From positions 1 through 34,637 of the forward strand of contig JAFXEU010000050.1 of NCBI GenBank assembly GCA_017520845.1: a stretch of 34,637 nucleotides of DNA, written 5' to 3'. How positions within the stretch are numbered: position 1 is the first letter of the stretch; the number at the start of each line of letters is the position of its first letter. The notes beneath the pieces were generated by a model. It did no database searches. It had not been told where the DNA came from and saw nothing but the letters and a program-made list of their open reading frames with translations. This document shows positions 1 to 34,637 of this stretch, piece after piece. The translations under genes and the position numbers were made by a program. The DNA is from Kiritimatiellia bacterium. Its GTDB lineage: Bacteria > Verrucomicrobiota > Kiritimatiellia > RFP12 > UBA1067.

Positions 1-1
1 A

Positions 2-256
2 ATGGCGTTTTCGACAATAATCGGCAACACGGACGATCATTTGCGAAATCACGGATTTCTTTTAACGGAGCGCGGGTGGAGACTTTCGCCAATGTTCGAT
101 GTTAATCCTAATCCGCATGGCGGAGTTTCAGCGCTTGATACGGGAGACTTGTTTGATGATTCAGAGTATTATCGGCTCACGAAAAAAGAAGCGAAGCAAC
201 GTTATGACGAGATGTATTCGCTTATTAAGGATTTAGCACCTAATTTCGTGAAATGA
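2..256 (+). CDS. HipA-family serine/threonine kinase, C-terminal part (partial, runs off left edge)
   Basis: The last 84 residues of a HipA-like protein. HipA kinases are the toxin half of HipBA toxin-antitoxin pairs, or stand-alone kinases that phosphorylate proteins such as GltX. The visible stretch has the family's catalytic-loop pattern N-T-D-D-H-x-x-N-H-G-F-L (residues 9-20), followed by the W-x-L-S-P-M-F-D-V-N-P segment, where the Asp is the expected metal-binding residue. The true start lies upstream of the window; the internal ATG at position 2 is only the first complete codon. The stop is TGA at 254-256. Any hipB partner would also lie outside the window. Family assignment is fairly firm from the two motifs; the cellular target cannot be told. 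Confidence 0.8.
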   Translation: MAFSTIIGNTDDHLRNHGFLLTERGWRLSPMFDVNPNPHGGVSALDTGDLFDDSEYYRLTKKEAKQRYDEMYSLIKDLAPNFVK

Positions 257-260
257 ATGA

Positions 261-283
261 TAGCTGGGGTCATTGACGATAAT
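261..283 (+). repeat. Degenerate copy of the REP-like repeat (palindrome lost)
   Basis: Just after the HipA stop the sequence TAGCTGGGG runs straight into TCATTGACGATAAT. The outer parts match the REP-like copies at 27329 and 34412 (AATAGCTTGGGG ... ATTGACGATAA), but the central ACTGTCCCC is absent. It is read as a decayed or internally deleted copy. Confidence 0.45.
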
Positions 284-358
284 TGATATAAATTTGCGAT
301 AAAAGCGGCGCCTTGAGGATGGTTTTTTGAGGTGAGAATTTGATGCGGAAAATCTGAG

Positions 359-518
359 CGAATGCCGTGCTTTTATTTTGCGTTTTAAAGTGGTATAATT
401 GGTAGTGATGATGATGGATGATTATAAAAACTCTGATAACATTCAAAGCGTGGAGGGGTGCAAAATGATTTCACCCCACCACTCTCACCCCACCAATGGG
501 GTCCGACCCTCGGATTCC
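359..518 (+). repeat. Leader element, copy 1 (promoter plus short conserved reading frame plus CCCC/GGGG hairpins)
   Basis: About 150 bp closely similar to 2771-2930. In order it holds: GCTTTTATTTT; an extended -10 TGGTATAAT (TATAAT at 394-399); three ATG codons from 408; a reading frame beginning MMMDDYKNSDNIQ; a purine-rich GTGGAGGGG ribosome-binding-like stretch; ATG at 465; then the C-rich part CACCCCACCAATGGGGTC and GGGTCCGACCC, which can form small alternative hairpins. The frame from 465 ends at 539 after 24 codons, so here the element precedes no long gene of its own. The DUF4139 gene follows with a separate promoter. The region 257-611 otherwise shows no gene. Confidence 0.75.
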
Positions 519-611
519 AACCCTCGGATTCCAATTTGAAATGTCGAATGGACAAAGAGGCGCGTGAAGCCGATACGACAAAATTGGGGAACCTCCAAAG
601 AGGAAATGCCG

Positions 612-641
612 TTGCGCCTTGAAAAGCGGAAATGCTATAAT
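612..641 (+). promoter_or_regulatory. Promoter of the DUF4139 gene
   Basis: An extended -10, TGCTATAAT (TATAAT at 636-641), with a possible -35 TTGCGC at 612-617 and an 18-nt spacer. It lies about 57 nt ahead of the chosen start at 699. This supports that start over the longer open frame, which begins at 564 and would place its first codons upstream of the promoter. Confidence 0.5.
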
Positions 642-698
642 GTCTGTATGAGTGGTTTGTATGAATCAGTCAAATCGCGAATTAAAGGAGAGCGGATA

Positions 699-2423
699 AT
701 GAGAATGAATGATGCGTTGGCCGCGTTGGCCGCAGTTGCGGTTGCGGCAGCCGAGGTGTCGGCTGCTGCCGTGCCGCTTGACCCTGCTCCGATCGTATCG
801 GTCGGGCTGTACAAGAACGGGATGGCCGTCGTGACGCGGCGCATCACGCCAGGCGAGGACGGCGTGTCGTTTGTCGACGCGAATGCGCGCCCGGCGTACG
901 GTTCGTTCTGGCTCGTGTCCGGCTGTGGCGTGTCGGTGTCGTCCACGAAGGCCGACGTGCTCCGCGAAAACGTCGACGCCGGCTTTGCGGAAGGATGGAC
1001 CGGCGCATATGACGGCCGGAAGATCGAAGTCGCGTTCCGATGCGGCGTCGGCATGGACCAGATACTCGACGACGCCGCCAAGACCGGGTCTATGAAGGTC
1101 CTGGCCGGAACGGCGGGCGAGTCCAGCCGCATCTGCACCGTGCGCGGGACGGCCGTGAAGGACGAGTCTGAGCGCGCAGCCGAGCCGATTGGACGCCGGA
1201 ACATGTACTATGGCTATGCATCGTACTACTACGAGCCGCCCAAGCCCAAGCCCGCGAAGTCGCTCAACGTCAGGCTGGAGAGCGGATCCATAGTCTCGGT
1301 GCCTGAGTCAGCCGTTGTGAGCGTCCGGTCTGACGACGGCGATTCGCGCGGCATTGCGCGCGCGATGCCCGTTTGGCGCTTCGACGGCGCGAAGGCGCCC
1401 TTCGACGTCCAGTACATCGCGACCGGCGCCTGCTGGACGCCGTCGTATCGGGTCGATCTCGCCGACGGCAAGGGCACAGTGTCGATGACGGCAGAGGTGT
1501 ACAACGACATTGCTGACTGGAAGGATGCGGAGGTCTCCCTCATATCGGGATTCCCGAATCTTCTCTACGCAGACGTGCCGTCCCTCCTTGGCGGCGGCGT
1601 GGACTTCGGCGCGTACAGCTCCGCCATACGCGCGGCGGAGGACGATACGTACTGGGGGTGGTTCCGCAGGGGCGGGCGCAATCGCGGCGGGGTGATGTCG
1701 CAGAGCGTCATGCTCAACTGCGCAGCACCTTCCGGCGGGGCGGGCTCCTTCTCGGCTGGCGCGGCGGAGTCTGCGGGCGCCGGCACGGACATCCACTACC
1801 GCGGCGTCGGCCGGATGACGCTGGCCAGGGGCGACCGGCGCATGCTCCAGCTGGGACGCAAGGAAGTGGCGCTCCGGCGCATCGTGGAGTGGAACCTGTC
1901 GGACGACCGCGACGAGCGCGGGAATCTGCGCGACGGTACCGAAGAGGAGCGCCGGACGGCGTGGGACGCCGTCGTGTTCGCCAATCCGTTCGGATTCCCG
2001 ATGACCACCGCGCCGGTCGAGATAGCCGAGGGCGGACGCGTCCTGGGCCAGTCGAAGATCGGCTGGACGAATCCCGGCGACGAGGCGTCCGTCAAGATCA
2101 CCAAAGCGCTCACGGTGTCGGTCAAGTATACCGAAAGCCTGTCAGGGATGGACGGTGTGAAGCGCTGGGGCGGACGCGATTGGCGCAAGGAGGGCGTCAA
2201 GGGCACGTTCAGCATAAGGAACCACCGCGGCGAACCGGCGACCGTGCGGGTGAAAAAGACGATTTCCGGCGAATTGACGGACGCGACGGACGCGAAGGTC
2301 CACGACAGGCCCGCGCAGCCAGAGAACCCAAATCTTGAGCACGATATGACATGGGAGTTTGTCCTGGCACCTGGTGAGGACAAAGTGTTCTCGATTGAAT
2401 ACTGGCATTGGCTTTGGCGCTGA
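699..2423 (+). CDS. Exported DUF4139 domain protein
   Basis: 574 residues from ATG 699, chosen because AAAGGAG (684-690) stands 8 nt upstream and a clear signal peptide follows (charged M-R-M-N-D, then an Ala/Val-rich core to about residue 24). The frame is open back to 564, but those 45 residues are not signal-like. N-terminal region V-G-L-Y-K-N-G-M-A-V-V-T-R matches the usual beginning of DUF4139/mucoidy-inhibitor-like proteins. The core motif W-T-P-S-Y-R-V-D-L is near residues 245-253, and N-D-I-A-D-W-K-D-A-E-V-S-L near 268-280, both typical of DUF4139. Family function is unknown; members are exported and beta-rich. A Ser/Gly/Ala-rich stretch (around residues 340-365) looks like an inserted loop. 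The gene is GC-rich and stands alone, flanked by repeats. Confidence 0.8.
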   Translation: MRMNDALAALAAVAVAAAEVSAAAVPLDPAPIVSVGLYKNGMAVVTRRITPGEDGVSFVDANARPAYGSFWLVSGCGVSVSSTKADVLRENVDAGFAEGWTGAYDGRKIEVAFRCGVGMDQILDDAAKTGSMKVLAGTAGESSRICTVRGTAVKDESERAAEPIGRRNMYYGYASYYYEPPKPKPAKSLNVRLESGSIVSVPESAVVSVRSDDGDSRGIARAMPVWRFDGAKAPFDVQYIATGACWTPSYRVDLADGKGTVSMTAEVYNDIADWKDAEVSLISGFPNLLYADVPSLLGGGVDFGAYSSAIRAAEDDTYWGWFRRGGRNRGGVMSQSVMLNCAAPSGGAGSFSAGAAESAGAGTDIHYRGVGRMTLARGDRRMLQLGRKEVALRRIVEWNLSDDRDERGNLRDGTEEERRTAWDAVVFANPFGFPMTTAPVEIAEGGRVLGQSKIGWTNPGDEASVKITKALTVSVKYTESLSGMDGVKRWGGRDWRKEGVKGTFSIRNHRGEPATVRVKKTISGELTDATDAKVHDRPAQPENPNLEHDMTWEFVLAPGEDKVFSIEYWHWLWR

Positions 2424-2467
2424 CAGAATGGTTCGCCGCCCGCATGGAGGCTACAGGGTCAGACATG

Positions 2468-2500
2468 AATAGGTAGAGGGGACTGTCCCCATTGGCGATA
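2468..2500 (+). repeat. REP-like palindromic repeat, copy A
   Basis: AATAGGTAGA, then the 13-nt palindrome GGGGACTGTCCCC (2478-2490), then ATTGGCGATA. The 33 nt are identical to 11097-11129. The tail ATTGRCGATAA recurs with every good copy, so the unit is asymmetric and larger than the palindrome. Such units resemble REP sequences moved by single-strand Y1 (RAYT) transposases, but none is encoded in this window. Confidence 0.75.
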
Positions 2501-2532
2501 TAAAATTTAGTTAATTTGTGAGGTTATTATAT

Positions 2533-2570
2533 ATGCCTTCGGCATGGGGGCTCAAGGTGCAACCCCAGAG
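2533..2570. repeat. ATGCCTTCGGCAT hairpin repeat, copy 1
   Basis: ATGCC-TTC-GGCAT (2533-2545) is a perfect 5-bp stem. It is followed by GGGGG ... GTGCAACCCCAGA, a second G/C hairpin. The same pair of structures occurs at 27471-27509. Confidence 0.6.
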
Positions 2571-2770
2571 TTAAAACCATTGAATTATGATAAAAGGGTG
2601 GTCATTTAATTATCGTCGCGAATAAGTAATGTTACACGTTTCTACACGTTCTCCACGGTTTAAAAAATGAATAAGCGATAGTATAATGGTCAAATAGTGC
2701 GGCGCGCGTTTCCGTCTTTTCCGTGGTGAAAAAAGAACTTTTCGTTCGGGGATTTATTTGTTTAGATTTT

Positions 2771-2935
2771 TGGATGCGAACGCCGCGCTTTTATTTTATG
2801 CGTTAAAGTGGTATAATTGGCAACGATGATGATGGATGATTACAAAAACTTTGATAACTTCCAAAGGACGGAGGGTTGTAAAATGATTTCACCCCACCAC
2901 TCTCACCCCACCAAAGGGGTCAGACCCGTGGATTC
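2771..2935 (+). repeat. Leader element, copy 2 (upstream of the GTPase island)
   Basis: Shares TTGGATGCGAACGCCGCGCT with the left flank of the IS30 element, then GCTTTTATTTTATGCG, TGGTATAAT, a reading frame MMMDDYKNFDNFQ from 2826, a GGACGGAGGG ribosome-binding-like stretch, ATG at 2883, and CACCCCACCAAAGGGGTCAGACCC, able to form CCCC/GGGG or GGGTCAGACCC stems. Differences from copies 1 and 3 in the short frame are often at third codon positions (TAT/TAC, GAT/GAC, GAG/GAA, GGG/GGT, TGC/TGT), a mild sign that the peptide is translated. It ends where the zinc-ribbon fragment begins. Confidence 0.8.
2789..2817 (+). promoter_or_regulatory. Extended -10 promoter in leader copy 2, likely promoter of the island
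   Basis: TGG-TATAAT with the hexamer at 2812-2817; the -35 position at 17-nt spacing is TTTTAT (2789-2794), a poor match, as expected for an extended -10 promoter. The first ATG of the short reading frame begins 9 nt after the -10, the same distance as in copies 1 and 3, so the transcript would be leaderless or nearly so. It is the nearest good promoter upstream of the co-directional genes from 3058. Confidence 0.5.
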
Positions 2936-2938
2936 TAA

Positions 2939-3031
2939 TATTGTCCTGTTTGTGGACATGAATGGTATAGCCCATATTGGGATAATTACTGCCCACAATC
3001 CGGTTGTACTGGCACGCCTAAACAAATGTAA
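2939..3031 (+). pseudogene. Truncated zinc-ribbon fragment, relative of the C-terminus of the 3563 gene
   Basis: Frame 2939-3031 encodes 30 residues starting Y-C-P-V-C-G-H-E-W-Y-S-P and ending Y-C-P-Q-S-G-C-T-G-T-P-K-Q-M. It matches the last 30 residues of the 3563-3952 protein (Y-C-P-V-C-G-H-T-W-Y-A-P ... S-G-C-L-G-H-P-K-E-L). Nucleotide similarity is also visible, for example GTTTGTGG and ATGGTAT. A TAA directly precedes it and leader element copy 2 abuts it, so the 5' part of the ancestral gene was lost. The longer frame through 2817-3038 reads this DNA out of phase and is not a gene. Confidence 0.7.
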
Positions 3032-3057
3032 AACTTAATCCAAAGGAAGGAATAGTC

Positions 3058-3510
3058 ATGTGTGAAATTGATGATATGGTTGGTCTTGATAATCTCGAAT
3101 CGACAGACTGTATTGACGAAACTCCATTAGGATGTTCATCCGATACATTATTAAGGTCCAATGAGCCTATGGCAACTGAAAGTCTACTTGTCGATTCAGG
3201 GGTGGACACAATGATAGATTTCTCGTCACCGAAAGGTGATGCGGGTGCATCTCATACAATTAGCTTTGGCGCAAATTTGGATGTAGATAAATACAATGAA
3301 TTAGCGAGGCAAAAAGCAGAGGCGAATACTGTCCTTAAAGAAACCAGTAGTGACACTGAATTTCTTGATGCTTTCAAGCGAAGAGAAGATGCTCAAAAGG
3401 AGGTGAATGAAATGCTATCAAATTCCGATGAGTTTAAGAACTGGAGCGATACCATTGATCGCAAGATAGATGCCTGCCTTGATCCATTGAGAAGAAATGG
3501 AATTCTTTAA
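3058..3510 (+). CDS. Small acidic hypothetical protein, first gene of the GTPase island
   Basis: 150 residues from ATG 3058, preceded by AAAGGAAGGAA (3042-3052). I do not recognise a family. The first 80 residues are acidic and rich in Ser/Thr/Asp (start M-C-E-I-D-D-M-V-G-L), probably disordered. The second half (about 90-145) is charged and helical, rich in Lys/Glu, with a likely coiled coil. No signal peptide or membrane segment. It starts a run of nine same-strand genes; the next starts 52 nt downstream and encodes another acidic protein, suggesting paired small adaptor- or substrate-like proteins. Function unknown. Confidence 0.7.
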   Translation: MCEIDDMVGLDNLESTDCIDETPLGCSSDTLLRSNEPMATESLLVDSGVDTMIDFSSPKGDAGASHTISFGANLDVDKYNELARQKAEANTVLKETSSDTEFLDAFKRREDAQKEVNEMLSNSDEFKNWSDTIDRKIDACLDPLRRNGIL

Positions 3511-3562
3511 TGAGCATGCACCTCTATATAGACAGATTGTAAAAACAAAAAAGGAAATCAAG

Positions 3563-3952
3563 ATGAATGAGATTTTTGATGATGATCTCTCGGCATCGAT
3601 GGAAGCCGGAAAGCAGATGTCTTCAGATGCTGATGTTGTAGCCACACCTGAAGAAGACCCGATAGTAGGTAGCGCATCAGATGGTTTGTTGCAAGATGAC
3701 GCCCTTTTAGCAGCAGTCTCGCCTGAATCGGATTTCTCTGCTGAAGATTCTGCAAGTAGCCAGAATGCCGGACAAGACATGGGTGACAGGGTAAGAGCCG
3801 AAAATGATCAAAATGGCGATGGCCATAATGTGAGCTTTCGTGGTTCAATGCACCATTTTTACTGTCCAGTTTGTGGGCATACATGGTATGCTCCAGGATG
3901 GCCATCTTATTGCGAGAAATCTGGGTGTCTTGGACATCCTAAGGAACTCTAA
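3563..3952 (+). CDS. Acidic protein with C-terminal zinc ribbon
   Basis: 129 residues from ATG 3563, chosen because AAGGAAA (3551-3557) lies just upstream. The frame is open to an ATG at 3497, but that start overlaps the previous gene and has no good ribosome-binding site. Residues 1-85 are acidic and low in complexity (E-D-D, D-A-D, S-A-E-D-S runs), likely disordered. The C-terminus, about residues 98-129, is a compact zinc ribbon: C-P-V-C-G-H-T-W-Y ... Y-C-E-K-S-G-C, four cysteines as C-x2-C and C-x4-C. The same ribbon is present as an orphan fragment at 2939-3031. A short ribbon on an acidic tail suggests a binding or recruitment role, but no function is known. Confidence 0.7.
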   Translation: MNEIFDDDLSASMEAGKQMSSDADVVATPEEDPIVGSASDGLLQDDALLAAVSPESDFSAEDSASSQNAGQDMGDRVRAENDQNGDGHNVSFRGSMHHFYCPVCGHTWYAPGWPSYCEKSGCLGHPKEL

Positions 3953-3982
3953 GGAGCGCGTAACCTCAAGGAGCAAGAAATC

Positions 3983-5245
3983 ATGGATCCATTTATCACA
4001 TACGCTGGGATTAACATTGTCAAGTCCATTGTTGACGGATTCCAACAAAACAAGCGAAGCCTTATTCAACAAAACTTTCAGCAGGCTGAAAATGAGGCGT
4101 CAAGAGCTGCACAAAGAGAAAACATCCTTTTGCAGTTACAAGCGCAAAGAGAACGCGACGCCCTATCATTTGAAAATCGTCTTTCTGAGCATGATTATCT
4201 ATCAACGATTCAGAATGTCTGGCCCTTGACAATACATCCAAGAGAGTACAGCAAACTTTTTCATCCCGACAAAGATGGTCGTGTGCCATTTAACATTCTT
4301 ATTGACAATCGCATACAAAGTCCTATGGGGTGTCTATGCGATTCCTTGTGGTCGGAACTGGCACATGGGTTGACTAATTGCTTTGGGGTAGATCGCCCAT
4401 ACCAGTTTAATTCAAATGCATTCACAAAGGCCGCAAGTGTTGCTGGAATGGAAATTTCTCTTTTGCGCGAATATTCAGAGCATATCCCAACCCTTGTATT
4501 AGTACCGGTCTATACTGAGTCCGAATTGTGCCTAACGGCACATGCATGGGGGGGAGGGATGGGATATCAAACCGGAAGCATTACGATTCCAATATGGCAA
4601 TTGAGGATAGCAGAAGCACGTAAAATAGCTCATGATTATGTCACCCGTTTTGAAAAAGCAAAAAAAGCAGGATTAAAATTGCCATTTGATGCAAAGGTCT
4701 CGCAATATGTTGAAATGTTCCGACAAGAAAAGGAATTTCTTGATAAGGGTATGACTACAGAAGATTGTTCACGGTTAGACATCTATGAAAAATTAACAAT
4801 GATTCCACCCCCGAATGAAGTCAGTAAAATTGAGAAAGAGGTTTATAAAAATGTAGCTCATTTATTGGCTCATCAAATACTGCTCCCAGTTGGACAGATT
4901 GTAGATTCGTATTTCATAGAAGGATTTGGAATGGCACCTCGTTTGCCATTTGTCTTATCGGAGTCTGGAATTAATAAAACTGAAGGTGAAGAAATCATTT
5001 CTCGTTATGCTTTGTCGCTACTTTCCGACATGAAGAACGGGCAGAGTCTAGTTGGAGAAGATCAGCTGAATGAATTTAAGCGAAGTATTCGAGATGCTGG
5101 TTTCCAAGAGTTATACGGTAGTCCGGCGATAGCGCAACTTAATTACTCGGAAGTTAATTCAGAACCATCTTCCCCGCCGGTACCTGTTGTTGGCTGGACT
5201 AAAACAATCCCAACGAGCACTCCTACCCGTAGGCGATTTGTATGA
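3983..5245 (+). CDS. Island protein with N-terminal coiled coil, unknown function
   Basis: 420 residues from ATG 3983, with AAGGAG at 3968-3973. I do not recognise the family. Residues 1-20 are mildly hydrophobic (M-D-P-F-I-T-Y-A-G-I-N-I-V), possibly an amphipathic membrane-touching helix. About 20-75 is Gln/Glu/Arg-rich and should form a coiled coil. About 80-370 is a globular mixed region with an H-A-W-G-G-G-M-G-Y glycine loop near 190 and several helices. The last 30 residues are Pro/Ser/Thr-rich and end in R-R-R-F-V. It ends 16 nt before the first GTPase and so is very likely co-translated with it. It may act as a partner or scaffold for the GTPases; this is inferred only from position. 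Confidence 0.75.
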   Translation: MDPFITYAGINIVKSIVDGFQQNKRSLIQQNFQQAENEASRAAQRENILLQLQAQRERDALSFENRLSEHDYLSTIQNVWPLTIHPREYSKLFHPDKDGRVPFNILIDNRIQSPMGCLCDSLWSELAHGLTNCFGVDRPYQFNSNAFTKAASVAGMEISLLREYSEHIPTLVLVPVYTESELCLTAHAWGGGMGYQTGSITIPIWQLRIAEARKIAHDYVTRFEKAKKAGLKLPFDAKVSQYVEMFRQEKEFLDKGMTTEDCSRLDIYEKLTMIPPPNEVSKIEKEVYKNVAHLLAHQILLPVGQIVDSYFIEGFGMAPRLPFVLSESGINKTEGEEIISRYALSLLSDMKNGQSLVGEDQLNEFKRSIRDAGFQELYGSPAIAQLNYSEVNSEPSSPPVPVVGWTKTIPTSTPTRRRFV

Positions 5246-5261
5246 GAAAGGATCAGTCTCC

Positions 5262-6191
5262 ATGAAAGTAATGATGATTGGTTTAAGCAGAGCTGGAAAA
5301 ACATCGTACATGGGGGCGATGTATAAACGCTTTGAGGAGGGTATTGGAGGGTTCTCAATAAAAGCCATCAACAGCGAAGATGGACGGGCCTTGCAAAAAA
5401 TAGGAAATAATTTGTCGAAAGGCATTTATCCAGGGAACACAGATATTCGCTCTGAGTATAAATTCAAATTGCTCTATGAGAACTCAGAACTTATGGAGTT
5501 CGATTGGACAGATTACAGAGGCGGCTTGTTGGTTGATTTTAACAACGAAAAGGAACTCGACAAGTGGGAATGTGAGTTGCAAAGCGCAGACGCTGTTATC
5601 GCGTTCCTTGATTCTTCGGCGATGGATAGGCGGACATCCGTAAATAGGTACTCAGGTTTCTCGCAGATGGAGGCAATTTCAGACCTAATAACGAGGGTCG
5701 CCAGTTCTCATAGCGATAACGAGGCGTTTCCAATTTCATTTGTGATGACCAAAATAGATGCGCTTAAGGACAACAAGATCGAGGGCGATGAGTGGGAACA
5801 ATTGGGCGAACTTATGAAAGATGTCGCATCTTCCAAGAATATTCATGGTATGTTAACGGGTACTGTTGTTGGGAAAGAGTGTCTTAACATTGAATGGCCC
5901 TTCCTCATGTCTATGGTTTTTGGTTTGAAAGGTAAAATCGCTAGAGTTTGTGCTGAAGCAGATGCCTTAAAAGACAGAGTTAATGACTGTATTGAAAACA
6001 CAAGTATTTGGGATGATATTTCTAGTTGGTGGAATGACGAGCCGTCATATCGTTCGATTGCGTATGATAATGCTGTCGAACTCCAGAAAAAGGTCAACAG
6101 GCTTATGGCTTTAAGTACACCAACAGACTTGCTAATTGATCTGCTGAAAAAGGTCTCGGCGGATGAAGATTTCTTCATGCATCTTTTTTAA
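5262..6191 (+). CDS. P-loop GTPase, first of a pair
   Basis: 309 residues from ATG 5262. The frame is open to 5187 inside the previous gene, but M-K-V-M-M-I-G is the natural beta-1 start and AAAGGA (5247-5252) fits. Walker A/G1 G-L-S-R-A-G-K-T is at residues 7-14; a possible switch I Thr at 60; G3 D-Y-R-G at 84-87; G4 T-K-I-D at 163-166. This is the order of a TRAFAC-type small GTPase. About 110 residues follow, mostly helical and charged, probably an interaction region. No membrane segment. A second GTPase with the same N-terminus follows after 15 nt. The pairing recalls the DO-GTPase1/DO-GTPase2 double-GTPase families described in bacterial conflict systems (from memory; not searched). Confidence 0.85.
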   Translation: MKVMMIGLSRAGKTSYMGAMYKRFEEGIGGFSIKAINSEDGRALQKIGNNLSKGIYPGNTDIRSEYKFKLLYENSELMEFDWTDYRGGLLVDFNNEKELDKWECELQSADAVIAFLDSSAMDRRTSVNRYSGFSQMEAISDLITRVASSHSDNEAFPISFVMTKIDALKDNKIEGDEWEQLGELMKDVASSKNIHGMLTGTVVGKECLNIEWPFLMSMVFGLKGKIARVCAEADALKDRVNDCIENTSIWDDISSWWNDEPSYRSIAYDNAVELQKKVNRLMALSTPTDLLIDLLKKVSADEDFFMHLF

Positions 6192-6206
6192 ACAAGGAGA
6201 GTCAAA

Positions 6207-7256
6207 ATGATGAGAATAACCATGATGGGGTTTAGCAGGGCTGGCAAGACTTGCTACCTATATGCAATGGCTGCAAGAATGTCAAAAGGGCAATATGGTT
6301 TTAGATTCATACCTGACAACCATCGGAAGTCCTTGTCGTTGAATCGTTGTTGGAATGAAATGAAGCCGCAATTCAACCCAGACAATGGCACACTTGTCAG
6401 GCAAGGCGTTTGGCCTGCGGGAACAGGTGAATCTGATGAGATTGTGTTTAGGTTTGTATATGGGACTAGAAATCTGACATATTTTAGTTGGTATGATTAT
6501 AGAGGCGGTATATTAGATTCCGAATCAGAAAGCGATGAGAAAGATTACAATAAGTTTGTTGAGATCGCTTCAGAATCGGCATGTATCATTGTGTGTATTC
6601 CTGCAGAAATGTTACAGGCTTATATGCATGGTGACAGCATGGCCGAAAGCAGATTAAACATTATTCTTGATGATTTGACCAAATACAGAGAATCACGCAA
6701 TGATTATGTTCCCGTGACATTTGCTATTCTTAAAGCAGATCGTTTGGCGCCCGGGGAGTTCTCTCGCGGGGTAAAGGCTATTCGTGAAGGTGTGTTTGCG
6801 CCATTGTTTAGTCAGGACGAAAACTGGCTGTTGATGTTTGTTGGTGTTAGTCTCGGCAAGTTTGACCGTAACCAAGGAGATATTGATCCCAAAACGCATC
6901 GTCGTTTTATAAATGGTACATTAGAACCAGTTAATGTGGAACTCCCAGTGTTCTTTGCGTTTTATTGCAAACTTAAGGATGCTGTGCGAAGTAAGAATGA
7001 AGAAATGAATAAAAACGCAAACGCACAAGACATAGCAAAAGGTAAATTGCAGACATATAACTCACGTACAATATTTGGGCGATGGTGGCATGGGGATGAA
7101 GCAAAGGCTGCTAAAGCAGAATTGGAGGAGTTGGCTAAAGACAGTGGATTGATAGCTGCTGATTTGCAAAAACTTCAAGTTGACTTCTCTCATGTCACCG
7201 AGGCATTATTGGATGGAGGTTATGTCGAAATATGGAACAAGGGGGAGAAGTTATGA
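6207..7256 (+). CDS. P-loop GTPase, second of a pair
   Basis: 349 residues from ATG 6207, AAGGAGA at 6194-6200. G1 G-F-S-R-A-G-K-T is at residues 8-15, nearly identical to the first GTPase; G3 W-Y-D-Y-R-G-G has D-Y-R-G at 97-100. The G4 position reads L-K-A-D (175-178), not [N/T]-K-x-D, so guanine recognition may be altered. A helical Lys/Glu-rich C-terminal region spans about 250-345. The two proteins are paralogous but clearly diverged, which favours hetero-dimerisation or sequential action over recent duplication. The stop overlaps the next start (ATGA at 7253-7256), implying translational coupling to the Sel1 membrane protein. Confidence 0.85.
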   Translation: MMRITMMGFSRAGKTCYLYAMAARMSKGQYGFRFIPDNHRKSLSLNRCWNEMKPQFNPDNGTLVRQGVWPAGTGESDEIVFRFVYGTRNLTYFSWYDYRGGILDSESESDEKDYNKFVEIASESACIIVCIPAEMLQAYMHGDSMAESRLNIILDDLTKYRESRNDYVPVTFAILKADRLAPGEFSRGVKAIREGVFAPLFSQDENWLLMFVGVSLGKFDRNQGDIDPKTHRRFINGTLEPVNVELPVFFAFYCKLKDAVRSKNEEMNKNANAQDIAKGKLQTYNSRTIFGRWWHGDEAKAAKAELEELAKDSGLIAADLQKLQVDFSHVTEALLDGGYVEIWNKGEKL

Positions 7257-8590
7257 TTAGTTTTGAACCGCTGATCTATACACGAACTAAGAATGTTGAT
7301 TATCGTTTTGTAGCCACTCCACAGGCTCTTAAAGGTTCTCGATGCTGGGATTTTGTTGAACATCATATTAGAATGGTTCTTGCTGATGAAGGAAGCCGTG
7401 GCCCTCTATTGGGACGTAGGTGGCATATAATGAGTATTGATGGGTATTTACTTATAGGTATTGCCACATATGAGTTTGAGAGACTGGACTACACTGGATG
7501 TCCCATTAGGGGGTATTATGGTATATTGCTGAAGTCTGTTGTTGAGGTGATGCCTTCATTGGAACTGTTTAGACAACTTGATAGGACATTCGTCGATCCC
7601 ATTTTTAATGACATATATGCATCAGGAAGTACATGGGAAGATAATGTTGAAAGTATTGCATTTCTTGGACAAAATGGTAGCGTAAGCCATGAAAGCCCTA
7701 TCGATTTTAATCACGATGAAAAATGCGTAAGGTTTTTTGATGATTTTGTTATTGATAGCATTTTGCCGAAAGCTTATGATGAGGCGATTAGATGCGTAAA
7801 ACAGAAGCGAACTTTTGAATTTGTTTGGGGGCTGAGTAGTCGTTCTCACGCTAAAGAAGTTCCGTTCATGAATGTGGTTTGTCTTGAGATGAGAAATCAA
7901 GGTGGGCAGAAGGGTGTGCATATCGATAAAAACCTTTCCACGCCCTCTGATCAATCAAAGAACTTCTCTACGGCTAGTATGTCTACAATTGGTAATGCGG
8001 AAAATCTTACTGACGAAGTTGTAGGCAAAAATCAACGTGATACAAGCTTAAAGCATTTAATTGATCTTGCCAATTCGCCCAATACGTCTAATCCACCTCA
8101 AGGGCGTTGTGAGGATAAAAATAAACCCTGCATCAATGATACTGAAGAACAAAAAGCAAGAATTGAGCGTAGAAAGAAATTACTAGGCCTTGCTGATGCG
8201 CAGAATGTCACGGAATCTAAAACAAATGATGAACGGGCAATTTCTTTATATAAAATGGCATTAAATAGTTATCATGAAGGTGATTATAGTAATGCAGCAA
8301 AGCTGTTTAGACAAGCGTCGGACTGTGGTTTAGCAGATGCAACTGGCAAATTGGGTGAGTGTTATATGCGAGGTCATGGTGTAAAAAGGAATTGGAGAAA
8401 AGGATTAAGTTTGTTGCGCGAGGCGGCTATCAACGGATCTGAATTCGCAAAAGTATTGTTGAGATCCATAAAAAAGACGCTTGCTATTCTTGCTGTATTC
8501 ATAATATTGTGTCTTTCAATAGGCTTTATGTTTTGGCCTGATACCTCAAATGCTAGTGTGCCAAACAATCCTAACAATCCGACACCATGA
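7253..8590 (+). CDS. GTPase-associated protein with Sel1 repeats and C-terminal membrane anchor
   Basis: 445 residues from ATG 7253, with GGGGGAG at 7241-7247 and a 4-nt ATGA overlap with the GTPase gene. The first about 190 residues form a globular domain (G-R-R-W-H-I ... R-G-Y-Y-G-I-L-L). It is faintly reminiscent of the GAP1 N-terminal domains found next to conflict-system GTPases; this is low confidence. About 210-325 is a polar linker. About 330-400 holds two Sel1-like repeats (A-A-K-L-F-R-Q-A-S-D-C-G-L-A-D-A-T-G-K-L-G, then K-G-L-S-L-L-R-E-A-A). Near 410-428 is one hydrophobic helix (T-L-A-I-L-A-V-F-I-I-L-C-L), then a short polar tail, so it is a tail-anchored inner-membrane protein. 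It could be the membrane output or sensor of the island. Confidence 0.75.
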   Translation: MISFEPLIYTRTKNVDYRFVATPQALKGSRCWDFVEHHIRMVLADEGSRGPLLGRRWHIMSIDGYLLIGIATYEFERLDYTGCPIRGYYGILLKSVVEVMPSLELFRQLDRTFVDPIFNDIYASGSTWEDNVESIAFLGQNGSVSHESPIDFNHDEKCVRFFDDFVIDSILPKAYDEAIRCVKQKRTFEFVWGLSSRSHAKEVPFMNVVCLEMRNQGGQKGVHIDKNLSTPSDQSKNFSTASMSTIGNAENLTDEVVGKNQRDTSLKHLIDLANSPNTSNPPQGRCEDKNKPCINDTEEQKARIERRKKLLGLADAQNVTESKTNDERAISLYKMALNSYHEGDYSNAAKLFRQASDCGLADATGKLGECYMRGHGVKRNWRKGLSLLREAAINGSEFAKVLLRSIKKTLAILAVFIILCLSIGFMFWPDTSNASVPNNPNNPTP

Positions 8591-8604
8591 GGTAATTCGC
8601 CAAT

Positions 8605-9090
8605 ATGAAGATTCAATGTCTATCAAGAAAATGGTTTGAGACAATCAAGGGGACTGTGCTTGAGGAACAAGTATTGACTCACAATAAGATTGTGTCCATC
8701 CAGTCGCGAAGCGGATGGGATTCTGAACCGCCATTTTCTGACGAGGCATTGAAGTCTCCGAATCTACTTTGCCTCACATTCGACGATGTAACAGACTACT
8801 CGGAGTTATACGATGGAGAGAAGATAGCCAGATTCCGACCTGTTATGGCGCAAAAGATTCTGCGTCATGTTGGACATGGAACTTGGCCTGTCCTTATTCA
8901 CTGCACTGAGGGCGTTTCGCGTAGCGGTGCTGTCGCCAGTGTCCTTGATCACTACTGGAACTTTGTCTGGGACAAGAAGCCGGAAGATCACGAGTATTTC
9001 AAGCGCGTAAATCCAAAGATTTCTCCCAACCCAGTTGTGGAGGAGATTTTTATGGAATACATTGAAAATGGGTTCATGGATGAGCCGTAA
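8605..9090 (+). CDS. Cysteine-based (dual-specificity-like) protein phosphatase
   Basis: 161 residues. The signature H-C-T-E-G-V-S-R-S lies at residues 99-107, an exact HC-x5-R-[S/T] loop with nucleophile Cys100 and phosphate-binding Arg106, preceded by the hydrophobic strand P-V-L-I. An upstream Asp in T-F-D-D-V-T-D (58-64) could be the general acid. Length and layout fit the compact dual-specificity-like phosphatases common in phages and mobile DNA. It starts 14 nt after the Sel1-anchor gene with a weak ribosome-binding site, and its stop overlaps the next start (TAATG), so it belongs to the island's operon. The substrate is unknown; tyrosine or serine phosphate on an island protein, or a nucleotide or phospholipid, are all possible. 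Confidence 0.85.
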   Translation: MKIQCLSRKWFETIKGTVLEEQVLTHNKIVSIQSRSGWDSEPPFSDEALKSPNLLCLTFDDVTDYSELYDGEKIARFRPVMAQKILRHVGHGTWPVLIHCTEGVSRSGAVASVLDHYWNFVWDKKPEDHEYFKRVNPKISPNPVVEEIFMEYIENGFMDEP

Positions 9091-9647
9091 TGAGTGACAA
9101 CATGAAACAATGCGATTTATTCGCGTCGCAAGAGCGACAATCAGATGAAGTGCCTCCGCCGATTGGTGTGTACATGCCGATTCCACAAGAAGATCGAGCA
9201 CACCATTGGCTAACGAAAGAGCGACTTTTCTCTGAGATAGAGTTTTGTGATACAGTTTGTCCGATGCGAGAGAAGGACGGGACGCTTCATCTAATAGCGC
9301 AGGAATTGGAATCGGCGGATTTCGTTCCGAAGAACGGCACAGAGCAGATAATACAATTTGACGAAGACGAACAGCTTGTTTTATGGGAGGCATTCTGTCC
9401 TGACTGGCAAGTCGCTGATGTTCTGGCGGCATATCGTTTCGCGTCTGACTGGATGACACGCCATCCCAAAGATACAGTCATTGTAAATGAGAAATCACGA
9501 AGGATAGTGTGGCGTCGTTCGTTGGATACAGTGTGGGTTGACGAGCAGGACGATATGGAGGTTCTTTCGGATCGCTTTATTTACGATGGAATTAACGACT
9601 CAATAGAATGTCTCAATGCCGCACAGCTTGCGCTTGGCGGGTTTTGA
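9090..9647 (+). CDS. Hypothetical protein coupled to the phosphatase gene
   Basis: 185 residues; the ATG at 9090 shares its A with the phosphatase TAA (TAATG), so translation is coupled. No family recognised, no signal peptide, no membrane helix. The protein is acidic with many aromatic residues (H-H-W-L-T-K-E-R, L-W-E-A-F-C-P-D-W-Q-V). The central part, about 85-125, looks like a pair of helices. The tight coupling suggests it binds or regulates the phosphatase; this is inference from position only. Confidence 0.65.
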   Translation: MSDNMKQCDLFASQERQSDEVPPPIGVYMPIPQEDRAHHWLTKERLFSEIEFCDTVCPMREKDGTLHLIAQELESADFVPKNGTEQIIQFDEDEQLVLWEAFCPDWQVADVLAAYRFASDWMTRHPKDTVIVNEKSRRIVWRRSLDTVWVDEQDDMEVLSDRFIYDGINDSIECLNAAQLALGGF

Positions 9648-9718
9648 AATAGGGCTACGAAAAATAGTTGGGACAAATAGGTCAACGAGATTTTAAAAAC
9701 TAAAAGGAGATGAGAACA

Positions 9719-10741
9719 ATGAACTACAACAATGCCATGGCTACCACGCTATTTGTGGGTATGATTGCATTCAATGTAGATGCTACTAACTCAATCGGCA
9801 ATACCAATCATGACACGGATAAGACAAAAATCCAAACTGTGACTGTCGAAACAAAGAAACGATTGCGGCCCGGTGGCGACAGTGCTTCAAAAGAAACGAC
9901 GGAGATAGACATAAAGAGAGCTGAACGCTATCGCAAGGCGGCAGAGCAGGGAGATATCGAGGCATGTGAAATGCTTGGTTGGGAATATCAAGATAGTGAC
10001 AAGGCGGAAGCCGTGAAGTGGTGGTGCAGGGCTGGCAGTAGAGGATCGGATATGATGAAAGCCGTTCTTCGGCTTATGTATCACGGCGAAGAATGCGCAT
10101 TAATATATAACACGGCTGGTGACATGACGGCGACAGGAAGATGCCCATTGCCTGATTCAACCGATCCTCTTGCTTTTCGGGTGGAGTGCGGAAGAAGAGC
10201 CTATATTGACAAGTGGCTTGGGTTTTCAGAACCGAATTGGGAGCCATTTCCCACATTGGCGGCAGTCACGAATGCGACAGGTCTCAAACTCAACTTCGCG
10301 GAGAGGTTCGAGGCTTTAGTAAAAGGCAAGATGGGATTCTTTTCAGACGGAGGAATTCACTGGACGGAGGATGGCACGAACGGGCTTTCTTTCGCCGATA
10401 CGACAGTTAAGATTCGTGAGGCGCAACTTAAGTGCGTAAAGGAAATGATGTATGGTAGGACTATAGCAAATAAAGCCGGTACATCTTGGGTGCTCAACGA
10501 TGATTTTACATTCGGTTACATGCCTTGGCATGATATGGGGCGCAAAGATATGGAGTTGTATGTTTTTTCCATTCGCCATGAAATGAACGGCAAGCCTCCC
10601 AAAGCATGTGTACTTGTGTCATTCGCCCCAACGCAGTTAATGTCAGATTCAATCACAGGAGCATTTCTTGGCGATGAAACGGCAAAAGCAAACTTAAAGG
10701 CGTTGGAGAAAGCTGGTATAGTCACAATCATGGATGATTGA
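9719..10741 (+). CDS. Secreted Sel1-repeat protein, last gene of the island
   Basis: 340 residues from ATG 9719. AAGGAG (9704-9709) stands 9 nt upstream, whereas the in-frame ATG at 9710 directly abuts it, so 9719 is preferred. A signal peptide is likely (M-N-Y-N-N-A-M-A-T-T-L-F-V-G-M-I-A-F-N-V-D-A). Two Sel1-type helical repeats occupy about residues 68-125 (Y-R-K-A-A-E-Q-G-D-I-E-A-C-E-M-L-G-W-E-Y, then A-V-K-W-W-C-R-A-G). The remaining 210 residues are an unrecognised globular domain. Sel1 repeats mediate protein-protein contacts. This is the second Sel1 protein of the island, but on the far side of the membrane from the GTPases. The 71-nt gap before it may allow separate expression. Confidence 0.7.
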   Translation: MNYNNAMATTLFVGMIAFNVDATNSIGNTNHDTDKTKIQTVTVETKKRLRPGGDSASKETTEIDIKRAERYRKAAEQGDIEACEMLGWEYQDSDKAEAVKWWCRAGSRGSDMMKAVLRLMYHGEECALIYNTAGDMTATGRCPLPDSTDPLAFRVECGRRAYIDKWLGFSEPNWEPFPTLAAVTNATGLKLNFAERFEALVKGKMGFFSDGGIHWTEDGTNGLSFADTTVKIREAQLKCVKEMMYGRTIANKAGTSWVLNDDFTFGYMPWHDMGRKDMELYVFSIRHEMNGKPPKACVLVSFAPTQLMSDSITGAFLGDETAKANLKALEKAGIVTIMDD

Positions 10742-11026
10742 CGGATAAAGGCGCGATCTGTAAAAGCAGCGTAAACGTTGCTCAAATAATACGGTCACAT
10801 CCAAATTCGGAACCCAAGCGTTTCGGATTGAATCGCGAAACCTAACTCTCGCAACTTCTGCCGCCGGAAAATCTGATCCGGCGGCAATAAATATCTTTGC
10901 CACATGCAGATTGACTGCTATGGCTTCGAGGCGTCGAGCCAATGGTTCAGACGCAAGGAACTTGAAGTCTATCTTATGAAGGAGGTCGAGGGAATCCTCT
11001 ACCTCTGCTACGGAAACCTCGCATCC
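10694..11026 (-). pseudogene. Possible gene remnant, minus strand
   Basis: A minus-strand frame, open from the stop at 11029 down to 10694, reads protein-like helical sequence in its middle (E-V-S-V-A-E-V-E-D-S-L-D-L-L-H-K-I, then R-R-L-E-A-I-A-V-N-L-H-V-A-K-I). It has no ATG start, and its end runs over the 3' end of the Sel1 gene. I cannot name a family. It may be a decayed gene or chance; the plus-strand frame at 10904-11101 over the same DNA looks less protein-like. Confidence 0.25.
10860..10885. terminator. Strong hairpin downstream of the island, possible terminator
   Basis: GCCGCCGGA (10860-10868), an 8-nt loop, then TCCGGCGGC (10877-10885): a perfect 9-bp GC-rich stem 118 nt after the island's last stop. 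The following AATAAATATCTTT is AT-rich but not a clean T-run, so intrinsic termination is uncertain. It also lies in the possible minus-strand remnant. Confidence 0.3.
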
Positions 11027-11096
11027 TCAATCATAAGCATCCATTATGTCTTTGCATATAAAATATGTATTTGTTATTTCTCGCGCGATGGGCTAC

Positions 11097-11130
11097 AATA
11101 GGTAGAGGGGACTGTCCCCATTGGCGATAA
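11097..11130 (+). repeat. REP-like palindromic repeat, copy B
   Basis: Identical over 33 nt to copy A (2468-2500), with palindrome GGGGACTGTCCCC at 11107-11119 and tail ATTGGCGATAA. Copies A and B flank the AT-rich GTPase island almost exactly, one on each side and in the same orientation. Confidence 0.8.
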
Positions 11131-11346
11131 ATGATAGAAAATGAAGATAGATGCGGTGTTTTGATGTTATTTTGGGAATGATGAGTTTCTTACCTCTAAT
11201 AGTAGGCTTCACTTAACAAATCCGTTGATTTGGTCGCTGTAGATACGCACGAACATGGGGTGATGGCCGAAGTTGGATTTGCTTTTTAGCTACTGCGCAG
11301 GGGCGCATTTTCTTCGCGGATATGCGCGGATAAGAGAATCTTTCTT

Positions 11347-11409
11347 GCGCATGAGCGCGAGATTTACGCGGTAAGGCGCGGGATTTGTGCGCAAGGGCGC
11401 GTTATTTAC
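11347..11409 (+). repeat. 21-bp tandem repeat, three units
   Basis: Units 11347-11367, 11368-11388 and 11389-11409 are each 21 bp, with consensus roughly GCGCAAGGGCGCGGGATTTAC. A degenerate relative (GCGCAGGGGCGCATTTTCTT) stands just upstream near 11295. In one frame they would repeat a 7-residue Arg/Ala-rich peptide (A-R-D-L-R-G-K), but no start or ribosome-binding site supports translation. Confidence 0.7.
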
Positions 11410-11528
11410 TAGGAAATTCGCGAGGGGGCGCGAGGCGCGGCGAAAGGGCTTACTAGGGAAATTAAAAGGCTCTGCAAGGGAAAAGTCGAGTCCTTACTAG
11501 GGAAAGTAAAAGTCCTTACTAGGGAAGG
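11406..11528 (+). repeat. TTACTAGGGAAA direct repeats, four copies
   Basis: Copies at 11406, 11450, 11494 and 11516. The first is TTACTAGGAAATT and the last three are TTACTAGGGAA followed by ATT, AGT and GG. The third and fourth are both preceded by GTCC. Spacing is 44, 44 and 22 nt, so the copies sit on a 22-nt grid. Confidence 0.65.
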
Positions 11529-11532
11529 CTCG

Positions 11533-11594
11533 AGTCATAGGTATGACTAGGGGTGAGTCATACCTATGACTAAGGGGGAGTCATACCTATGTCT
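11533..11594. promoter_or_regulatory. Array of three 16-bp palindromes with a 23-bp period
   Basis: AGTCATAGGTATGACT (11533-11548), AGTCATACCTATGACT (11556-11571) and AGTCATACCTATGTCT (11579-11594). Each has 7-bp arms around a GG or CC centre, and the first two are exact reverse complements of each other. The exact 23-bp spacing suggests a cooperative operator or iteron-like protein-binding array, or a strongly folding RNA. No neighbouring gene clearly uses it. Confidence 0.5.
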
Positions 11595-11691
11595 CATTTT
11601 GGGTGGTAAGTGTATCGTAAATTTAGGTATACTATGGCTATTTAGTGGTTAATTCTTTGTGTAAGAGGGGGGATAATGAGGATGGTTGGAT

Positions 11692-11705
11692 GCGAACGCC
11701 GCGCT
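11692..11705 (+). repeat. Left 14-bp direct repeat flanking the IS30 element
   Basis: GCGAACGCCGCGCT, identical to 13066-13079. It is preceded by TTGGAT exactly as in leader copy 2 (2770-2789), so this flank is the start of leader copy 3, separated from its remainder by the insertion. Confidence 0.8.
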
Positions 11706-11797
11706 GGTAAATTGCAAGTCAAGTGAGTCAATTTTCTGAAGATGGCTCCGAGTGGTCTTGGCAATAGTTCAAACATTCTCATTGTAAGGATCTTTCT

Positions 11798-12847
11798 TTA
11801 TGCGGCTTTGTTGTAGGCTGTGTCATATTCATAGGCGGTTTTTCCATCAAGTAGCTTTCTATGAATCGAGTTGATGATCTTTTCAAGATGGTGTATTTCT
11901 GCGGTTGTGCACTTTGCGAAATCGGTTCCTTTGGGATACCATCTGCGTACGAGCTTGTTGCAGTTTTCGACGGAGCCTTTTTCCCATGATGCATAAGCAC
12001 GCGTGTAGTAGACATTGCAACCTACAACGGACTTGATTTTATCTGGATCCAAAAATTCACAGCCGTTATCGGTTGTGATGGAGATTACATTACTAATAGC
12101 TTTTCGAGCAATCATCCGTTTAAGTGCGGCTACAACATCATCTTGTGTTACGTGTGCTAAAAGCTCAATTACGTAACGTCTACTCTTACGGTCAATGAGT
12201 ACAAGTAGACCTCCTCTACCGCTTGTAGATGAGACGATTGTGTCCATCTCATAATGGCCAAATCTGCTGCGTTTTTGGGCTCCTGCTGGACGATCATTGA
12301 GCATTAGTCGACCAGGAACGGTCATAGCTGGATGCGCTTTCGGTCGTTTCGGCTTTTTCTTTGGATGATAAGGCGTTTGACCGTACCTAACACCGACATC
12401 TCCAACGTTGATGTGTTTGTACCATGTCGAGAGGCATGGGATACGTTGGCCCGGCATTTCTTTCTTTATATGGCAGATCGCATCATATGGAGAGAGTTTT
12501 TCTTCAAGCACATGTTTCTTGAAGAGAAATGCCATTTTATTGGTTACAAGCATTTTCGTCCCTTTATTTTCGTTGTTCTCGTTAATTTTGTCTTGTGCGA
12601 CAAAAGGGTCGTATTCGCAGTATTTGCGTCGTCGTCTGTCTTTAGGGTCTGCAATCGCAAATCCCGTAGCTCCCCTTAGGTATTCCCGCCTCCATGTTTC
12701 GTATCGTAGACCATGCTTTGCGGCGAATTGTCGCAATGTTATCCGACATCCTGAATTGATAATCTTGTTCCAGTCAGCGGCAAGAATTTGTCTTTGCTCA
12801 AATGTTAGGTGTTTTCCTGGTACGTGTTGTGTGATATAATTTCTCAT
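11798..12847 (-). CDS. IS30-family transposase
   Basis: 349 residues from the ATG whose first base is 12847, chosen because AAAAAAGGA stands 6 nt upstream. A longer frame to 13024 adds 59 low-complexity Lys/Arg residues with no ribosome-binding site. The N-terminal helix-turn-helix region H-L-T-F-E-Q-R-Q-I-L-A ... F-A-A-K-H-G is typical of IS30. The DDE catalytic core is complete: first Asp in H-Y-E-M-D-T-I, second in T-T-D-N-G-C-E-F, and Glu in S-W-E-K-G-S-V-E-N-C-N. The full length matches family size, so the element may still be active. It cuts and joins DNA at the terminal inverted repeats. Confidence 0.95.
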   Translation of the reverse strand: MRNYITQHVPGKHLTFEQRQILAADWNKIINSGCRITLRQFAAKHGLRYETWRREYLRGATGFAIADPKDRRRRKYCEYDPFVAQDKINENNENKGTKMLVTNKMAFLFKKHVLEEKLSPYDAICHIKKEMPGQRIPCLSTWYKHINVGDVGVRYGQTPYHPKKKPKRPKAHPAMTVPGRLMLNDRPAGAQKRSRFGHYEMDTIVSSTSGRGGLLVLIDRKSRRYVIELLAHVTQDDVVAALKRMIARKAISNVISITTDNGCEFLDPDKIKSVVGCNVYYTRAYASWEKGSVENCNKLVRRWYPKGTDFAKCTTAEIHHLEKIINSIHRKLLDGKTAYEYDTAYNKAA

Positions 12848-12932
12848 GGCGTCCTTTTTTGTAGATGGGTGATTTTGTTTAGCAGCTTTCATCATACTAC
12901 AAATTGCGACGCCTTTGTTATTTTTTCGCGCG

Positions 12933-12950
12933 ACGCCCCCATGGGGGCGT
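12933..12950. other. 18-bp perfect palindrome inside the IS, upstream of the transposase
   Basis: ACGCCCCCATGGGGGCGT is fully self-complementary. It lies between the right end of the IS and the transposase start. On RNA entering from outside it would form a strong hairpin ahead of the transposase gene, as other insertion sequences do to stop read-through expression; that role is inferred. Confidence 0.5.
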
Positions 12951-13065
12951 TCCTTCCTTCGTTTTTCCTTCTTTTTTCGTTCTCTGTCTTTTTTCTTCAG
13001 AGCATCCTTTCGCCACCTCGACAACTTACCTTTCCGATTTGACTCATTTAATTGTACAACTTTCG

Positions 13066-13172
13066 GCGAACGCCGCGCTTTTATTTTATGCGTTAAAGTG
13101 GTATAATTGGCAACGATGATGGATGACTATAAAATCTCTGATAACTTCCAAGGAGTGGAAGGTGGTAAAATG
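13066..13172 (+). repeat. Leader element, copy 3 (left half), driving the L,D-transpeptidase gene
   Basis: Starts with the right 14-bp direct repeat GCGAACGCCGCGCT (13066-13079) of the IS insertion. It continues TTTATTTTATGCGTTAAAG, TGGTATAAT (TATAAT at 13102-13107, TTTTAT at 13079-13084 in the -35 position), a short frame MMDDYKISDNFQ from 13116, and a GGAGTGGAAGGTGG ribosome-binding stretch. Its final ATG (13170) is the start codon of the L,D-transpeptidase. The C-rich second half of the element is missing here but appears after the gene, at 13865-13925. Confidence 0.8.
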
Positions 13173-13883
13173 AAAAAAACGATTGCAATTGTAATCGGCC
13201 TGTTTGTCGCGGCGGCGGCGTTATTAGCAGGCGGTAAAGCGATTGCTAAAGTATCGAGGCACACTGTCGAAAGTCGTATTACTGCAATTCTCAAGAAGAA
13301 GCCTCATCTAAAAGAGGCTGCAAAAATCTCGGGCGGGAAGCTTAGAATACTGGTTTTCAAAAATGAGCGCCGCGTGGAGGTTCATGCTCCAGGATGGAAG
13401 ACTCCTCGTGAATATGCGATGACGGCTTTTAGTGGAACATTGGGGCCTAAATTGCGTGAAGGCGACTTGCAAATACCGGAGGGCGTATATGGAATCGCGT
13501 ACCTAAATCCCAATTCGAGATTTTATCTGTCTCTTAAGGTTTCGTATCCGAATGCGTCTGACAGGGCTCGGGCGAAGGCGGATAAGCGAGTAAATCTGGG
13601 CGGCGATATAATGCTCCACGGAAAGGCGGTGACGATAGGTTGCGTGCCGGTCGGTGATGATGCGATCGAGGATATATTTTATCTTGCGCATGCGGTAGGT
13701 ATACGGAACGTTTCGGTTATTATTGCGCCATACGATATGCGTAAAGGCCGCAATCCGGAACTGGAGCGCTCGCCGCTTAAGTGGTACCCGGATTTATGCC
13801 GCGAAATCTACATTGCTTTGTGCGGCGCGGCAAAGCTTTACGGACAAGACGATACGTTCAAAGAAAGAAGGGGCGTAAAATGA
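13170..13883 (+). CDS. Exported L,D-transpeptidase family protein (YkuD/YafK-like)
   Basis: 237 residues from ATG 13170. The frame is open to 13107 through the leader element, but M-K-K-T-I-A-I-V-I-G-L-F-V-A-A-A is a standard signal sequence. L,D-transpeptidases form 3-3 cross-links in peptidoglycan or attach proteins to it, working in the periplasm with a catalytic Cys. The signature is present: M-L-H-G-K-A-V-T-I-G-C-V-P, with His150 and Cys158. A preceding P-E-G-V-Y-G-I and N-P-N-S-R-F-Y-L-S-L-K-V-S-Y-P follow the YafK-type layout. The gene lies between the two halves of the leader element, and its stop codon is formed within the second half. Probably transcribed from the element's own promoter. 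Confidence 0.85.
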   Translation: MKKTIAIVIGLFVAAAALLAGGKAIAKVSRHTVESRITAILKKKPHLKEAAKISGGKLRILVFKNERRVEVHAPGWKTPREYAMTAFSGTLGPKLREGDLQIPEGVYGIAYLNPNSRFYLSLKVSYPNASDRARAKADKRVNLGGDIMLHGKAVTIGCVPVGDDAIEDIFYLAHAVGIRNVSVIIAPYDMRKGRNPELERSPLKWYPDLCREIYIALCGAAKLYGQDDTFKERRGVK

Positions 13884-13925
13884 TTTTGTCCCGCCATTCC
13901 CACCCCGTCAACGGGACCATCGAAT
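13865..13925 (+). repeat. Leader element, detached right half
   Basis: AAGGGGCGTAAAATGATTTT, then GTCCCGCCATTCCCACCCC and GTCAACGGGACC. This lines up with copy 1 from GAGGGGTGCAAAATGATTTC through its C-rich hairpin part; here CCCG-TCAA-CGGG forms the stem. It directly follows and overlaps the end of the L,D-transpeptidase gene. Confidence 0.65.
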
Positions 13926-13955
13926 GTTAATAAAAACACAAAAGGATTGCCTTTA

Positions 13956-14858
13956 ATGAACAGGAGAGATTTTCTTTTAAGTTCTTTAGCCGCAACGGTA
14001 TGTTCGAGTGTTTCACACGCGGCTGAGAGAAAAGATAAGAGCCGCTTTCTTTTCGGCGTATGTTGCGGCTTTGACGAAGCTCCGCTTCTCAAGTCGGTAG
14101 GATATGACTTTATGGAAAACAATGTAGCGGCTTCTTTTATTCCTGATAAAGGCGACGACGATTGGAAGTTTCAGCGCGATAAGATTCTTTCTCTTGCGGT
14201 TCCTTTGAGAAGCTGTAATGGTTTTATCCCCGGAAGGTTTCGCCTTACGGGGCCGAAGGCCGATTTCGCTCCGGCTCTCGATTATGCTGAAATCGCTCTT
14301 AGAAGAGCTCAAGAGGTGGGAGTTAAGACTATAGTTTTCGGTTCCGGCGGCGCACGTAATGTGCCCGGGGATTATTGCGCAAAAAACCATAGAGATGTTC
14401 CTGATGTGGAGAAAGGGCTTGAGCAGTATACTCGATTCTGCGCTCTTCTCGCTAAAAGAGTCGAAGATCTCAAAGATGTTTGCGTTGTCATCGAGCCGTT
14501 GCGCCCGAACGAGTCGAATATCGTCAATTTCGTCTGGCAGGGCGTGCAGATATGCAATGAGGTGAATTCGCCGCGCTTAAGACTGCTTGCCGATATTTTT
14601 CACATGATGATGGGCCGCGAAAGCGCCGCGTCAATCGTTCAGGCGGGCTCTCTTCTCAAGCATTGCCATATCGCGGAGCATACGACGCGCATGTTCCCCG
14701 GCAGCGATCCTTCGCGCAATCATTATTTCCGAGCTTATTTCGACGCTTTGCGCACTATCGGTTATACCGGCGGAATCAGCTGCGAATGCGGCTGGGCGGG
14801 CGAAGGGTCTTTTGCCCAAAAGCTTGAAAAGGCTTTGAAGACCATGAGCGAATTCTAA
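13956..14858 (+). CDS. Tat-exported sugar phosphate isomerase/epimerase-like TIM barrel
   Basis: 300 residues from ATG 13956 (AAAAGGA at 13940-13946; the open frame begins with a TTG at 13947). The N-terminus M-N-R-R-D-F-L-L-S-S is a twin-arginine signal, ending near A-A-E at about 25. The body is an AP-endonuclease-2 type TIM barrel, the fold of xylose-isomerase-like epimerases. Candidate metal ligands lie in V-V-I-E-P-L, L-A-D-I-F-H, H-C-H-I-A-E-H and I-S-C-E-C-G-W. The next gene, 24 nt on, is a Tat-exported Gfo/Idh/MocA oxidoreductase; the two families are often paired in sugar or cyclitol modification, such as 3-keto-glycoside chemistry. The substrate is unknown. Confidence 0.85.
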   Translation: MNRRDFLLSSLAATVCSSVSHAAERKDKSRFLFGVCCGFDEAPLLKSVGYDFMENNVAASFIPDKGDDDWKFQRDKILSLAVPLRSCNGFIPGRFRLTGPKADFAPALDYAEIALRRAQEVGVKTIVFGSGGARNVPGDYCAKNHRDVPDVEKGLEQYTRFCALLAKRVEDLKDVCVVIEPLRPNESNIVNFVWQGVQICNEVNSPRLRLLADIFHMMMGRESAASIVQAGSLLKHCHIAEHTTRMFPGSDPSRNHYFRAYFDALRTIGYTGGISCECGWAGEGSFAQKLEKALKTMSEF

Positions 14859-14882
14859 GATGATTAAAAAAAAGGATAAAAA

Positions 14883-16271
14883 ATGAATAAAATCAGCCGT
14901 CGTGACTTCTGCAAAAGTTCAGCAGCGGGTATTTCAGGAATCATAGCCTCGTCGGTGGCGCCGTCTTTGTATGCGGCAGGCGCGAACGAGCGCATCCGCG
15001 TGGCGTGCGTGGGCTATTCGGATCGATTCCGTCAGTCGCTTCTTCCTTGCTTTATGCATCACAAGAATGAACTTAATTTCGATCTTGTGGCGGTTGCGGA
15101 TCTTTGGAAAAAGCGTCTTGTCGAGTGTGCCGTACCTGAAATGGAGAAGACGCTCGGACATAAGGTGGCTTCGTATTCTTCAGATGTGGAGCTTTATGAA
15201 AAAGCCAAGGATGTTGATGCCGTAATCATTTCCACCGCCGATTTTCAGCACGCCCAACATGCGACCCACGCGGTTTTGGCGGGGAAAGATTCGTATTGCG
15301 AAAAACCTCTTGCCGAAGATATGTATTCGGCCAATATGCTTCTTGACGCGGTAAATTCAAAGCGTAAGGCCGGCTTTGCTCCGGGAGCGGTTCTTCAGGT
15401 CGGCTCGCAGCGTCGCAGCGGCAAAAAGTATTTCGCGGCGAAGGATTATCTCAATTCAGGCGAATTTGGCGATGTTTCGTATGTTCATCTTGCATGGAAC
15501 GTCAATCAGCCTCGTCGCTGGCGTCGCCCTGAAGAACTCGTAAAAAGCCTCAAAAAGTCTGATATAGATTGGAATCTTTGGCTTTTGGACCGCGATGCCG
15601 ACGCGTATCCTTTTGATCCGCGCAAATATCTCGAGTTTCGTCTCTTTTGGCCGTTTTCGTCAGGCATTCCCGGTCAGTGGATGTGCCATCAGATCGATAC
15701 GGTAGCGTGGTTTATGGGAATGCCGTATCCCAAGAGCGCTGTTTCTTCTGGAGGCCTTTATCAGTGGATTGACGGTCGACAGAGTTTTGACACGTTTACC
15801 ACAATTTTTGAATATGGCGTTTCAGGCGAGAAGGGCAAGGGCTTTCAGGTGATGTTCCAGTCGCATCAGCACAATTGCGCAGGCGGTTCCCGTGCCAACT
15901 GCGAGTCTCCTGTCGAGAAGTATTTCGGGCCGAACGGTTGCGTTGATATGGGTACAGGGTTAGTCACCAACGAGGGCGTTGAAGGAAAGAAATTGACCTC
16001 GCGTGCGCTTCCTGCGCCAAAGGAGACGGTTGTGACGAGTGCGAATACGGGAGGTGATCCTCTTACTTCCGCCCATATGCGTAATTGGATGGAGTGCGTG
16101 CGTGCGCGTAAAGACCCCAACGCTCCAATTGAGGCAGGTTACAGCCATACGGTTGCTCTTGTTATGTCCAACGCCGCCGCCCGTACAGGCTGCAAGGCGA
16201 TATTTGATGAAGAAAAGCGCGAGGTCATAGCGGGAGGCAAAGTCTTCAGAGGTTATACTCAGCGTATCTGA
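14883..16271 (+). CDS. Tat-exported Gfo/Idh/MocA-family oxidoreductase
   Basis: 462 residues; AAGGATAAAAA leads into ATG 14883. The twin-arginine signal S-R-R-D-F-C-K-S-S lies at residues 5-13, with cleavage near A-A-G at about 33. The nucleotide-binding Rossmann region is R-I-R-V-A-C-V-G-Y-S-D-R. The family motif C-E-K-P-L (the catalytic Lys loop) sits in D-S-Y-C-E-K-P-L-A-E near 140-148. W-N-V-N-Q-P-R-R-W-R-R-P and the C-terminal G-Y-S-H-T-V-A-L-V-M-S-N-A-A are typical of the exported 'Tat Gfo/Idh' subgroup of Verrucomicrobiota and Planctomycetota. These enzymes fold with NAD(P) before export. Likely operon with the preceding isomerase. Confidence 0.9.
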   Translation: MNKISRRDFCKSSAAGISGIIASSVAPSLYAAGANERIRVACVGYSDRFRQSLLPCFMHHKNELNFDLVAVADLWKKRLVECAVPEMEKTLGHKVASYSSDVELYEKAKDVDAVIISTADFQHAQHATHAVLAGKDSYCEKPLAEDMYSANMLLDAVNSKRKAGFAPGAVLQVGSQRRSGKKYFAAKDYLNSGEFGDVSYVHLAWNVNQPRRWRRPEELVKSLKKSDIDWNLWLLDRDADAYPFDPRKYLEFRLFWPFSSGIPGQWMCHQIDTVAWFMGMPYPKSAVSSGGLYQWIDGRQSFDTFTTIFEYGVSGEKGKGFQVMFQSHQHNCAGGSRANCESPVEKYFGPNGCVDMGTGLVTNEGVEGKKLTSRALPAPKETVVTSANTGGDPLTSAHMRNWMECVRARKDPNAPIEAGYSHTVALVMSNAAARTGCKAIFDEEKREVIAGGKVFRGYTQRI

Positions 16272-16273
16272 TA

Positions 16274-16292
16274 GTCAGGGGACTGTCTCCAA
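16274..16292 (+). repeat. Degenerate REP-like repeat after the oxidoreductase gene
   Basis: GTCAGGGGACTGTCTCCAAA keeps GGGGACTGT but has TCTCC in place of CCCC and lacks the ATTGGCGATAA tail. A decayed copy is the simplest reading. Confidence 0.4.
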
Positions 16293-16305
16293 AGTATGTC
16301 AATAT

Positions 16306-16635
16306 GTGCACAACTGCGAGGAAGGGGTGGTTTTTCACGATTCTACGCACCTGTCGATCATCAGGTATCTCGTCGCCCAGCACAACCGCGTAATTCTTTC
16401 GACGACGACGACAAATCTTTTCGGGCACGGGCGTTCGCCATGCTATGTCGAGGTCGGAGCGGTAAATTATGAGAGCGGCAGAAAATTGCTGCCGGCCGTC
16501 TCGCGTCTCGTGACGGCGGTATATGACCCCGAAAACCGGCTTCACGGCACGCTGAAATGGCATCAGCCGTGGGGAGACGGGCAATTCCCTGTCGTTGGCG
16601 CGAAAAATTTCAAAATCACCAGATTCGCGCAGTGA
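16306..16635 (+). pseudogene. Possible C-terminal gene fragment of unknown family
   Basis: Between the oxidoreductase and the convergent regulator a plus-strand frame reads protein-like sequence for about 105 residues (V-I-L-S-T-T-T-T-N-L-F-G-H-G-R-S-P-C-Y-V-E-V, later L-H-G-T-L-K-W-H-Q-P-W-G-D-G-Q-F-P) and ends in TGA at 16633-16635. It has no ribosome-binding site and only a GTG at 16306. It follows a degenerate REP copy, so it may be the 3' remnant of a longer gene. A minus-strand frame (16246-16749) covers the same DNA and cannot be ruled out. Family not recognised. Confidence 0.3.
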
Positions 16636-16639
16636 CGCG

Positions 16640-17851
16640 TCAAAGCGCATCGGACTGATGGCGATGAGGCTTCCGGTGAGATGTTCGCAAGCGGCTGCGG
16701 CGCCATTTTTCCGGAGTGGTGCCGAAATGGGCGGCGAACATGTGCGCAAAGTACTGCGGCGAGGGATACCCGCATCTGTCGGCTATTTCCGCGGCCGTAA
16801 GAGATGTGTCCTTAAGAAGCCTGCATGCCGATTCGCGCCGGTATCTTATGATTTCCTGCTGGACGCTCAAGCCGAGCTCTCTGCGGAAAACTTTCCCGAC
16901 GGTCGTGTGGGAATACCCGAGATGCGCGATCACGTCGTTCGCCGATATGCCGTCGCCGATATGCCGGCGAATGTACACGAGCGCGTCGGACAGCCACGGT
17001 GTCCTGGTGGGATAGAAGGCGGTTGACGTCCGTTCGATGACGCCTGCCGGTTTGTGCATCGTGACCATGGGCGGAACGCAAGAAGGGTTTGAAAGCATCA
17101 GGTTCAGGGCTTTCGCGGCGTTCTGTCCGAGAGCGAACGAATCGGTGTCTATGCTCGACAGCGGAGGGTTGGAGAACGTGCAGAGAACCTTGTCGTTATC
17201 GACTCCGAGAACAGACACTTCCTGCGGCACTTTTATTTTCGCGTCGTTGCAGGCTTTCAGAAAATGAAACGCCCGCATGTCGTTGCAGCAGAATACCGAT
17301 ATCGGTTTCGGCAGCGACTTCGCCCATTTCCGCAGTGCCGTGCAATCGGAGCAAACATCCATCCGTTCGTTCCGCACGGACGTTTCTTTCAGAGGTCCGC
17401 CGCCTCCGTCGTACATTATGCATGACATGCCGAAACCGGCCACGGCTTTTTTAAAGGCTTTGCCCCTCGCTTCGGAAAAACGCAGCCCCGGGAATCCGCA
17501 GAAAGCGTAATTGGTGAATTTGTGCTCGCGGAAGAATTTCGCGGCGCATTCCGCTATCGCGACGTCGTCGAGCCGGATAAAAGGTATCTTGCCGACATCG
17601 TTTTTCCCGTATGTGTCTATCGCCGGCTTTTTTGTTTTGATGAGCAGATTTGCGGTCGTATCGTCCATTACGCGCAGGATGAAGCCGCTGAATCGCTTTG
17701 TGTTCGCGGAATTCGCGAGGCTCTTCAGGTCTATGCTTTCCAATCGCCAGTCGGTGTTGAGAAGCGCGTAATCGGCGATGCCTTCGATCATCGAGCGCCC
17801 GTGCGCACGGTTGGTTTCCACTTGAACGGCGATGATGGTCTCTTTTTTCAT
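16640..17851 (-). CDS. XylR-type transcription regulator (LacI-like sensor plus AraC DNA-binding domain)
   Basis: 403 residues from the ATG whose first base is 17851 (M-K-K-E-T-I-I-A-V-Q-V-E); the open frame extends six codons to a TTG. The first about 275 residues resemble a periplasmic-binding/LacI effector domain (F-R-E-H-K-F-T-N-Y-A-F-C-G-F-P-G, I-S-V-F-C-C-N-D-M-R-A, V-S-V-L-G-V-D-N-D). The C-terminal about 100 residues are an AraC-type double helix-turn-helix (V-I-A-H-L-G-Y-S-H-T-T-V-G-K-V-F-R-R-E-L-G, then A-E-I-A-D-R-C-G-Y-P-S-P-Q-Y-F-A-H-M-F). It is divergent from the GH88 gene with a 132-nt intergenic space. By position it should sense a uronide and control the catabolic genes. Confidence 0.9.
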   Translation of the reverse strand: MKKETIIAVQVETNRAHGRSMIEGIADYALLNTDWRLESIDLKSLANSANTKRFSGFILRVMDDTTANLLIKTKKPAIDTYGKNDVGKIPFIRLDDVAIAECAAKFFREHKFTNYAFCGFPGLRFSEARGKAFKKAVAGFGMSCIMYDGGGGPLKETSVRNERMDVCSDCTALRKWAKSLPKPISVFCCNDMRAFHFLKACNDAKIKVPQEVSVLGVDNDKVLCTFSNPPLSSIDTDSFALGQNAAKALNLMLSNPSCVPPMVTMHKPAGVIERTSTAFYPTRTPWLSDALVYIRRHIGDGISANDVIAHLGYSHTTVGKVFRRELGLSVQQEIIRYRRESACRLLKDTSLTAAEIADRCGYPSPQYFAHMFAAHFGTTPEKWRRSRLRTSHRKPHRHQSDAL

Positions 17852-17983
17852 TGCGGACAAGGATACCAAACGGTTTCAGAAAAAGCAATCGAAAACTTCA
17901 GATATGGCAATATACTTCAGACGTGCCGAGTGTTATACTTAAAGAGCACGCTCGCCAATGACAAAAGAAAGGGTGTTCTATCC
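17852..17983. promoter_or_regulatory. Divergent regulator/GH88 intergenic region with a direct repeat
   Basis: TATACTT occurs twice in the same orientation, at 17911-17917 and 17934-17940, exactly 23 bp apart. AraC-family proteins bind tandem half-sites about two helical turns apart, so this may be the operator. TATACT at 17934-17939 could serve as the -10 for GH88 but has no good -35, consistent with an activator-dependent promoter. Confidence 0.35.
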
Positions 17984-19186
17984 ATGAAAAAGAGACTGTT
18001 TCTGATCGGTTCCGTTTTGACGTTATCTGGCTTTGCTCAAGATTCCGCGCTTGCGAATTTGAAAAGCCGTTTGCCTGAGATTTTTTCTGCGTGCGCGGCG
18101 CACTACAAGGCGTTGGACGCGGCGGTGACCCCGCTCATGAAGAATGCGAAGGGGCAGACGATGGTTCCGCATGGGTACAAGCGCGGCAAGAAGATGTATG
18201 ACATGCGCAGAATCGAGTGGTGGACCTCCGGGCATTTTCCGGGGTCGCTCTGGTATCTCTACGAGGCTACGGGAGACGGCTTTTTCAAGGAGCGCGCGAG
18301 CGTCTGGACGGAAAACCTCAAGCCGATTTCGACGTACAAGGGGAATCATGACATCGGCTTTATGATGTACTGCTCTTTCGGCAACGCCCGACGTCTCCTC
18401 AAGACGGAGAAATACGATCATCTTCTCGTTGAAGCGGCAAATACGCTCTGCCTTCGCTTTGAACCGGAACTCGGCCTTATCCGCAGCTGGGGGAAGACCG
18501 ACGACAAGAAGGACTTTCTTGTCATACCCGACAACATGATGAACCTCGAGCTTCTCGAATGGGCGGCAAAAGCGAAGAACGGCGAAAAGCGCTTTGCGGA
18601 GGTGGCGCGTTCACACGCGGACGTCACGATGAAGAATCATTTCCGCACGGACGGCGGCACGTATCATGTGCTCAACTATTCGCAGAAGGATCTTCGCGTT
18701 CAGGAAATCCGCCGCGGACAGGGCGCGAGCTGTTTCACCGCCTGGAGCCGCGGGCAGAGCTGGGCGATCTACGGCTATACGATGATGTACCGCGAGTCCG
18801 GCGACAAGGCGTATCTCGACTTCGCGCAGAAGGTGGCGGATTTCGCGATCAACCATCCGAACATGCCTGAGGACGGCATTCCGTACTGGGACTATGGTGC
18901 GCCCGGCGAGGAGCGCGATTCATCGGCAGGGGCGATCATGGCGTCGGGGCTTCTGGAGCTTTCGAAGTTTGTCGATGCGAAGAAGGGCGCGATATACCGC
19001 GATTTTGCCGTAAAGCAGCTCGTCTCGCTCGCATCGCCCGCCTATTTCTCCGAAGGAGACGAGGTCGGTCATTTTCTCTTGAAGCACGGTGTCGGACACA
19101 AGCCCGGCAACAGCGAGATCGACACGCCTCTCAACTACGGCGACTACTACTTCCTCGAGGCGCTCGTAAGAGTCCGCGATATGTAG
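17984..19186 (+). CDS. Unsaturated glucuronyl hydrolase, GH88 family, exported
   Basis: 400 residues from ATG 17984 (GAAAGGG at 17967-17973). The much longer open frame to 17522 is antisense to the regulator and is rejected. Signal peptide about 1-19 (M-K-K-R-L-F-L-I-G-S-V-L-T-L-S-G-F-A). GH88 enzymes hydrate and release the 4,5-unsaturated uronic acid left by polysaccharide lyases. Both catalytic aspartates are visible: Asp123 in H-D-I-G-F and Asp183 in P-D-N-M-M-N-L. Also typical are W-W-T-S-G-H-F-P-G (79-87) and the substrate-binding R-G-Q-S-W-A-I-Y-G-Y. The product, a 4-deoxy-5-keto-uronate, is the substrate of KduI encoded two genes downstream. First gene of the uronide operon. Confidence 0.9.
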   Translation: MKKRLFLIGSVLTLSGFAQDSALANLKSRLPEIFSACAAHYKALDAAVTPLMKNAKGQTMVPHGYKRGKKMYDMRRIEWWTSGHFPGSLWYLYEATGDGFFKERASVWTENLKPISTYKGNHDIGFMMYCSFGNARRLLKTEKYDHLLVEAANTLCLRFEPELGLIRSWGKTDDKKDFLVIPDNMMNLELLEWAAKAKNGEKRFAEVARSHADVTMKNHFRTDGGTYHVLNYSQKDLRVQEIRRGQGASCFTAWSRGQSWAIYGYTMMYRESGDKAYLDFAQKVADFAINHPNMPEDGIPYWDYGAPGEERDSSAGAIMASGLLELSKFVDAKKGAIYRDFAVKQLVSLASPAYFSEGDEVGHFLLKHGVGHKPGNSEIDTPLNYGDYYFLEALVRVRDM

Positions 19187-19234
19187 TTTCCGCCGCCGGT
19201 GAATTGCGCGGTGCCGTATGAAATTAAAATTGTC

Positions 19235-20602
19235 ATGAAAGAAATATTCGCATATATCATAGGTCTCGGTGCGGCGGTGATGATGCCTGTCATCTTCTCC
19301 GTGCTTGGGATGTGTATCGGAATCAAGCCGGCAAAGGCGGTGAAGAGCGGCCTTCTGGTCGGTGTGGGCTTTGTGGGGCTGGGCGTAGTCACCGCGCTTC
19401 TGACGGCAAATCTCGGCCCTGCGCTCAAGGGAATGACGGAGCTTTATCAGCTCAATCTTCCTTTCTTCGACCTTGGCTGGCCTGCCGCCGCGGCTGTCGC
19501 CTATTCCTGCGCCGTAGGGGCGTTCATCATCCCCGTGTGCCTTGGCGTGAATGTCCTCATGCTCGTCATCGGCGTTACGCGCACGGTCAACATCGACCTC
19601 TGGAACTACTGGCACTTCGCCTTTCTCGGCGCGATGGTGTTCTTCGCCAGCGGTTCGCTCGCCTGGGCGTTCTACGCGGCGATCATGCTGTACATAATCA
19701 CGATGTGCATGGCCGACTTCACCGCGAAGAGGTTTCAGTCCTACTACAAGGACATGGAGGGCATATCCATCCCGCAGCCGTTCTGCCAGAGCTTTACGCC
19801 GTTCGCCGTCACGGTGGGCTGGCTTCTTGACCGCATCCCCGGATTCGAGAAGCTCAACATCGACGCGGAAGGTCTCCGCAGGAAGTTCGGTCTTTTCGGC
19901 GAGCCGCTCTTCCTCGGCGTCGTGATCGGTTGCGGAATCGGCGCGCTCAGATGCGATTCGCTCAAGGGTGCGGTCGAATCAATCCCGTCCATCCTCAAGC
20001 TCGGCGTGACGGTCGGCGCGGTCATGGAGCTCATCCCGCGCATCACCGCGCTTTTCATCGAGGGACTGAAGCCGATCTGCGAACAGACGCGCGGTTTCGT
20101 GGAGAAGCGCTTCTCCGGACTGAAGGGGCTTTCGATCGGCATGTCGCCCGCGCTCGTCATAGGGCATCCGACGACGCTTGTGGTGTCGATCCTTCTCATT
20201 CCTGTGATTCTTTTCCTCTCCGTCGTGCTGCCCGGAAACAAGTTTCTGCCGCTCGCGTCGCTGGCGGGAATGTTCTATCTCTTCCCGTGCGTGCTTCCCG
20301 TCACGAAGGGCAATGTCGCGAAGACCTTCATCGTCGGCATCGTCGCGCTTGTCTGCGGACTGTATTTCGTGACGGACTTGACGCCCGCGTTCTCCAAGGC
20401 GATCGCCGCCGCGAATGTGGACGGAATCACCGTTCCGCAGGGGTTTGAAGGCGGGGCGTCCATCGATTTCGCCGCCGCTTTCTGGTGCTGGACGCTCTTC
20501 CATTTGACGGTCACGTTCAAGTGGATCGGCGCGGCTCTCCTTGCGCTGATTGCCGCCGCCATGTGCGCAATCAATTTCATCCGCATCAGGAGGAACAGCT
20601 AA
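19235..20602 (+). CDS. GatC-like PTS EIIC permease
   Basis: 455 residues from ATG 19235 (M-K-E-I-F-A-Y-I-I-G-L-G); the frame is open to a GTG at 19199. Neither start has a clear ribosome-binding site. Many hydrophobic segments (M-M-P-V-I-F-S-V-L-G, F-V-G-L-G-V-V-T-A-L-L, F-I-I-P-V-C-L-G-V-N, P-V-I-L-F-L-S-V-V-L-P) and the overall pattern match the galactitol EIIC family. No EIIA or EIIB domain is fused or encoded nearby. Orphan GatC-like permeases next to uronide genes may work as non-phosphorylating transporters, or borrow EIIA/EIIB from elsewhere. By position it should import the deoxy-keto-uronate made by GH88/KduI. It lies 48 nt after GH88. Confidence 0.85.
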   Translation: MKEIFAYIIGLGAAVMMPVIFSVLGMCIGIKPAKAVKSGLLVGVGFVGLGVVTALLTANLGPALKGMTELYQLNLPFFDLGWPAAAAVAYSCAVGAFIIPVCLGVNVLMLVIGVTRTVNIDLWNYWHFAFLGAMVFFASGSLAWAFYAAIMLYIITMCMADFTAKRFQSYYKDMEGISIPQPFCQSFTPFAVTVGWLLDRIPGFEKLNIDAEGLRRKFGLFGEPLFLGVVIGCGIGALRCDSLKGAVESIPSILKLGVTVGAVMELIPRITALFIEGLKPICEQTRGFVEKRFSGLKGLSIGMSPALVIGHPTTLVVSILLIPVILFLSVVLPGNKFLPLASLAGMFYLFPCVLPVTKGNVAKTFIVGIVALVCGLYFVTDLTPAFSKAIAAANVDGITVPQGFEGGASIDFAAAFWCWTLFHLTVTFKWIGAALLALIAAAMCAINFIRIRRNS

Positions 20603-20636
20603 AATTACTTCTAAGAACTAGAAAGAAGGATAAAAA

Positions 20637-21581
20637 ATGATAAAGCATACACTCATTGCGCTGGCGGCGATGCCCATTGCGTTCGCGGCATCGGCCGAAA
20701 TCAACTACAAGGTCCAGGCCGCATCGCATCCTGATGATTTCAAAACGTTCGATACAGCTAAAATCCGCGAGCGTTTCGTTATGGAGAAGGTCATGTCGCC
20801 GGATGAGATAAACCTCACATACACGATGTACGACCGTCTCGTGTACGGCGGCGCGATGCCCGTCACCAAGGCGCTTGATCTTGAGACGTTTCCCGAACTC
20901 AAGGCCGCGAACTTCCTTGACCGGCGCGAACTTGGCGTCATCAACGTCGGCGGCGGCGGTGTCGTGACGGTTGACGGCGAGGAATATGCGCTCGACTTCA
21001 AGGAGGCGCTCTATGTCGGGTGCGGCAAGAAGAAGGTCGTGTTCAGGTCGAACGATTCGAAGAATCCCGCCAAGTTCTACCTCAACTCCGCTCCGGCGTA
21101 CAGGGAGTACGTGACGCAGCGCATCACAAGCGACCAGAAGTGCAAGAAGCCCGGCTACACCATCGGCAACTACATCAAGGCCGGTTCGCTCAAGGAGTCG
21201 AACGCGCGCTGCATCAATCAGCTCATCGTACAGAAGGTGCTCGCCAAGAAACCGGGCGGCGGATGCTGCCAACTGCAAATGGGTCTTACGGAGCTTGAGG
21301 AAGGCAGCGTGTGGAACACGATGCCGCAGCATACGCACAACCGCCGCATGGAGGCGTACTTCTACTTCAACGTCCCGAAGGGGCAGGCGATCTGCCATCA
21401 GATGGGCCGCCCGCAGGAGCAGCGTCTTGTGTGGCTCGGCAACGAGCAGGCCATCACCTCGCCCGAATGGAGCGTCCACTCCGCCGCCGGAACGTCGAAC
21501 TACATGTTCATCTGGGGCATGGCGGGCGAGAATCTCGACTATGGCGACATGGATAAGGTTCCCGTAGGCGAAATGAGGTAA
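20637..21581 (+). CDS. kduI: 5-keto-4-deoxyuronate isomerase with a signal peptide
   Basis: 314 residues; AAGGA (20626-20630) before ATG 20637. KduI converts 4-deoxy-5-ketouronate to 3-deoxy-2,5-diketogluconate. Zn ligands are all present: His232, His234 and Glu239 in [11 protein letters not shown], and His281 in [12 protein letters not shown]. The fold-typical [10 protein letters not shown] and [10 protein letters not shown] are also present. Unusually, residues 1-20 are a clean signal peptide ([20 protein letters not shown]), about 30 residues longer than the usual cytosolic KduI of about 278. This places the isomerase outside the cytoplasm with GH88 and the lyase. Confidence 0.93.
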
Positions 21582-21586
21582 AGAAT

Positions 21587-23563
21587 ATGAAAAAAATCGT
21601 TTTTTTTGTCATTGCGGCGATTTTCTTTGCCGGTCATTCCGACGCGCAGGGACTCTCCGAAAGCGTCAAACTTTATAGAACGAAGGGGTGTTCCGAACAC
21701 ATATCAAATCCGGGGAGGATTGAGCCGACACGTCATTCACTTGCATTCGAGAGTCCCGTAACCGAGGCGGAGATCACCCTGACCTTCACGGTCGCCGAGC
21801 CGCTTCCGTCTGCTTCGCATTTCCGGTCGCGCCCGGACAGCCGCGGTATTTCCGGGCGTCGTCGGGGGGCGTCCGCCGCTTCGGACACGGCAGATGCCGA
21901 CCGCGCGGCGGCAGGCGAAGTCACGGTCGTGAATGTGCCGTGGTCGTTTCCATCGAACAGAATCGACTGGCTGTTCAATCCCACCGAAGGGAAGAGGGCG
22001 TTCAATCCCGAGTGGACTTGGCAGCTGAACCGCATGTCATTCTGGATTGCGCTTGCCGAGGCGTACCGCAAGACGGGAGACGAGAAATACGCGCGCGCAT
22101 TCGTGCGGCAGTTCTCGGACTGGTTGGCGCAGACGGGCGGCGTTCCTCCGGAAAAGGGCTTCAATACGGTCGGATCGCCATGGCGCACGATTGAGGAGGG
22201 TCTTCGTCTTCTTGGTTCCTGGAGTGTCGCGTTCGAGACGTTCCGCAAGTCTCCGGCTTTCACCGATGAGCTTCTGCTTGCGTTCGTCCGCAGCGCCCGC
22301 GCACAGGCGAAACATCTCCTTGCTCACGGAACGAAGGGCAATTGGCTGCTTATGGAGATGACGGGTGTCTATGTGTTTGCCGTGCAGTTCCCTGAATTTC
22401 CGGATGCGGCGGCAATGCGCACGGAAGCGCTGCGCCGTTTCACCGCCGCCGCCGGCGCACAGCTTCTGCCGGACGGTCTGCATGACGAACTTTCTCCGGA
22501 TTACCACAATGTATTCTACTCGACGGCCGCCCGCATCTTTCATCTTGCGGCGGCCAACGGGCTGGAGGGCGAACTGCCGCCGGTGTTCAGGGACCTTCTC
22601 CGCCGCGGCGCAGAAGGCCCTCTTGCGATGATGACGCCCGGATTTGTGCAGCCCCGGTTCAATGACTGCTATACCATTCCGGTTTCTGCCGTGATGCGCA
22701 ATGCGCTTGCCGTATTCCCCGATCGCGAGGATTTCCGATGGGCATTGAGCAAGGGGCTTGAAGGCCGGCCTCCGGCGGGAGAGACGCCATCGCGTTTTTT
22801 GCCTTATGCGGGCTTTGCCGTGATGCGCGGCGGCTGGACGCCCGATGCCGCCTACCTTGCGTTCGACGTGGGTCCGCTTGGAATGGCGCACAGACATCAG
22901 GACAAGCTTTCGTTCACGATGTGGAAAGGCGGTGAGGAACTTGTGTTCGATGACGGCGGCGGGCAGTACGAGCGTTCCTGTTTCAGGTCGTATGCGTGTT
23001 CCGCCCACGCCCACAACACGCTTCTTGTCGATGGACTTGGACAGGCCCGCAAAGGTCCGGCGAAAATGAAGGCTCCCATTGAAGCGGGATGGGTGTCGAC
23101 CCCGGCCGGAGATGCGGCATTCGGCGTGTATGATCAGGGGTTCGGCCCGCAGGAGCGCCGTCTTGCGCGGCATCGCCGCGAGATCCGTTTTGACCGGCGG
23201 TCCGAGACCTTCACGGTGACGGACCGTGCGACGAGTGTGGACGGCAAGGAGCATGAATATACGCTTCTTTTTCACCTTGATACGACTAACGTTGTCATCT
23301 CGGCGGATGGACGCAGTCTGAACGCGACATACGGCGCCGGACGGAAATGGGCGCTTGAGATGATGTTCGACGGTGACGCCAGACTTTCGGTGTCGAAGGC
23401 GACGGGGCGAAAGACGCCTTCTCTGGCCGGGTGGTTTGTCGGGCGCAATGATCTTACCGTGCATCCCGCGACGACGGTGTTCGTCACCGCGCCGCGCGGA
23501 AAAGAACGGACGTTCACGACAAAACTAAGGCCCTATGTATCAGAGGCCCGTCATTCGTTATAA
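21587..23563 (+). CDS. Heparinase II/III-family polysaccharide lyase, exported
   Basis: 658 residues; the start is 5 nt after the kduI stop. Signal peptide M-K-K-I-V-F-F-V-I-A-A-I-F-F-A-G (1-20). Residues about 115-395 form the alpha/alpha-toroid (I-D-W-L-F-N-P-T, W-T-W-Q-L-N-R-M, G-T-K-G-N-W-L-L-M-E at 248-257, S-P-D-Y-H-N-V-F at 303-310 with the expected Tyr/His pair). About 405-650 is the beta-sandwich heparinase II/III domain with G-M-A-H-R-H-Q-D-K-L-S-F (432-443) and the metal-site loop Y-A-C-S-A-H-A-H-N-T. Such enzymes cleave uronate-containing polymers (heparan, chondroitin, hyaluronan or alginate) by beta-elimination. The substrate cannot be fixed here. An odd Arg/Ser/Ala-rich insert lies at about 80-108. 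Confidence 0.88.
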   Translation: MKKIVFFVIAAIFFAGHSDAQGLSESVKLYRTKGCSEHISNPGRIEPTRHSLAFESPVTEAEITLTFTVAEPLPSASHFRSRPDSRGISGRRRGASAASDTADADRAAAGEVTVVNVPWSFPSNRIDWLFNPTEGKRAFNPEWTWQLNRMSFWIALAEAYRKTGDEKYARAFVRQFSDWLAQTGGVPPEKGFNTVGSPWRTIEEGLRLLGSWSVAFETFRKSPAFTDELLLAFVRSARAQAKHLLAHGTKGNWLLMEMTGVYVFAVQFPEFPDAAAMRTEALRRFTAAAGAQLLPDGLHDELSPDYHNVFYSTAARIFHLAAANGLEGELPPVFRDLLRRGAEGPLAMMTPGFVQPRFNDCYTIPVSAVMRNALAVFPDREDFRWALSKGLEGRPPAGETPSRFLPYAGFAVMRGGWTPDAAYLAFDVGPLGMAHRHQDKLSFTMWKGGEELVFDDGGGQYERSCFRSYACSAHAHNTLLVDGLGQARKGPAKMKAPIEAGWVSTPAGDAAFGVYDQGFGPQERRLARHRREIRFDRRSETFTVTDRATSVDGKEHEYTLLFHLDTTNVVISADGRSLNATYGAGRKWALEMMFDGDARLSVSKATGRKTPSLAGWFVGRNDLTVHPATTVFVTAPRGKERTFTTKLRPYVSEARHSL

Positions 23564-23566
23564 CTT

Positions 23567-23608
23567 TAAACTCGTAACTCTAAACTCACAACTCCAAACT
23601 CACAACTC
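23567..23608 (+). repeat. 14-bp tandem repeat, three units, in the 5' leader of kduD
   Basis: TAAACTCGTAACTC, TAAACTCACAACTC and CAAACTCACAACTC in a row (23567-23580, 23581-23594, 23595-23608), then CAAACCATTATG. The stretch has only one G, so no Shine-Dalgarno sequence precedes kduD. Confidence 0.75.
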
Positions 23609-23617
23609 CAAACCATT

Positions 23618-24310
23618 ATGATTACATACGATCTTTCAGGAAAGACGGCTCTCGTCACAGGTTCCAACCGCGGCATCGGCAAGGCGATGGCGGACGCGCT
23701 CGAAGAAGCGGGCGCAAAGGTTATCCGCACGAGTTCCGCCGAATGTGACTTGAGCGACCGCGCGGCGCTCTACGCCTTCATCGGGAAGGTGAAGAAGGAA
23801 CATCAGATCGACATTCTCGTGAACAACGCGGGTACGATTCTCCGCACGCCCGCGGCGGAGCATCCCGACGAATACTGGGACAAGGTCATGAACGTGAACA
23901 TCAATTCGCAGTTCATCCTCGCCCGTGAGTTCGGCAAGGACATGGTCAAGCGCGGATACGGCAAAATCGTGTTCACCGCTTCGCTCCTCACGTTTCAGGG
24001 CGGCATTACGGTTCCCGGCTATGCGGCGTCGAAGGGCGCCGTCGGTCAGCTCGTCAAGGCTCTCGCGAACGAGTGGTCTTCGAAGGGCGTGAACGTGAAC
24101 GCCGTCGCGCCCGGCTACATCGCGACAGACAACACCGCCGCTTTGCGCGCAGATCCCGTGCGCTCTCGCCAGATTCTCGAGCGCATCCCGGCAGGACGCT
24201 GGGGCGAAGCCTCGGACATCGCTGGCGCATGCGTATTTCTCTGTTCGCCCGCGGCGGACTATGTGCACGGTGTCGTGCTGCCTGTCGACGGCGGCTGGCT
24301 CGCACGATGA
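23618..24310 (+). CDS. kduD: 2-dehydro-3-deoxy-D-gluconate 5-dehydrogenase, cytoplasmic
   Basis: 230 residues, short-chain dehydrogenase. It reduces 3-deoxy-2,5-diketogluconate, the KduI product, to 2-keto-3-deoxygluconate with NAD(P)H. Motifs: T-G-S-N-R-G-I-G (14-21), N-N-A-G (69-72), catalytic Ser122, Tyr135 and Lys139 in G-Y-A-A-S-K-G. The KduD-typical stretches E-Y-W-D-K-V-M-N-V-N, P-G-Y-I-A-T-D-N-T and D-G-G-W-L-A-R close to the C-terminus are all present. It is about 20 residues shorter than common KduD, with the loss around residues 38-50. No signal peptide, in contrast to KduI. The start has no Shine-Dalgarno; a 14-bp tandem repeat replaces it. Last gene of the uronide operon. Confidence 0.93.
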   Translation: MITYDLSGKTALVTGSNRGIGKAMADALEEAGAKVIRTSSAECDLSDRAALYAFIGKVKKEHQIDILVNNAGTILRTPAAEHPDEYWDKVMNVNINSQFILAREFGKDMVKRGYGKIVFTASLLTFQGGITVPGYAASKGAVGQLVKALANEWSSKGVNVNAVAPGYIATDNTAALRADPVRSRQILERIPAGRWGEASDIAGACVFLCSPAADYVHGVVLPVDGGWLAR

Positions 24311-24430
24311 CGGAGCGGAAACTCTGTCCGTCCGGCCGATGTTTGTACGGTGTTTCAACTCCAAAAAACAGGCCCTCGGATTCTATGTATAGCGGTGGTA
24401 GACGGAAAGTTACAAAATAAAACTTGGCTA

Positions 24431-24460
24431 TTGACCACGAATAAGGATGTTTGATAAAAT
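24431..24460 (+). promoter_or_regulatory. Promoter candidate for the first PATR-type surface protein
   Basis: TTGACC (24431-24436), 18-nt spacer, TAAAAT (24455-24460), about 95 nt before the ATG at 24555. AAGGAG at 24541-24546 is the ribosome-binding site. Confidence 0.5.
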
Positions 24461-24554
24461 TCTTGGCAGAATTGCGGTGTTGTGTTGTCGAAATAAAGAA
24501 TTAAAATTTAACTTTTCAACCTTGACTGATTAAAAAACATAAGGAGATAACATA

Positions 24555-27314
24555 ATGAATATAATTGCTAAAAAATCTCATGGGGGGGGGGGTAATATAT
24601 TAAGTTATCTCCTTGTGGGTGTGTTTGTACTTGCAACTTCAGGCCTTTGGGCGGCGGGGTTCTGGAAAGGGATTGGCGATGAGTCTGGTACTGCTGAAAA
24701 CTGGTCAAACGGCCATAGCTTCATGGACAATGATAATTTTTATTTCCGTGATTCTAAGATGATTGGAGCTGATGCCCGTCGCATCATGAGGTTAACTGCC
24801 AATGTCGATAACACGAACGGTCAGAAGGTTTTCTTTCAGTGCGGCACTGAGGATGAGCCATTTGTTGTGGATGATGATGGTGAAAAACGCGACATCAAGC
24901 TTAAAAGTAATATTTACGTAGGCCACAGTACGAATGCCGATAATACAAACTCAGACAAAACTGATGATGCTGGCTATTACGGCAGTGCTGTTCTAAACGG
25001 CGGAACTTGGACTTGCGTCCAGCTTTATGTTGGTTACGGATCGGAGTATACTGGGTATCTTCGTTTGAACGGCGCTTCGCTGACGGCAAGCGGCCAATCT
25101 GCTAATGATTTTGCCAACGGCAAGATTGTCGTGGACAACGGTACGTTGTCCTTTACGGGCGGAGATCTGTGTGTGGGTAAAGACAGTGGTTCTGCAGAAC
25201 TCGTAATTAACGGTGGTATTGTGTCCGTCGCAAAATGGATGAAGACATACGGCTACGGAAAGGGGTCCATAAGCTTGAACGGCGGCATGTTGCAGACGTG
25301 TCATATCCATGAATCAAGCGGGTCAACGACTGTTAACTTCAACGGAGGAATCCTTAAAGCGACTAAGGCCTATGCTTCACATGGAGGTCTTATTCATGGC
25401 AATGTTGACGTCAATGTCAAAGCTGGCGGCGGATGCATCGATAACGGCGGATACGATATCGAAATCTCAGCGCCTCTTGGTGGCAGCGGCGGTTTGACCT
25501 TTACCGGTACGGGCACGACCACGCTCGGCGGCGATGTCTCGTATGTGGGCAAGACATCTGTCACGCCAGGCACAATACTCAATATTACAAACTCCATAGC
25601 TAAGTCGACCATTCTTGGAACGCACGGACTTGTCGTTGCCGGCATCCCTTCGGTGGGCGACACTATTCTCACGTATACGGCAGACCTGACCGGCACCGAC
25701 CTCTCCAAGGTGACGTGCGCTATTGCCCCCGGAACCGAGTTCGAGATTGGCGGTGAAGGCAACAAGGCCATTGTCGTCAAGTCGGTCGGCCAATTGCTCG
25801 ACAACTGCTGGACGGGCGCGGCGAACGACGGCGACCTCAGCAACGCCGCCAACTGGTCGGCCGGCAATGTGCCGACGACCGGCAATGCCAATATTTTCAG
25901 CGCCGCGCCTGTGACGCTGACGAAGGGCGCGACCTTCGCGCCGACTTCCATTACATTCCTCGAAGGCAGTGCGGCGGTGACGATAGACGGCGACTTCACG
26001 ACCTTGACTGCCATCACCAACAGTTCGTCCGTAAAACAGACATTCTCCGGCAAGGTGGACTTTGGATCGCGCGATATCAATGTTGTTCAAAGCGGTGCCT
26101 ACGACGATTCTTCAAAATCGGTGACAGGGGGATTTGTTGTGTTTGCTGGTCTCGTAACCGGCAATAATATAGCTAATCATACCGTCTTCACCGGTAACTA
26201 CGAATTAACAACGGACGAAAAAATAAATTTCAAAACGTCTGGCTCAACCCGCGGCATAGTGAATGCCAATTCCACCCTTAGGGTTAAAAAAACGGATCAA
26301 ATTCAGGAACTCTACATTATGAGCGGAGCGAAATTCTATGTTAAGAATGCCTCGCACGGATGGAACTATTGGGATGATACAACCAATGGAAATCAAAATC
26401 ACCGTCTCTGGTACAGGAGTGCAGGCATGTTCATTGCCGACAGTTATGAGCTTACCGGCAACGGACGCATGTGGCTTGGAGGTTTTCTGAAAAAAACCGG
26501 AGATGATGTTGCCAACGCTAATGCGGTCTTGAAAATTGGAACACTAAAAATTCGCAGCAACGGGGCGATCATTTTGCATGGCTACGGCAATAAAGGTGAT
26601 GCGCTTACAACTTACATAGGCGAGGGCGGCGTCAATATTGAGTCTGGAAAGAAGGGATATTATTGGGTGGAGAATGATAAGCATGCTTCAACGTTGCGCC
26701 CTTGGAATTCGAACTTCACCTTCGGAAAGGGAGCGGGATCGGATTATGACTTACGCATTGGTAACGGTTGTTTTACTTTCCATACAGACGATGAGAGCGG
26801 TGTTGCAAAAGAGATTACGCTGGATGCCCGTATTAAGACAGACTCTGAATCATCATCTTTAGCAGTCAAAGGCGGTGGCGTGCTCAAGGTGACATCGGCC
26901 TCGCCGCTTATGACCGGTTCGACCGTCGTTAAGGACACGGCGACACTGATGTTTGGTCCGGACGCCGGTTTTGGCGAGTCCGGTACGGCAGGTGCGATTA
27001 CGCTCGGCGCAGGAACGACGCTTGCACTGACTGCCGTAAGCCGCGAGTTTTTGCCGCTCGCCAATGAGCTCAATCTGCCGATGGGCGAGAACGCGGTTGC
27101 GACCATACGTATCGACGGGAAACGTCTTCTCTCCGGCAACAATATTATCGCAACAGTCGGCAATGCGGCAACAACCGCCAATGTGAAACTTGACGTAGAC
27201 GGTTCAGCAATTGACGGACGCAGGGCGAAGCTGCGTGTTGTTAATGCGGATGACGGCAAAAAGAAACTGGAGCTTAATATAGAGCCGGAAGGATTTAAGG
27301 TGATTGTCAGGTAG
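24555..27314 (+). CDS. Autotransporter-type beta-strand-repeat (PATR-like) surface protein with an 11-G tract
   Basis: 919 residues from ATG 24555. Codons 10-13 are Gly encoded by eleven consecutive G; the hydrophobic signal core follows (Y-L-L-V-G-V-F-V-L-A-T-S-G-L-W-A-A). The rest is extended beta repeats: a W-K-G-I-G-D-E-S-G-T-A-E-N-W-S-N-G opening; G-G-S-G-G-L-T-F-T-G-T-G-T-T-T-L-G-G near 315-335, typical of passenger-associated repeats; a second W-T-G-A ... D-G-D-L-S-N-A-A-N-W-S module near 420; and G-G-G-V-L-K-V-T-S near 770. No C-terminal beta-barrel; the protein ends P-E-G-F-K-V-I-V-R. Likely a secreted or surface beta-helix or fibre. A change in G-tract length would shift the frame before the signal core and silence the gene. 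Confidence 0.85.
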   Translation: MNIIAKKSHGGGGNILSYLLVGVFVLATSGLWAAGFWKGIGDESGTAENWSNGHSFMDNDNFYFRDSKMIGADARRIMRLTANVDNTNGQKVFFQCGTEDEPFVVDDDGEKRDIKLKSNIYVGHSTNADNTNSDKTDDAGYYGSAVLNGGTWTCVQLYVGYGSEYTGYLRLNGASLTASGQSANDFANGKIVVDNGTLSFTGGDLCVGKDSGSAELVINGGIVSVAKWMKTYGYGKGSISLNGGMLQTCHIHESSGSTTVNFNGGILKATKAYASHGGLIHGNVDVNVKAGGGCIDNGGYDIEISAPLGGSGGLTFTGTGTTTLGGDVSYVGKTSVTPGTILNITNSIAKSTILGTHGLVVAGIPSVGDTILTYTADLTGTDLSKVTCAIAPGTEFEIGGEGNKAIVVKSVGQLLDNCWTGAANDGDLSNAANWSAGNVPTTGNANIFSAAPVTLTKGATFAPTSITFLEGSAAVTIDGDFTTLTAITNSSSVKQTFSGKVDFGSRDINVVQSGAYDDSSKSVTGGFVVFAGLVTGNNIANHTVFTGNYELTTDEKINFKTSGSTRGIVNANSTLRVKKTDQIQELYIMSGAKFYVKNASHGWNYWDDTTNGNQNHRLWYRSAGMFIADSYELTGNGRMWLGGFLKKTGDDVANANAVLKIGTLKIRSNGAIILHGYGNKGDALTTYIGEGGVNIESGKKGYYWVENDKHASTLRPWNSNFTFGKGAGSDYDLRIGNGCFTFHTDDESGVAKEITLDARIKTDSESSSLAVKGGGVLKVTSASPLMTGSTVVKDTATLMFGPDAGFGESGTAGAITLGAGTTLALTAVSREFLPLANELNLPMGENAVATIRIDGKRLLSGNNIIATVGNAATTANVKLDVDGSAIDGRRAKLRVVNADDGKKKLELNIEPEGFKVIVR
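24582..24592 (+). repeat. Homopolymeric tract of 11 G in the start of the PATR gene
   Basis: Eleven consecutive G starting 27 nt after the A of the start codon. A tract this long in a non-G-biased gene is the classic substrate of slipped-strand mispairing. Eleven G gives an open frame; ten or twelve would shift it. The exact length could also be a sequencing artefact. Confidence 0.85.
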
Positions 27315-27328
27315 TTGTCCCTCCTGAG

Positions 27329-27362
27329 AATAGCTTGGGGGAACTGTCCCCATTGACGATAA
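27329..27362 (+). repeat. REP-like palindromic repeat, copy C
   Basis: AATAGCTTGGGGGAACTGTCCCC then ATTGACGATAA. There is one extra A in the palindrome centre and ATTGAC in place of ATTGGC. The left part AATAGCTTGGGG is shared with copy D (34412). Confidence 0.7.
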
Positions 27363-27373
27363 GATTAGTAATT

Positions 27374-27608
27374 AACTCCGATCGGTTCCGATGCCTACAC
27401 TAACGTTTCGGCTTAGTGCTTTGCGTTTTCTAACCGCTTATCAGTACGCTTTACTGTGTCATTTTTTTAGATGCCTTCGGCATTGGGGGTCTGGGGTGTA
27501 ACCCCAGATAAAAAATAAAGCAATGAGTAGTAACAGTGTAGCGGTTGGATAATGCGAAGCTTTTGGGCGAAACGTTAGTGAGCCCCTATTTGAACAACCA
27601 TCGGAGTT
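27374..27608. repeat. 235-bp imperfect inverted-repeat element with nested hairpins
   Basis: The ends AACTCCGAT (27374-27382) and ATCGGAGTT (27600-27608) are exact reverse complements. So are CACTAACGTTTCG (27398-27410) and CGAAACGTTAGTG (27568-27580). AACCGCT (27432-27438) pairs with AGCGGTT (27540-27546). In the centre lie ATGCCTTCGGCAT (27471-27483) and CTGGGGTGTAACCCCAG (27491-27507). It has no coding frame. It could be a MITE-like mobile element or a long structured RNA. Confidence 0.65.
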
Positions 27609-27679
27609 TATAAAACTAAGCGCAGCGCAAAATAACAAACTCTATTTCCTCTTCTGTTAAGGAATCGCGCGTGCCCGGT

Positions 27680-27708
27680 TTGACGTTGAGGGGAGTGTGT
27701 GATAAAAT
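27680..27708 (+). promoter_or_regulatory. Promoter of the metallo-beta-lactamase-fold gene
   Basis: TTGACG (27680-27685), exactly 17 nt, TAAAAT (27703-27708). Transcription would begin about 27715, only some five bases before the ATG at 27720, so the mRNA is nearly leaderless. Confidence 0.55.
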
Positions 27709-27719
27709 GAGTAAAGGTT

Positions 27720-28694
27720 ATGATTGATCGAAGGAATTTCTTGTTGTCGGGCGTACAGGCCGCTTTTGCTGCGGGCTGCACTTCTGTTCTTTCCCTTAGC
27801 ACATCTTTTGCCGGCGTCTCTTCGAAAGATTCCGGCATCCTAGTTCGCTTTCTCGGCAGCGGCGCGTCAGGCTGGAAGTCCGAGTGGGCCAAAAAGAATC
27901 CGCATATCCGCCGACAATCCAGTATTTTGGTCGAAAATAAAATCGTCTTCGATTTTACGATGTGCGGATTCGATCATCTGCCGGAAAATCTCGTTCCCGC
28001 CGCGCTTTTTGTCACCCACTCGCACGGCGACCACTTCAACGCGCCCGCCGTCGTCAGATTGGGTGTCAGGAAGGTGTATACGCATTCGTCCTGGACGAGC
28101 CACGCCAAAACCGTCCTCGAGGCCGCCGCGCAGGAGGCGAAGGCGCCGGCGCCCGAAGTGATCGGAATCGACTTTGCCGCGCCTGTCGAGATCGACGGGA
28201 TTACCGTGACGGCGGTTCCGTCCATCCACAGCACCTCGCGTCTCGTTGACGGTCAGATTGAACGGACGGCCATGTATCTCATCGAGAAGGGCGCCTCGCG
28301 TCTTCTGTATGCGACCGACACGGCCGGCATTTCCGGCGACGCGGCACGCATGATCGGCATCGACAGGCATATCACGCCGCGGCGGTTTGAAAAACGAACT
28401 GTCGATAATCCGTTTATCCACAAGCCGCAACCGCTCACCGCGTTTATCATGGAGGCGACGAACGGCGATAAGGATGAGGATTTCCGGCTTTTCGTCCATG
28501 CGAGCGTTCAAACGGTCGACCGGATTGTCAAAATGCTGAAAAAGACGGGCCGCTTCACGCCGCCGCCCGGTCAAAAAGCGTATATTACGCATTTAGGGCT
28601 TAAATACCGTAATTGGCCGTCCGAAAAAATCGAGGCCGACATTTCGCCTGAGCTTGCGGCCGCACACGACGGGCTTGAAGTGAGGCTCGGCTGA
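27720..28694 (+). CDS. Tat-exported metallo-beta-lactamase-fold hydrolase (UlaG-like)
   Basis: 324 residues. The N-terminus M-I-D-R-R-N-F-L-L-S-G is a twin-arginine signal. Cys20 in A-F-A-A-G-C could be a lipobox, so the protein may be a lipoprotein. The metal motif T-H-S-H-G-D-H is at residues 99-105. Further expected elements are V-T-A-V-P-S-I-H-S (a later ligand His) and L-L-Y-A-T-D-T-A-G (the bridging Asp strand). This places it in the Lactamase_B_2/UlaG-type group, members of which hydrolyse lactones or phosphodiesters; the substrate is not known. It has its own promoter and sits between two PATR-type genes, 38 nt before the second. Confidence 0.85.
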   Translation: MIDRRNFLLSGVQAAFAAGCTSVLSLSTSFAGVSSKDSGILVRFLGSGASGWKSEWAKKNPHIRRQSSILVENKIVFDFTMCGFDHLPENLVPAALFVTHSHGDHFNAPAVVRLGVRKVYTHSSWTSHAKTVLEAAAQEAKAPAPEVIGIDFAAPVEIDGITVTAVPSIHSTSRLVDGQIERTAMYLIEKGASRLLYATDTAGISGDAARMIGIDRHITPRRFEKRTVDNPFIHKPQPLTAFIMEATNGDKDEDFRLFVHASVQTVDRIVKMLKKTGRFTPPPGQKAYITHLGLKYRNWPSEKIEADISPELAAAHDGLEVRLG

Positions 28695-28732
28695 GCCGGT
28701 AAAAAAAAGAATTTGGAAAAAGGAGGATTCAC

Positions 28733-31663
28733 ATGGTCGAAAGAAAGTCATTGTTCGCGGGTCTTTTCGCGTTCGTTTGTTCTTGGGCTTGGGCGGAAGT
28801 CATCGACCTCAACGGCTCTGCGCGCACGGTCGGCGCGGATGAATACGCCGCCGAATTTACGAACACTTCCGAAACACTCGCCGAACTGACGGTTGAGAAT
28901 ACCGAAGCCGCCGAATTTTCGGGTAAGATATCCGGCAATATCAAACTGGTGAAAGCGGGTGCCGGTCAACTTGATATCACGACCGTCAATGATTTTACGG
29001 GCGGGGTCGATCTCAGGGCTGGAATAATCAACTTCACCGTCGCCGGGTCACTCGGATCGGGAAAGGTGACGATTTCAAGTGGCGCGACACTACGACTTGG
29101 AGCAGCCGTTGAATGCTCCAACCCCATTCATTTGATGGCGAGTGGAAGTAAACTGATTTCTGCAAATGCTTCTTCTAAATTTATGGGAGATATTACAGGC
29201 GAAAGCGGGATCACTTTTACACCAGATCATTCTGGTAATAAAAAGCATTTTACTGTTTATGGAAGTGTAACGATTCCTGATGGCGTGGTGAAGGCCGCGT
29301 ACAGGCAAGAGACTTATGTAAATTTTCGTGGACCAGTGAAGGTTAAAGCAGTGGACGGCAATAATGGTGGTGGTCACGTTGCGGCATTTAGGTTTTATTC
29401 AAATGAAAACATGTGGCAATACTTTCAGTTTCGCCGGTATAATAATTCATCCTATGCTCCTTATTTCGCAGCCGGAGCCATTCCAGTGACAAGTTATATC
29501 AATATGAAAAACAGAACGAGTACCTCATATGGTTTTTCTATTGACGGTGATCAGTGTTTCAAATATTTACAGTTTACTACTCCAGATAAGGGCTGTGCTC
29601 ACTTAAAGGCTAATTCATTGTCGACTGTGACGCTTGGCTCTGAAGTTGAAGTTACTGGTAGCCAGAGTGGAACGGCATATATTTTTGAAGGATCTTCTTT
29701 AAGCCTCGTTTACTCTCCTGAAAACACTGATTCGCCATGGACGATTGCGTCTGGCACTTCTACGATGAAGGGAACGTTAACGGTTGAGAGAGGCATTCTT
29801 TCAATTGAAGGGTCTGCGACATTTGCGAATGTCCCGAAAATTACAGTCAATGAATCGGGTGTCTTTTCGTGCACATCAACGGGGACGACTCCTTTAAATT
29901 CCCTTAAACATATTGAGCTTTCTGAAGAGGCAACGTTCAATGTCGGCGAAGGAATTGAAATTTCTCTCGATTCATTCCTTGTTGACGGTAAGCCGCCAAG
30001 AGCTTTCGGCTGGTTTACGGGATCGGATAATGAAAATCCCGTAGAAGGCGACCAGAAGTCGATTCCGCAGATTAAAGGCACGGGCCGCATTTATATTCCT
30101 TTCCAAGGTAGTGCGACGGAGGCGACGTGGGACGGTGGTGCCGGTGAGAGCGATACGCTCGTGACGACGGCGGCGAACTGGGATGGCGACATGCTTCCTG
30201 ATTTTTCGGGCGGTCTGACCGCCACCTTCGCAACAGGCGGGAAAGTTGCAACGTTTACATCTGTATCGTCCTTAGACGCTATCAATTTTTCCGCAGAAGA
30301 AGGATTTACGTTGAACGCTCAAGACGAGAACGCAAAAGTCGTCTTGGCGAGCGGTATCGCGGTCGCTGAAAATTCCGGCGAAACGGTCGTTACCAACACG
30401 CTTGATGTGCCCTTTCACATGACTGGTGAACAAAATTGGCAGACGCCGGCGAATACGGTTCTTGAGATTCGCAAGCCGATTACATCAGAAACGAGTACTC
30501 TGTTTATATTGGGTGGCAGGGGAAGCTATGATATCTATTCGACGAACACATTTTCGGGGTCTGTTAAGTTGACAAACGGCCTGACGCGTGTGTTCACCAA
30601 GAGGGGAGCGTTTGGTGTGTCAGAGGACGGCAGTAATGTGGCATTGCAAAATAATCAAGGAGCCCGATTGACGCTTTATGGAACAGAGATTGACAAGCCG
30701 TTTACATTGAGTAAACCGGCGGGTAATAATGCCGGAGGACTGACATTTGCGGCAGGTGCAAGCAATGCCTTCCTCAAAGCGTTTACTGCTGGACATAACT
30801 GGACTCCTTCCCCAGCACATGGTGCCGTAATCGCCTTTTTAGGCGAAACGACAATAGGAAGTTATTTTCGTCCGGATATGACAGCCGGCAGCGTGAAGAT
30901 GATTTTTGGCGGTAGGGCTTCATTTGGGACAGGTTCTCAATTTTACGGCGGCACGACAGTATTTAAATCATCGTCCAATACTCTTGCTAATGTTGAAGGC
31001 ACTGATAAATCTCTTGTCTATGTTCGCGTGAATACCACGCTGGATTTGCAGGCTCCGGATTGCTTCAAGAATACTCCGAATGTGACGATGGCGAATCAAG
31101 AAGGACGAAACGAATCGTATATTCGTCTCAACGGCAACGATCAATCGTTCGGCAATTTGAATATCGTCAATCCTTACGGCTACATTACGACGCCTTCAGA
31201 TAAACCGGCGACATTTGCGTTTGACCAGACAAGTGATTGGACGCCACGTGCGGATGTCTTCCAAGGCCCGATCTCTCTTTCAAAGGGCGGTATGGCAACG
31301 GTGACAATCAACTCATCGATGCAGACAACAGGCGGCGATTTGACGGTGACCGGCGGTACGCTCGCGTTCGGCGAGAGCGGCGTTCTTTCGTCGGTCACGA
31401 ATATCACCGTCAGCGGCGAGGGATCGCTTGTGACGTTGGTGTCCAAAGCGAATCTGCCCAATCACAAGAAGTCGATTCTCCGTCTGAATGACGGCGGCAA
31501 GCTCCAGATCCCGTCCGGGATGAACTTGAAAGTGGCCGAACTCTACATCGATGGCAATAAGCGGCGGGACGGCAACTATACCGCCGGCAACGCGGCCGAT
31601 ATAGTCGCCGGCGAGGGTTCGCTCATTGTCGGTTCGCCTGCGTTTAAAATCATCATTCGGTAA
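28733..31663 (+). CDS. Second autotransporter-type beta-strand-repeat (PATR-like) surface protein
   Basis: 976 residues; a perfect AGGAGG (28721-28726) 6 nt before ATG 28733. Signal peptide M-V-E-R-K-S-L-F-A-G-L-F-A-F-V-C-S-W-A-W-A (1-21). Repeats such as V-K-A-G-A-G-Q-L-D-I-T-T-V-N-D-F-T-G-G-V-D-L near 77-98 and L-T-V-T-G-G-T-L-A-F-G-E near 880 are passenger-associated repeat type. A W-D-G-G-A-G-E-S-D-T ... A-A-N-W-D-G module (near 463) parallels the W-T-G-A module of the first protein. No beta-barrel; it ends S-P-A-F-K-I-I-I-R, matching F-K-V-I-V-R of the other. There is no poly-G tract here. The next gene begins 1 nt after its stop. Confidence 0.85.
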   Translation: MVERKSLFAGLFAFVCSWAWAEVIDLNGSARTVGADEYAAEFTNTSETLAELTVENTEAAEFSGKISGNIKLVKAGAGQLDITTVNDFTGGVDLRAGIINFTVAGSLGSGKVTISSGATLRLGAAVECSNPIHLMASGSKLISANASSKFMGDITGESGITFTPDHSGNKKHFTVYGSVTIPDGVVKAAYRQETYVNFRGPVKVKAVDGNNGGGHVAAFRFYSNENMWQYFQFRRYNNSSYAPYFAAGAIPVTSYINMKNRTSTSYGFSIDGDQCFKYLQFTTPDKGCAHLKANSLSTVTLGSEVEVTGSQSGTAYIFEGSSLSLVYSPENTDSPWTIASGTSTMKGTLTVERGILSIEGSATFANVPKITVNESGVFSCTSTGTTPLNSLKHIELSEEATFNVGEGIEISLDSFLVDGKPPRAFGWFTGSDNENPVEGDQKSIPQIKGTGRIYIPFQGSATEATWDGGAGESDTLVTTAANWDGDMLPDFSGGLTATFATGGKVATFTSVSSLDAINFSAEEGFTLNAQDENAKVVLASGIAVAENSGETVVTNTLDVPFHMTGEQNWQTPANTVLEIRKPITSETSTLFILGGRGSYDIYSTNTFSGSVKLTNGLTRVFTKRGAFGVSEDGSNVALQNNQGARLTLYGTEIDKPFTLSKPAGNNAGGLTFAAGASNAFLKAFTAGHNWTPSPAHGAVIAFLGETTIGSYFRPDMTAGSVKMIFGGRASFGTGSQFYGGTTVFKSSSNTLANVEGTDKSLVYVRVNTTLDLQAPDCFKNTPNVTMANQEGRNESYIRLNGNDQSFGNLNIVNPYGYITTPSDKPATFAFDQTSDWTPRADVFQGPISLSKGGMATVTINSSMQTTGGDLTVTGGTLAFGESGVLSSVTNITVSGEGSLVTLVSKANLPNHKKSILRLNDGGKLQIPSGMNLKVAELYIDGNKRRDGNYTAGNAADIVAGEGSLIVGSPAFKIIIR

Positions 31664-31664
31664 A

Positions 31665-34367
31665 ATGAAACGAAAATTACTGGTTACGGTTTTCGCGCTC
31701 GGTTTGAGTGTCGCCGCGCGGGCCGGGGCCTGGGACTTTCACGGGGCTGAGCGGGAGATCACTTGCGCGAGATCGCTTAAATCCGAAAAAATTAATGGCG
31801 CCTTTACATTGGAACTGAGGCTGTCGCCCAAAGCCTTTGAAAAGGCGCAGGGCGAAGGTATGGTCTGCTCGTGGGGCAACGGTTACAACAACGGCTGGAG
31901 ACTTGTGTTCACGAAGGCGAAAGGCGGCTATCGCGCGGCGTTTTCGCTCGGGCATGAGGACGGCAAGCGCGGCGGCGTGCGATTCGTCGGTGCGCTCCCG
32001 ACGAACGTGTGGACGACGCTCGCCGTCACGTTCGACGGAGCGCGTGTCAATCTCTACCGCGACGGCGTCTGGAACGCCACCGCCGACCGTCCGCACGGCT
32101 TTGCGCCCGCACATCCCGCCCAGTTGGCCCTCGGCGGCGCACGTTGCGGCATTTCGTTTTTTCCGTTCGACTGCTCGCGCGCCGAGCTTCTGCCGCGCGC
32201 GTTGACGGCCGATGAAATCGCGGCGCGTTATATGGGGGCTGTCCCCAAGAGCGAATGGCCGGCTTCCTTTCGGCGGCGGAAGGCTGATGCCGATTTGGCG
32301 CACGGGCGTTTTGACGCGGCGGCGGAAGGGTATGCGGAATTGTACCGCGAAGCCTGCCTGCGTGTCTCCCCTCATCGCGCCGAGATCGCTTTCGCCTATG
32401 CCGATGCGCTCGCGCAAGGCGGAAAAGCCGAGGAAGCGAAAAACGTCTGCCGCGAAATCGCCGCCGCGACGGATCTGCCGCTGTATCTGACGCGCGAGGC
32501 CGCGGAGAAGGCGGGGCTTCCCGATCCGCATCCCGCGGCGCCGCTTCCGACGGTCTCCGCCTGGCGGCCGGCGGCGCGGACGGACTGCGTGTATGTGATC
32601 GCGACGAACGGCAGCGATGCGGCGGCCGGGACGCCCGCCGCGCCTCTGGCGACGCTCGGTGCGGCGCTTGAGCGCGTGCGTGCGCGCGTCGCCGAAGACG
32701 GGTGGCCGACGGGTGGGGTGCAGATCGTTCTGCGCGGCGGGCGCTATCAGATGGCGGAAACGTGCGAGTTGACGGCGGCCGATTCCGGTGCGCCGGGTGC
32801 GCCGCTCGTGATTTGCGCCTGGCCGGGTGAGACGGTCGTCTTCGATGGGGCGCGCGAGGTGACGGCGTGGCGTCAGCCGACGGAGGAAGAGGCGTCGCGA
32901 CTGGCGTCTGCGGCGCGCTCGCACGTGCGCGTCGCCGATCTCCCGGAGGCGGTTTTCGGCGAACTGCCGCCGCTTCAGCCCTACGGTTACGGCCGCAGAG
33001 GCGGCAAGATGATCGATCTGTCGGAGGACGGGCGACTGCTCACCTCGGCGCGTCATCCGAATGCGGGGTTTGCCGTCGTCACCGCGTCCGACCGCGAGAC
33101 GTTCACCGCCGATTTCGGCGATCTGTCGGGATGGGAGAACGAAAAGAACGTCTTCGCCACCGGTTACTGGTGGAATTTCTGGTCGGATCGGACGCTGGCC
33201 GTCGCGTCGATCGATCCGGCGGCGAACACCGTGACGCTTGCGGCGGGCGAGCCCCGGAAAAAAGCGGACGGCCGGGCGATCAGGAAAGGGGCGGCCGTTT
33301 TCCTCACAAATGCGCTTCGGGCGCTGGATGCGCCGGGCGAATGGTATCTCGACCGAGACGCGCGCAAACTTTATGTCTGGCCGCGTTCTGCGGCGTCTGT
33401 GCGCTTCGCGCTCAATACGCGTGACGGTGCGTTTTTCCGCTTGGCCGGCGCGCGGTCTGTCGTTCTGAAAGACCTTGTCTTCGAGGGGACGTGTTCGACG
33501 GCTGTGACGATGGATTCGGTGAGCGATATCTGGGTCAAGGGCTGCACGTTCCGTCTGTGCGGTCGCGGGGGCGTGCGGGCGTCGGGCGCGCGCGTGCGCA
33601 TCGATTCGTGCCGGTTCTACGATCTCGGTAGAAGCGCGGTTTCGCTTTCCGGCGGGTCGCGCGAGACGTTGTCGCGCGCCGACAATCTGGTGATCGACTG
33701 CGAGGCGTTCAATCTCGGCCGTCACTGGCGGACGTATTCGCCGGCGGTGCACGCGACCGGCTGCGGGATCGACATCGTCGCCAACCGTTTCCACGATCTG
33801 CCCTCAAGCGCGATCCGCGCCGACGCGAACGACGTGCGCGTCGTCTCGAACCGCATCTGGCGGTGCGTGCTTGAAAGCGACGATCAGGGGGCGTTCGACA
33901 TCTACGCCAATCCGACGTTTGCCGGTGTCGAGATCGCCGACAACGTCTGGGAGGATATCGGCGGAGGCGATATCGCCCATACGGGGCAGGCCGCGGTTCG
34001 CTTGGATGATATGATCTGCGGCGTCGTCATCCGGGGCAACCGGTTCGTCCGCTGCGGCCGCGGGATTTTCGGCGCGGTGCAGGTCAACGGCGGAAGACGC
34101 AATTTCATCGACGGCAACGCGTTTGTCGATTGCCGGCTGGATGTTTCGGTTCAGAGCAAAAGCGCGGCCAAGTGGGCCGGCCTTTGCCGACGTTATGCGC
34201 ATCTCTTTGCCTCTCCCGTCTACAACGCGCGGTATCCGGGCTTTTCGGCGTTGCCGTCGGCGCCGCCGGAGAATTATGTCTGGCGCAGCCGGCTCGAGGG
34301 CGTTTCTCGCAGCATCAGGCCGCGGGCGTTTTCCGTTTCTCCGCCCGGAGAACGGACGGCGCCGTAG
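31665..34367 (+). CDS. Exported LamG plus right-handed beta-helix protein (GH141-like or pectate-lyase-like)
   Basis: 900 residues from ATG 31665, one base after the upstream stop (TAAAATG); the open frame from 31626 lies inside that gene. Signal peptide M-K-R-K-L-L-V-T-V-F-A-L-G-L-S-V-A-A-R-A (1-20). Residues about 25-190 are a LamG/concanavalin-like domain (W-T-T-L-A-V-T-F-D-G, ending L-T-A-D-E-I-A-A-R-Y). About 205-300 is a helical TPR-like linker. From about 320 is a beta-helix: V-I-A-T-N-G-S-D-A-A-A-G-T, I-V-L-R-G-G-R-Y, A-P-G-E-W-Y-L-D-R-D-A-R-K-L-Y-V-W-P, then many short N-x-F/C-x-F coils to about 850. The W-Y-L-D ... L-Y-V-W-P pattern recalls GH141-type enzymes. It may bind or cleave plant or host glycans. 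Very GC-rich. Confidence 0.8.
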   Translation: MKRKLLVTVFALGLSVAARAGAWDFHGAEREITCARSLKSEKINGAFTLELRLSPKAFEKAQGEGMVCSWGNGYNNGWRLVFTKAKGGYRAAFSLGHEDGKRGGVRFVGALPTNVWTTLAVTFDGARVNLYRDGVWNATADRPHGFAPAHPAQLALGGARCGISFFPFDCSRAELLPRALTADEIAARYMGAVPKSEWPASFRRRKADADLAHGRFDAAAEGYAELYREACLRVSPHRAEIAFAYADALAQGGKAEEAKNVCREIAAATDLPLYLTREAAEKAGLPDPHPAAPLPTVSAWRPAARTDCVYVIATNGSDAAAGTPAAPLATLGAALERVRARVAEDGWPTGGVQIVLRGGRYQMAETCELTAADSGAPGAPLVICAWPGETVVFDGAREVTAWRQPTEEEASRLASAARSHVRVADLPEAVFGELPPLQPYGYGRRGGKMIDLSEDGRLLTSARHPNAGFAVVTASDRETFTADFGDLSGWENEKNVFATGYWWNFWSDRTLAVASIDPAANTVTLAAGEPRKKADGRAIRKGAAVFLTNALRALDAPGEWYLDRDARKLYVWPRSAASVRFALNTRDGAFFRLAGARSVVLKDLVFEGTCSTAVTMDSVSDIWVKGCTFRLCGRGGVRASGARVRIDSCRFYDLGRSAVSLSGGSRETLSRADNLVIDCEAFNLGRHWRTYSPAVHATGCGIDIVANRFHDLPSSAIRADANDVRVVSNRIWRCVLESDDQGAFDIYANPTFAGVEIADNVWEDIGGGDIAHTGQAAVRLDDMICGVVIRGNRFVRCGRGIFGAVQVNGGRRNFIDGNAFVDCRLDVSVQSKSAAKWAGLCRRYAHLFASPVYNARYPGFSALPSAPPENYVWRSRLEGVSRSIRPRAFSVSPPGERTAP
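32233..32250 (+). repeat. REP-like palindrome inside the coding sequence
   Basis: GGGGGCTGTCCCC (12 of 13 identical to the REP core) followed by AAGAGCGA. It is read in frame as G-A-V-P-K-S exactly at the LamG/linker boundary. Confidence 0.4.
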
Positions 34368-34378
34368 CGGGACGGCGT

Positions 34379-34637
34379 TCAATGGCCTTCGCCGACAGCG
34401 TTTCGGATTTTAATAGCTTGGGGGACTGTCCCCATTGGCGATAATCCTATTTCGAATAACTCATGCGCTGTTTCATAGCAAATTGCGCGGCGTTCGTTCT
34501 CGGATAAGGGAAGTTTAAGAAACTCTGAAATAACAGCAGCAGGATCTTGCCACGGAGCATCTGTTCCAAATAGGATACGATTTGCTCCGTGCATTCGAAT
34601 CATCCTGAAAATCTGTTCGTTCGGCATCCAGAAAAAT
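34379..34637 (-). CDS. Amidohydrolase (Amidohydro_2) C-terminal part, partial, runs off right edge
   Basis: About 85 residues visible; the frame is open past the window's right end, so the internal ATG at 34627 is not a proven start. A-N-R-I-L-F-G-T-D-A-P-W is the hallmark of metal-dependent amidohydrolase-2 TIM barrels, where the Asp binds the catalytic metal. The helix L-S-E-N-E-R-R-A-I-C-Y-E-T-A-H-E-L-F is the usual C-terminal end. The last 20 or so codons (L-S-P-M-G-T-V-P-Q-A-I-K-I-R) are simply the translated REP copy D and its flank, so the natural C-terminus was replaced by repeat DNA. It is convergent with the beta-helix gene, 11 nt apart. Confidence 0.75.
   Translation of the reverse strand, partial: FFWMPNEQIFRMIRMHGANRILFGTDAPWQDPAAVISEFLKLPLSENERRAICYETAHELFEIGLSPMGTVPQAIKIRNAVGEGH
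34412..34445 (+). repeat. REP-like palindromic repeat, copy D
   Basis: AATAGCTTG then GGGGACTGTCCCC (34421-34433) and ATTGGCGATAAT. It overlaps the 3' end of the minus-strand amidohydrolase gene. Confidence 0.8.

Follow-up and report, generated by a model that had tools for sequence, protein, structure and literature searches.

A dispersed promoter unit with a putative leaderless, translationally coupled fore-cistron in a few gut Kiritimatiellae

Leaderless small open reading frames (ORFs) that end at the start of the next gene more often than expected have been described in mycobacteria, where the linkage outlasts the sequence of the peptide (PMC4633059). The leaders described here are similar in that their stops overlap or abut a gene start in excess and their peptide is not kept. 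The mycobacterial frames lie at individual genes and are reported with RNA and ribosome data (PMC4633059); here, in contrast, one homologous unit recurs before unrelated genes of another phylum, frequently with a REP-like tail, and it is known from sequence only. A leaderless bicistronic design has been engineered in Corynebacterium glutamicum, in which translation of the fore-cistron and the Shine-Dalgarno (SD) sequence are reported to be both needed for strength (PMC10367133). The present element likewise has a putatively leaderless fore-cistron with an SD for the next gene; unlike the man-made design it is natural, and its coupling is something that we infer. Mobile promoters are a concept of Matus-Garcia 2012 and van Passel 2014, as cited in PMC8049555; the present unit differs from them in also bringing a start codon, a mini-ORF and an SD. 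The mobile promoter and the leaderless coupled small ORF are already known kinds, and their combination is the point of interest.

The window (the whole stretch of DNA analysed, 34,637 nt) forms contig 43 of G000, a draft genome of 2.74 Mb. The first-pass annotation had listed three copies of a leader element in it, at 359, 2771 and 13066, and all three are there; the first two are 86% identical across 163 nt. The element at 2771-2935 is one of 18 long copies, defined as matches covering at least 130 of the 153 positions of a profile model: eleven are in G000, four in G001 and three in G025. Counted genome-wide, blastn finds 31 places in G000, and the profile, built from 17 long copies, has 27 matches there, 18 in G001, 10 in G025, three in G014 and one in G024. 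The promoter pattern, with up to two mismatches allowed, occurs at 16 sites in G000 and at none reversed. It is present in five of the 61 genomes of the genus (16, 12, 7, 2 and 1 sites), again never reversed; the single site in G073 is probably unrelated. Eight named records match the tail pattern: five are titled Kiritimatiellae (yak or sheep gut), two uncultured Verrucomicrobia and one uncultured bacterium. The best reading is that the element is a unit found in a few gut Kiritimatiellae.

Three separable modules can be distinguished across the copies: A (the promoter), B1 (the leader up to its second ATG) and B2 (the palindromic tail). Their positions in the window are given in Table 1. Module A, alone or with the leader, is found at 44 sites in the stretches fetched; its left side is joined to several different sequences, and it also stands before genes without B1 or B2. 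Module B2 is found without A or B1 as well, in places ending a shortened gene. Two of the three window copies have the tail, which consists of CACCCCACC repeats and a GGGGTCNGACCC palindrome. The copy at 13066 has only promoter and leader, followed directly by a YkuD-like gene. Copy 2 abuts a zinc-ribbon-like gene that is truncated at its 5' end, and the gene after copy 1 (DUF4139) has its own promoter.

Table 1. Parts of the element copies and adjoining features in the window
Feature	Position	Strand	Remarks
Copy 2 module A	2771..2825	+	GC block and TTTTATTTTA, then extended -10 TGGTATAAT at 2809-2817
Copy 2 expected transcription start	about 2824-2826	+	Predicted
Copy 2 module B1	2826..2885	+	Leader ATG 2826, SD GGAGGG 2870-2875, in-frame second ATG 2883-2885
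Copy 2 module B2	2886..2940	+	CACCCCACC repeats and GGGGTCAGACCC palindrome; REP-like tail, also solitary elsewhere
Copy 2 full leader ORF	2826..3038	+	70 codons; stop 3036-3038, 22 nt upstream of the next gene's ATG 3058
Zinc-ribbon-like gene 3' fragment	2942..3031	+	29 codons plus stop; 62% identical to the C-terminus of ORF 3497-3952
Copy 1	353..520	+	A, B1 (ATG 408, second ATG 465) and B2; leader stop 537-539
Copy 3	13066..13173	+	A and B1 (ATG 13116), in frame with YkuD-like gene at SD-led ATG 13170
B2-type tail	13854..13930	+	Provides the last codons and stop (13881-13883) of the YkuD-like gene

Module A points into genes. The next ORF of at least 90 codons is co-directional at 40 of the 44 A sites and opposite at one; the other three are at contig ends, which leaves 40 of 41 judgeable sites facing a co-directional gene. 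Comparison of 37 downstream proteins yields one related pair (44%) and one 22-residue match, the rest being non-homologous, so the promoter is common to unrelated genes. Near-identical promoter repeats upstream of non-homologous genes within one genome are one mark of a mobile promoter, and the A copies show it. The downstream genes are mixed, and include GH28, GH2, rhamnosidase, phosphoesterase, GDSL, NAD synthase, UvrD helicase and HNH genes, which rules out a regulon promoter for a single gene type. Signal-like N-termini are more frequent among the downstream proteins than among neighbours (28/37 versus 60/121, P 0.004) by a crude score for which the UvrD helicase is a visible false positive. 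The description of the element as a portable expression leader is supported, in that it is dispersed, lies before non-homologous genes and is nearly always aimed into them. The dispersed unit very likely works as a promoter.

An ATG usually follows the promoter at a short distance. In the window, TGGTATAAT is followed by 8 nt and then by ATG at 408, 2826 and 13116; the A of the ATG is the ninth base, which agrees with the "exactly 9 nt" of the first-pass annotation. An ATG at offset 8 is found in 11 of 21 A copies in G000 and in 14 of 21 in its relatives. At TGNTATAAT sites outside module A in the G000 stretches (294 kb), ATG stands at offset 6 in 4 of 41 and at offset 8 in 6 of 41, against a background of 0.015 per position. 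In the whole genome, TATAATN5-8ATG occurs 192 times versus 98 for TATAATN15-18ATG. The first ATG is usually 8-9 nt past TATAAT, the same spacing as in apparently leaderless genes of G000, and the -10 box of the element falls within the 6-9 nt ahead of the start codon that mark leaderless coupled small ORFs. Some A sites lead directly into a gene at the spaced ATG (L041, L040:7183, L144 and L145). In the relatives, several ATGs spaced in this way after extended -10 sites outside module A open genes which we take, from their N-termini, to be those for transketolase, lysyl-tRNA synthetase and RsfS. The DUF4139 gene of the window has a similar layout without module A: TGCTATAAT (within 633-701) is followed by 6 nt and ATG 648, and the reading frame stays open to an SD-led ATG at 699. 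Leaderless genes in bacteria are described as marked by a TA-like box about 10-12 nt ahead of the start codon (PMC3160421). This spacing, together with the apparently leaderless arrangement of other genes, supports the earlier proposal that transcription starts at or next to the ATG, and such a start is what we would predict. The pattern suggests that leaderless starts are common in Kiritimatiellae; a limited literature search found no report of this.

Each window leader has a frame of about 18-20 codons (MMMDDYKNSDNIQSVEGCKM from ATG 408, MMMDDYKNFDNFQRTEGCKM from ATG 2826 and MMDDYKISDNFQGVEGGKM from ATG 13116). The ribosome-binding stretch and second ATG (465, 2883 and 13170) that the first-pass annotation had noted come next, and this ATG is in frame. 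In four of 22 aligned leader rows the frame is interrupted by an indel or by loss of the ATG (L034_10544, L034_10733, L032_2805 and L135), so the sign that the first-pass annotation had named as refuting, stop codons or frameshifts in the short frame, is present in part. With these four and three rows in which the B1 end has diverged (L129, L136 and L138) left out, 15 copies with intact frames show 44 distinct changes: 13 synonymous, 30 non-synonymous and one stop. Several synonymous differences do exist, as the first-pass annotation stated, but they are no more frequent than chance: random placement of the same changes gives 10.3 (P 0.19). Third positions hold 17 changes versus 16.4 expected in the same 15 copies. 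Since neither excess is present, the peptide is not detectably conserved as a protein, and selection at the protein level is unsupported.

The position of the leader stop appears to matter more. In 10 of 20 leaders it lies within -10 to +5 of the gene start, versus 4.06 expected from frames entering the SD-led starts of other genes at equal distances (P about 0.002, among copies that are related and hence not fully independent). Taken alone, seven of the 13 copies bearing B2 are coupled, where the control rate is 24% (P 0.018); the alternative frames of these same copies are coupled in 4 of 26 (Fisher P 0.017). A narrower interval of -5 to +2 holds five of the 13, a weak excess (P 0.058). Because the -10 to +5 interval was fixed after the offsets had been inspected and the gene starts were hand-picked, the clustering of stops is suggestive rather than settled. 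Stop and start overlap as ATGA in L032:1699, L032:17911 and L130 and as TAATG in L127; G001:C120, a copy found later and outside the count, also has its leader stop at the ATGA of its gene. Among the 10 uncoupled leaders, eight stop 14-63 nt upstream and two continue in frame. Several leaders are in frame with their gene, among them those of the YkuD gene at 13170, L045:8467, L138:5941 and L128:2943. In L129, L135, L031, G001:C120 and the YkuD gene, the gene begins at the SD-ATG end of B1.

The coupling test excluded copy 359 (gene with its own promoter), L033:14098 (ambiguous start), L034:10733 (another copy follows), L036 (no clear gene), L136 (opposite gene), L139 and L132 (contig ends), L032:19680 (gene unclear) and the leaders in frame through B1 (13066, L045 and L138:5941). 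The in-frame B2 copies L128 and L034:10544 were kept and scored as uncoupled. In two of the 13 B2 copies, L034:10544 and L032:2805, the first-ATG frame is broken and the frame of the second start was followed.

On balance, the element of these few gut Kiritimatiellae is best explained as a dispersed promoter unit of mobile type that carries a leaderless fore-cistron coupled in translation to the next gene; the unit probably acts through this mini-ORF. The extended -10 promoter would start RNA at or adjoining the ATG, and ribosomes should therefore load on the mini-ORF without a leader. The mini-ORF would pass over an internal SD site and either continue in frame into the cargo gene or stop at its start codon (ATGA, TAATG or similar), so that ribosomes would be delivered to the cargo gene by translational coupling. 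The sequence of the peptide would be incidental; promoter, ATG spacing, SD and stop position would be what matters. In the long copies a REP-like palindrome, B2, is joined after the second ATG. The stops at gene starts are suggestive of a layout that is retained while the peptide is not. If this explanation is true, a promoter repeat can bring along its own translation start, which removes the usual obstacle that a relocated promoter yields RNA without a good ribosome site. The element would then be a naturally occurring equivalent of the engineered leaderless bicistronic cassette, and would indicate that coupling can persist while the peptide drifts freely.

A simpler explanation, less probable in our judgement but the strongest of the rivals, is that the element is only a dispersed promoter repeat, in which A is used and the mini-ORF is incidental to copied ATG-rich DNA. 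The lack of protein-level conservation would be expected from it, as would the presence of A before genes without B1; B1 is as diverged as A (0.164 versus 0.158), and half of the leaders are uncoupled. It does not explain why stops cluster at gene starts beyond the control, why the ATG spacing is that of leaderless genes, or why the end of B1 serves as the gene start in the five cases listed above. A bolder version of the coupled fore-cistron is doubtful: the element would be a self-spreading natural leaderless bicistronic leader, which makes its recipient gene both transcribed and translated and in which deletions of variable length in the REP tail set the exit frame and so the stop position at each new gene.

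It is improbable that the copies are debris, that is, the decayed 5' end (promoter and N-terminus) of a once-duplicated gene, hit by a REP, spread by rearrangement and now functionless. Gene fragments do lie at the borders (the YkuD gene cut by B2, the zinc-ribbon fragment after copy 2) and some copies are broken; however, orientation towards genes is near-perfect, the -10 is intact in distant copies, and leaderless genes start directly on A at the four sites named above.

Module B2 is REP-like: it is a palindrome dispersed between genes, and the genome carries Y1 transposase genes. It resembles the REP/RAYT palindromes (PMC8049555) in that it contains the palindrome GGGGTCAGACCC and also occurs in solitary copies, with Y1 transposase genes in genome and genus. 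It differs from them in that the intact RAYT of G000 that was examined (C45:117054) is flanked by another palindrome, GGGGACTGTCCCC, rather than one of B2 type; a B2-type palindrome stands beside one RAYT fragment, in G031. No signature of transposition was found. In 15 copies there are no target-site duplications, the longest string common to both flanks being 6 nt, and no inverted repeats are listed at the element ends; the absence of both speaks against a MITE. A search at C45 and C112 found no clean empty site, since the apparent match at G014:C60 is another common repeat (GTAGCCGCAAAGGACGCAAAG).

The borders of the copies suggest repeat-associated rearrangement. In one comparison across species, of C102 (G000) with C310 (G025), the crossover lies inside the -10 region of two promoters, with about 2 kb deleted or inserted. 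Other breakpoints lie before CCAAAG, inside B2 or at a REP, and some cut genes. The window YkuD-like gene ends in the B2 tail and its 95% identical G025 homologue runs on past that point, so the window gene is truncated; the idea of gene cassettes bracketed by the element, for which this gene was the candidate, was dropped. The 5' end of the G025 relative is cut by another palindrome. Spread by recombination at repeats is favoured over transposition. Integron-like cassettes, with genes exchanged at the element by a dedicated recombinase, are very unlikely: genes of high identity in G000 and G025 do have different neighbours, with the switch at or close to element edges (DUF4139 98.5%, YkuD 95%), and X-A-Y in G000 corresponds to X-element-Z...Y in G025, but the breakpoints fall at different points, some within genes, and lack target-site duplications. 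The DUF4139 region (534-2467) is the part 98.5% identical to G025; the next gene there is the YkuD relative, which in the window is 10 kb away.

The first-pass annotation had also suggested a leader-peptide attenuator with alternative CCCC/GGGG stems. These stems are part of the REP-like palindrome, which is also found without promoter or leader. In the consensus fold the SD pairs with the first CCCACC by five pairs, none changed on both sides; covariation in a two-helix model is no better than in shuffles, and the fold z-scores of four copies (+0.4, -2.5, +0.9 and +1.1) show no consistent excess folding. The element contains no terminator-like site, the window matches no Rfam family, and the peptide lacks a run of any one regulatory codon. 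Control of the downstream gene by ribosome movement that switches these stems is hence hardly credible: in most copies the SD could pair with the first CCC.CC stretch, but folding, covariation, the missing terminator, the unconserved peptide and the functional mixture of downstream genes all speak against it, and the suggestion is abandoned.

The window contains further genes and repeats near the copies. A gene group at 3058-10741 encodes a double-GTPase-like protein (DO-GTPase1/2) and gives a weak match to Sel1; nine proteins were compared with the PADLOC models and none matched. A gene for an rve-type transposase (11798-13024, minus strand) lies between two copies of GCGAACGCCGCGCT, at 11692-11705 and 13066-13079; module A thus harbours an insertion element that has this 14-nt repeat at both ends. 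The right end of the rve insertion element has a 49-nt, 78% match that abuts an A copy in G025 (L127). The stretch 11449-11595 holds tandem and inverted repeats, with CTTACTAGGGAAA units and GAGTCATA palindromes; matches to it are also found near A copies in L037, L032 and G025:C310. Four window copies of a second palindrome family, in which ATTGGCGATA comes after GGGGACTGTCCCC, lie at 2468-2500, 11097-11129, 27329-27361 and 34411-34443; this palindrome also flanks the RAYT gene of contig 45.

Follow-up and report, generated by a model that had tools for sequence, protein, structure and literature searches.

The locus considered here raises the question whether a run of nine closely spaced genes in a gut bacterium constitutes one system and, if so, what that system does. 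The stretch analysed (the window, 34,637 nucleotides) is the whole contig JAFXEU010000050.1 of the 2.74-Mb genome of a Kiritimatiellia bacterium. The initial annotation had described an island built around two GTPases, a phosphatase and Sel1 proteins, and had taken it for a candidate conflict or signalling system. All nine plus-strand open reading frames between positions 3058 and 10741 were found where it had placed them, together with their gaps and overlaps (Table 1), and the motifs on which the description relied are borne out: the P-loops GLSRAGKT (GTPase 1) and GFSRAGKT (GTPase 2), DYRGG in both GTPases, HCTEGVSR in the phosphatase and CPVC...C....C in the second small protein. The reading frame of gene 6 is listed from 7232; the ATG at 7253 is probably the true start, since it gives an ATGA overlap and an N terminus as in the relatives of the protein. 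The close packing of the nine genes, with short gaps or overlaps throughout, points to a single transcript.

Table 1. Genes of the island, with their positions in the window.
Gene	Product	Position	Strand	Basis
1	Small acidic protein, 150 aa	3058..3510	+	ORF; system membership unproven
2	Small acidic protein with CxxC...CxxxxC zinc-ribbon-like C terminus	3566..3952 (or from 3497)	+	ORF; system membership unproven
3	420-aa protein with coiled-coil N-terminal region	3983..5245	+	ORF; 16-nt gap to GTPase 1 downstream
4	GTPase 1 (core)	5262..6191	+	DO-GTPase Pfam matches; GTPase-1 clade 99/97
5	GTPase 2 (core), diverged paralogue	6207..7256	+	Homology to cyanobacterial GTPase 2; groups with Thermoguttaceae GTPase 2, 95/85
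6	Core partner: N-terminal X domain of ~210 aa, one Sel1 repeat, C-terminal membrane anchor	7253..8590	+	X profile, 109 bits
7	Phosphatase of dual-specificity type (HCTEGVSR); gene probably accessory and separate	8605..9090	+	DSPc-like below cut-off; phrog_5614
8	185-aa protein, translationally coupled to the phosphatase (TAATG)	9090..9647	+	ORF
9	Likely secreted protein, matching Sel1 weakly; gene probably moves together with the phosphatase	9710..10741	+	Homologue at L107:6171-7976, 44% identity over 210 aa

The island had also been described as poorer in GC than both flanks. This is correct for the left side (40-45% in the island, 50-67% upstream), whereas the 3 kb to the right, a transposase region, are equally low (44-47%) and the GC content rises only beyond, so the contrast is sharp at the left edge only. 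Repeat families known from many other contigs of the same genome flank the island on both sides, which shows that it is resident in this host genome. The flanking direct repeats were considered as att sites and rejected, as these families have about 22-23 copies genome-wide.

The two GTPases do not belong to a housekeeping family but to the DO-GTPase superfamily (PF19975 and PF19993 in Pfam), as a profile search demonstrated. GTPase 1 matches DO-GTPase1 with 40.0 bits and DO-GTPase2 with 31.4 bits (cut-offs 27) and carries the motif TKID. GTPase 2 has LKAD where TKxD is expected, could therefore bind the nucleotide differently, and has no Pfam match of its own. Judged from sequence comparison, it is a clear homologue of the DO-GTPase-type GTPase 1 despite missing the Pfam cut-offs (27% identity to GTPase 1 over 220 residues, 30-32% to cyanobacterial GTPase 2). 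Among 52 homologues, 48 match DO-GTPase2 and 25 match DO-GTPase1 (E ≤ 0.01). In an IQ-TREE phylogeny the GTPase-1 and GTPase-2 clades are separate and well supported. Furthermore, GTPase 1 of the window groups with GTPase 1 of Bacteroidota and Thermoguttaceae (98/90), and GTPase 2 groups with the corresponding Thermoguttaceae protein (Table 1). As both cluster with the matching gene of other gut bacteria, the pair seems to have moved between them as a unit; the two paralogues travel together. The system is accessory in this part of the bacterial tree, for a search of 388 genomes from the window's phylum found GTPase 2 in a single one, and among 115 genomes of its family one has GTPase 1.

In the published DO-GTPase systems, the protein GAP1 is the defining component, the neighbouring genes vary, and the role in conflict is itself a prediction (Kaur et al. 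2020, PMC7159879). Two paralogous GTPases occur in 38% of these systems, which were said to be nearly absent from cyanobacteria (PMC7159879). The system described here shares with them the GTPase superfamily, the frequent occurrence of two paralogues, the mobility of the gene set and the variable neighbours, including Hsp70, kinase or phosphatase. It differs in that a domain designated here as X stands in the place of GAP1, dynamins are frequent neighbours, and 40 of 293 genomes of one cyanobacterial order are positive. GAP1-N2 is absent from the whole genome, and no island protein gives a match to GAP1; likewise, none of the nine proteins has a Pfam match to a GASH or FNIII companion. A further difference concerns the Walker B motif, in which DO-GTPases carry a glutamate, although the source passage does not give its exact position (PMC7159879). 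Both GTPases of the window read W[TY]DYRGG in this region and nearly all of 88 homologues DYRG[GLS] or a close variant, whereas a canonical DO-GTPase from the same phylum has DWMGE. With GTPases of the superfamily but without two features that define the published systems (GAP1 and the Walker B glutamate), the set represents a variant of these systems.

The neighbourhood survey showed which genes belong to this variant. The first plasmid match, in three cyanobacteria, comprised both GTPases and a further gene, the product of which resembles that of island gene 6 over the N-terminal ~210 residues, that is, over the X domain. When genome contigs were scanned with an alignment of GTPase 2, 63 loci emerged, from cyanobacteria, Planctomycetota, Bacteroidota, Bacillota, Chloroflexota and Pseudomonadota. 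At 61 of the 67 loci found via the GTPase, an X gene is encoded on the same strand, no more than 400 nt away from it (median gap 1 nt; 54 gaps of at most 60 nt). X is absent from four of the 67, and in three (L017, L026, L032) the contig ends near the GTPase. At least two GTPases are encoded in 17 of these loci. Note that many loci carry one GTPase only, and a heterodimer is hence not universal. As this set had been collected through the GTPase, a reciprocal search with the X profile was run in the 293 genomes of one cyanobacterial order. It identified 41 loci in the 40 positive genomes (14%); at 36 of them a same-strand GTPase lies no further than 400 nt away. Three others (L163, L166, L167) have one within about 1.3 kb; at L165, X is cut by the contig end beside a GTPase, and at L156 the contig ends before any GTPase becomes visible. 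Thus, GTPase 1, GTPase 2 and the X-domain protein form the conserved core. This gene set is rare and horizontally spread, and the partnership of GTPase and X is conserved across many bacterial phyla. In the open-access literature searched, we found no description of the pair.

X is nearly always N-terminal, and what follows it varies: many X proteins have one or two membrane segments, others a coiled coil or a BACON domain, and the protein of the window has Sel1 and an anchor. The tail anchor proposed for the latter is supported by a single C-terminal hydrophobic segment. The Sel1 assignments held up only as weak matches (29 bits for one repeat in 7253-8590, with a cut-off of 30.7, and 14.6 bits in 9710-10741). 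None of 52 X domains matches any Pfam family at E ≤ 1, GAP1 and TagF_N included; identification of X as GAP1-N was thus rejected. A search against PDB sequences gave no convincing match.

AlphaFold2 models of two distant X members reached pLDDT 85.6 and 92.0. In Foldseek, the only PDB matches of the cyanobacterial model with E < 0.01 were TagF proteins of two species (E 2.5e-4, to 9t0n, and 1.8e-3), and TagF was also the top PDB match of the window model (9t0n, E 4.9e-3). With VIA-align, both models gave a Lokiarchaeota longin (Z 7.7 and 6.6) and TagF (Z 7.3 and 6.5) at the top, followed by FLCN, FNIP, GATOR1/SEA, DENND10 (Z about 5-6 for FLCN, GATOR1 and DENND10) and the longins of SNAREs, which are membrane-anchored; all these values are below 8, where according to the tool's warning a match may reflect a common arrangement or background. 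MglB and Ragulator were also among the matches of the cyanobacterial model. Many longin and Roadblock chains matched at lower Z. The two models were built from largely the same alignment rows. Nonetheless, one superfamily of GTPase regulators recurs in models of distant members, which makes the likeness credible, and we predict a longin/TagF-like fold for X. Homology to TagF at the sequence level was rejected. In profile-profile comparison with 14 TagF proteins, D-F, W and D-x-x-G-R align in the expected order, yet the scores are not significant (6 and 71 of 200 column shuffles reach the local score for two X alignments), and a search with the TagF profile did not find X proteins.

It appears somewhat probable that the core works as a switch of two GTPases, anchored at the membrane, with a longin/TagF-like regulator and with output genes that differ between loci. 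As a mobile three-gene signalling unit, it would consist of GTPase 1 and GTPase 2, probably forming a heterodimer, and of the X-domain protein (7253-8590) as their dedicated partner, which would be held at the membrane by its C-terminal anchor. X is likely to bind the GTPases and to control their nucleotide state, acting as a GAP, a GEF or a scaffold, much as longin, Roadblock and DENN proteins act on small GTPases and as may be the case for TssM and TagF in type VI secretion. The output would then pass through the variable neighbours. The genes adjoining the core include dynamin pairs, a C39 peptidase and an ATPase of Hsp70/actin fold in Bacteroidales, Thermoguttaceae, Anabaena and Clostridia, a Ser/Thr kinase in Pleurocapsales, and AAA ATPase, coiled-coil and Hsp70 genes in Trichodesmium, Okeania, Nostoc and one marine member of the Crocinitomicaceae. 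Accordingly varied effectors can be imagined: dynamins, the Hsp70-type ATPase or the C39 peptidase in gut Bacteroidales and Planctomycetota, a kinase, AAA or Hsp70 protein in cyanobacteria, and possibly the 420-aa and small proteins in the window. Genes 7-9, for the phosphatase, the protein coupled to it and the last Sel1 protein, seem to be an add-on that moves on its own.

A conserved nine-gene system, in contrast, can be rejected: the survey found GTPase 1, GTPase 2 and X conserved together, whereas no homologue of genes 1-3 or 7-9 is present where related GTPases are encoded. None of the nine island proteins matches the variable neighbours of those loci. The zinc-ribbon, small acidic and 420-aa proteins, which had been counted as members of the set, were not detected at any related locus, and gene 2 has no family. 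The 420-aa protein has no Pfam match and no homologue in plasmids, 289 genomes of the phylum or the related loci; its interpretation as a diverged X, Hsp70 or dynamin is unsupported. The phosphatase, also taken for a component, is scattered (present in 13 of the 289 genomes; the genome of the window has two copies). In genome G042, an 88%-identical phosphatase lies directly downstream of the gene-9 homologue (Table 1), is followed by a methyltransferase and an RNA ligase, and occurs in a genome where the GTPase-2 search found no match, so these genes travel separately from the GTPases. The protein of gene 8 was found elsewhere only as a 61-residue fragment.

These observations suit the reading that the island is an insertion hot spot in which GTPase 1, GTPase 2 and X are the only functional unit and genes 1-3 and 7-9 are passengers. 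We give it slightly less than an even chance: the joint occurrence of the phosphatase and the last gene outside the GTPase context and the missing relatives of genes 1-3 and 8 speak for it, but the spacing of all nine genes, which suggests a common transcript, does not.

What the switch would serve is a separate matter. A defence role of the core is possible. As predicted for DO-GTPases, it could sense an invader and release effectors encoded by the island-specific genes, and the superfamily membership, the sporadic occurrence in a low-GC island (a single genome of the phylum for GTPase 2), the changing gene neighbourhood, as also described by Kaur et al. 2020 (PMC7159879), and the presence on plasmids and in multicellular cyanobacteria are consistent with this. 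However, PADLOC gave no credible match for the nine proteins, and the core has neither a recognised toxin or nuclease nor GAP1. Viral collections also contained no relatives (GTPase 1 was searched in viral and phage collections, GTPase 2 in viral contigs), and the precedent is itself a prediction (PMC7159879); we regard an anti-phage or anti-invader system as rather doubtful. We would not readily bet either on a cell-biological module of membrane or cytoskeleton, outside defence and akin to MglA-MglB or to dynamins that remodel membranes, in which GTPase and X would place dynamin and Hsp70-like ATPases at the membrane. Such a role would suit the genes that adjoin the core in several phyla (dynamin pairs, Hsp70/actin-fold ATPases and kinases), the membrane anchors of X and its predicted likeness to regulators of membrane GTPases. 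Against it, the set is rare within each clade (14% of the cyanobacterial order), unlike a housekeeping module, and no protein of the window locus matches dynamin or Hsp70.

The switch with a longin/TagF-like regulator, our preferred reading, can be compared with two groups of known proteins. Longin, DENN and Roadblock domains are GTPase regulators (PMC3521125, PMC10933270). With regulators of this kind (MglB, Ragulator, FLCN-FNIP, GATOR1; PMC3521125) X may have in common its predicted fold, a probable GTPase partner encoded beside it and membrane anchoring; it differs in lacking a sequence match (Z values of 5-7.7 only), in being bacterial and in being paired with GTPases of DO type, not with Rab, Rag or MglA. 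If X is a true longin-type partner, it would be a bacterial, operon-linked counterpart of regulators mostly discussed in archaea and eukaryotes, and DO-GTPase systems would reach cyanobacteria and gut bacteria with a new regulator replacing GAP1. It would also provide a testable idea of how TagF acts on TssM in type VI secretion. That DO-type GTPases regulated by a membrane-anchored longin-like protein are a widespread and so far undescribed class of bacterial switch, of common origin with TagF and possibly with the longin/DENN proteins that regulate Rab and Rag GTPases in eukaryotes, is a speculative extension that we consider unlikely to hold. Among solved structures, TagF matches X best; in contrast to TagF, X has no TagF_N (PF09867) match, its GTPases are stand-alone proteins and not TssM, and no type VI secretion genes were present among the Pfam-scanned neighbours of X loci. 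The gene order is parallel to that of GTPase and X: tagF comes immediately behind tssM, which encodes a P-loop domain in its N-terminal part, and a PP2C phosphatase and a kinase are nearby. This succession of tssM and tagF was seen at locus L115 and in all 11 annotated plasmid records, examined with small flanks, that show the upstream gene, and in most cases PP2C comes next.

Repeated sequences occur on both sides of the nine-gene island. Some 23 full or partial copies of a 111-bp leader are present in the genome, and the island is placed behind one of them. The palindromic repeat GGGGACTGTCCCCATTGGCGATA has 22 genomic copies at ≤2 mismatches, against none for its reversed control.

Repeats, transposase and -WF ORFs in the window and in related loci of other genomes
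Feature	Location	Remark
111-bp leader	window 2776-2886, 13066-13173	TATAAT-like box
Palindromic repeat GGGGACTGTCCCCATTGGCGATA	window 2478-2500, 11107-11129, 34421-34443	
IS-type transposase	window 11798-13024	contains an rve integrase core; immediately follows the island
-WF ORFs	L005, L009, L010, L013, L018, L020, L022-L025, L032, L048	

In G042, a genome of the same phylum, genes for a methyltransferase and an RNA ligase come after the homologue of the island phosphatase (L107:6171-10006); this group is possibly an RNA-related module.

Among the 972 ORFs of the related loci, 27 end in -WF, usually preceded by a polar low-complexity tail, and every one of these 27 belongs to the cyanobacterial systems, where it encodes X (the domain of the core partner protein), GTPase 1, Hsp70 or a kinase. 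The ending looks like a common docking or sorting tag; none of the window proteins carries it. At L015, L031, L033 and L040 (filamentous cyanobacteria and one marine Bacteroidota MAG), X-GTPase lies within a larger conserved gene set with an AAA ATPase, a coiled-coil protein, Hsp70, a radical-SAM-type Fer4_12 protein and families without assignment.

The ~680-aa GTPases of L166 and L167, encoded close to a very diverged X, possibly form a subfamily of their own. L038, a Bacteroidales/Clostridia-type locus, is found on a contig that carries the label of an archaeal horse-faeces MAG and is possibly misbinned.

Follow-up and report, generated by a model that had tools for sequence, protein, structure and literature searches.

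A poly-G tract at the start of an exported-protein gene in gut Kiritimatiellia, and related tracts in its genus: a candidate phase-variation switch

The tract gene and its surroundings

The window analysed here (the whole stretch of 34,637 nucleotides of contig JAFXEU010000050.1, assembly GCA_017520845.1) belongs to a Kiritimatiellia genome, G000 (2.74 Mb, 116 contigs), which is congeneric with the gut metagenome-assembled genomes RGIG4421 and RGIG2266, also Kiritimatiellia. It contains an open reading frame that carries, shortly after its start codon, a run of eleven G. The features of this gene and of its downstream sister are the following:

24431–24460, + strand: promoter-like site, TTGACC – 18 nt – TAAAAT with TG ahead of the -10 (consensus scan, weak)
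24541–24546, + strand: Shine-Dalgarno-like AAGGAG, 8 nt 5' of the ATG (read from the sequence)
24555–27314, + strand: ORF P0001, 919 aa, predicted exported all-beta surface protein (translation, AlphaFold2, weak Foldseek matches)
24555–24581, + strand: leader of nine codons, MNIIAKKSH, start of an extended signal-peptide n-region (translation)
24582–24592, + strand: poly-G tract, 11 G, a length at which the frame is open (on); proposed slippage switch
24593–24595, + strand: first stop trap, TAA, reached at once if the tract gains one base (stop distance 0 codons)
24594–24656, + strand: signal-peptide hydrophobic core and cleavage region, NILSYLLVGVFVLATSGLWAA, present only in the open frame (translation; hydrophobicity 2.6)
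24601–24603, + strand: second stop trap, TAA, reached if the tract loses one base (stop distance 2 codons)
27291–27314, + strand: C-terminal tail GFKVIVR and stop codon, common to many exported proteins of G000
28733–31663, + strand: sister exported protein P0002, 976 aa, ending in FKIIIR; comparison gene without a switch

The leader DNA reads ATG-AAT-ATA-ATT-GCT-AAA-AAA-TCT-CAT and leads directly into the eleven G. Codon 10 begins at 24582, and the tract spans codons 10–12 together with two bases of codon 13 (GGG GGG GGG GGT), exactly where the initial annotation had put it, ahead of the hydrophobic core. The same annotation had claimed that slippage by one base would close the frame, and this is borne out by two TAA codons, 0 and 2 codons beyond the tract, that close the alternative frames. 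The promoter-like site matches the consensus at 10 of 12 positions, with one such site found against 0.5 expected in shuffles.

The AlphaFold2 model of P0001 is all-beta (mean pLDDT 78.6), and its best Foldseek matches are autotransporter passengers, although weak ones (E 1e-4, TM 0.16). No Pfam family matches the protein at E<=0.1. We did not class it as a type Va autotransporter, because no C-terminal translocator beta-barrel was found; the beta strands are followed by the short tail GFKVIVR. It gives no match to the PATR model (PF12951) and, with respect to PEP-CTERM, no NCBIfam match at E<=0.1, its tail having no transmembrane stretch. The gene had originally been described as encoding a long beta-repeat surface protein of PATR type. 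The PATR label finds no Pfam support for P0001, weak as well as all-beta though its structural resemblance to autotransporter passengers is: only the sister P0002 matches PATR, and weakly (19.5 bits versus a cut-off of 27 in Pfam; 19.9 versus 19.85 for NCBIfam TIGR02601). The sister was correctly said to have no tract, with none at its start or upstream. A protein search of 39 genomes of the genus returned no close orthologue of P0001 (relatives reach at most 54% identity, none of them syntenic by inspection), and no related locus was found in the collection of named genomes.

Just 5' of the tract gene, at 17522–24310, lies a run of genes with matches to PTS EIIC-GAT permease, KduI, heparinase II/III and a KduD-like dehydrogenase, seemingly a cluster for breaking down uronate or glycosaminoglycan. 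Further upstream, at 11798–13024 on the minus strand, is a gene with an integrase core domain (rve), a transposase-like element. In a stretch of 67% G+C, a long open frame at 31626–34367 (+) overlaps another at 31677–33794 on the minus strand, and the latter has no Pfam match.

Abundance and placement of long G tracts

The eleven-G run is the longest G/C run in the window, and the second longest has 7 (464 runs of 3, 104 of 4, 20 of 5, 2 of 6, 1 of 7 and one of 11). In 100 dinucleotide shuffles of the window, 0.67 matches to eight G were expected; the 4 overlapping matches observed were reached in 1 of the 100 shuffles. Judged from the window alone, a chance origin of the tract is thus unlikely but possible. 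At the scale of the genome the excess is far beyond chance. G000 holds 29 tracts of at least nine G, with lengths of 9–18, versus 18 runs of exactly seven; since long runs outnumber those of seven, they form a separate population rather than the tail of a random distribution.

We then considered the position of these tracts relative to genes, taking in all 29 of G000 and 16, 23, 21 and 23 from four congeneric genomes, 112 in total. The comparison genomes (G002, G026, G009 and G122) were picked for their many pattern hits, not randomly, with G074 and G101 left out and 23 of the 24 counted tracts of G026 included. A tract was considered to adjoin a gene start if it lay between -70 and +300 bp from the start of a gene with a signal-peptide-like hydrophobic core in its first 40 residues. 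Tracts too near contig ends were set aside, leaving 91 of the 112 for the placement analysis, and 103 on the G strand and 100 on the C strand for the strand analysis. Across the five genomes, such a gene start adjoins 39 of the 91 tracts, compared to 51 of 2268 positions drawn at random from these loci; the corresponding controls were 0 of 102 for runs of 5–6 G/C and 120 of 1326 for positions along the window. Moreover, placement depends on strand, with a signal-peptide-like gene start following the tract on the G strand in 25 of 103 cases and on the C strand in 6 of 100. By the same rule, 52 of the 91 tracts are not beside such a start, some of them being dispersed repeats, and we count this against the switch reading.

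These placements bear on whether two-colour sequencing chemistry or metagenome assembly could have produced the tracts as artefacts. All the genomes are indeed fragmented metagenome assemblies, and some runs do sit at contig ends (L243 of G009, a G24 with 0 bases after it, and likewise L241). However, most tracts are internal, with unique coding flanks (that of the window is 24.5 kb into its contig), homologous tracts occupy the same codon position in independent assemblies (the window, G002 and G022; G009 and G122), and their placement relative to genes and strands is non-random. We thus regard an artefactual origin as very improbable; exact tract lengths in the assemblies may err by one base.

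More poly-G tracts had been anticipated at the starts of similar genes, and two kinds were found. The first kind lies within the leader, as in the window gene, and comprises 24 genes in six congeneric genomes. Eight of these genes, all with the plan of the window gene, are in G000, and leaders of the same plan occur in homologues or relatives from G002 and G022. The second kind is promoter-proximal and lies ahead of other signal-peptide genes of G000, 60–290 bp 5' of the gene start and often as poly-C on the coding strand. Promoter poly-G or poly-C switches operate on the tpr genes of Treponema pallidum and the fim genes of Bordetella. The upstream tracts of G000 resemble them in lying 5' of the start codon of a surface protein, and we presume by inference that they act on transcription.

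Other tracts lie elsewhere. Dispersed intergenic repeats are present in 9–10 copies in G026 (L190, L200, L203, L204, L206, L207, L210, L214, L215) and in 4–5 copies in G002 (L171, L196, L197, L199), and every copy holds a G tract of 9–14 at the same place. At L045 1501–1509 (G000:C68:44107), nine G lie in frame within the gene of an Eco57I/N6-type DNA methylase, which makes this restriction-modification gene a candidate for phase variation.

G tracts of at least ten are present in 57 of 58 relatives. The pattern SD-ATG-N15-45-G9 occurs in 64 of the 161 genomes of the order, compared to 28 of 161 for the reversed control: 20 of 61 in the genus (control 5), 29 of 53 in the rest of the family (13) and 15 of 47 in the rest of the order (10). 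These are genome counts only; minus-strand match counts tally one tract several times. As a marker outside the order we rejected the pattern: 84 of 240 genomes of the phylum match, but many of the matches listed fall in plain G-rich DNA without the leader plan, and the reversed control is frequent too. We therefore claim the system for the genus and family only.

Reading-frame states, stops and length changes in leader genes

The 24 leader genes (8 in G000, 4 in G002, 7 in G122, 2 in G026, 2 in G009 and 1 in G022) share a common plan: an ATG, a leader of 24–51 nt, the G tract and a signal peptide. The set was compiled by hand from genomes picked as rich in hits, and it consists in part of related genes. 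We left out L024/L256, without a clear leader, L001 and L242, without a long frame in phase, four loci as short (the first ORF of L088, 48 aa; L261, 60 aa; L262, 59 aa; the first copy of L269, 35 aa), and duplicates (L169 of L268, L225 of L270, L223 of L266, L228 of L265, and other shorter stretches of listed genes). Tract lengths range from 9 to 15. In 10 of the 24 genes the start is in frame with the long frame downstream, and in 14 it is out of frame. Of the eight in G000, two are in frame (the window gene and L254) and six are out of frame (L008, L251, L252, L253, L255 and L257); such mixed on and off states within one genome are the expectation for a random switch.

This mixture is difficult to reconcile with a stable, invariant tract that merely encodes a glycine linker in the n-region of the signal peptide. 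The frame of the window gene is open and its four glycines would be harmless, and in some homologues an interrupted tract still occupies this site (the second gene of L088, MKARTANIHRGVGKVVNYLLA), as a linker would allow. Nonetheless, stable linkers would be in frame, yet 14 of the 24 genes are not; lengths of 9–15 occur, homologues with constant flanks differ in length, and a linker would not require an uninterrupted run of G. A mere linker is therefore highly unlikely.

The tract is interrupted or lost in the homologues L100 (G000:C92), L088 1477- and L110 (G000:C35), which carry MSLITCKNLRGSDGL, MKARTANIHRGVGK and SPQRGKTLSYLLA, respectively, and are perhaps locked-on descendants. Separately, L088 1–220 (G002:C91) is a mini-ORF in which the leader, G10 and signal peptide are soon followed by the C-terminal tail QGLIFFFN (48 aa past the tract), as though a deletion had removed the body.

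The closed frames of the leader genes are short. Their median length beyond the tract is 2 codons, and 30 of the 48 end within 4. As a control, out-of-frame readings begun further along these genes continue for a median of 25 codons, with 122 of 862 stopping within 4. A TAA stands directly after the tract in 10 of the 24 genes. The associated p-value (2e-12) overstates the evidence, because the leaders are partly related, but the effect is nonetheless large.

The strongest rival to a heritable switch is slippage of RNA polymerase or of the ribosome at each round of expression, by which every cell would make some in-frame protein and the tract would act as a damper. It also predicts a free mix of in-frame and out-of-frame lengths, as seen here (10 on, 14 off). 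Nevertheless, the immediate stops that follow the tract in either closed frame are better explained by an on/off switch, and tract lengths differ between near-identical copies, so that the length of the DNA itself does change. On balance we consider expression-time slippage improbable, with a small chance of being correct.

Such length changes are apparent among related leaders, where, as had been proposed, tract length varies amid near-constant flanks and the on/off state differs. L253 and L254 have the identical leader MNLITCKKS and are 86% identical across ~390 bp of upstream DNA, with 11 G (off) versus 10 G (on). L259 and L101 have a common leader plan, with 12 G (off) versus 10 G (on), and L040 and L041 have G9 versus G13. 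The clearest comparison is between orthologues from two species-level genomes:

G009 contig JAFUEM010000034.1, Kiritimatiellae bacterium RGIG4421: orthologue in the off state, 13 G
G122 contig JAFQYM010000025.1, RGIG2266: orthologue in the on state, 11 G

Their leaders are identical save for the tract, and they show 94% identity over the next 1.5 kb. Along the alignment of 4227 columns the tract differs by 2 nt, and all other coding indels are of 3, 6 or 18 nt; the remaining one-base gaps occur only in upstream DNA and at the alignment edge. The low dN/dS of the pair (0.073/0.338, or 0.22) indicates that the off gene has not decayed.

It follows that out-of-frame genes are hardly dying pseudogenes with tracts as mutational scars. 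Some loci do have only short frames after the tract, of 35–60 aa (the first copy of L269, L088, L261 and L262), as decay would produce. In contrast, the out-of-frame leader genes retain frames of 333–1357 codons, and the one testable pair is under purifying selection, with frame-preserving indels everywhere save at the tract. We consider decay extremely improbable.

Taken together, the best explanation for the tract, and a very probable one from comparative sequence evidence, is a slipped-strand phase-variation switch acting on translation. P0001 has the attributes of the poly-G translational phase-variable class in carrying at least nine G in its 5' coding part (11 G) and in having its frame closed by a one-base change, and relatives of its class differ in tract length with the rest of the frame kept (the G11/G13 orthologues). 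In the sequence itself, a ribosome-binding site and ATG open a short leader that leads into the G tract. A third of all tract lengths keep the frame open through the signal peptide and body, and the remainder hit stops 0 and 2 codons on. According to the model, replication slippage would add or remove G, leaving each lineage heritably on (at 11 G, the assembled state) or off, and in the off state no protein would be made and export would be lost. Many exported proteins of the genus carry such a tract, either in the leader (a translational switch) or upstream of the start codon (presumably a transcriptional one). A population should therefore hold many surface-protein combinations.

G000 has full-length mutS1 and mutL, the genes for mismatch repair; slippage would therefore be slower than in bacteria without them, and we count this against the switch. 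Loss of mismatch repair as a driver was in turn rejected, given these two genes and their detection above cut-off in 17 of 20 (mutS1) and 16 of 20 (mutL) genomes of the genus, the misses being incomplete assemblies.

Shared 5' DNA, exported targets and known systems

Homology between tract loci of one genome often spans the upstream DNA, the leader and the tract, and ends shortly after. L048 and L054 are 86% identical over ~390 bp, stopping 15 bp past the tract; L031 and L032, the latter out of frame, are 89% identical over 131 bp, stopping at the tract; L237 and L238 are 93% identical over 122 bp. L008 (DUF2341), L255 (beta helix) and L257 (LRR_5) have only the leader and first residues in common. 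Similarly, the proteins of L253 and L254 are alike only in short stretches (32–35%), and L251 and L252 are distant relatives (25%). This pattern suggests that 5' units, consisting of the leader and upstream DNA, were copied or exchanged in front of different genes. At L198/L262 (G002:C74:3187), a surface-protein-type leader lies left of the tract and the right half of a dispersed repeat follows it; this is either a chimera with its junction at the tract or a misassembly.

The bodies behind the leaders are diverse. Pfam matches, some of them below curated cut-offs, include DUF2341, Laminin_G_3, InlB-type repeats, GDSL lipase, beta helix, LRR_5, F5/8 type C, PATR and the sialidase N-terminal domain; one congeneric tract gene, L266, passes the PATR cut-off (28.5 bits). 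We tentatively put forward, at somewhat short of an even chance, that a portable phase-variation module (upstream DNA, ribosome-binding site, short leader, poly-G and stops in both closed frames) has been copied before many exported proteins with lectin-like, leucine-rich-repeat, beta-helix, lipase and autotransporter-like bodies, in an uncultured gut family of Kiritimatiellia. Together with the upstream tracts, it would give independent random control of a class of surface proteins with a GxxxVIVR-like tail, and millions of surface states per genome. With stops built into it, the shared leader would also be a natural and economical means of switching translation tightly.

In Neisseria pilC, the tract is located in the signal-peptide region. 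PMC5953494 lists pilC as a genic poly-G, G(9-20); it uses at least nine as its poly-G cut-off and counts 15–19 such tracts in each genome of N. meningitidis, N. gonorrhoeae and N. lactamica. The genes described here are like pilC in that the coding frame of a surface-related protein contains a G run of comparable length. They are unlike it in that a single genus repeats the plan across a wide variety of exported proteins, whose genes have leader and upstream DNA in common. The genome-wide set of G000 (29 tracts of at least nine) is comparable to the phasomes of Campylobacter and Neisseria; C. jejuni NCTC11168 has 29 G-tract loci of seven or more (PMC4965091). Whereas the Campylobacter targets are largely surface-glycan enzymes (PMC8437040), those found here are the exported proteins themselves. 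At the level of the phylum, the closest relative for which slippage phase variation has been suggested in print is Akkermansia muciniphila, in which tracts of >8 bp were reported in 17 genes, the highlighted genes making capsule (PMC3048395). Capsule phase variation in Akkermansia was later demonstrated to occur by DNA inversion (PMC13343947). A literature search, with most subscription papers outside its scope, found no publication joining Kiritimatiellia or Kiritimatiellota with phase variation. The mechanism of the poly-G switch is thus already known; the host group, the scale, the shared 5' module, the stop-trap design and the exported-protein targets look new.

Slippage switches have been studied mostly in pathogens of people. 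If our reading is right, a family-wide set in abundant uncultured gut commensals would make random surface switching a commensal strategy as well, acting on exported proteins themselves, and strain-level surface variation in gut communities would become testable from existing metagenome reads.

The C-terminal tail extends beyond the tract genes. As a DNA pattern for G-x-x-[VI]-I-[VI]-R it is found 24 times in G000, versus 0 for the reversed control, in proteins with and without tracts; the sites in the window are at 27291–27314 and 31643–31663. Four genes of the upstream class also end with a GFKVIVR-like tail. Its recurrence at the ends of these proteins points to what is possibly an undescribed signal, and route, for export or anchoring.
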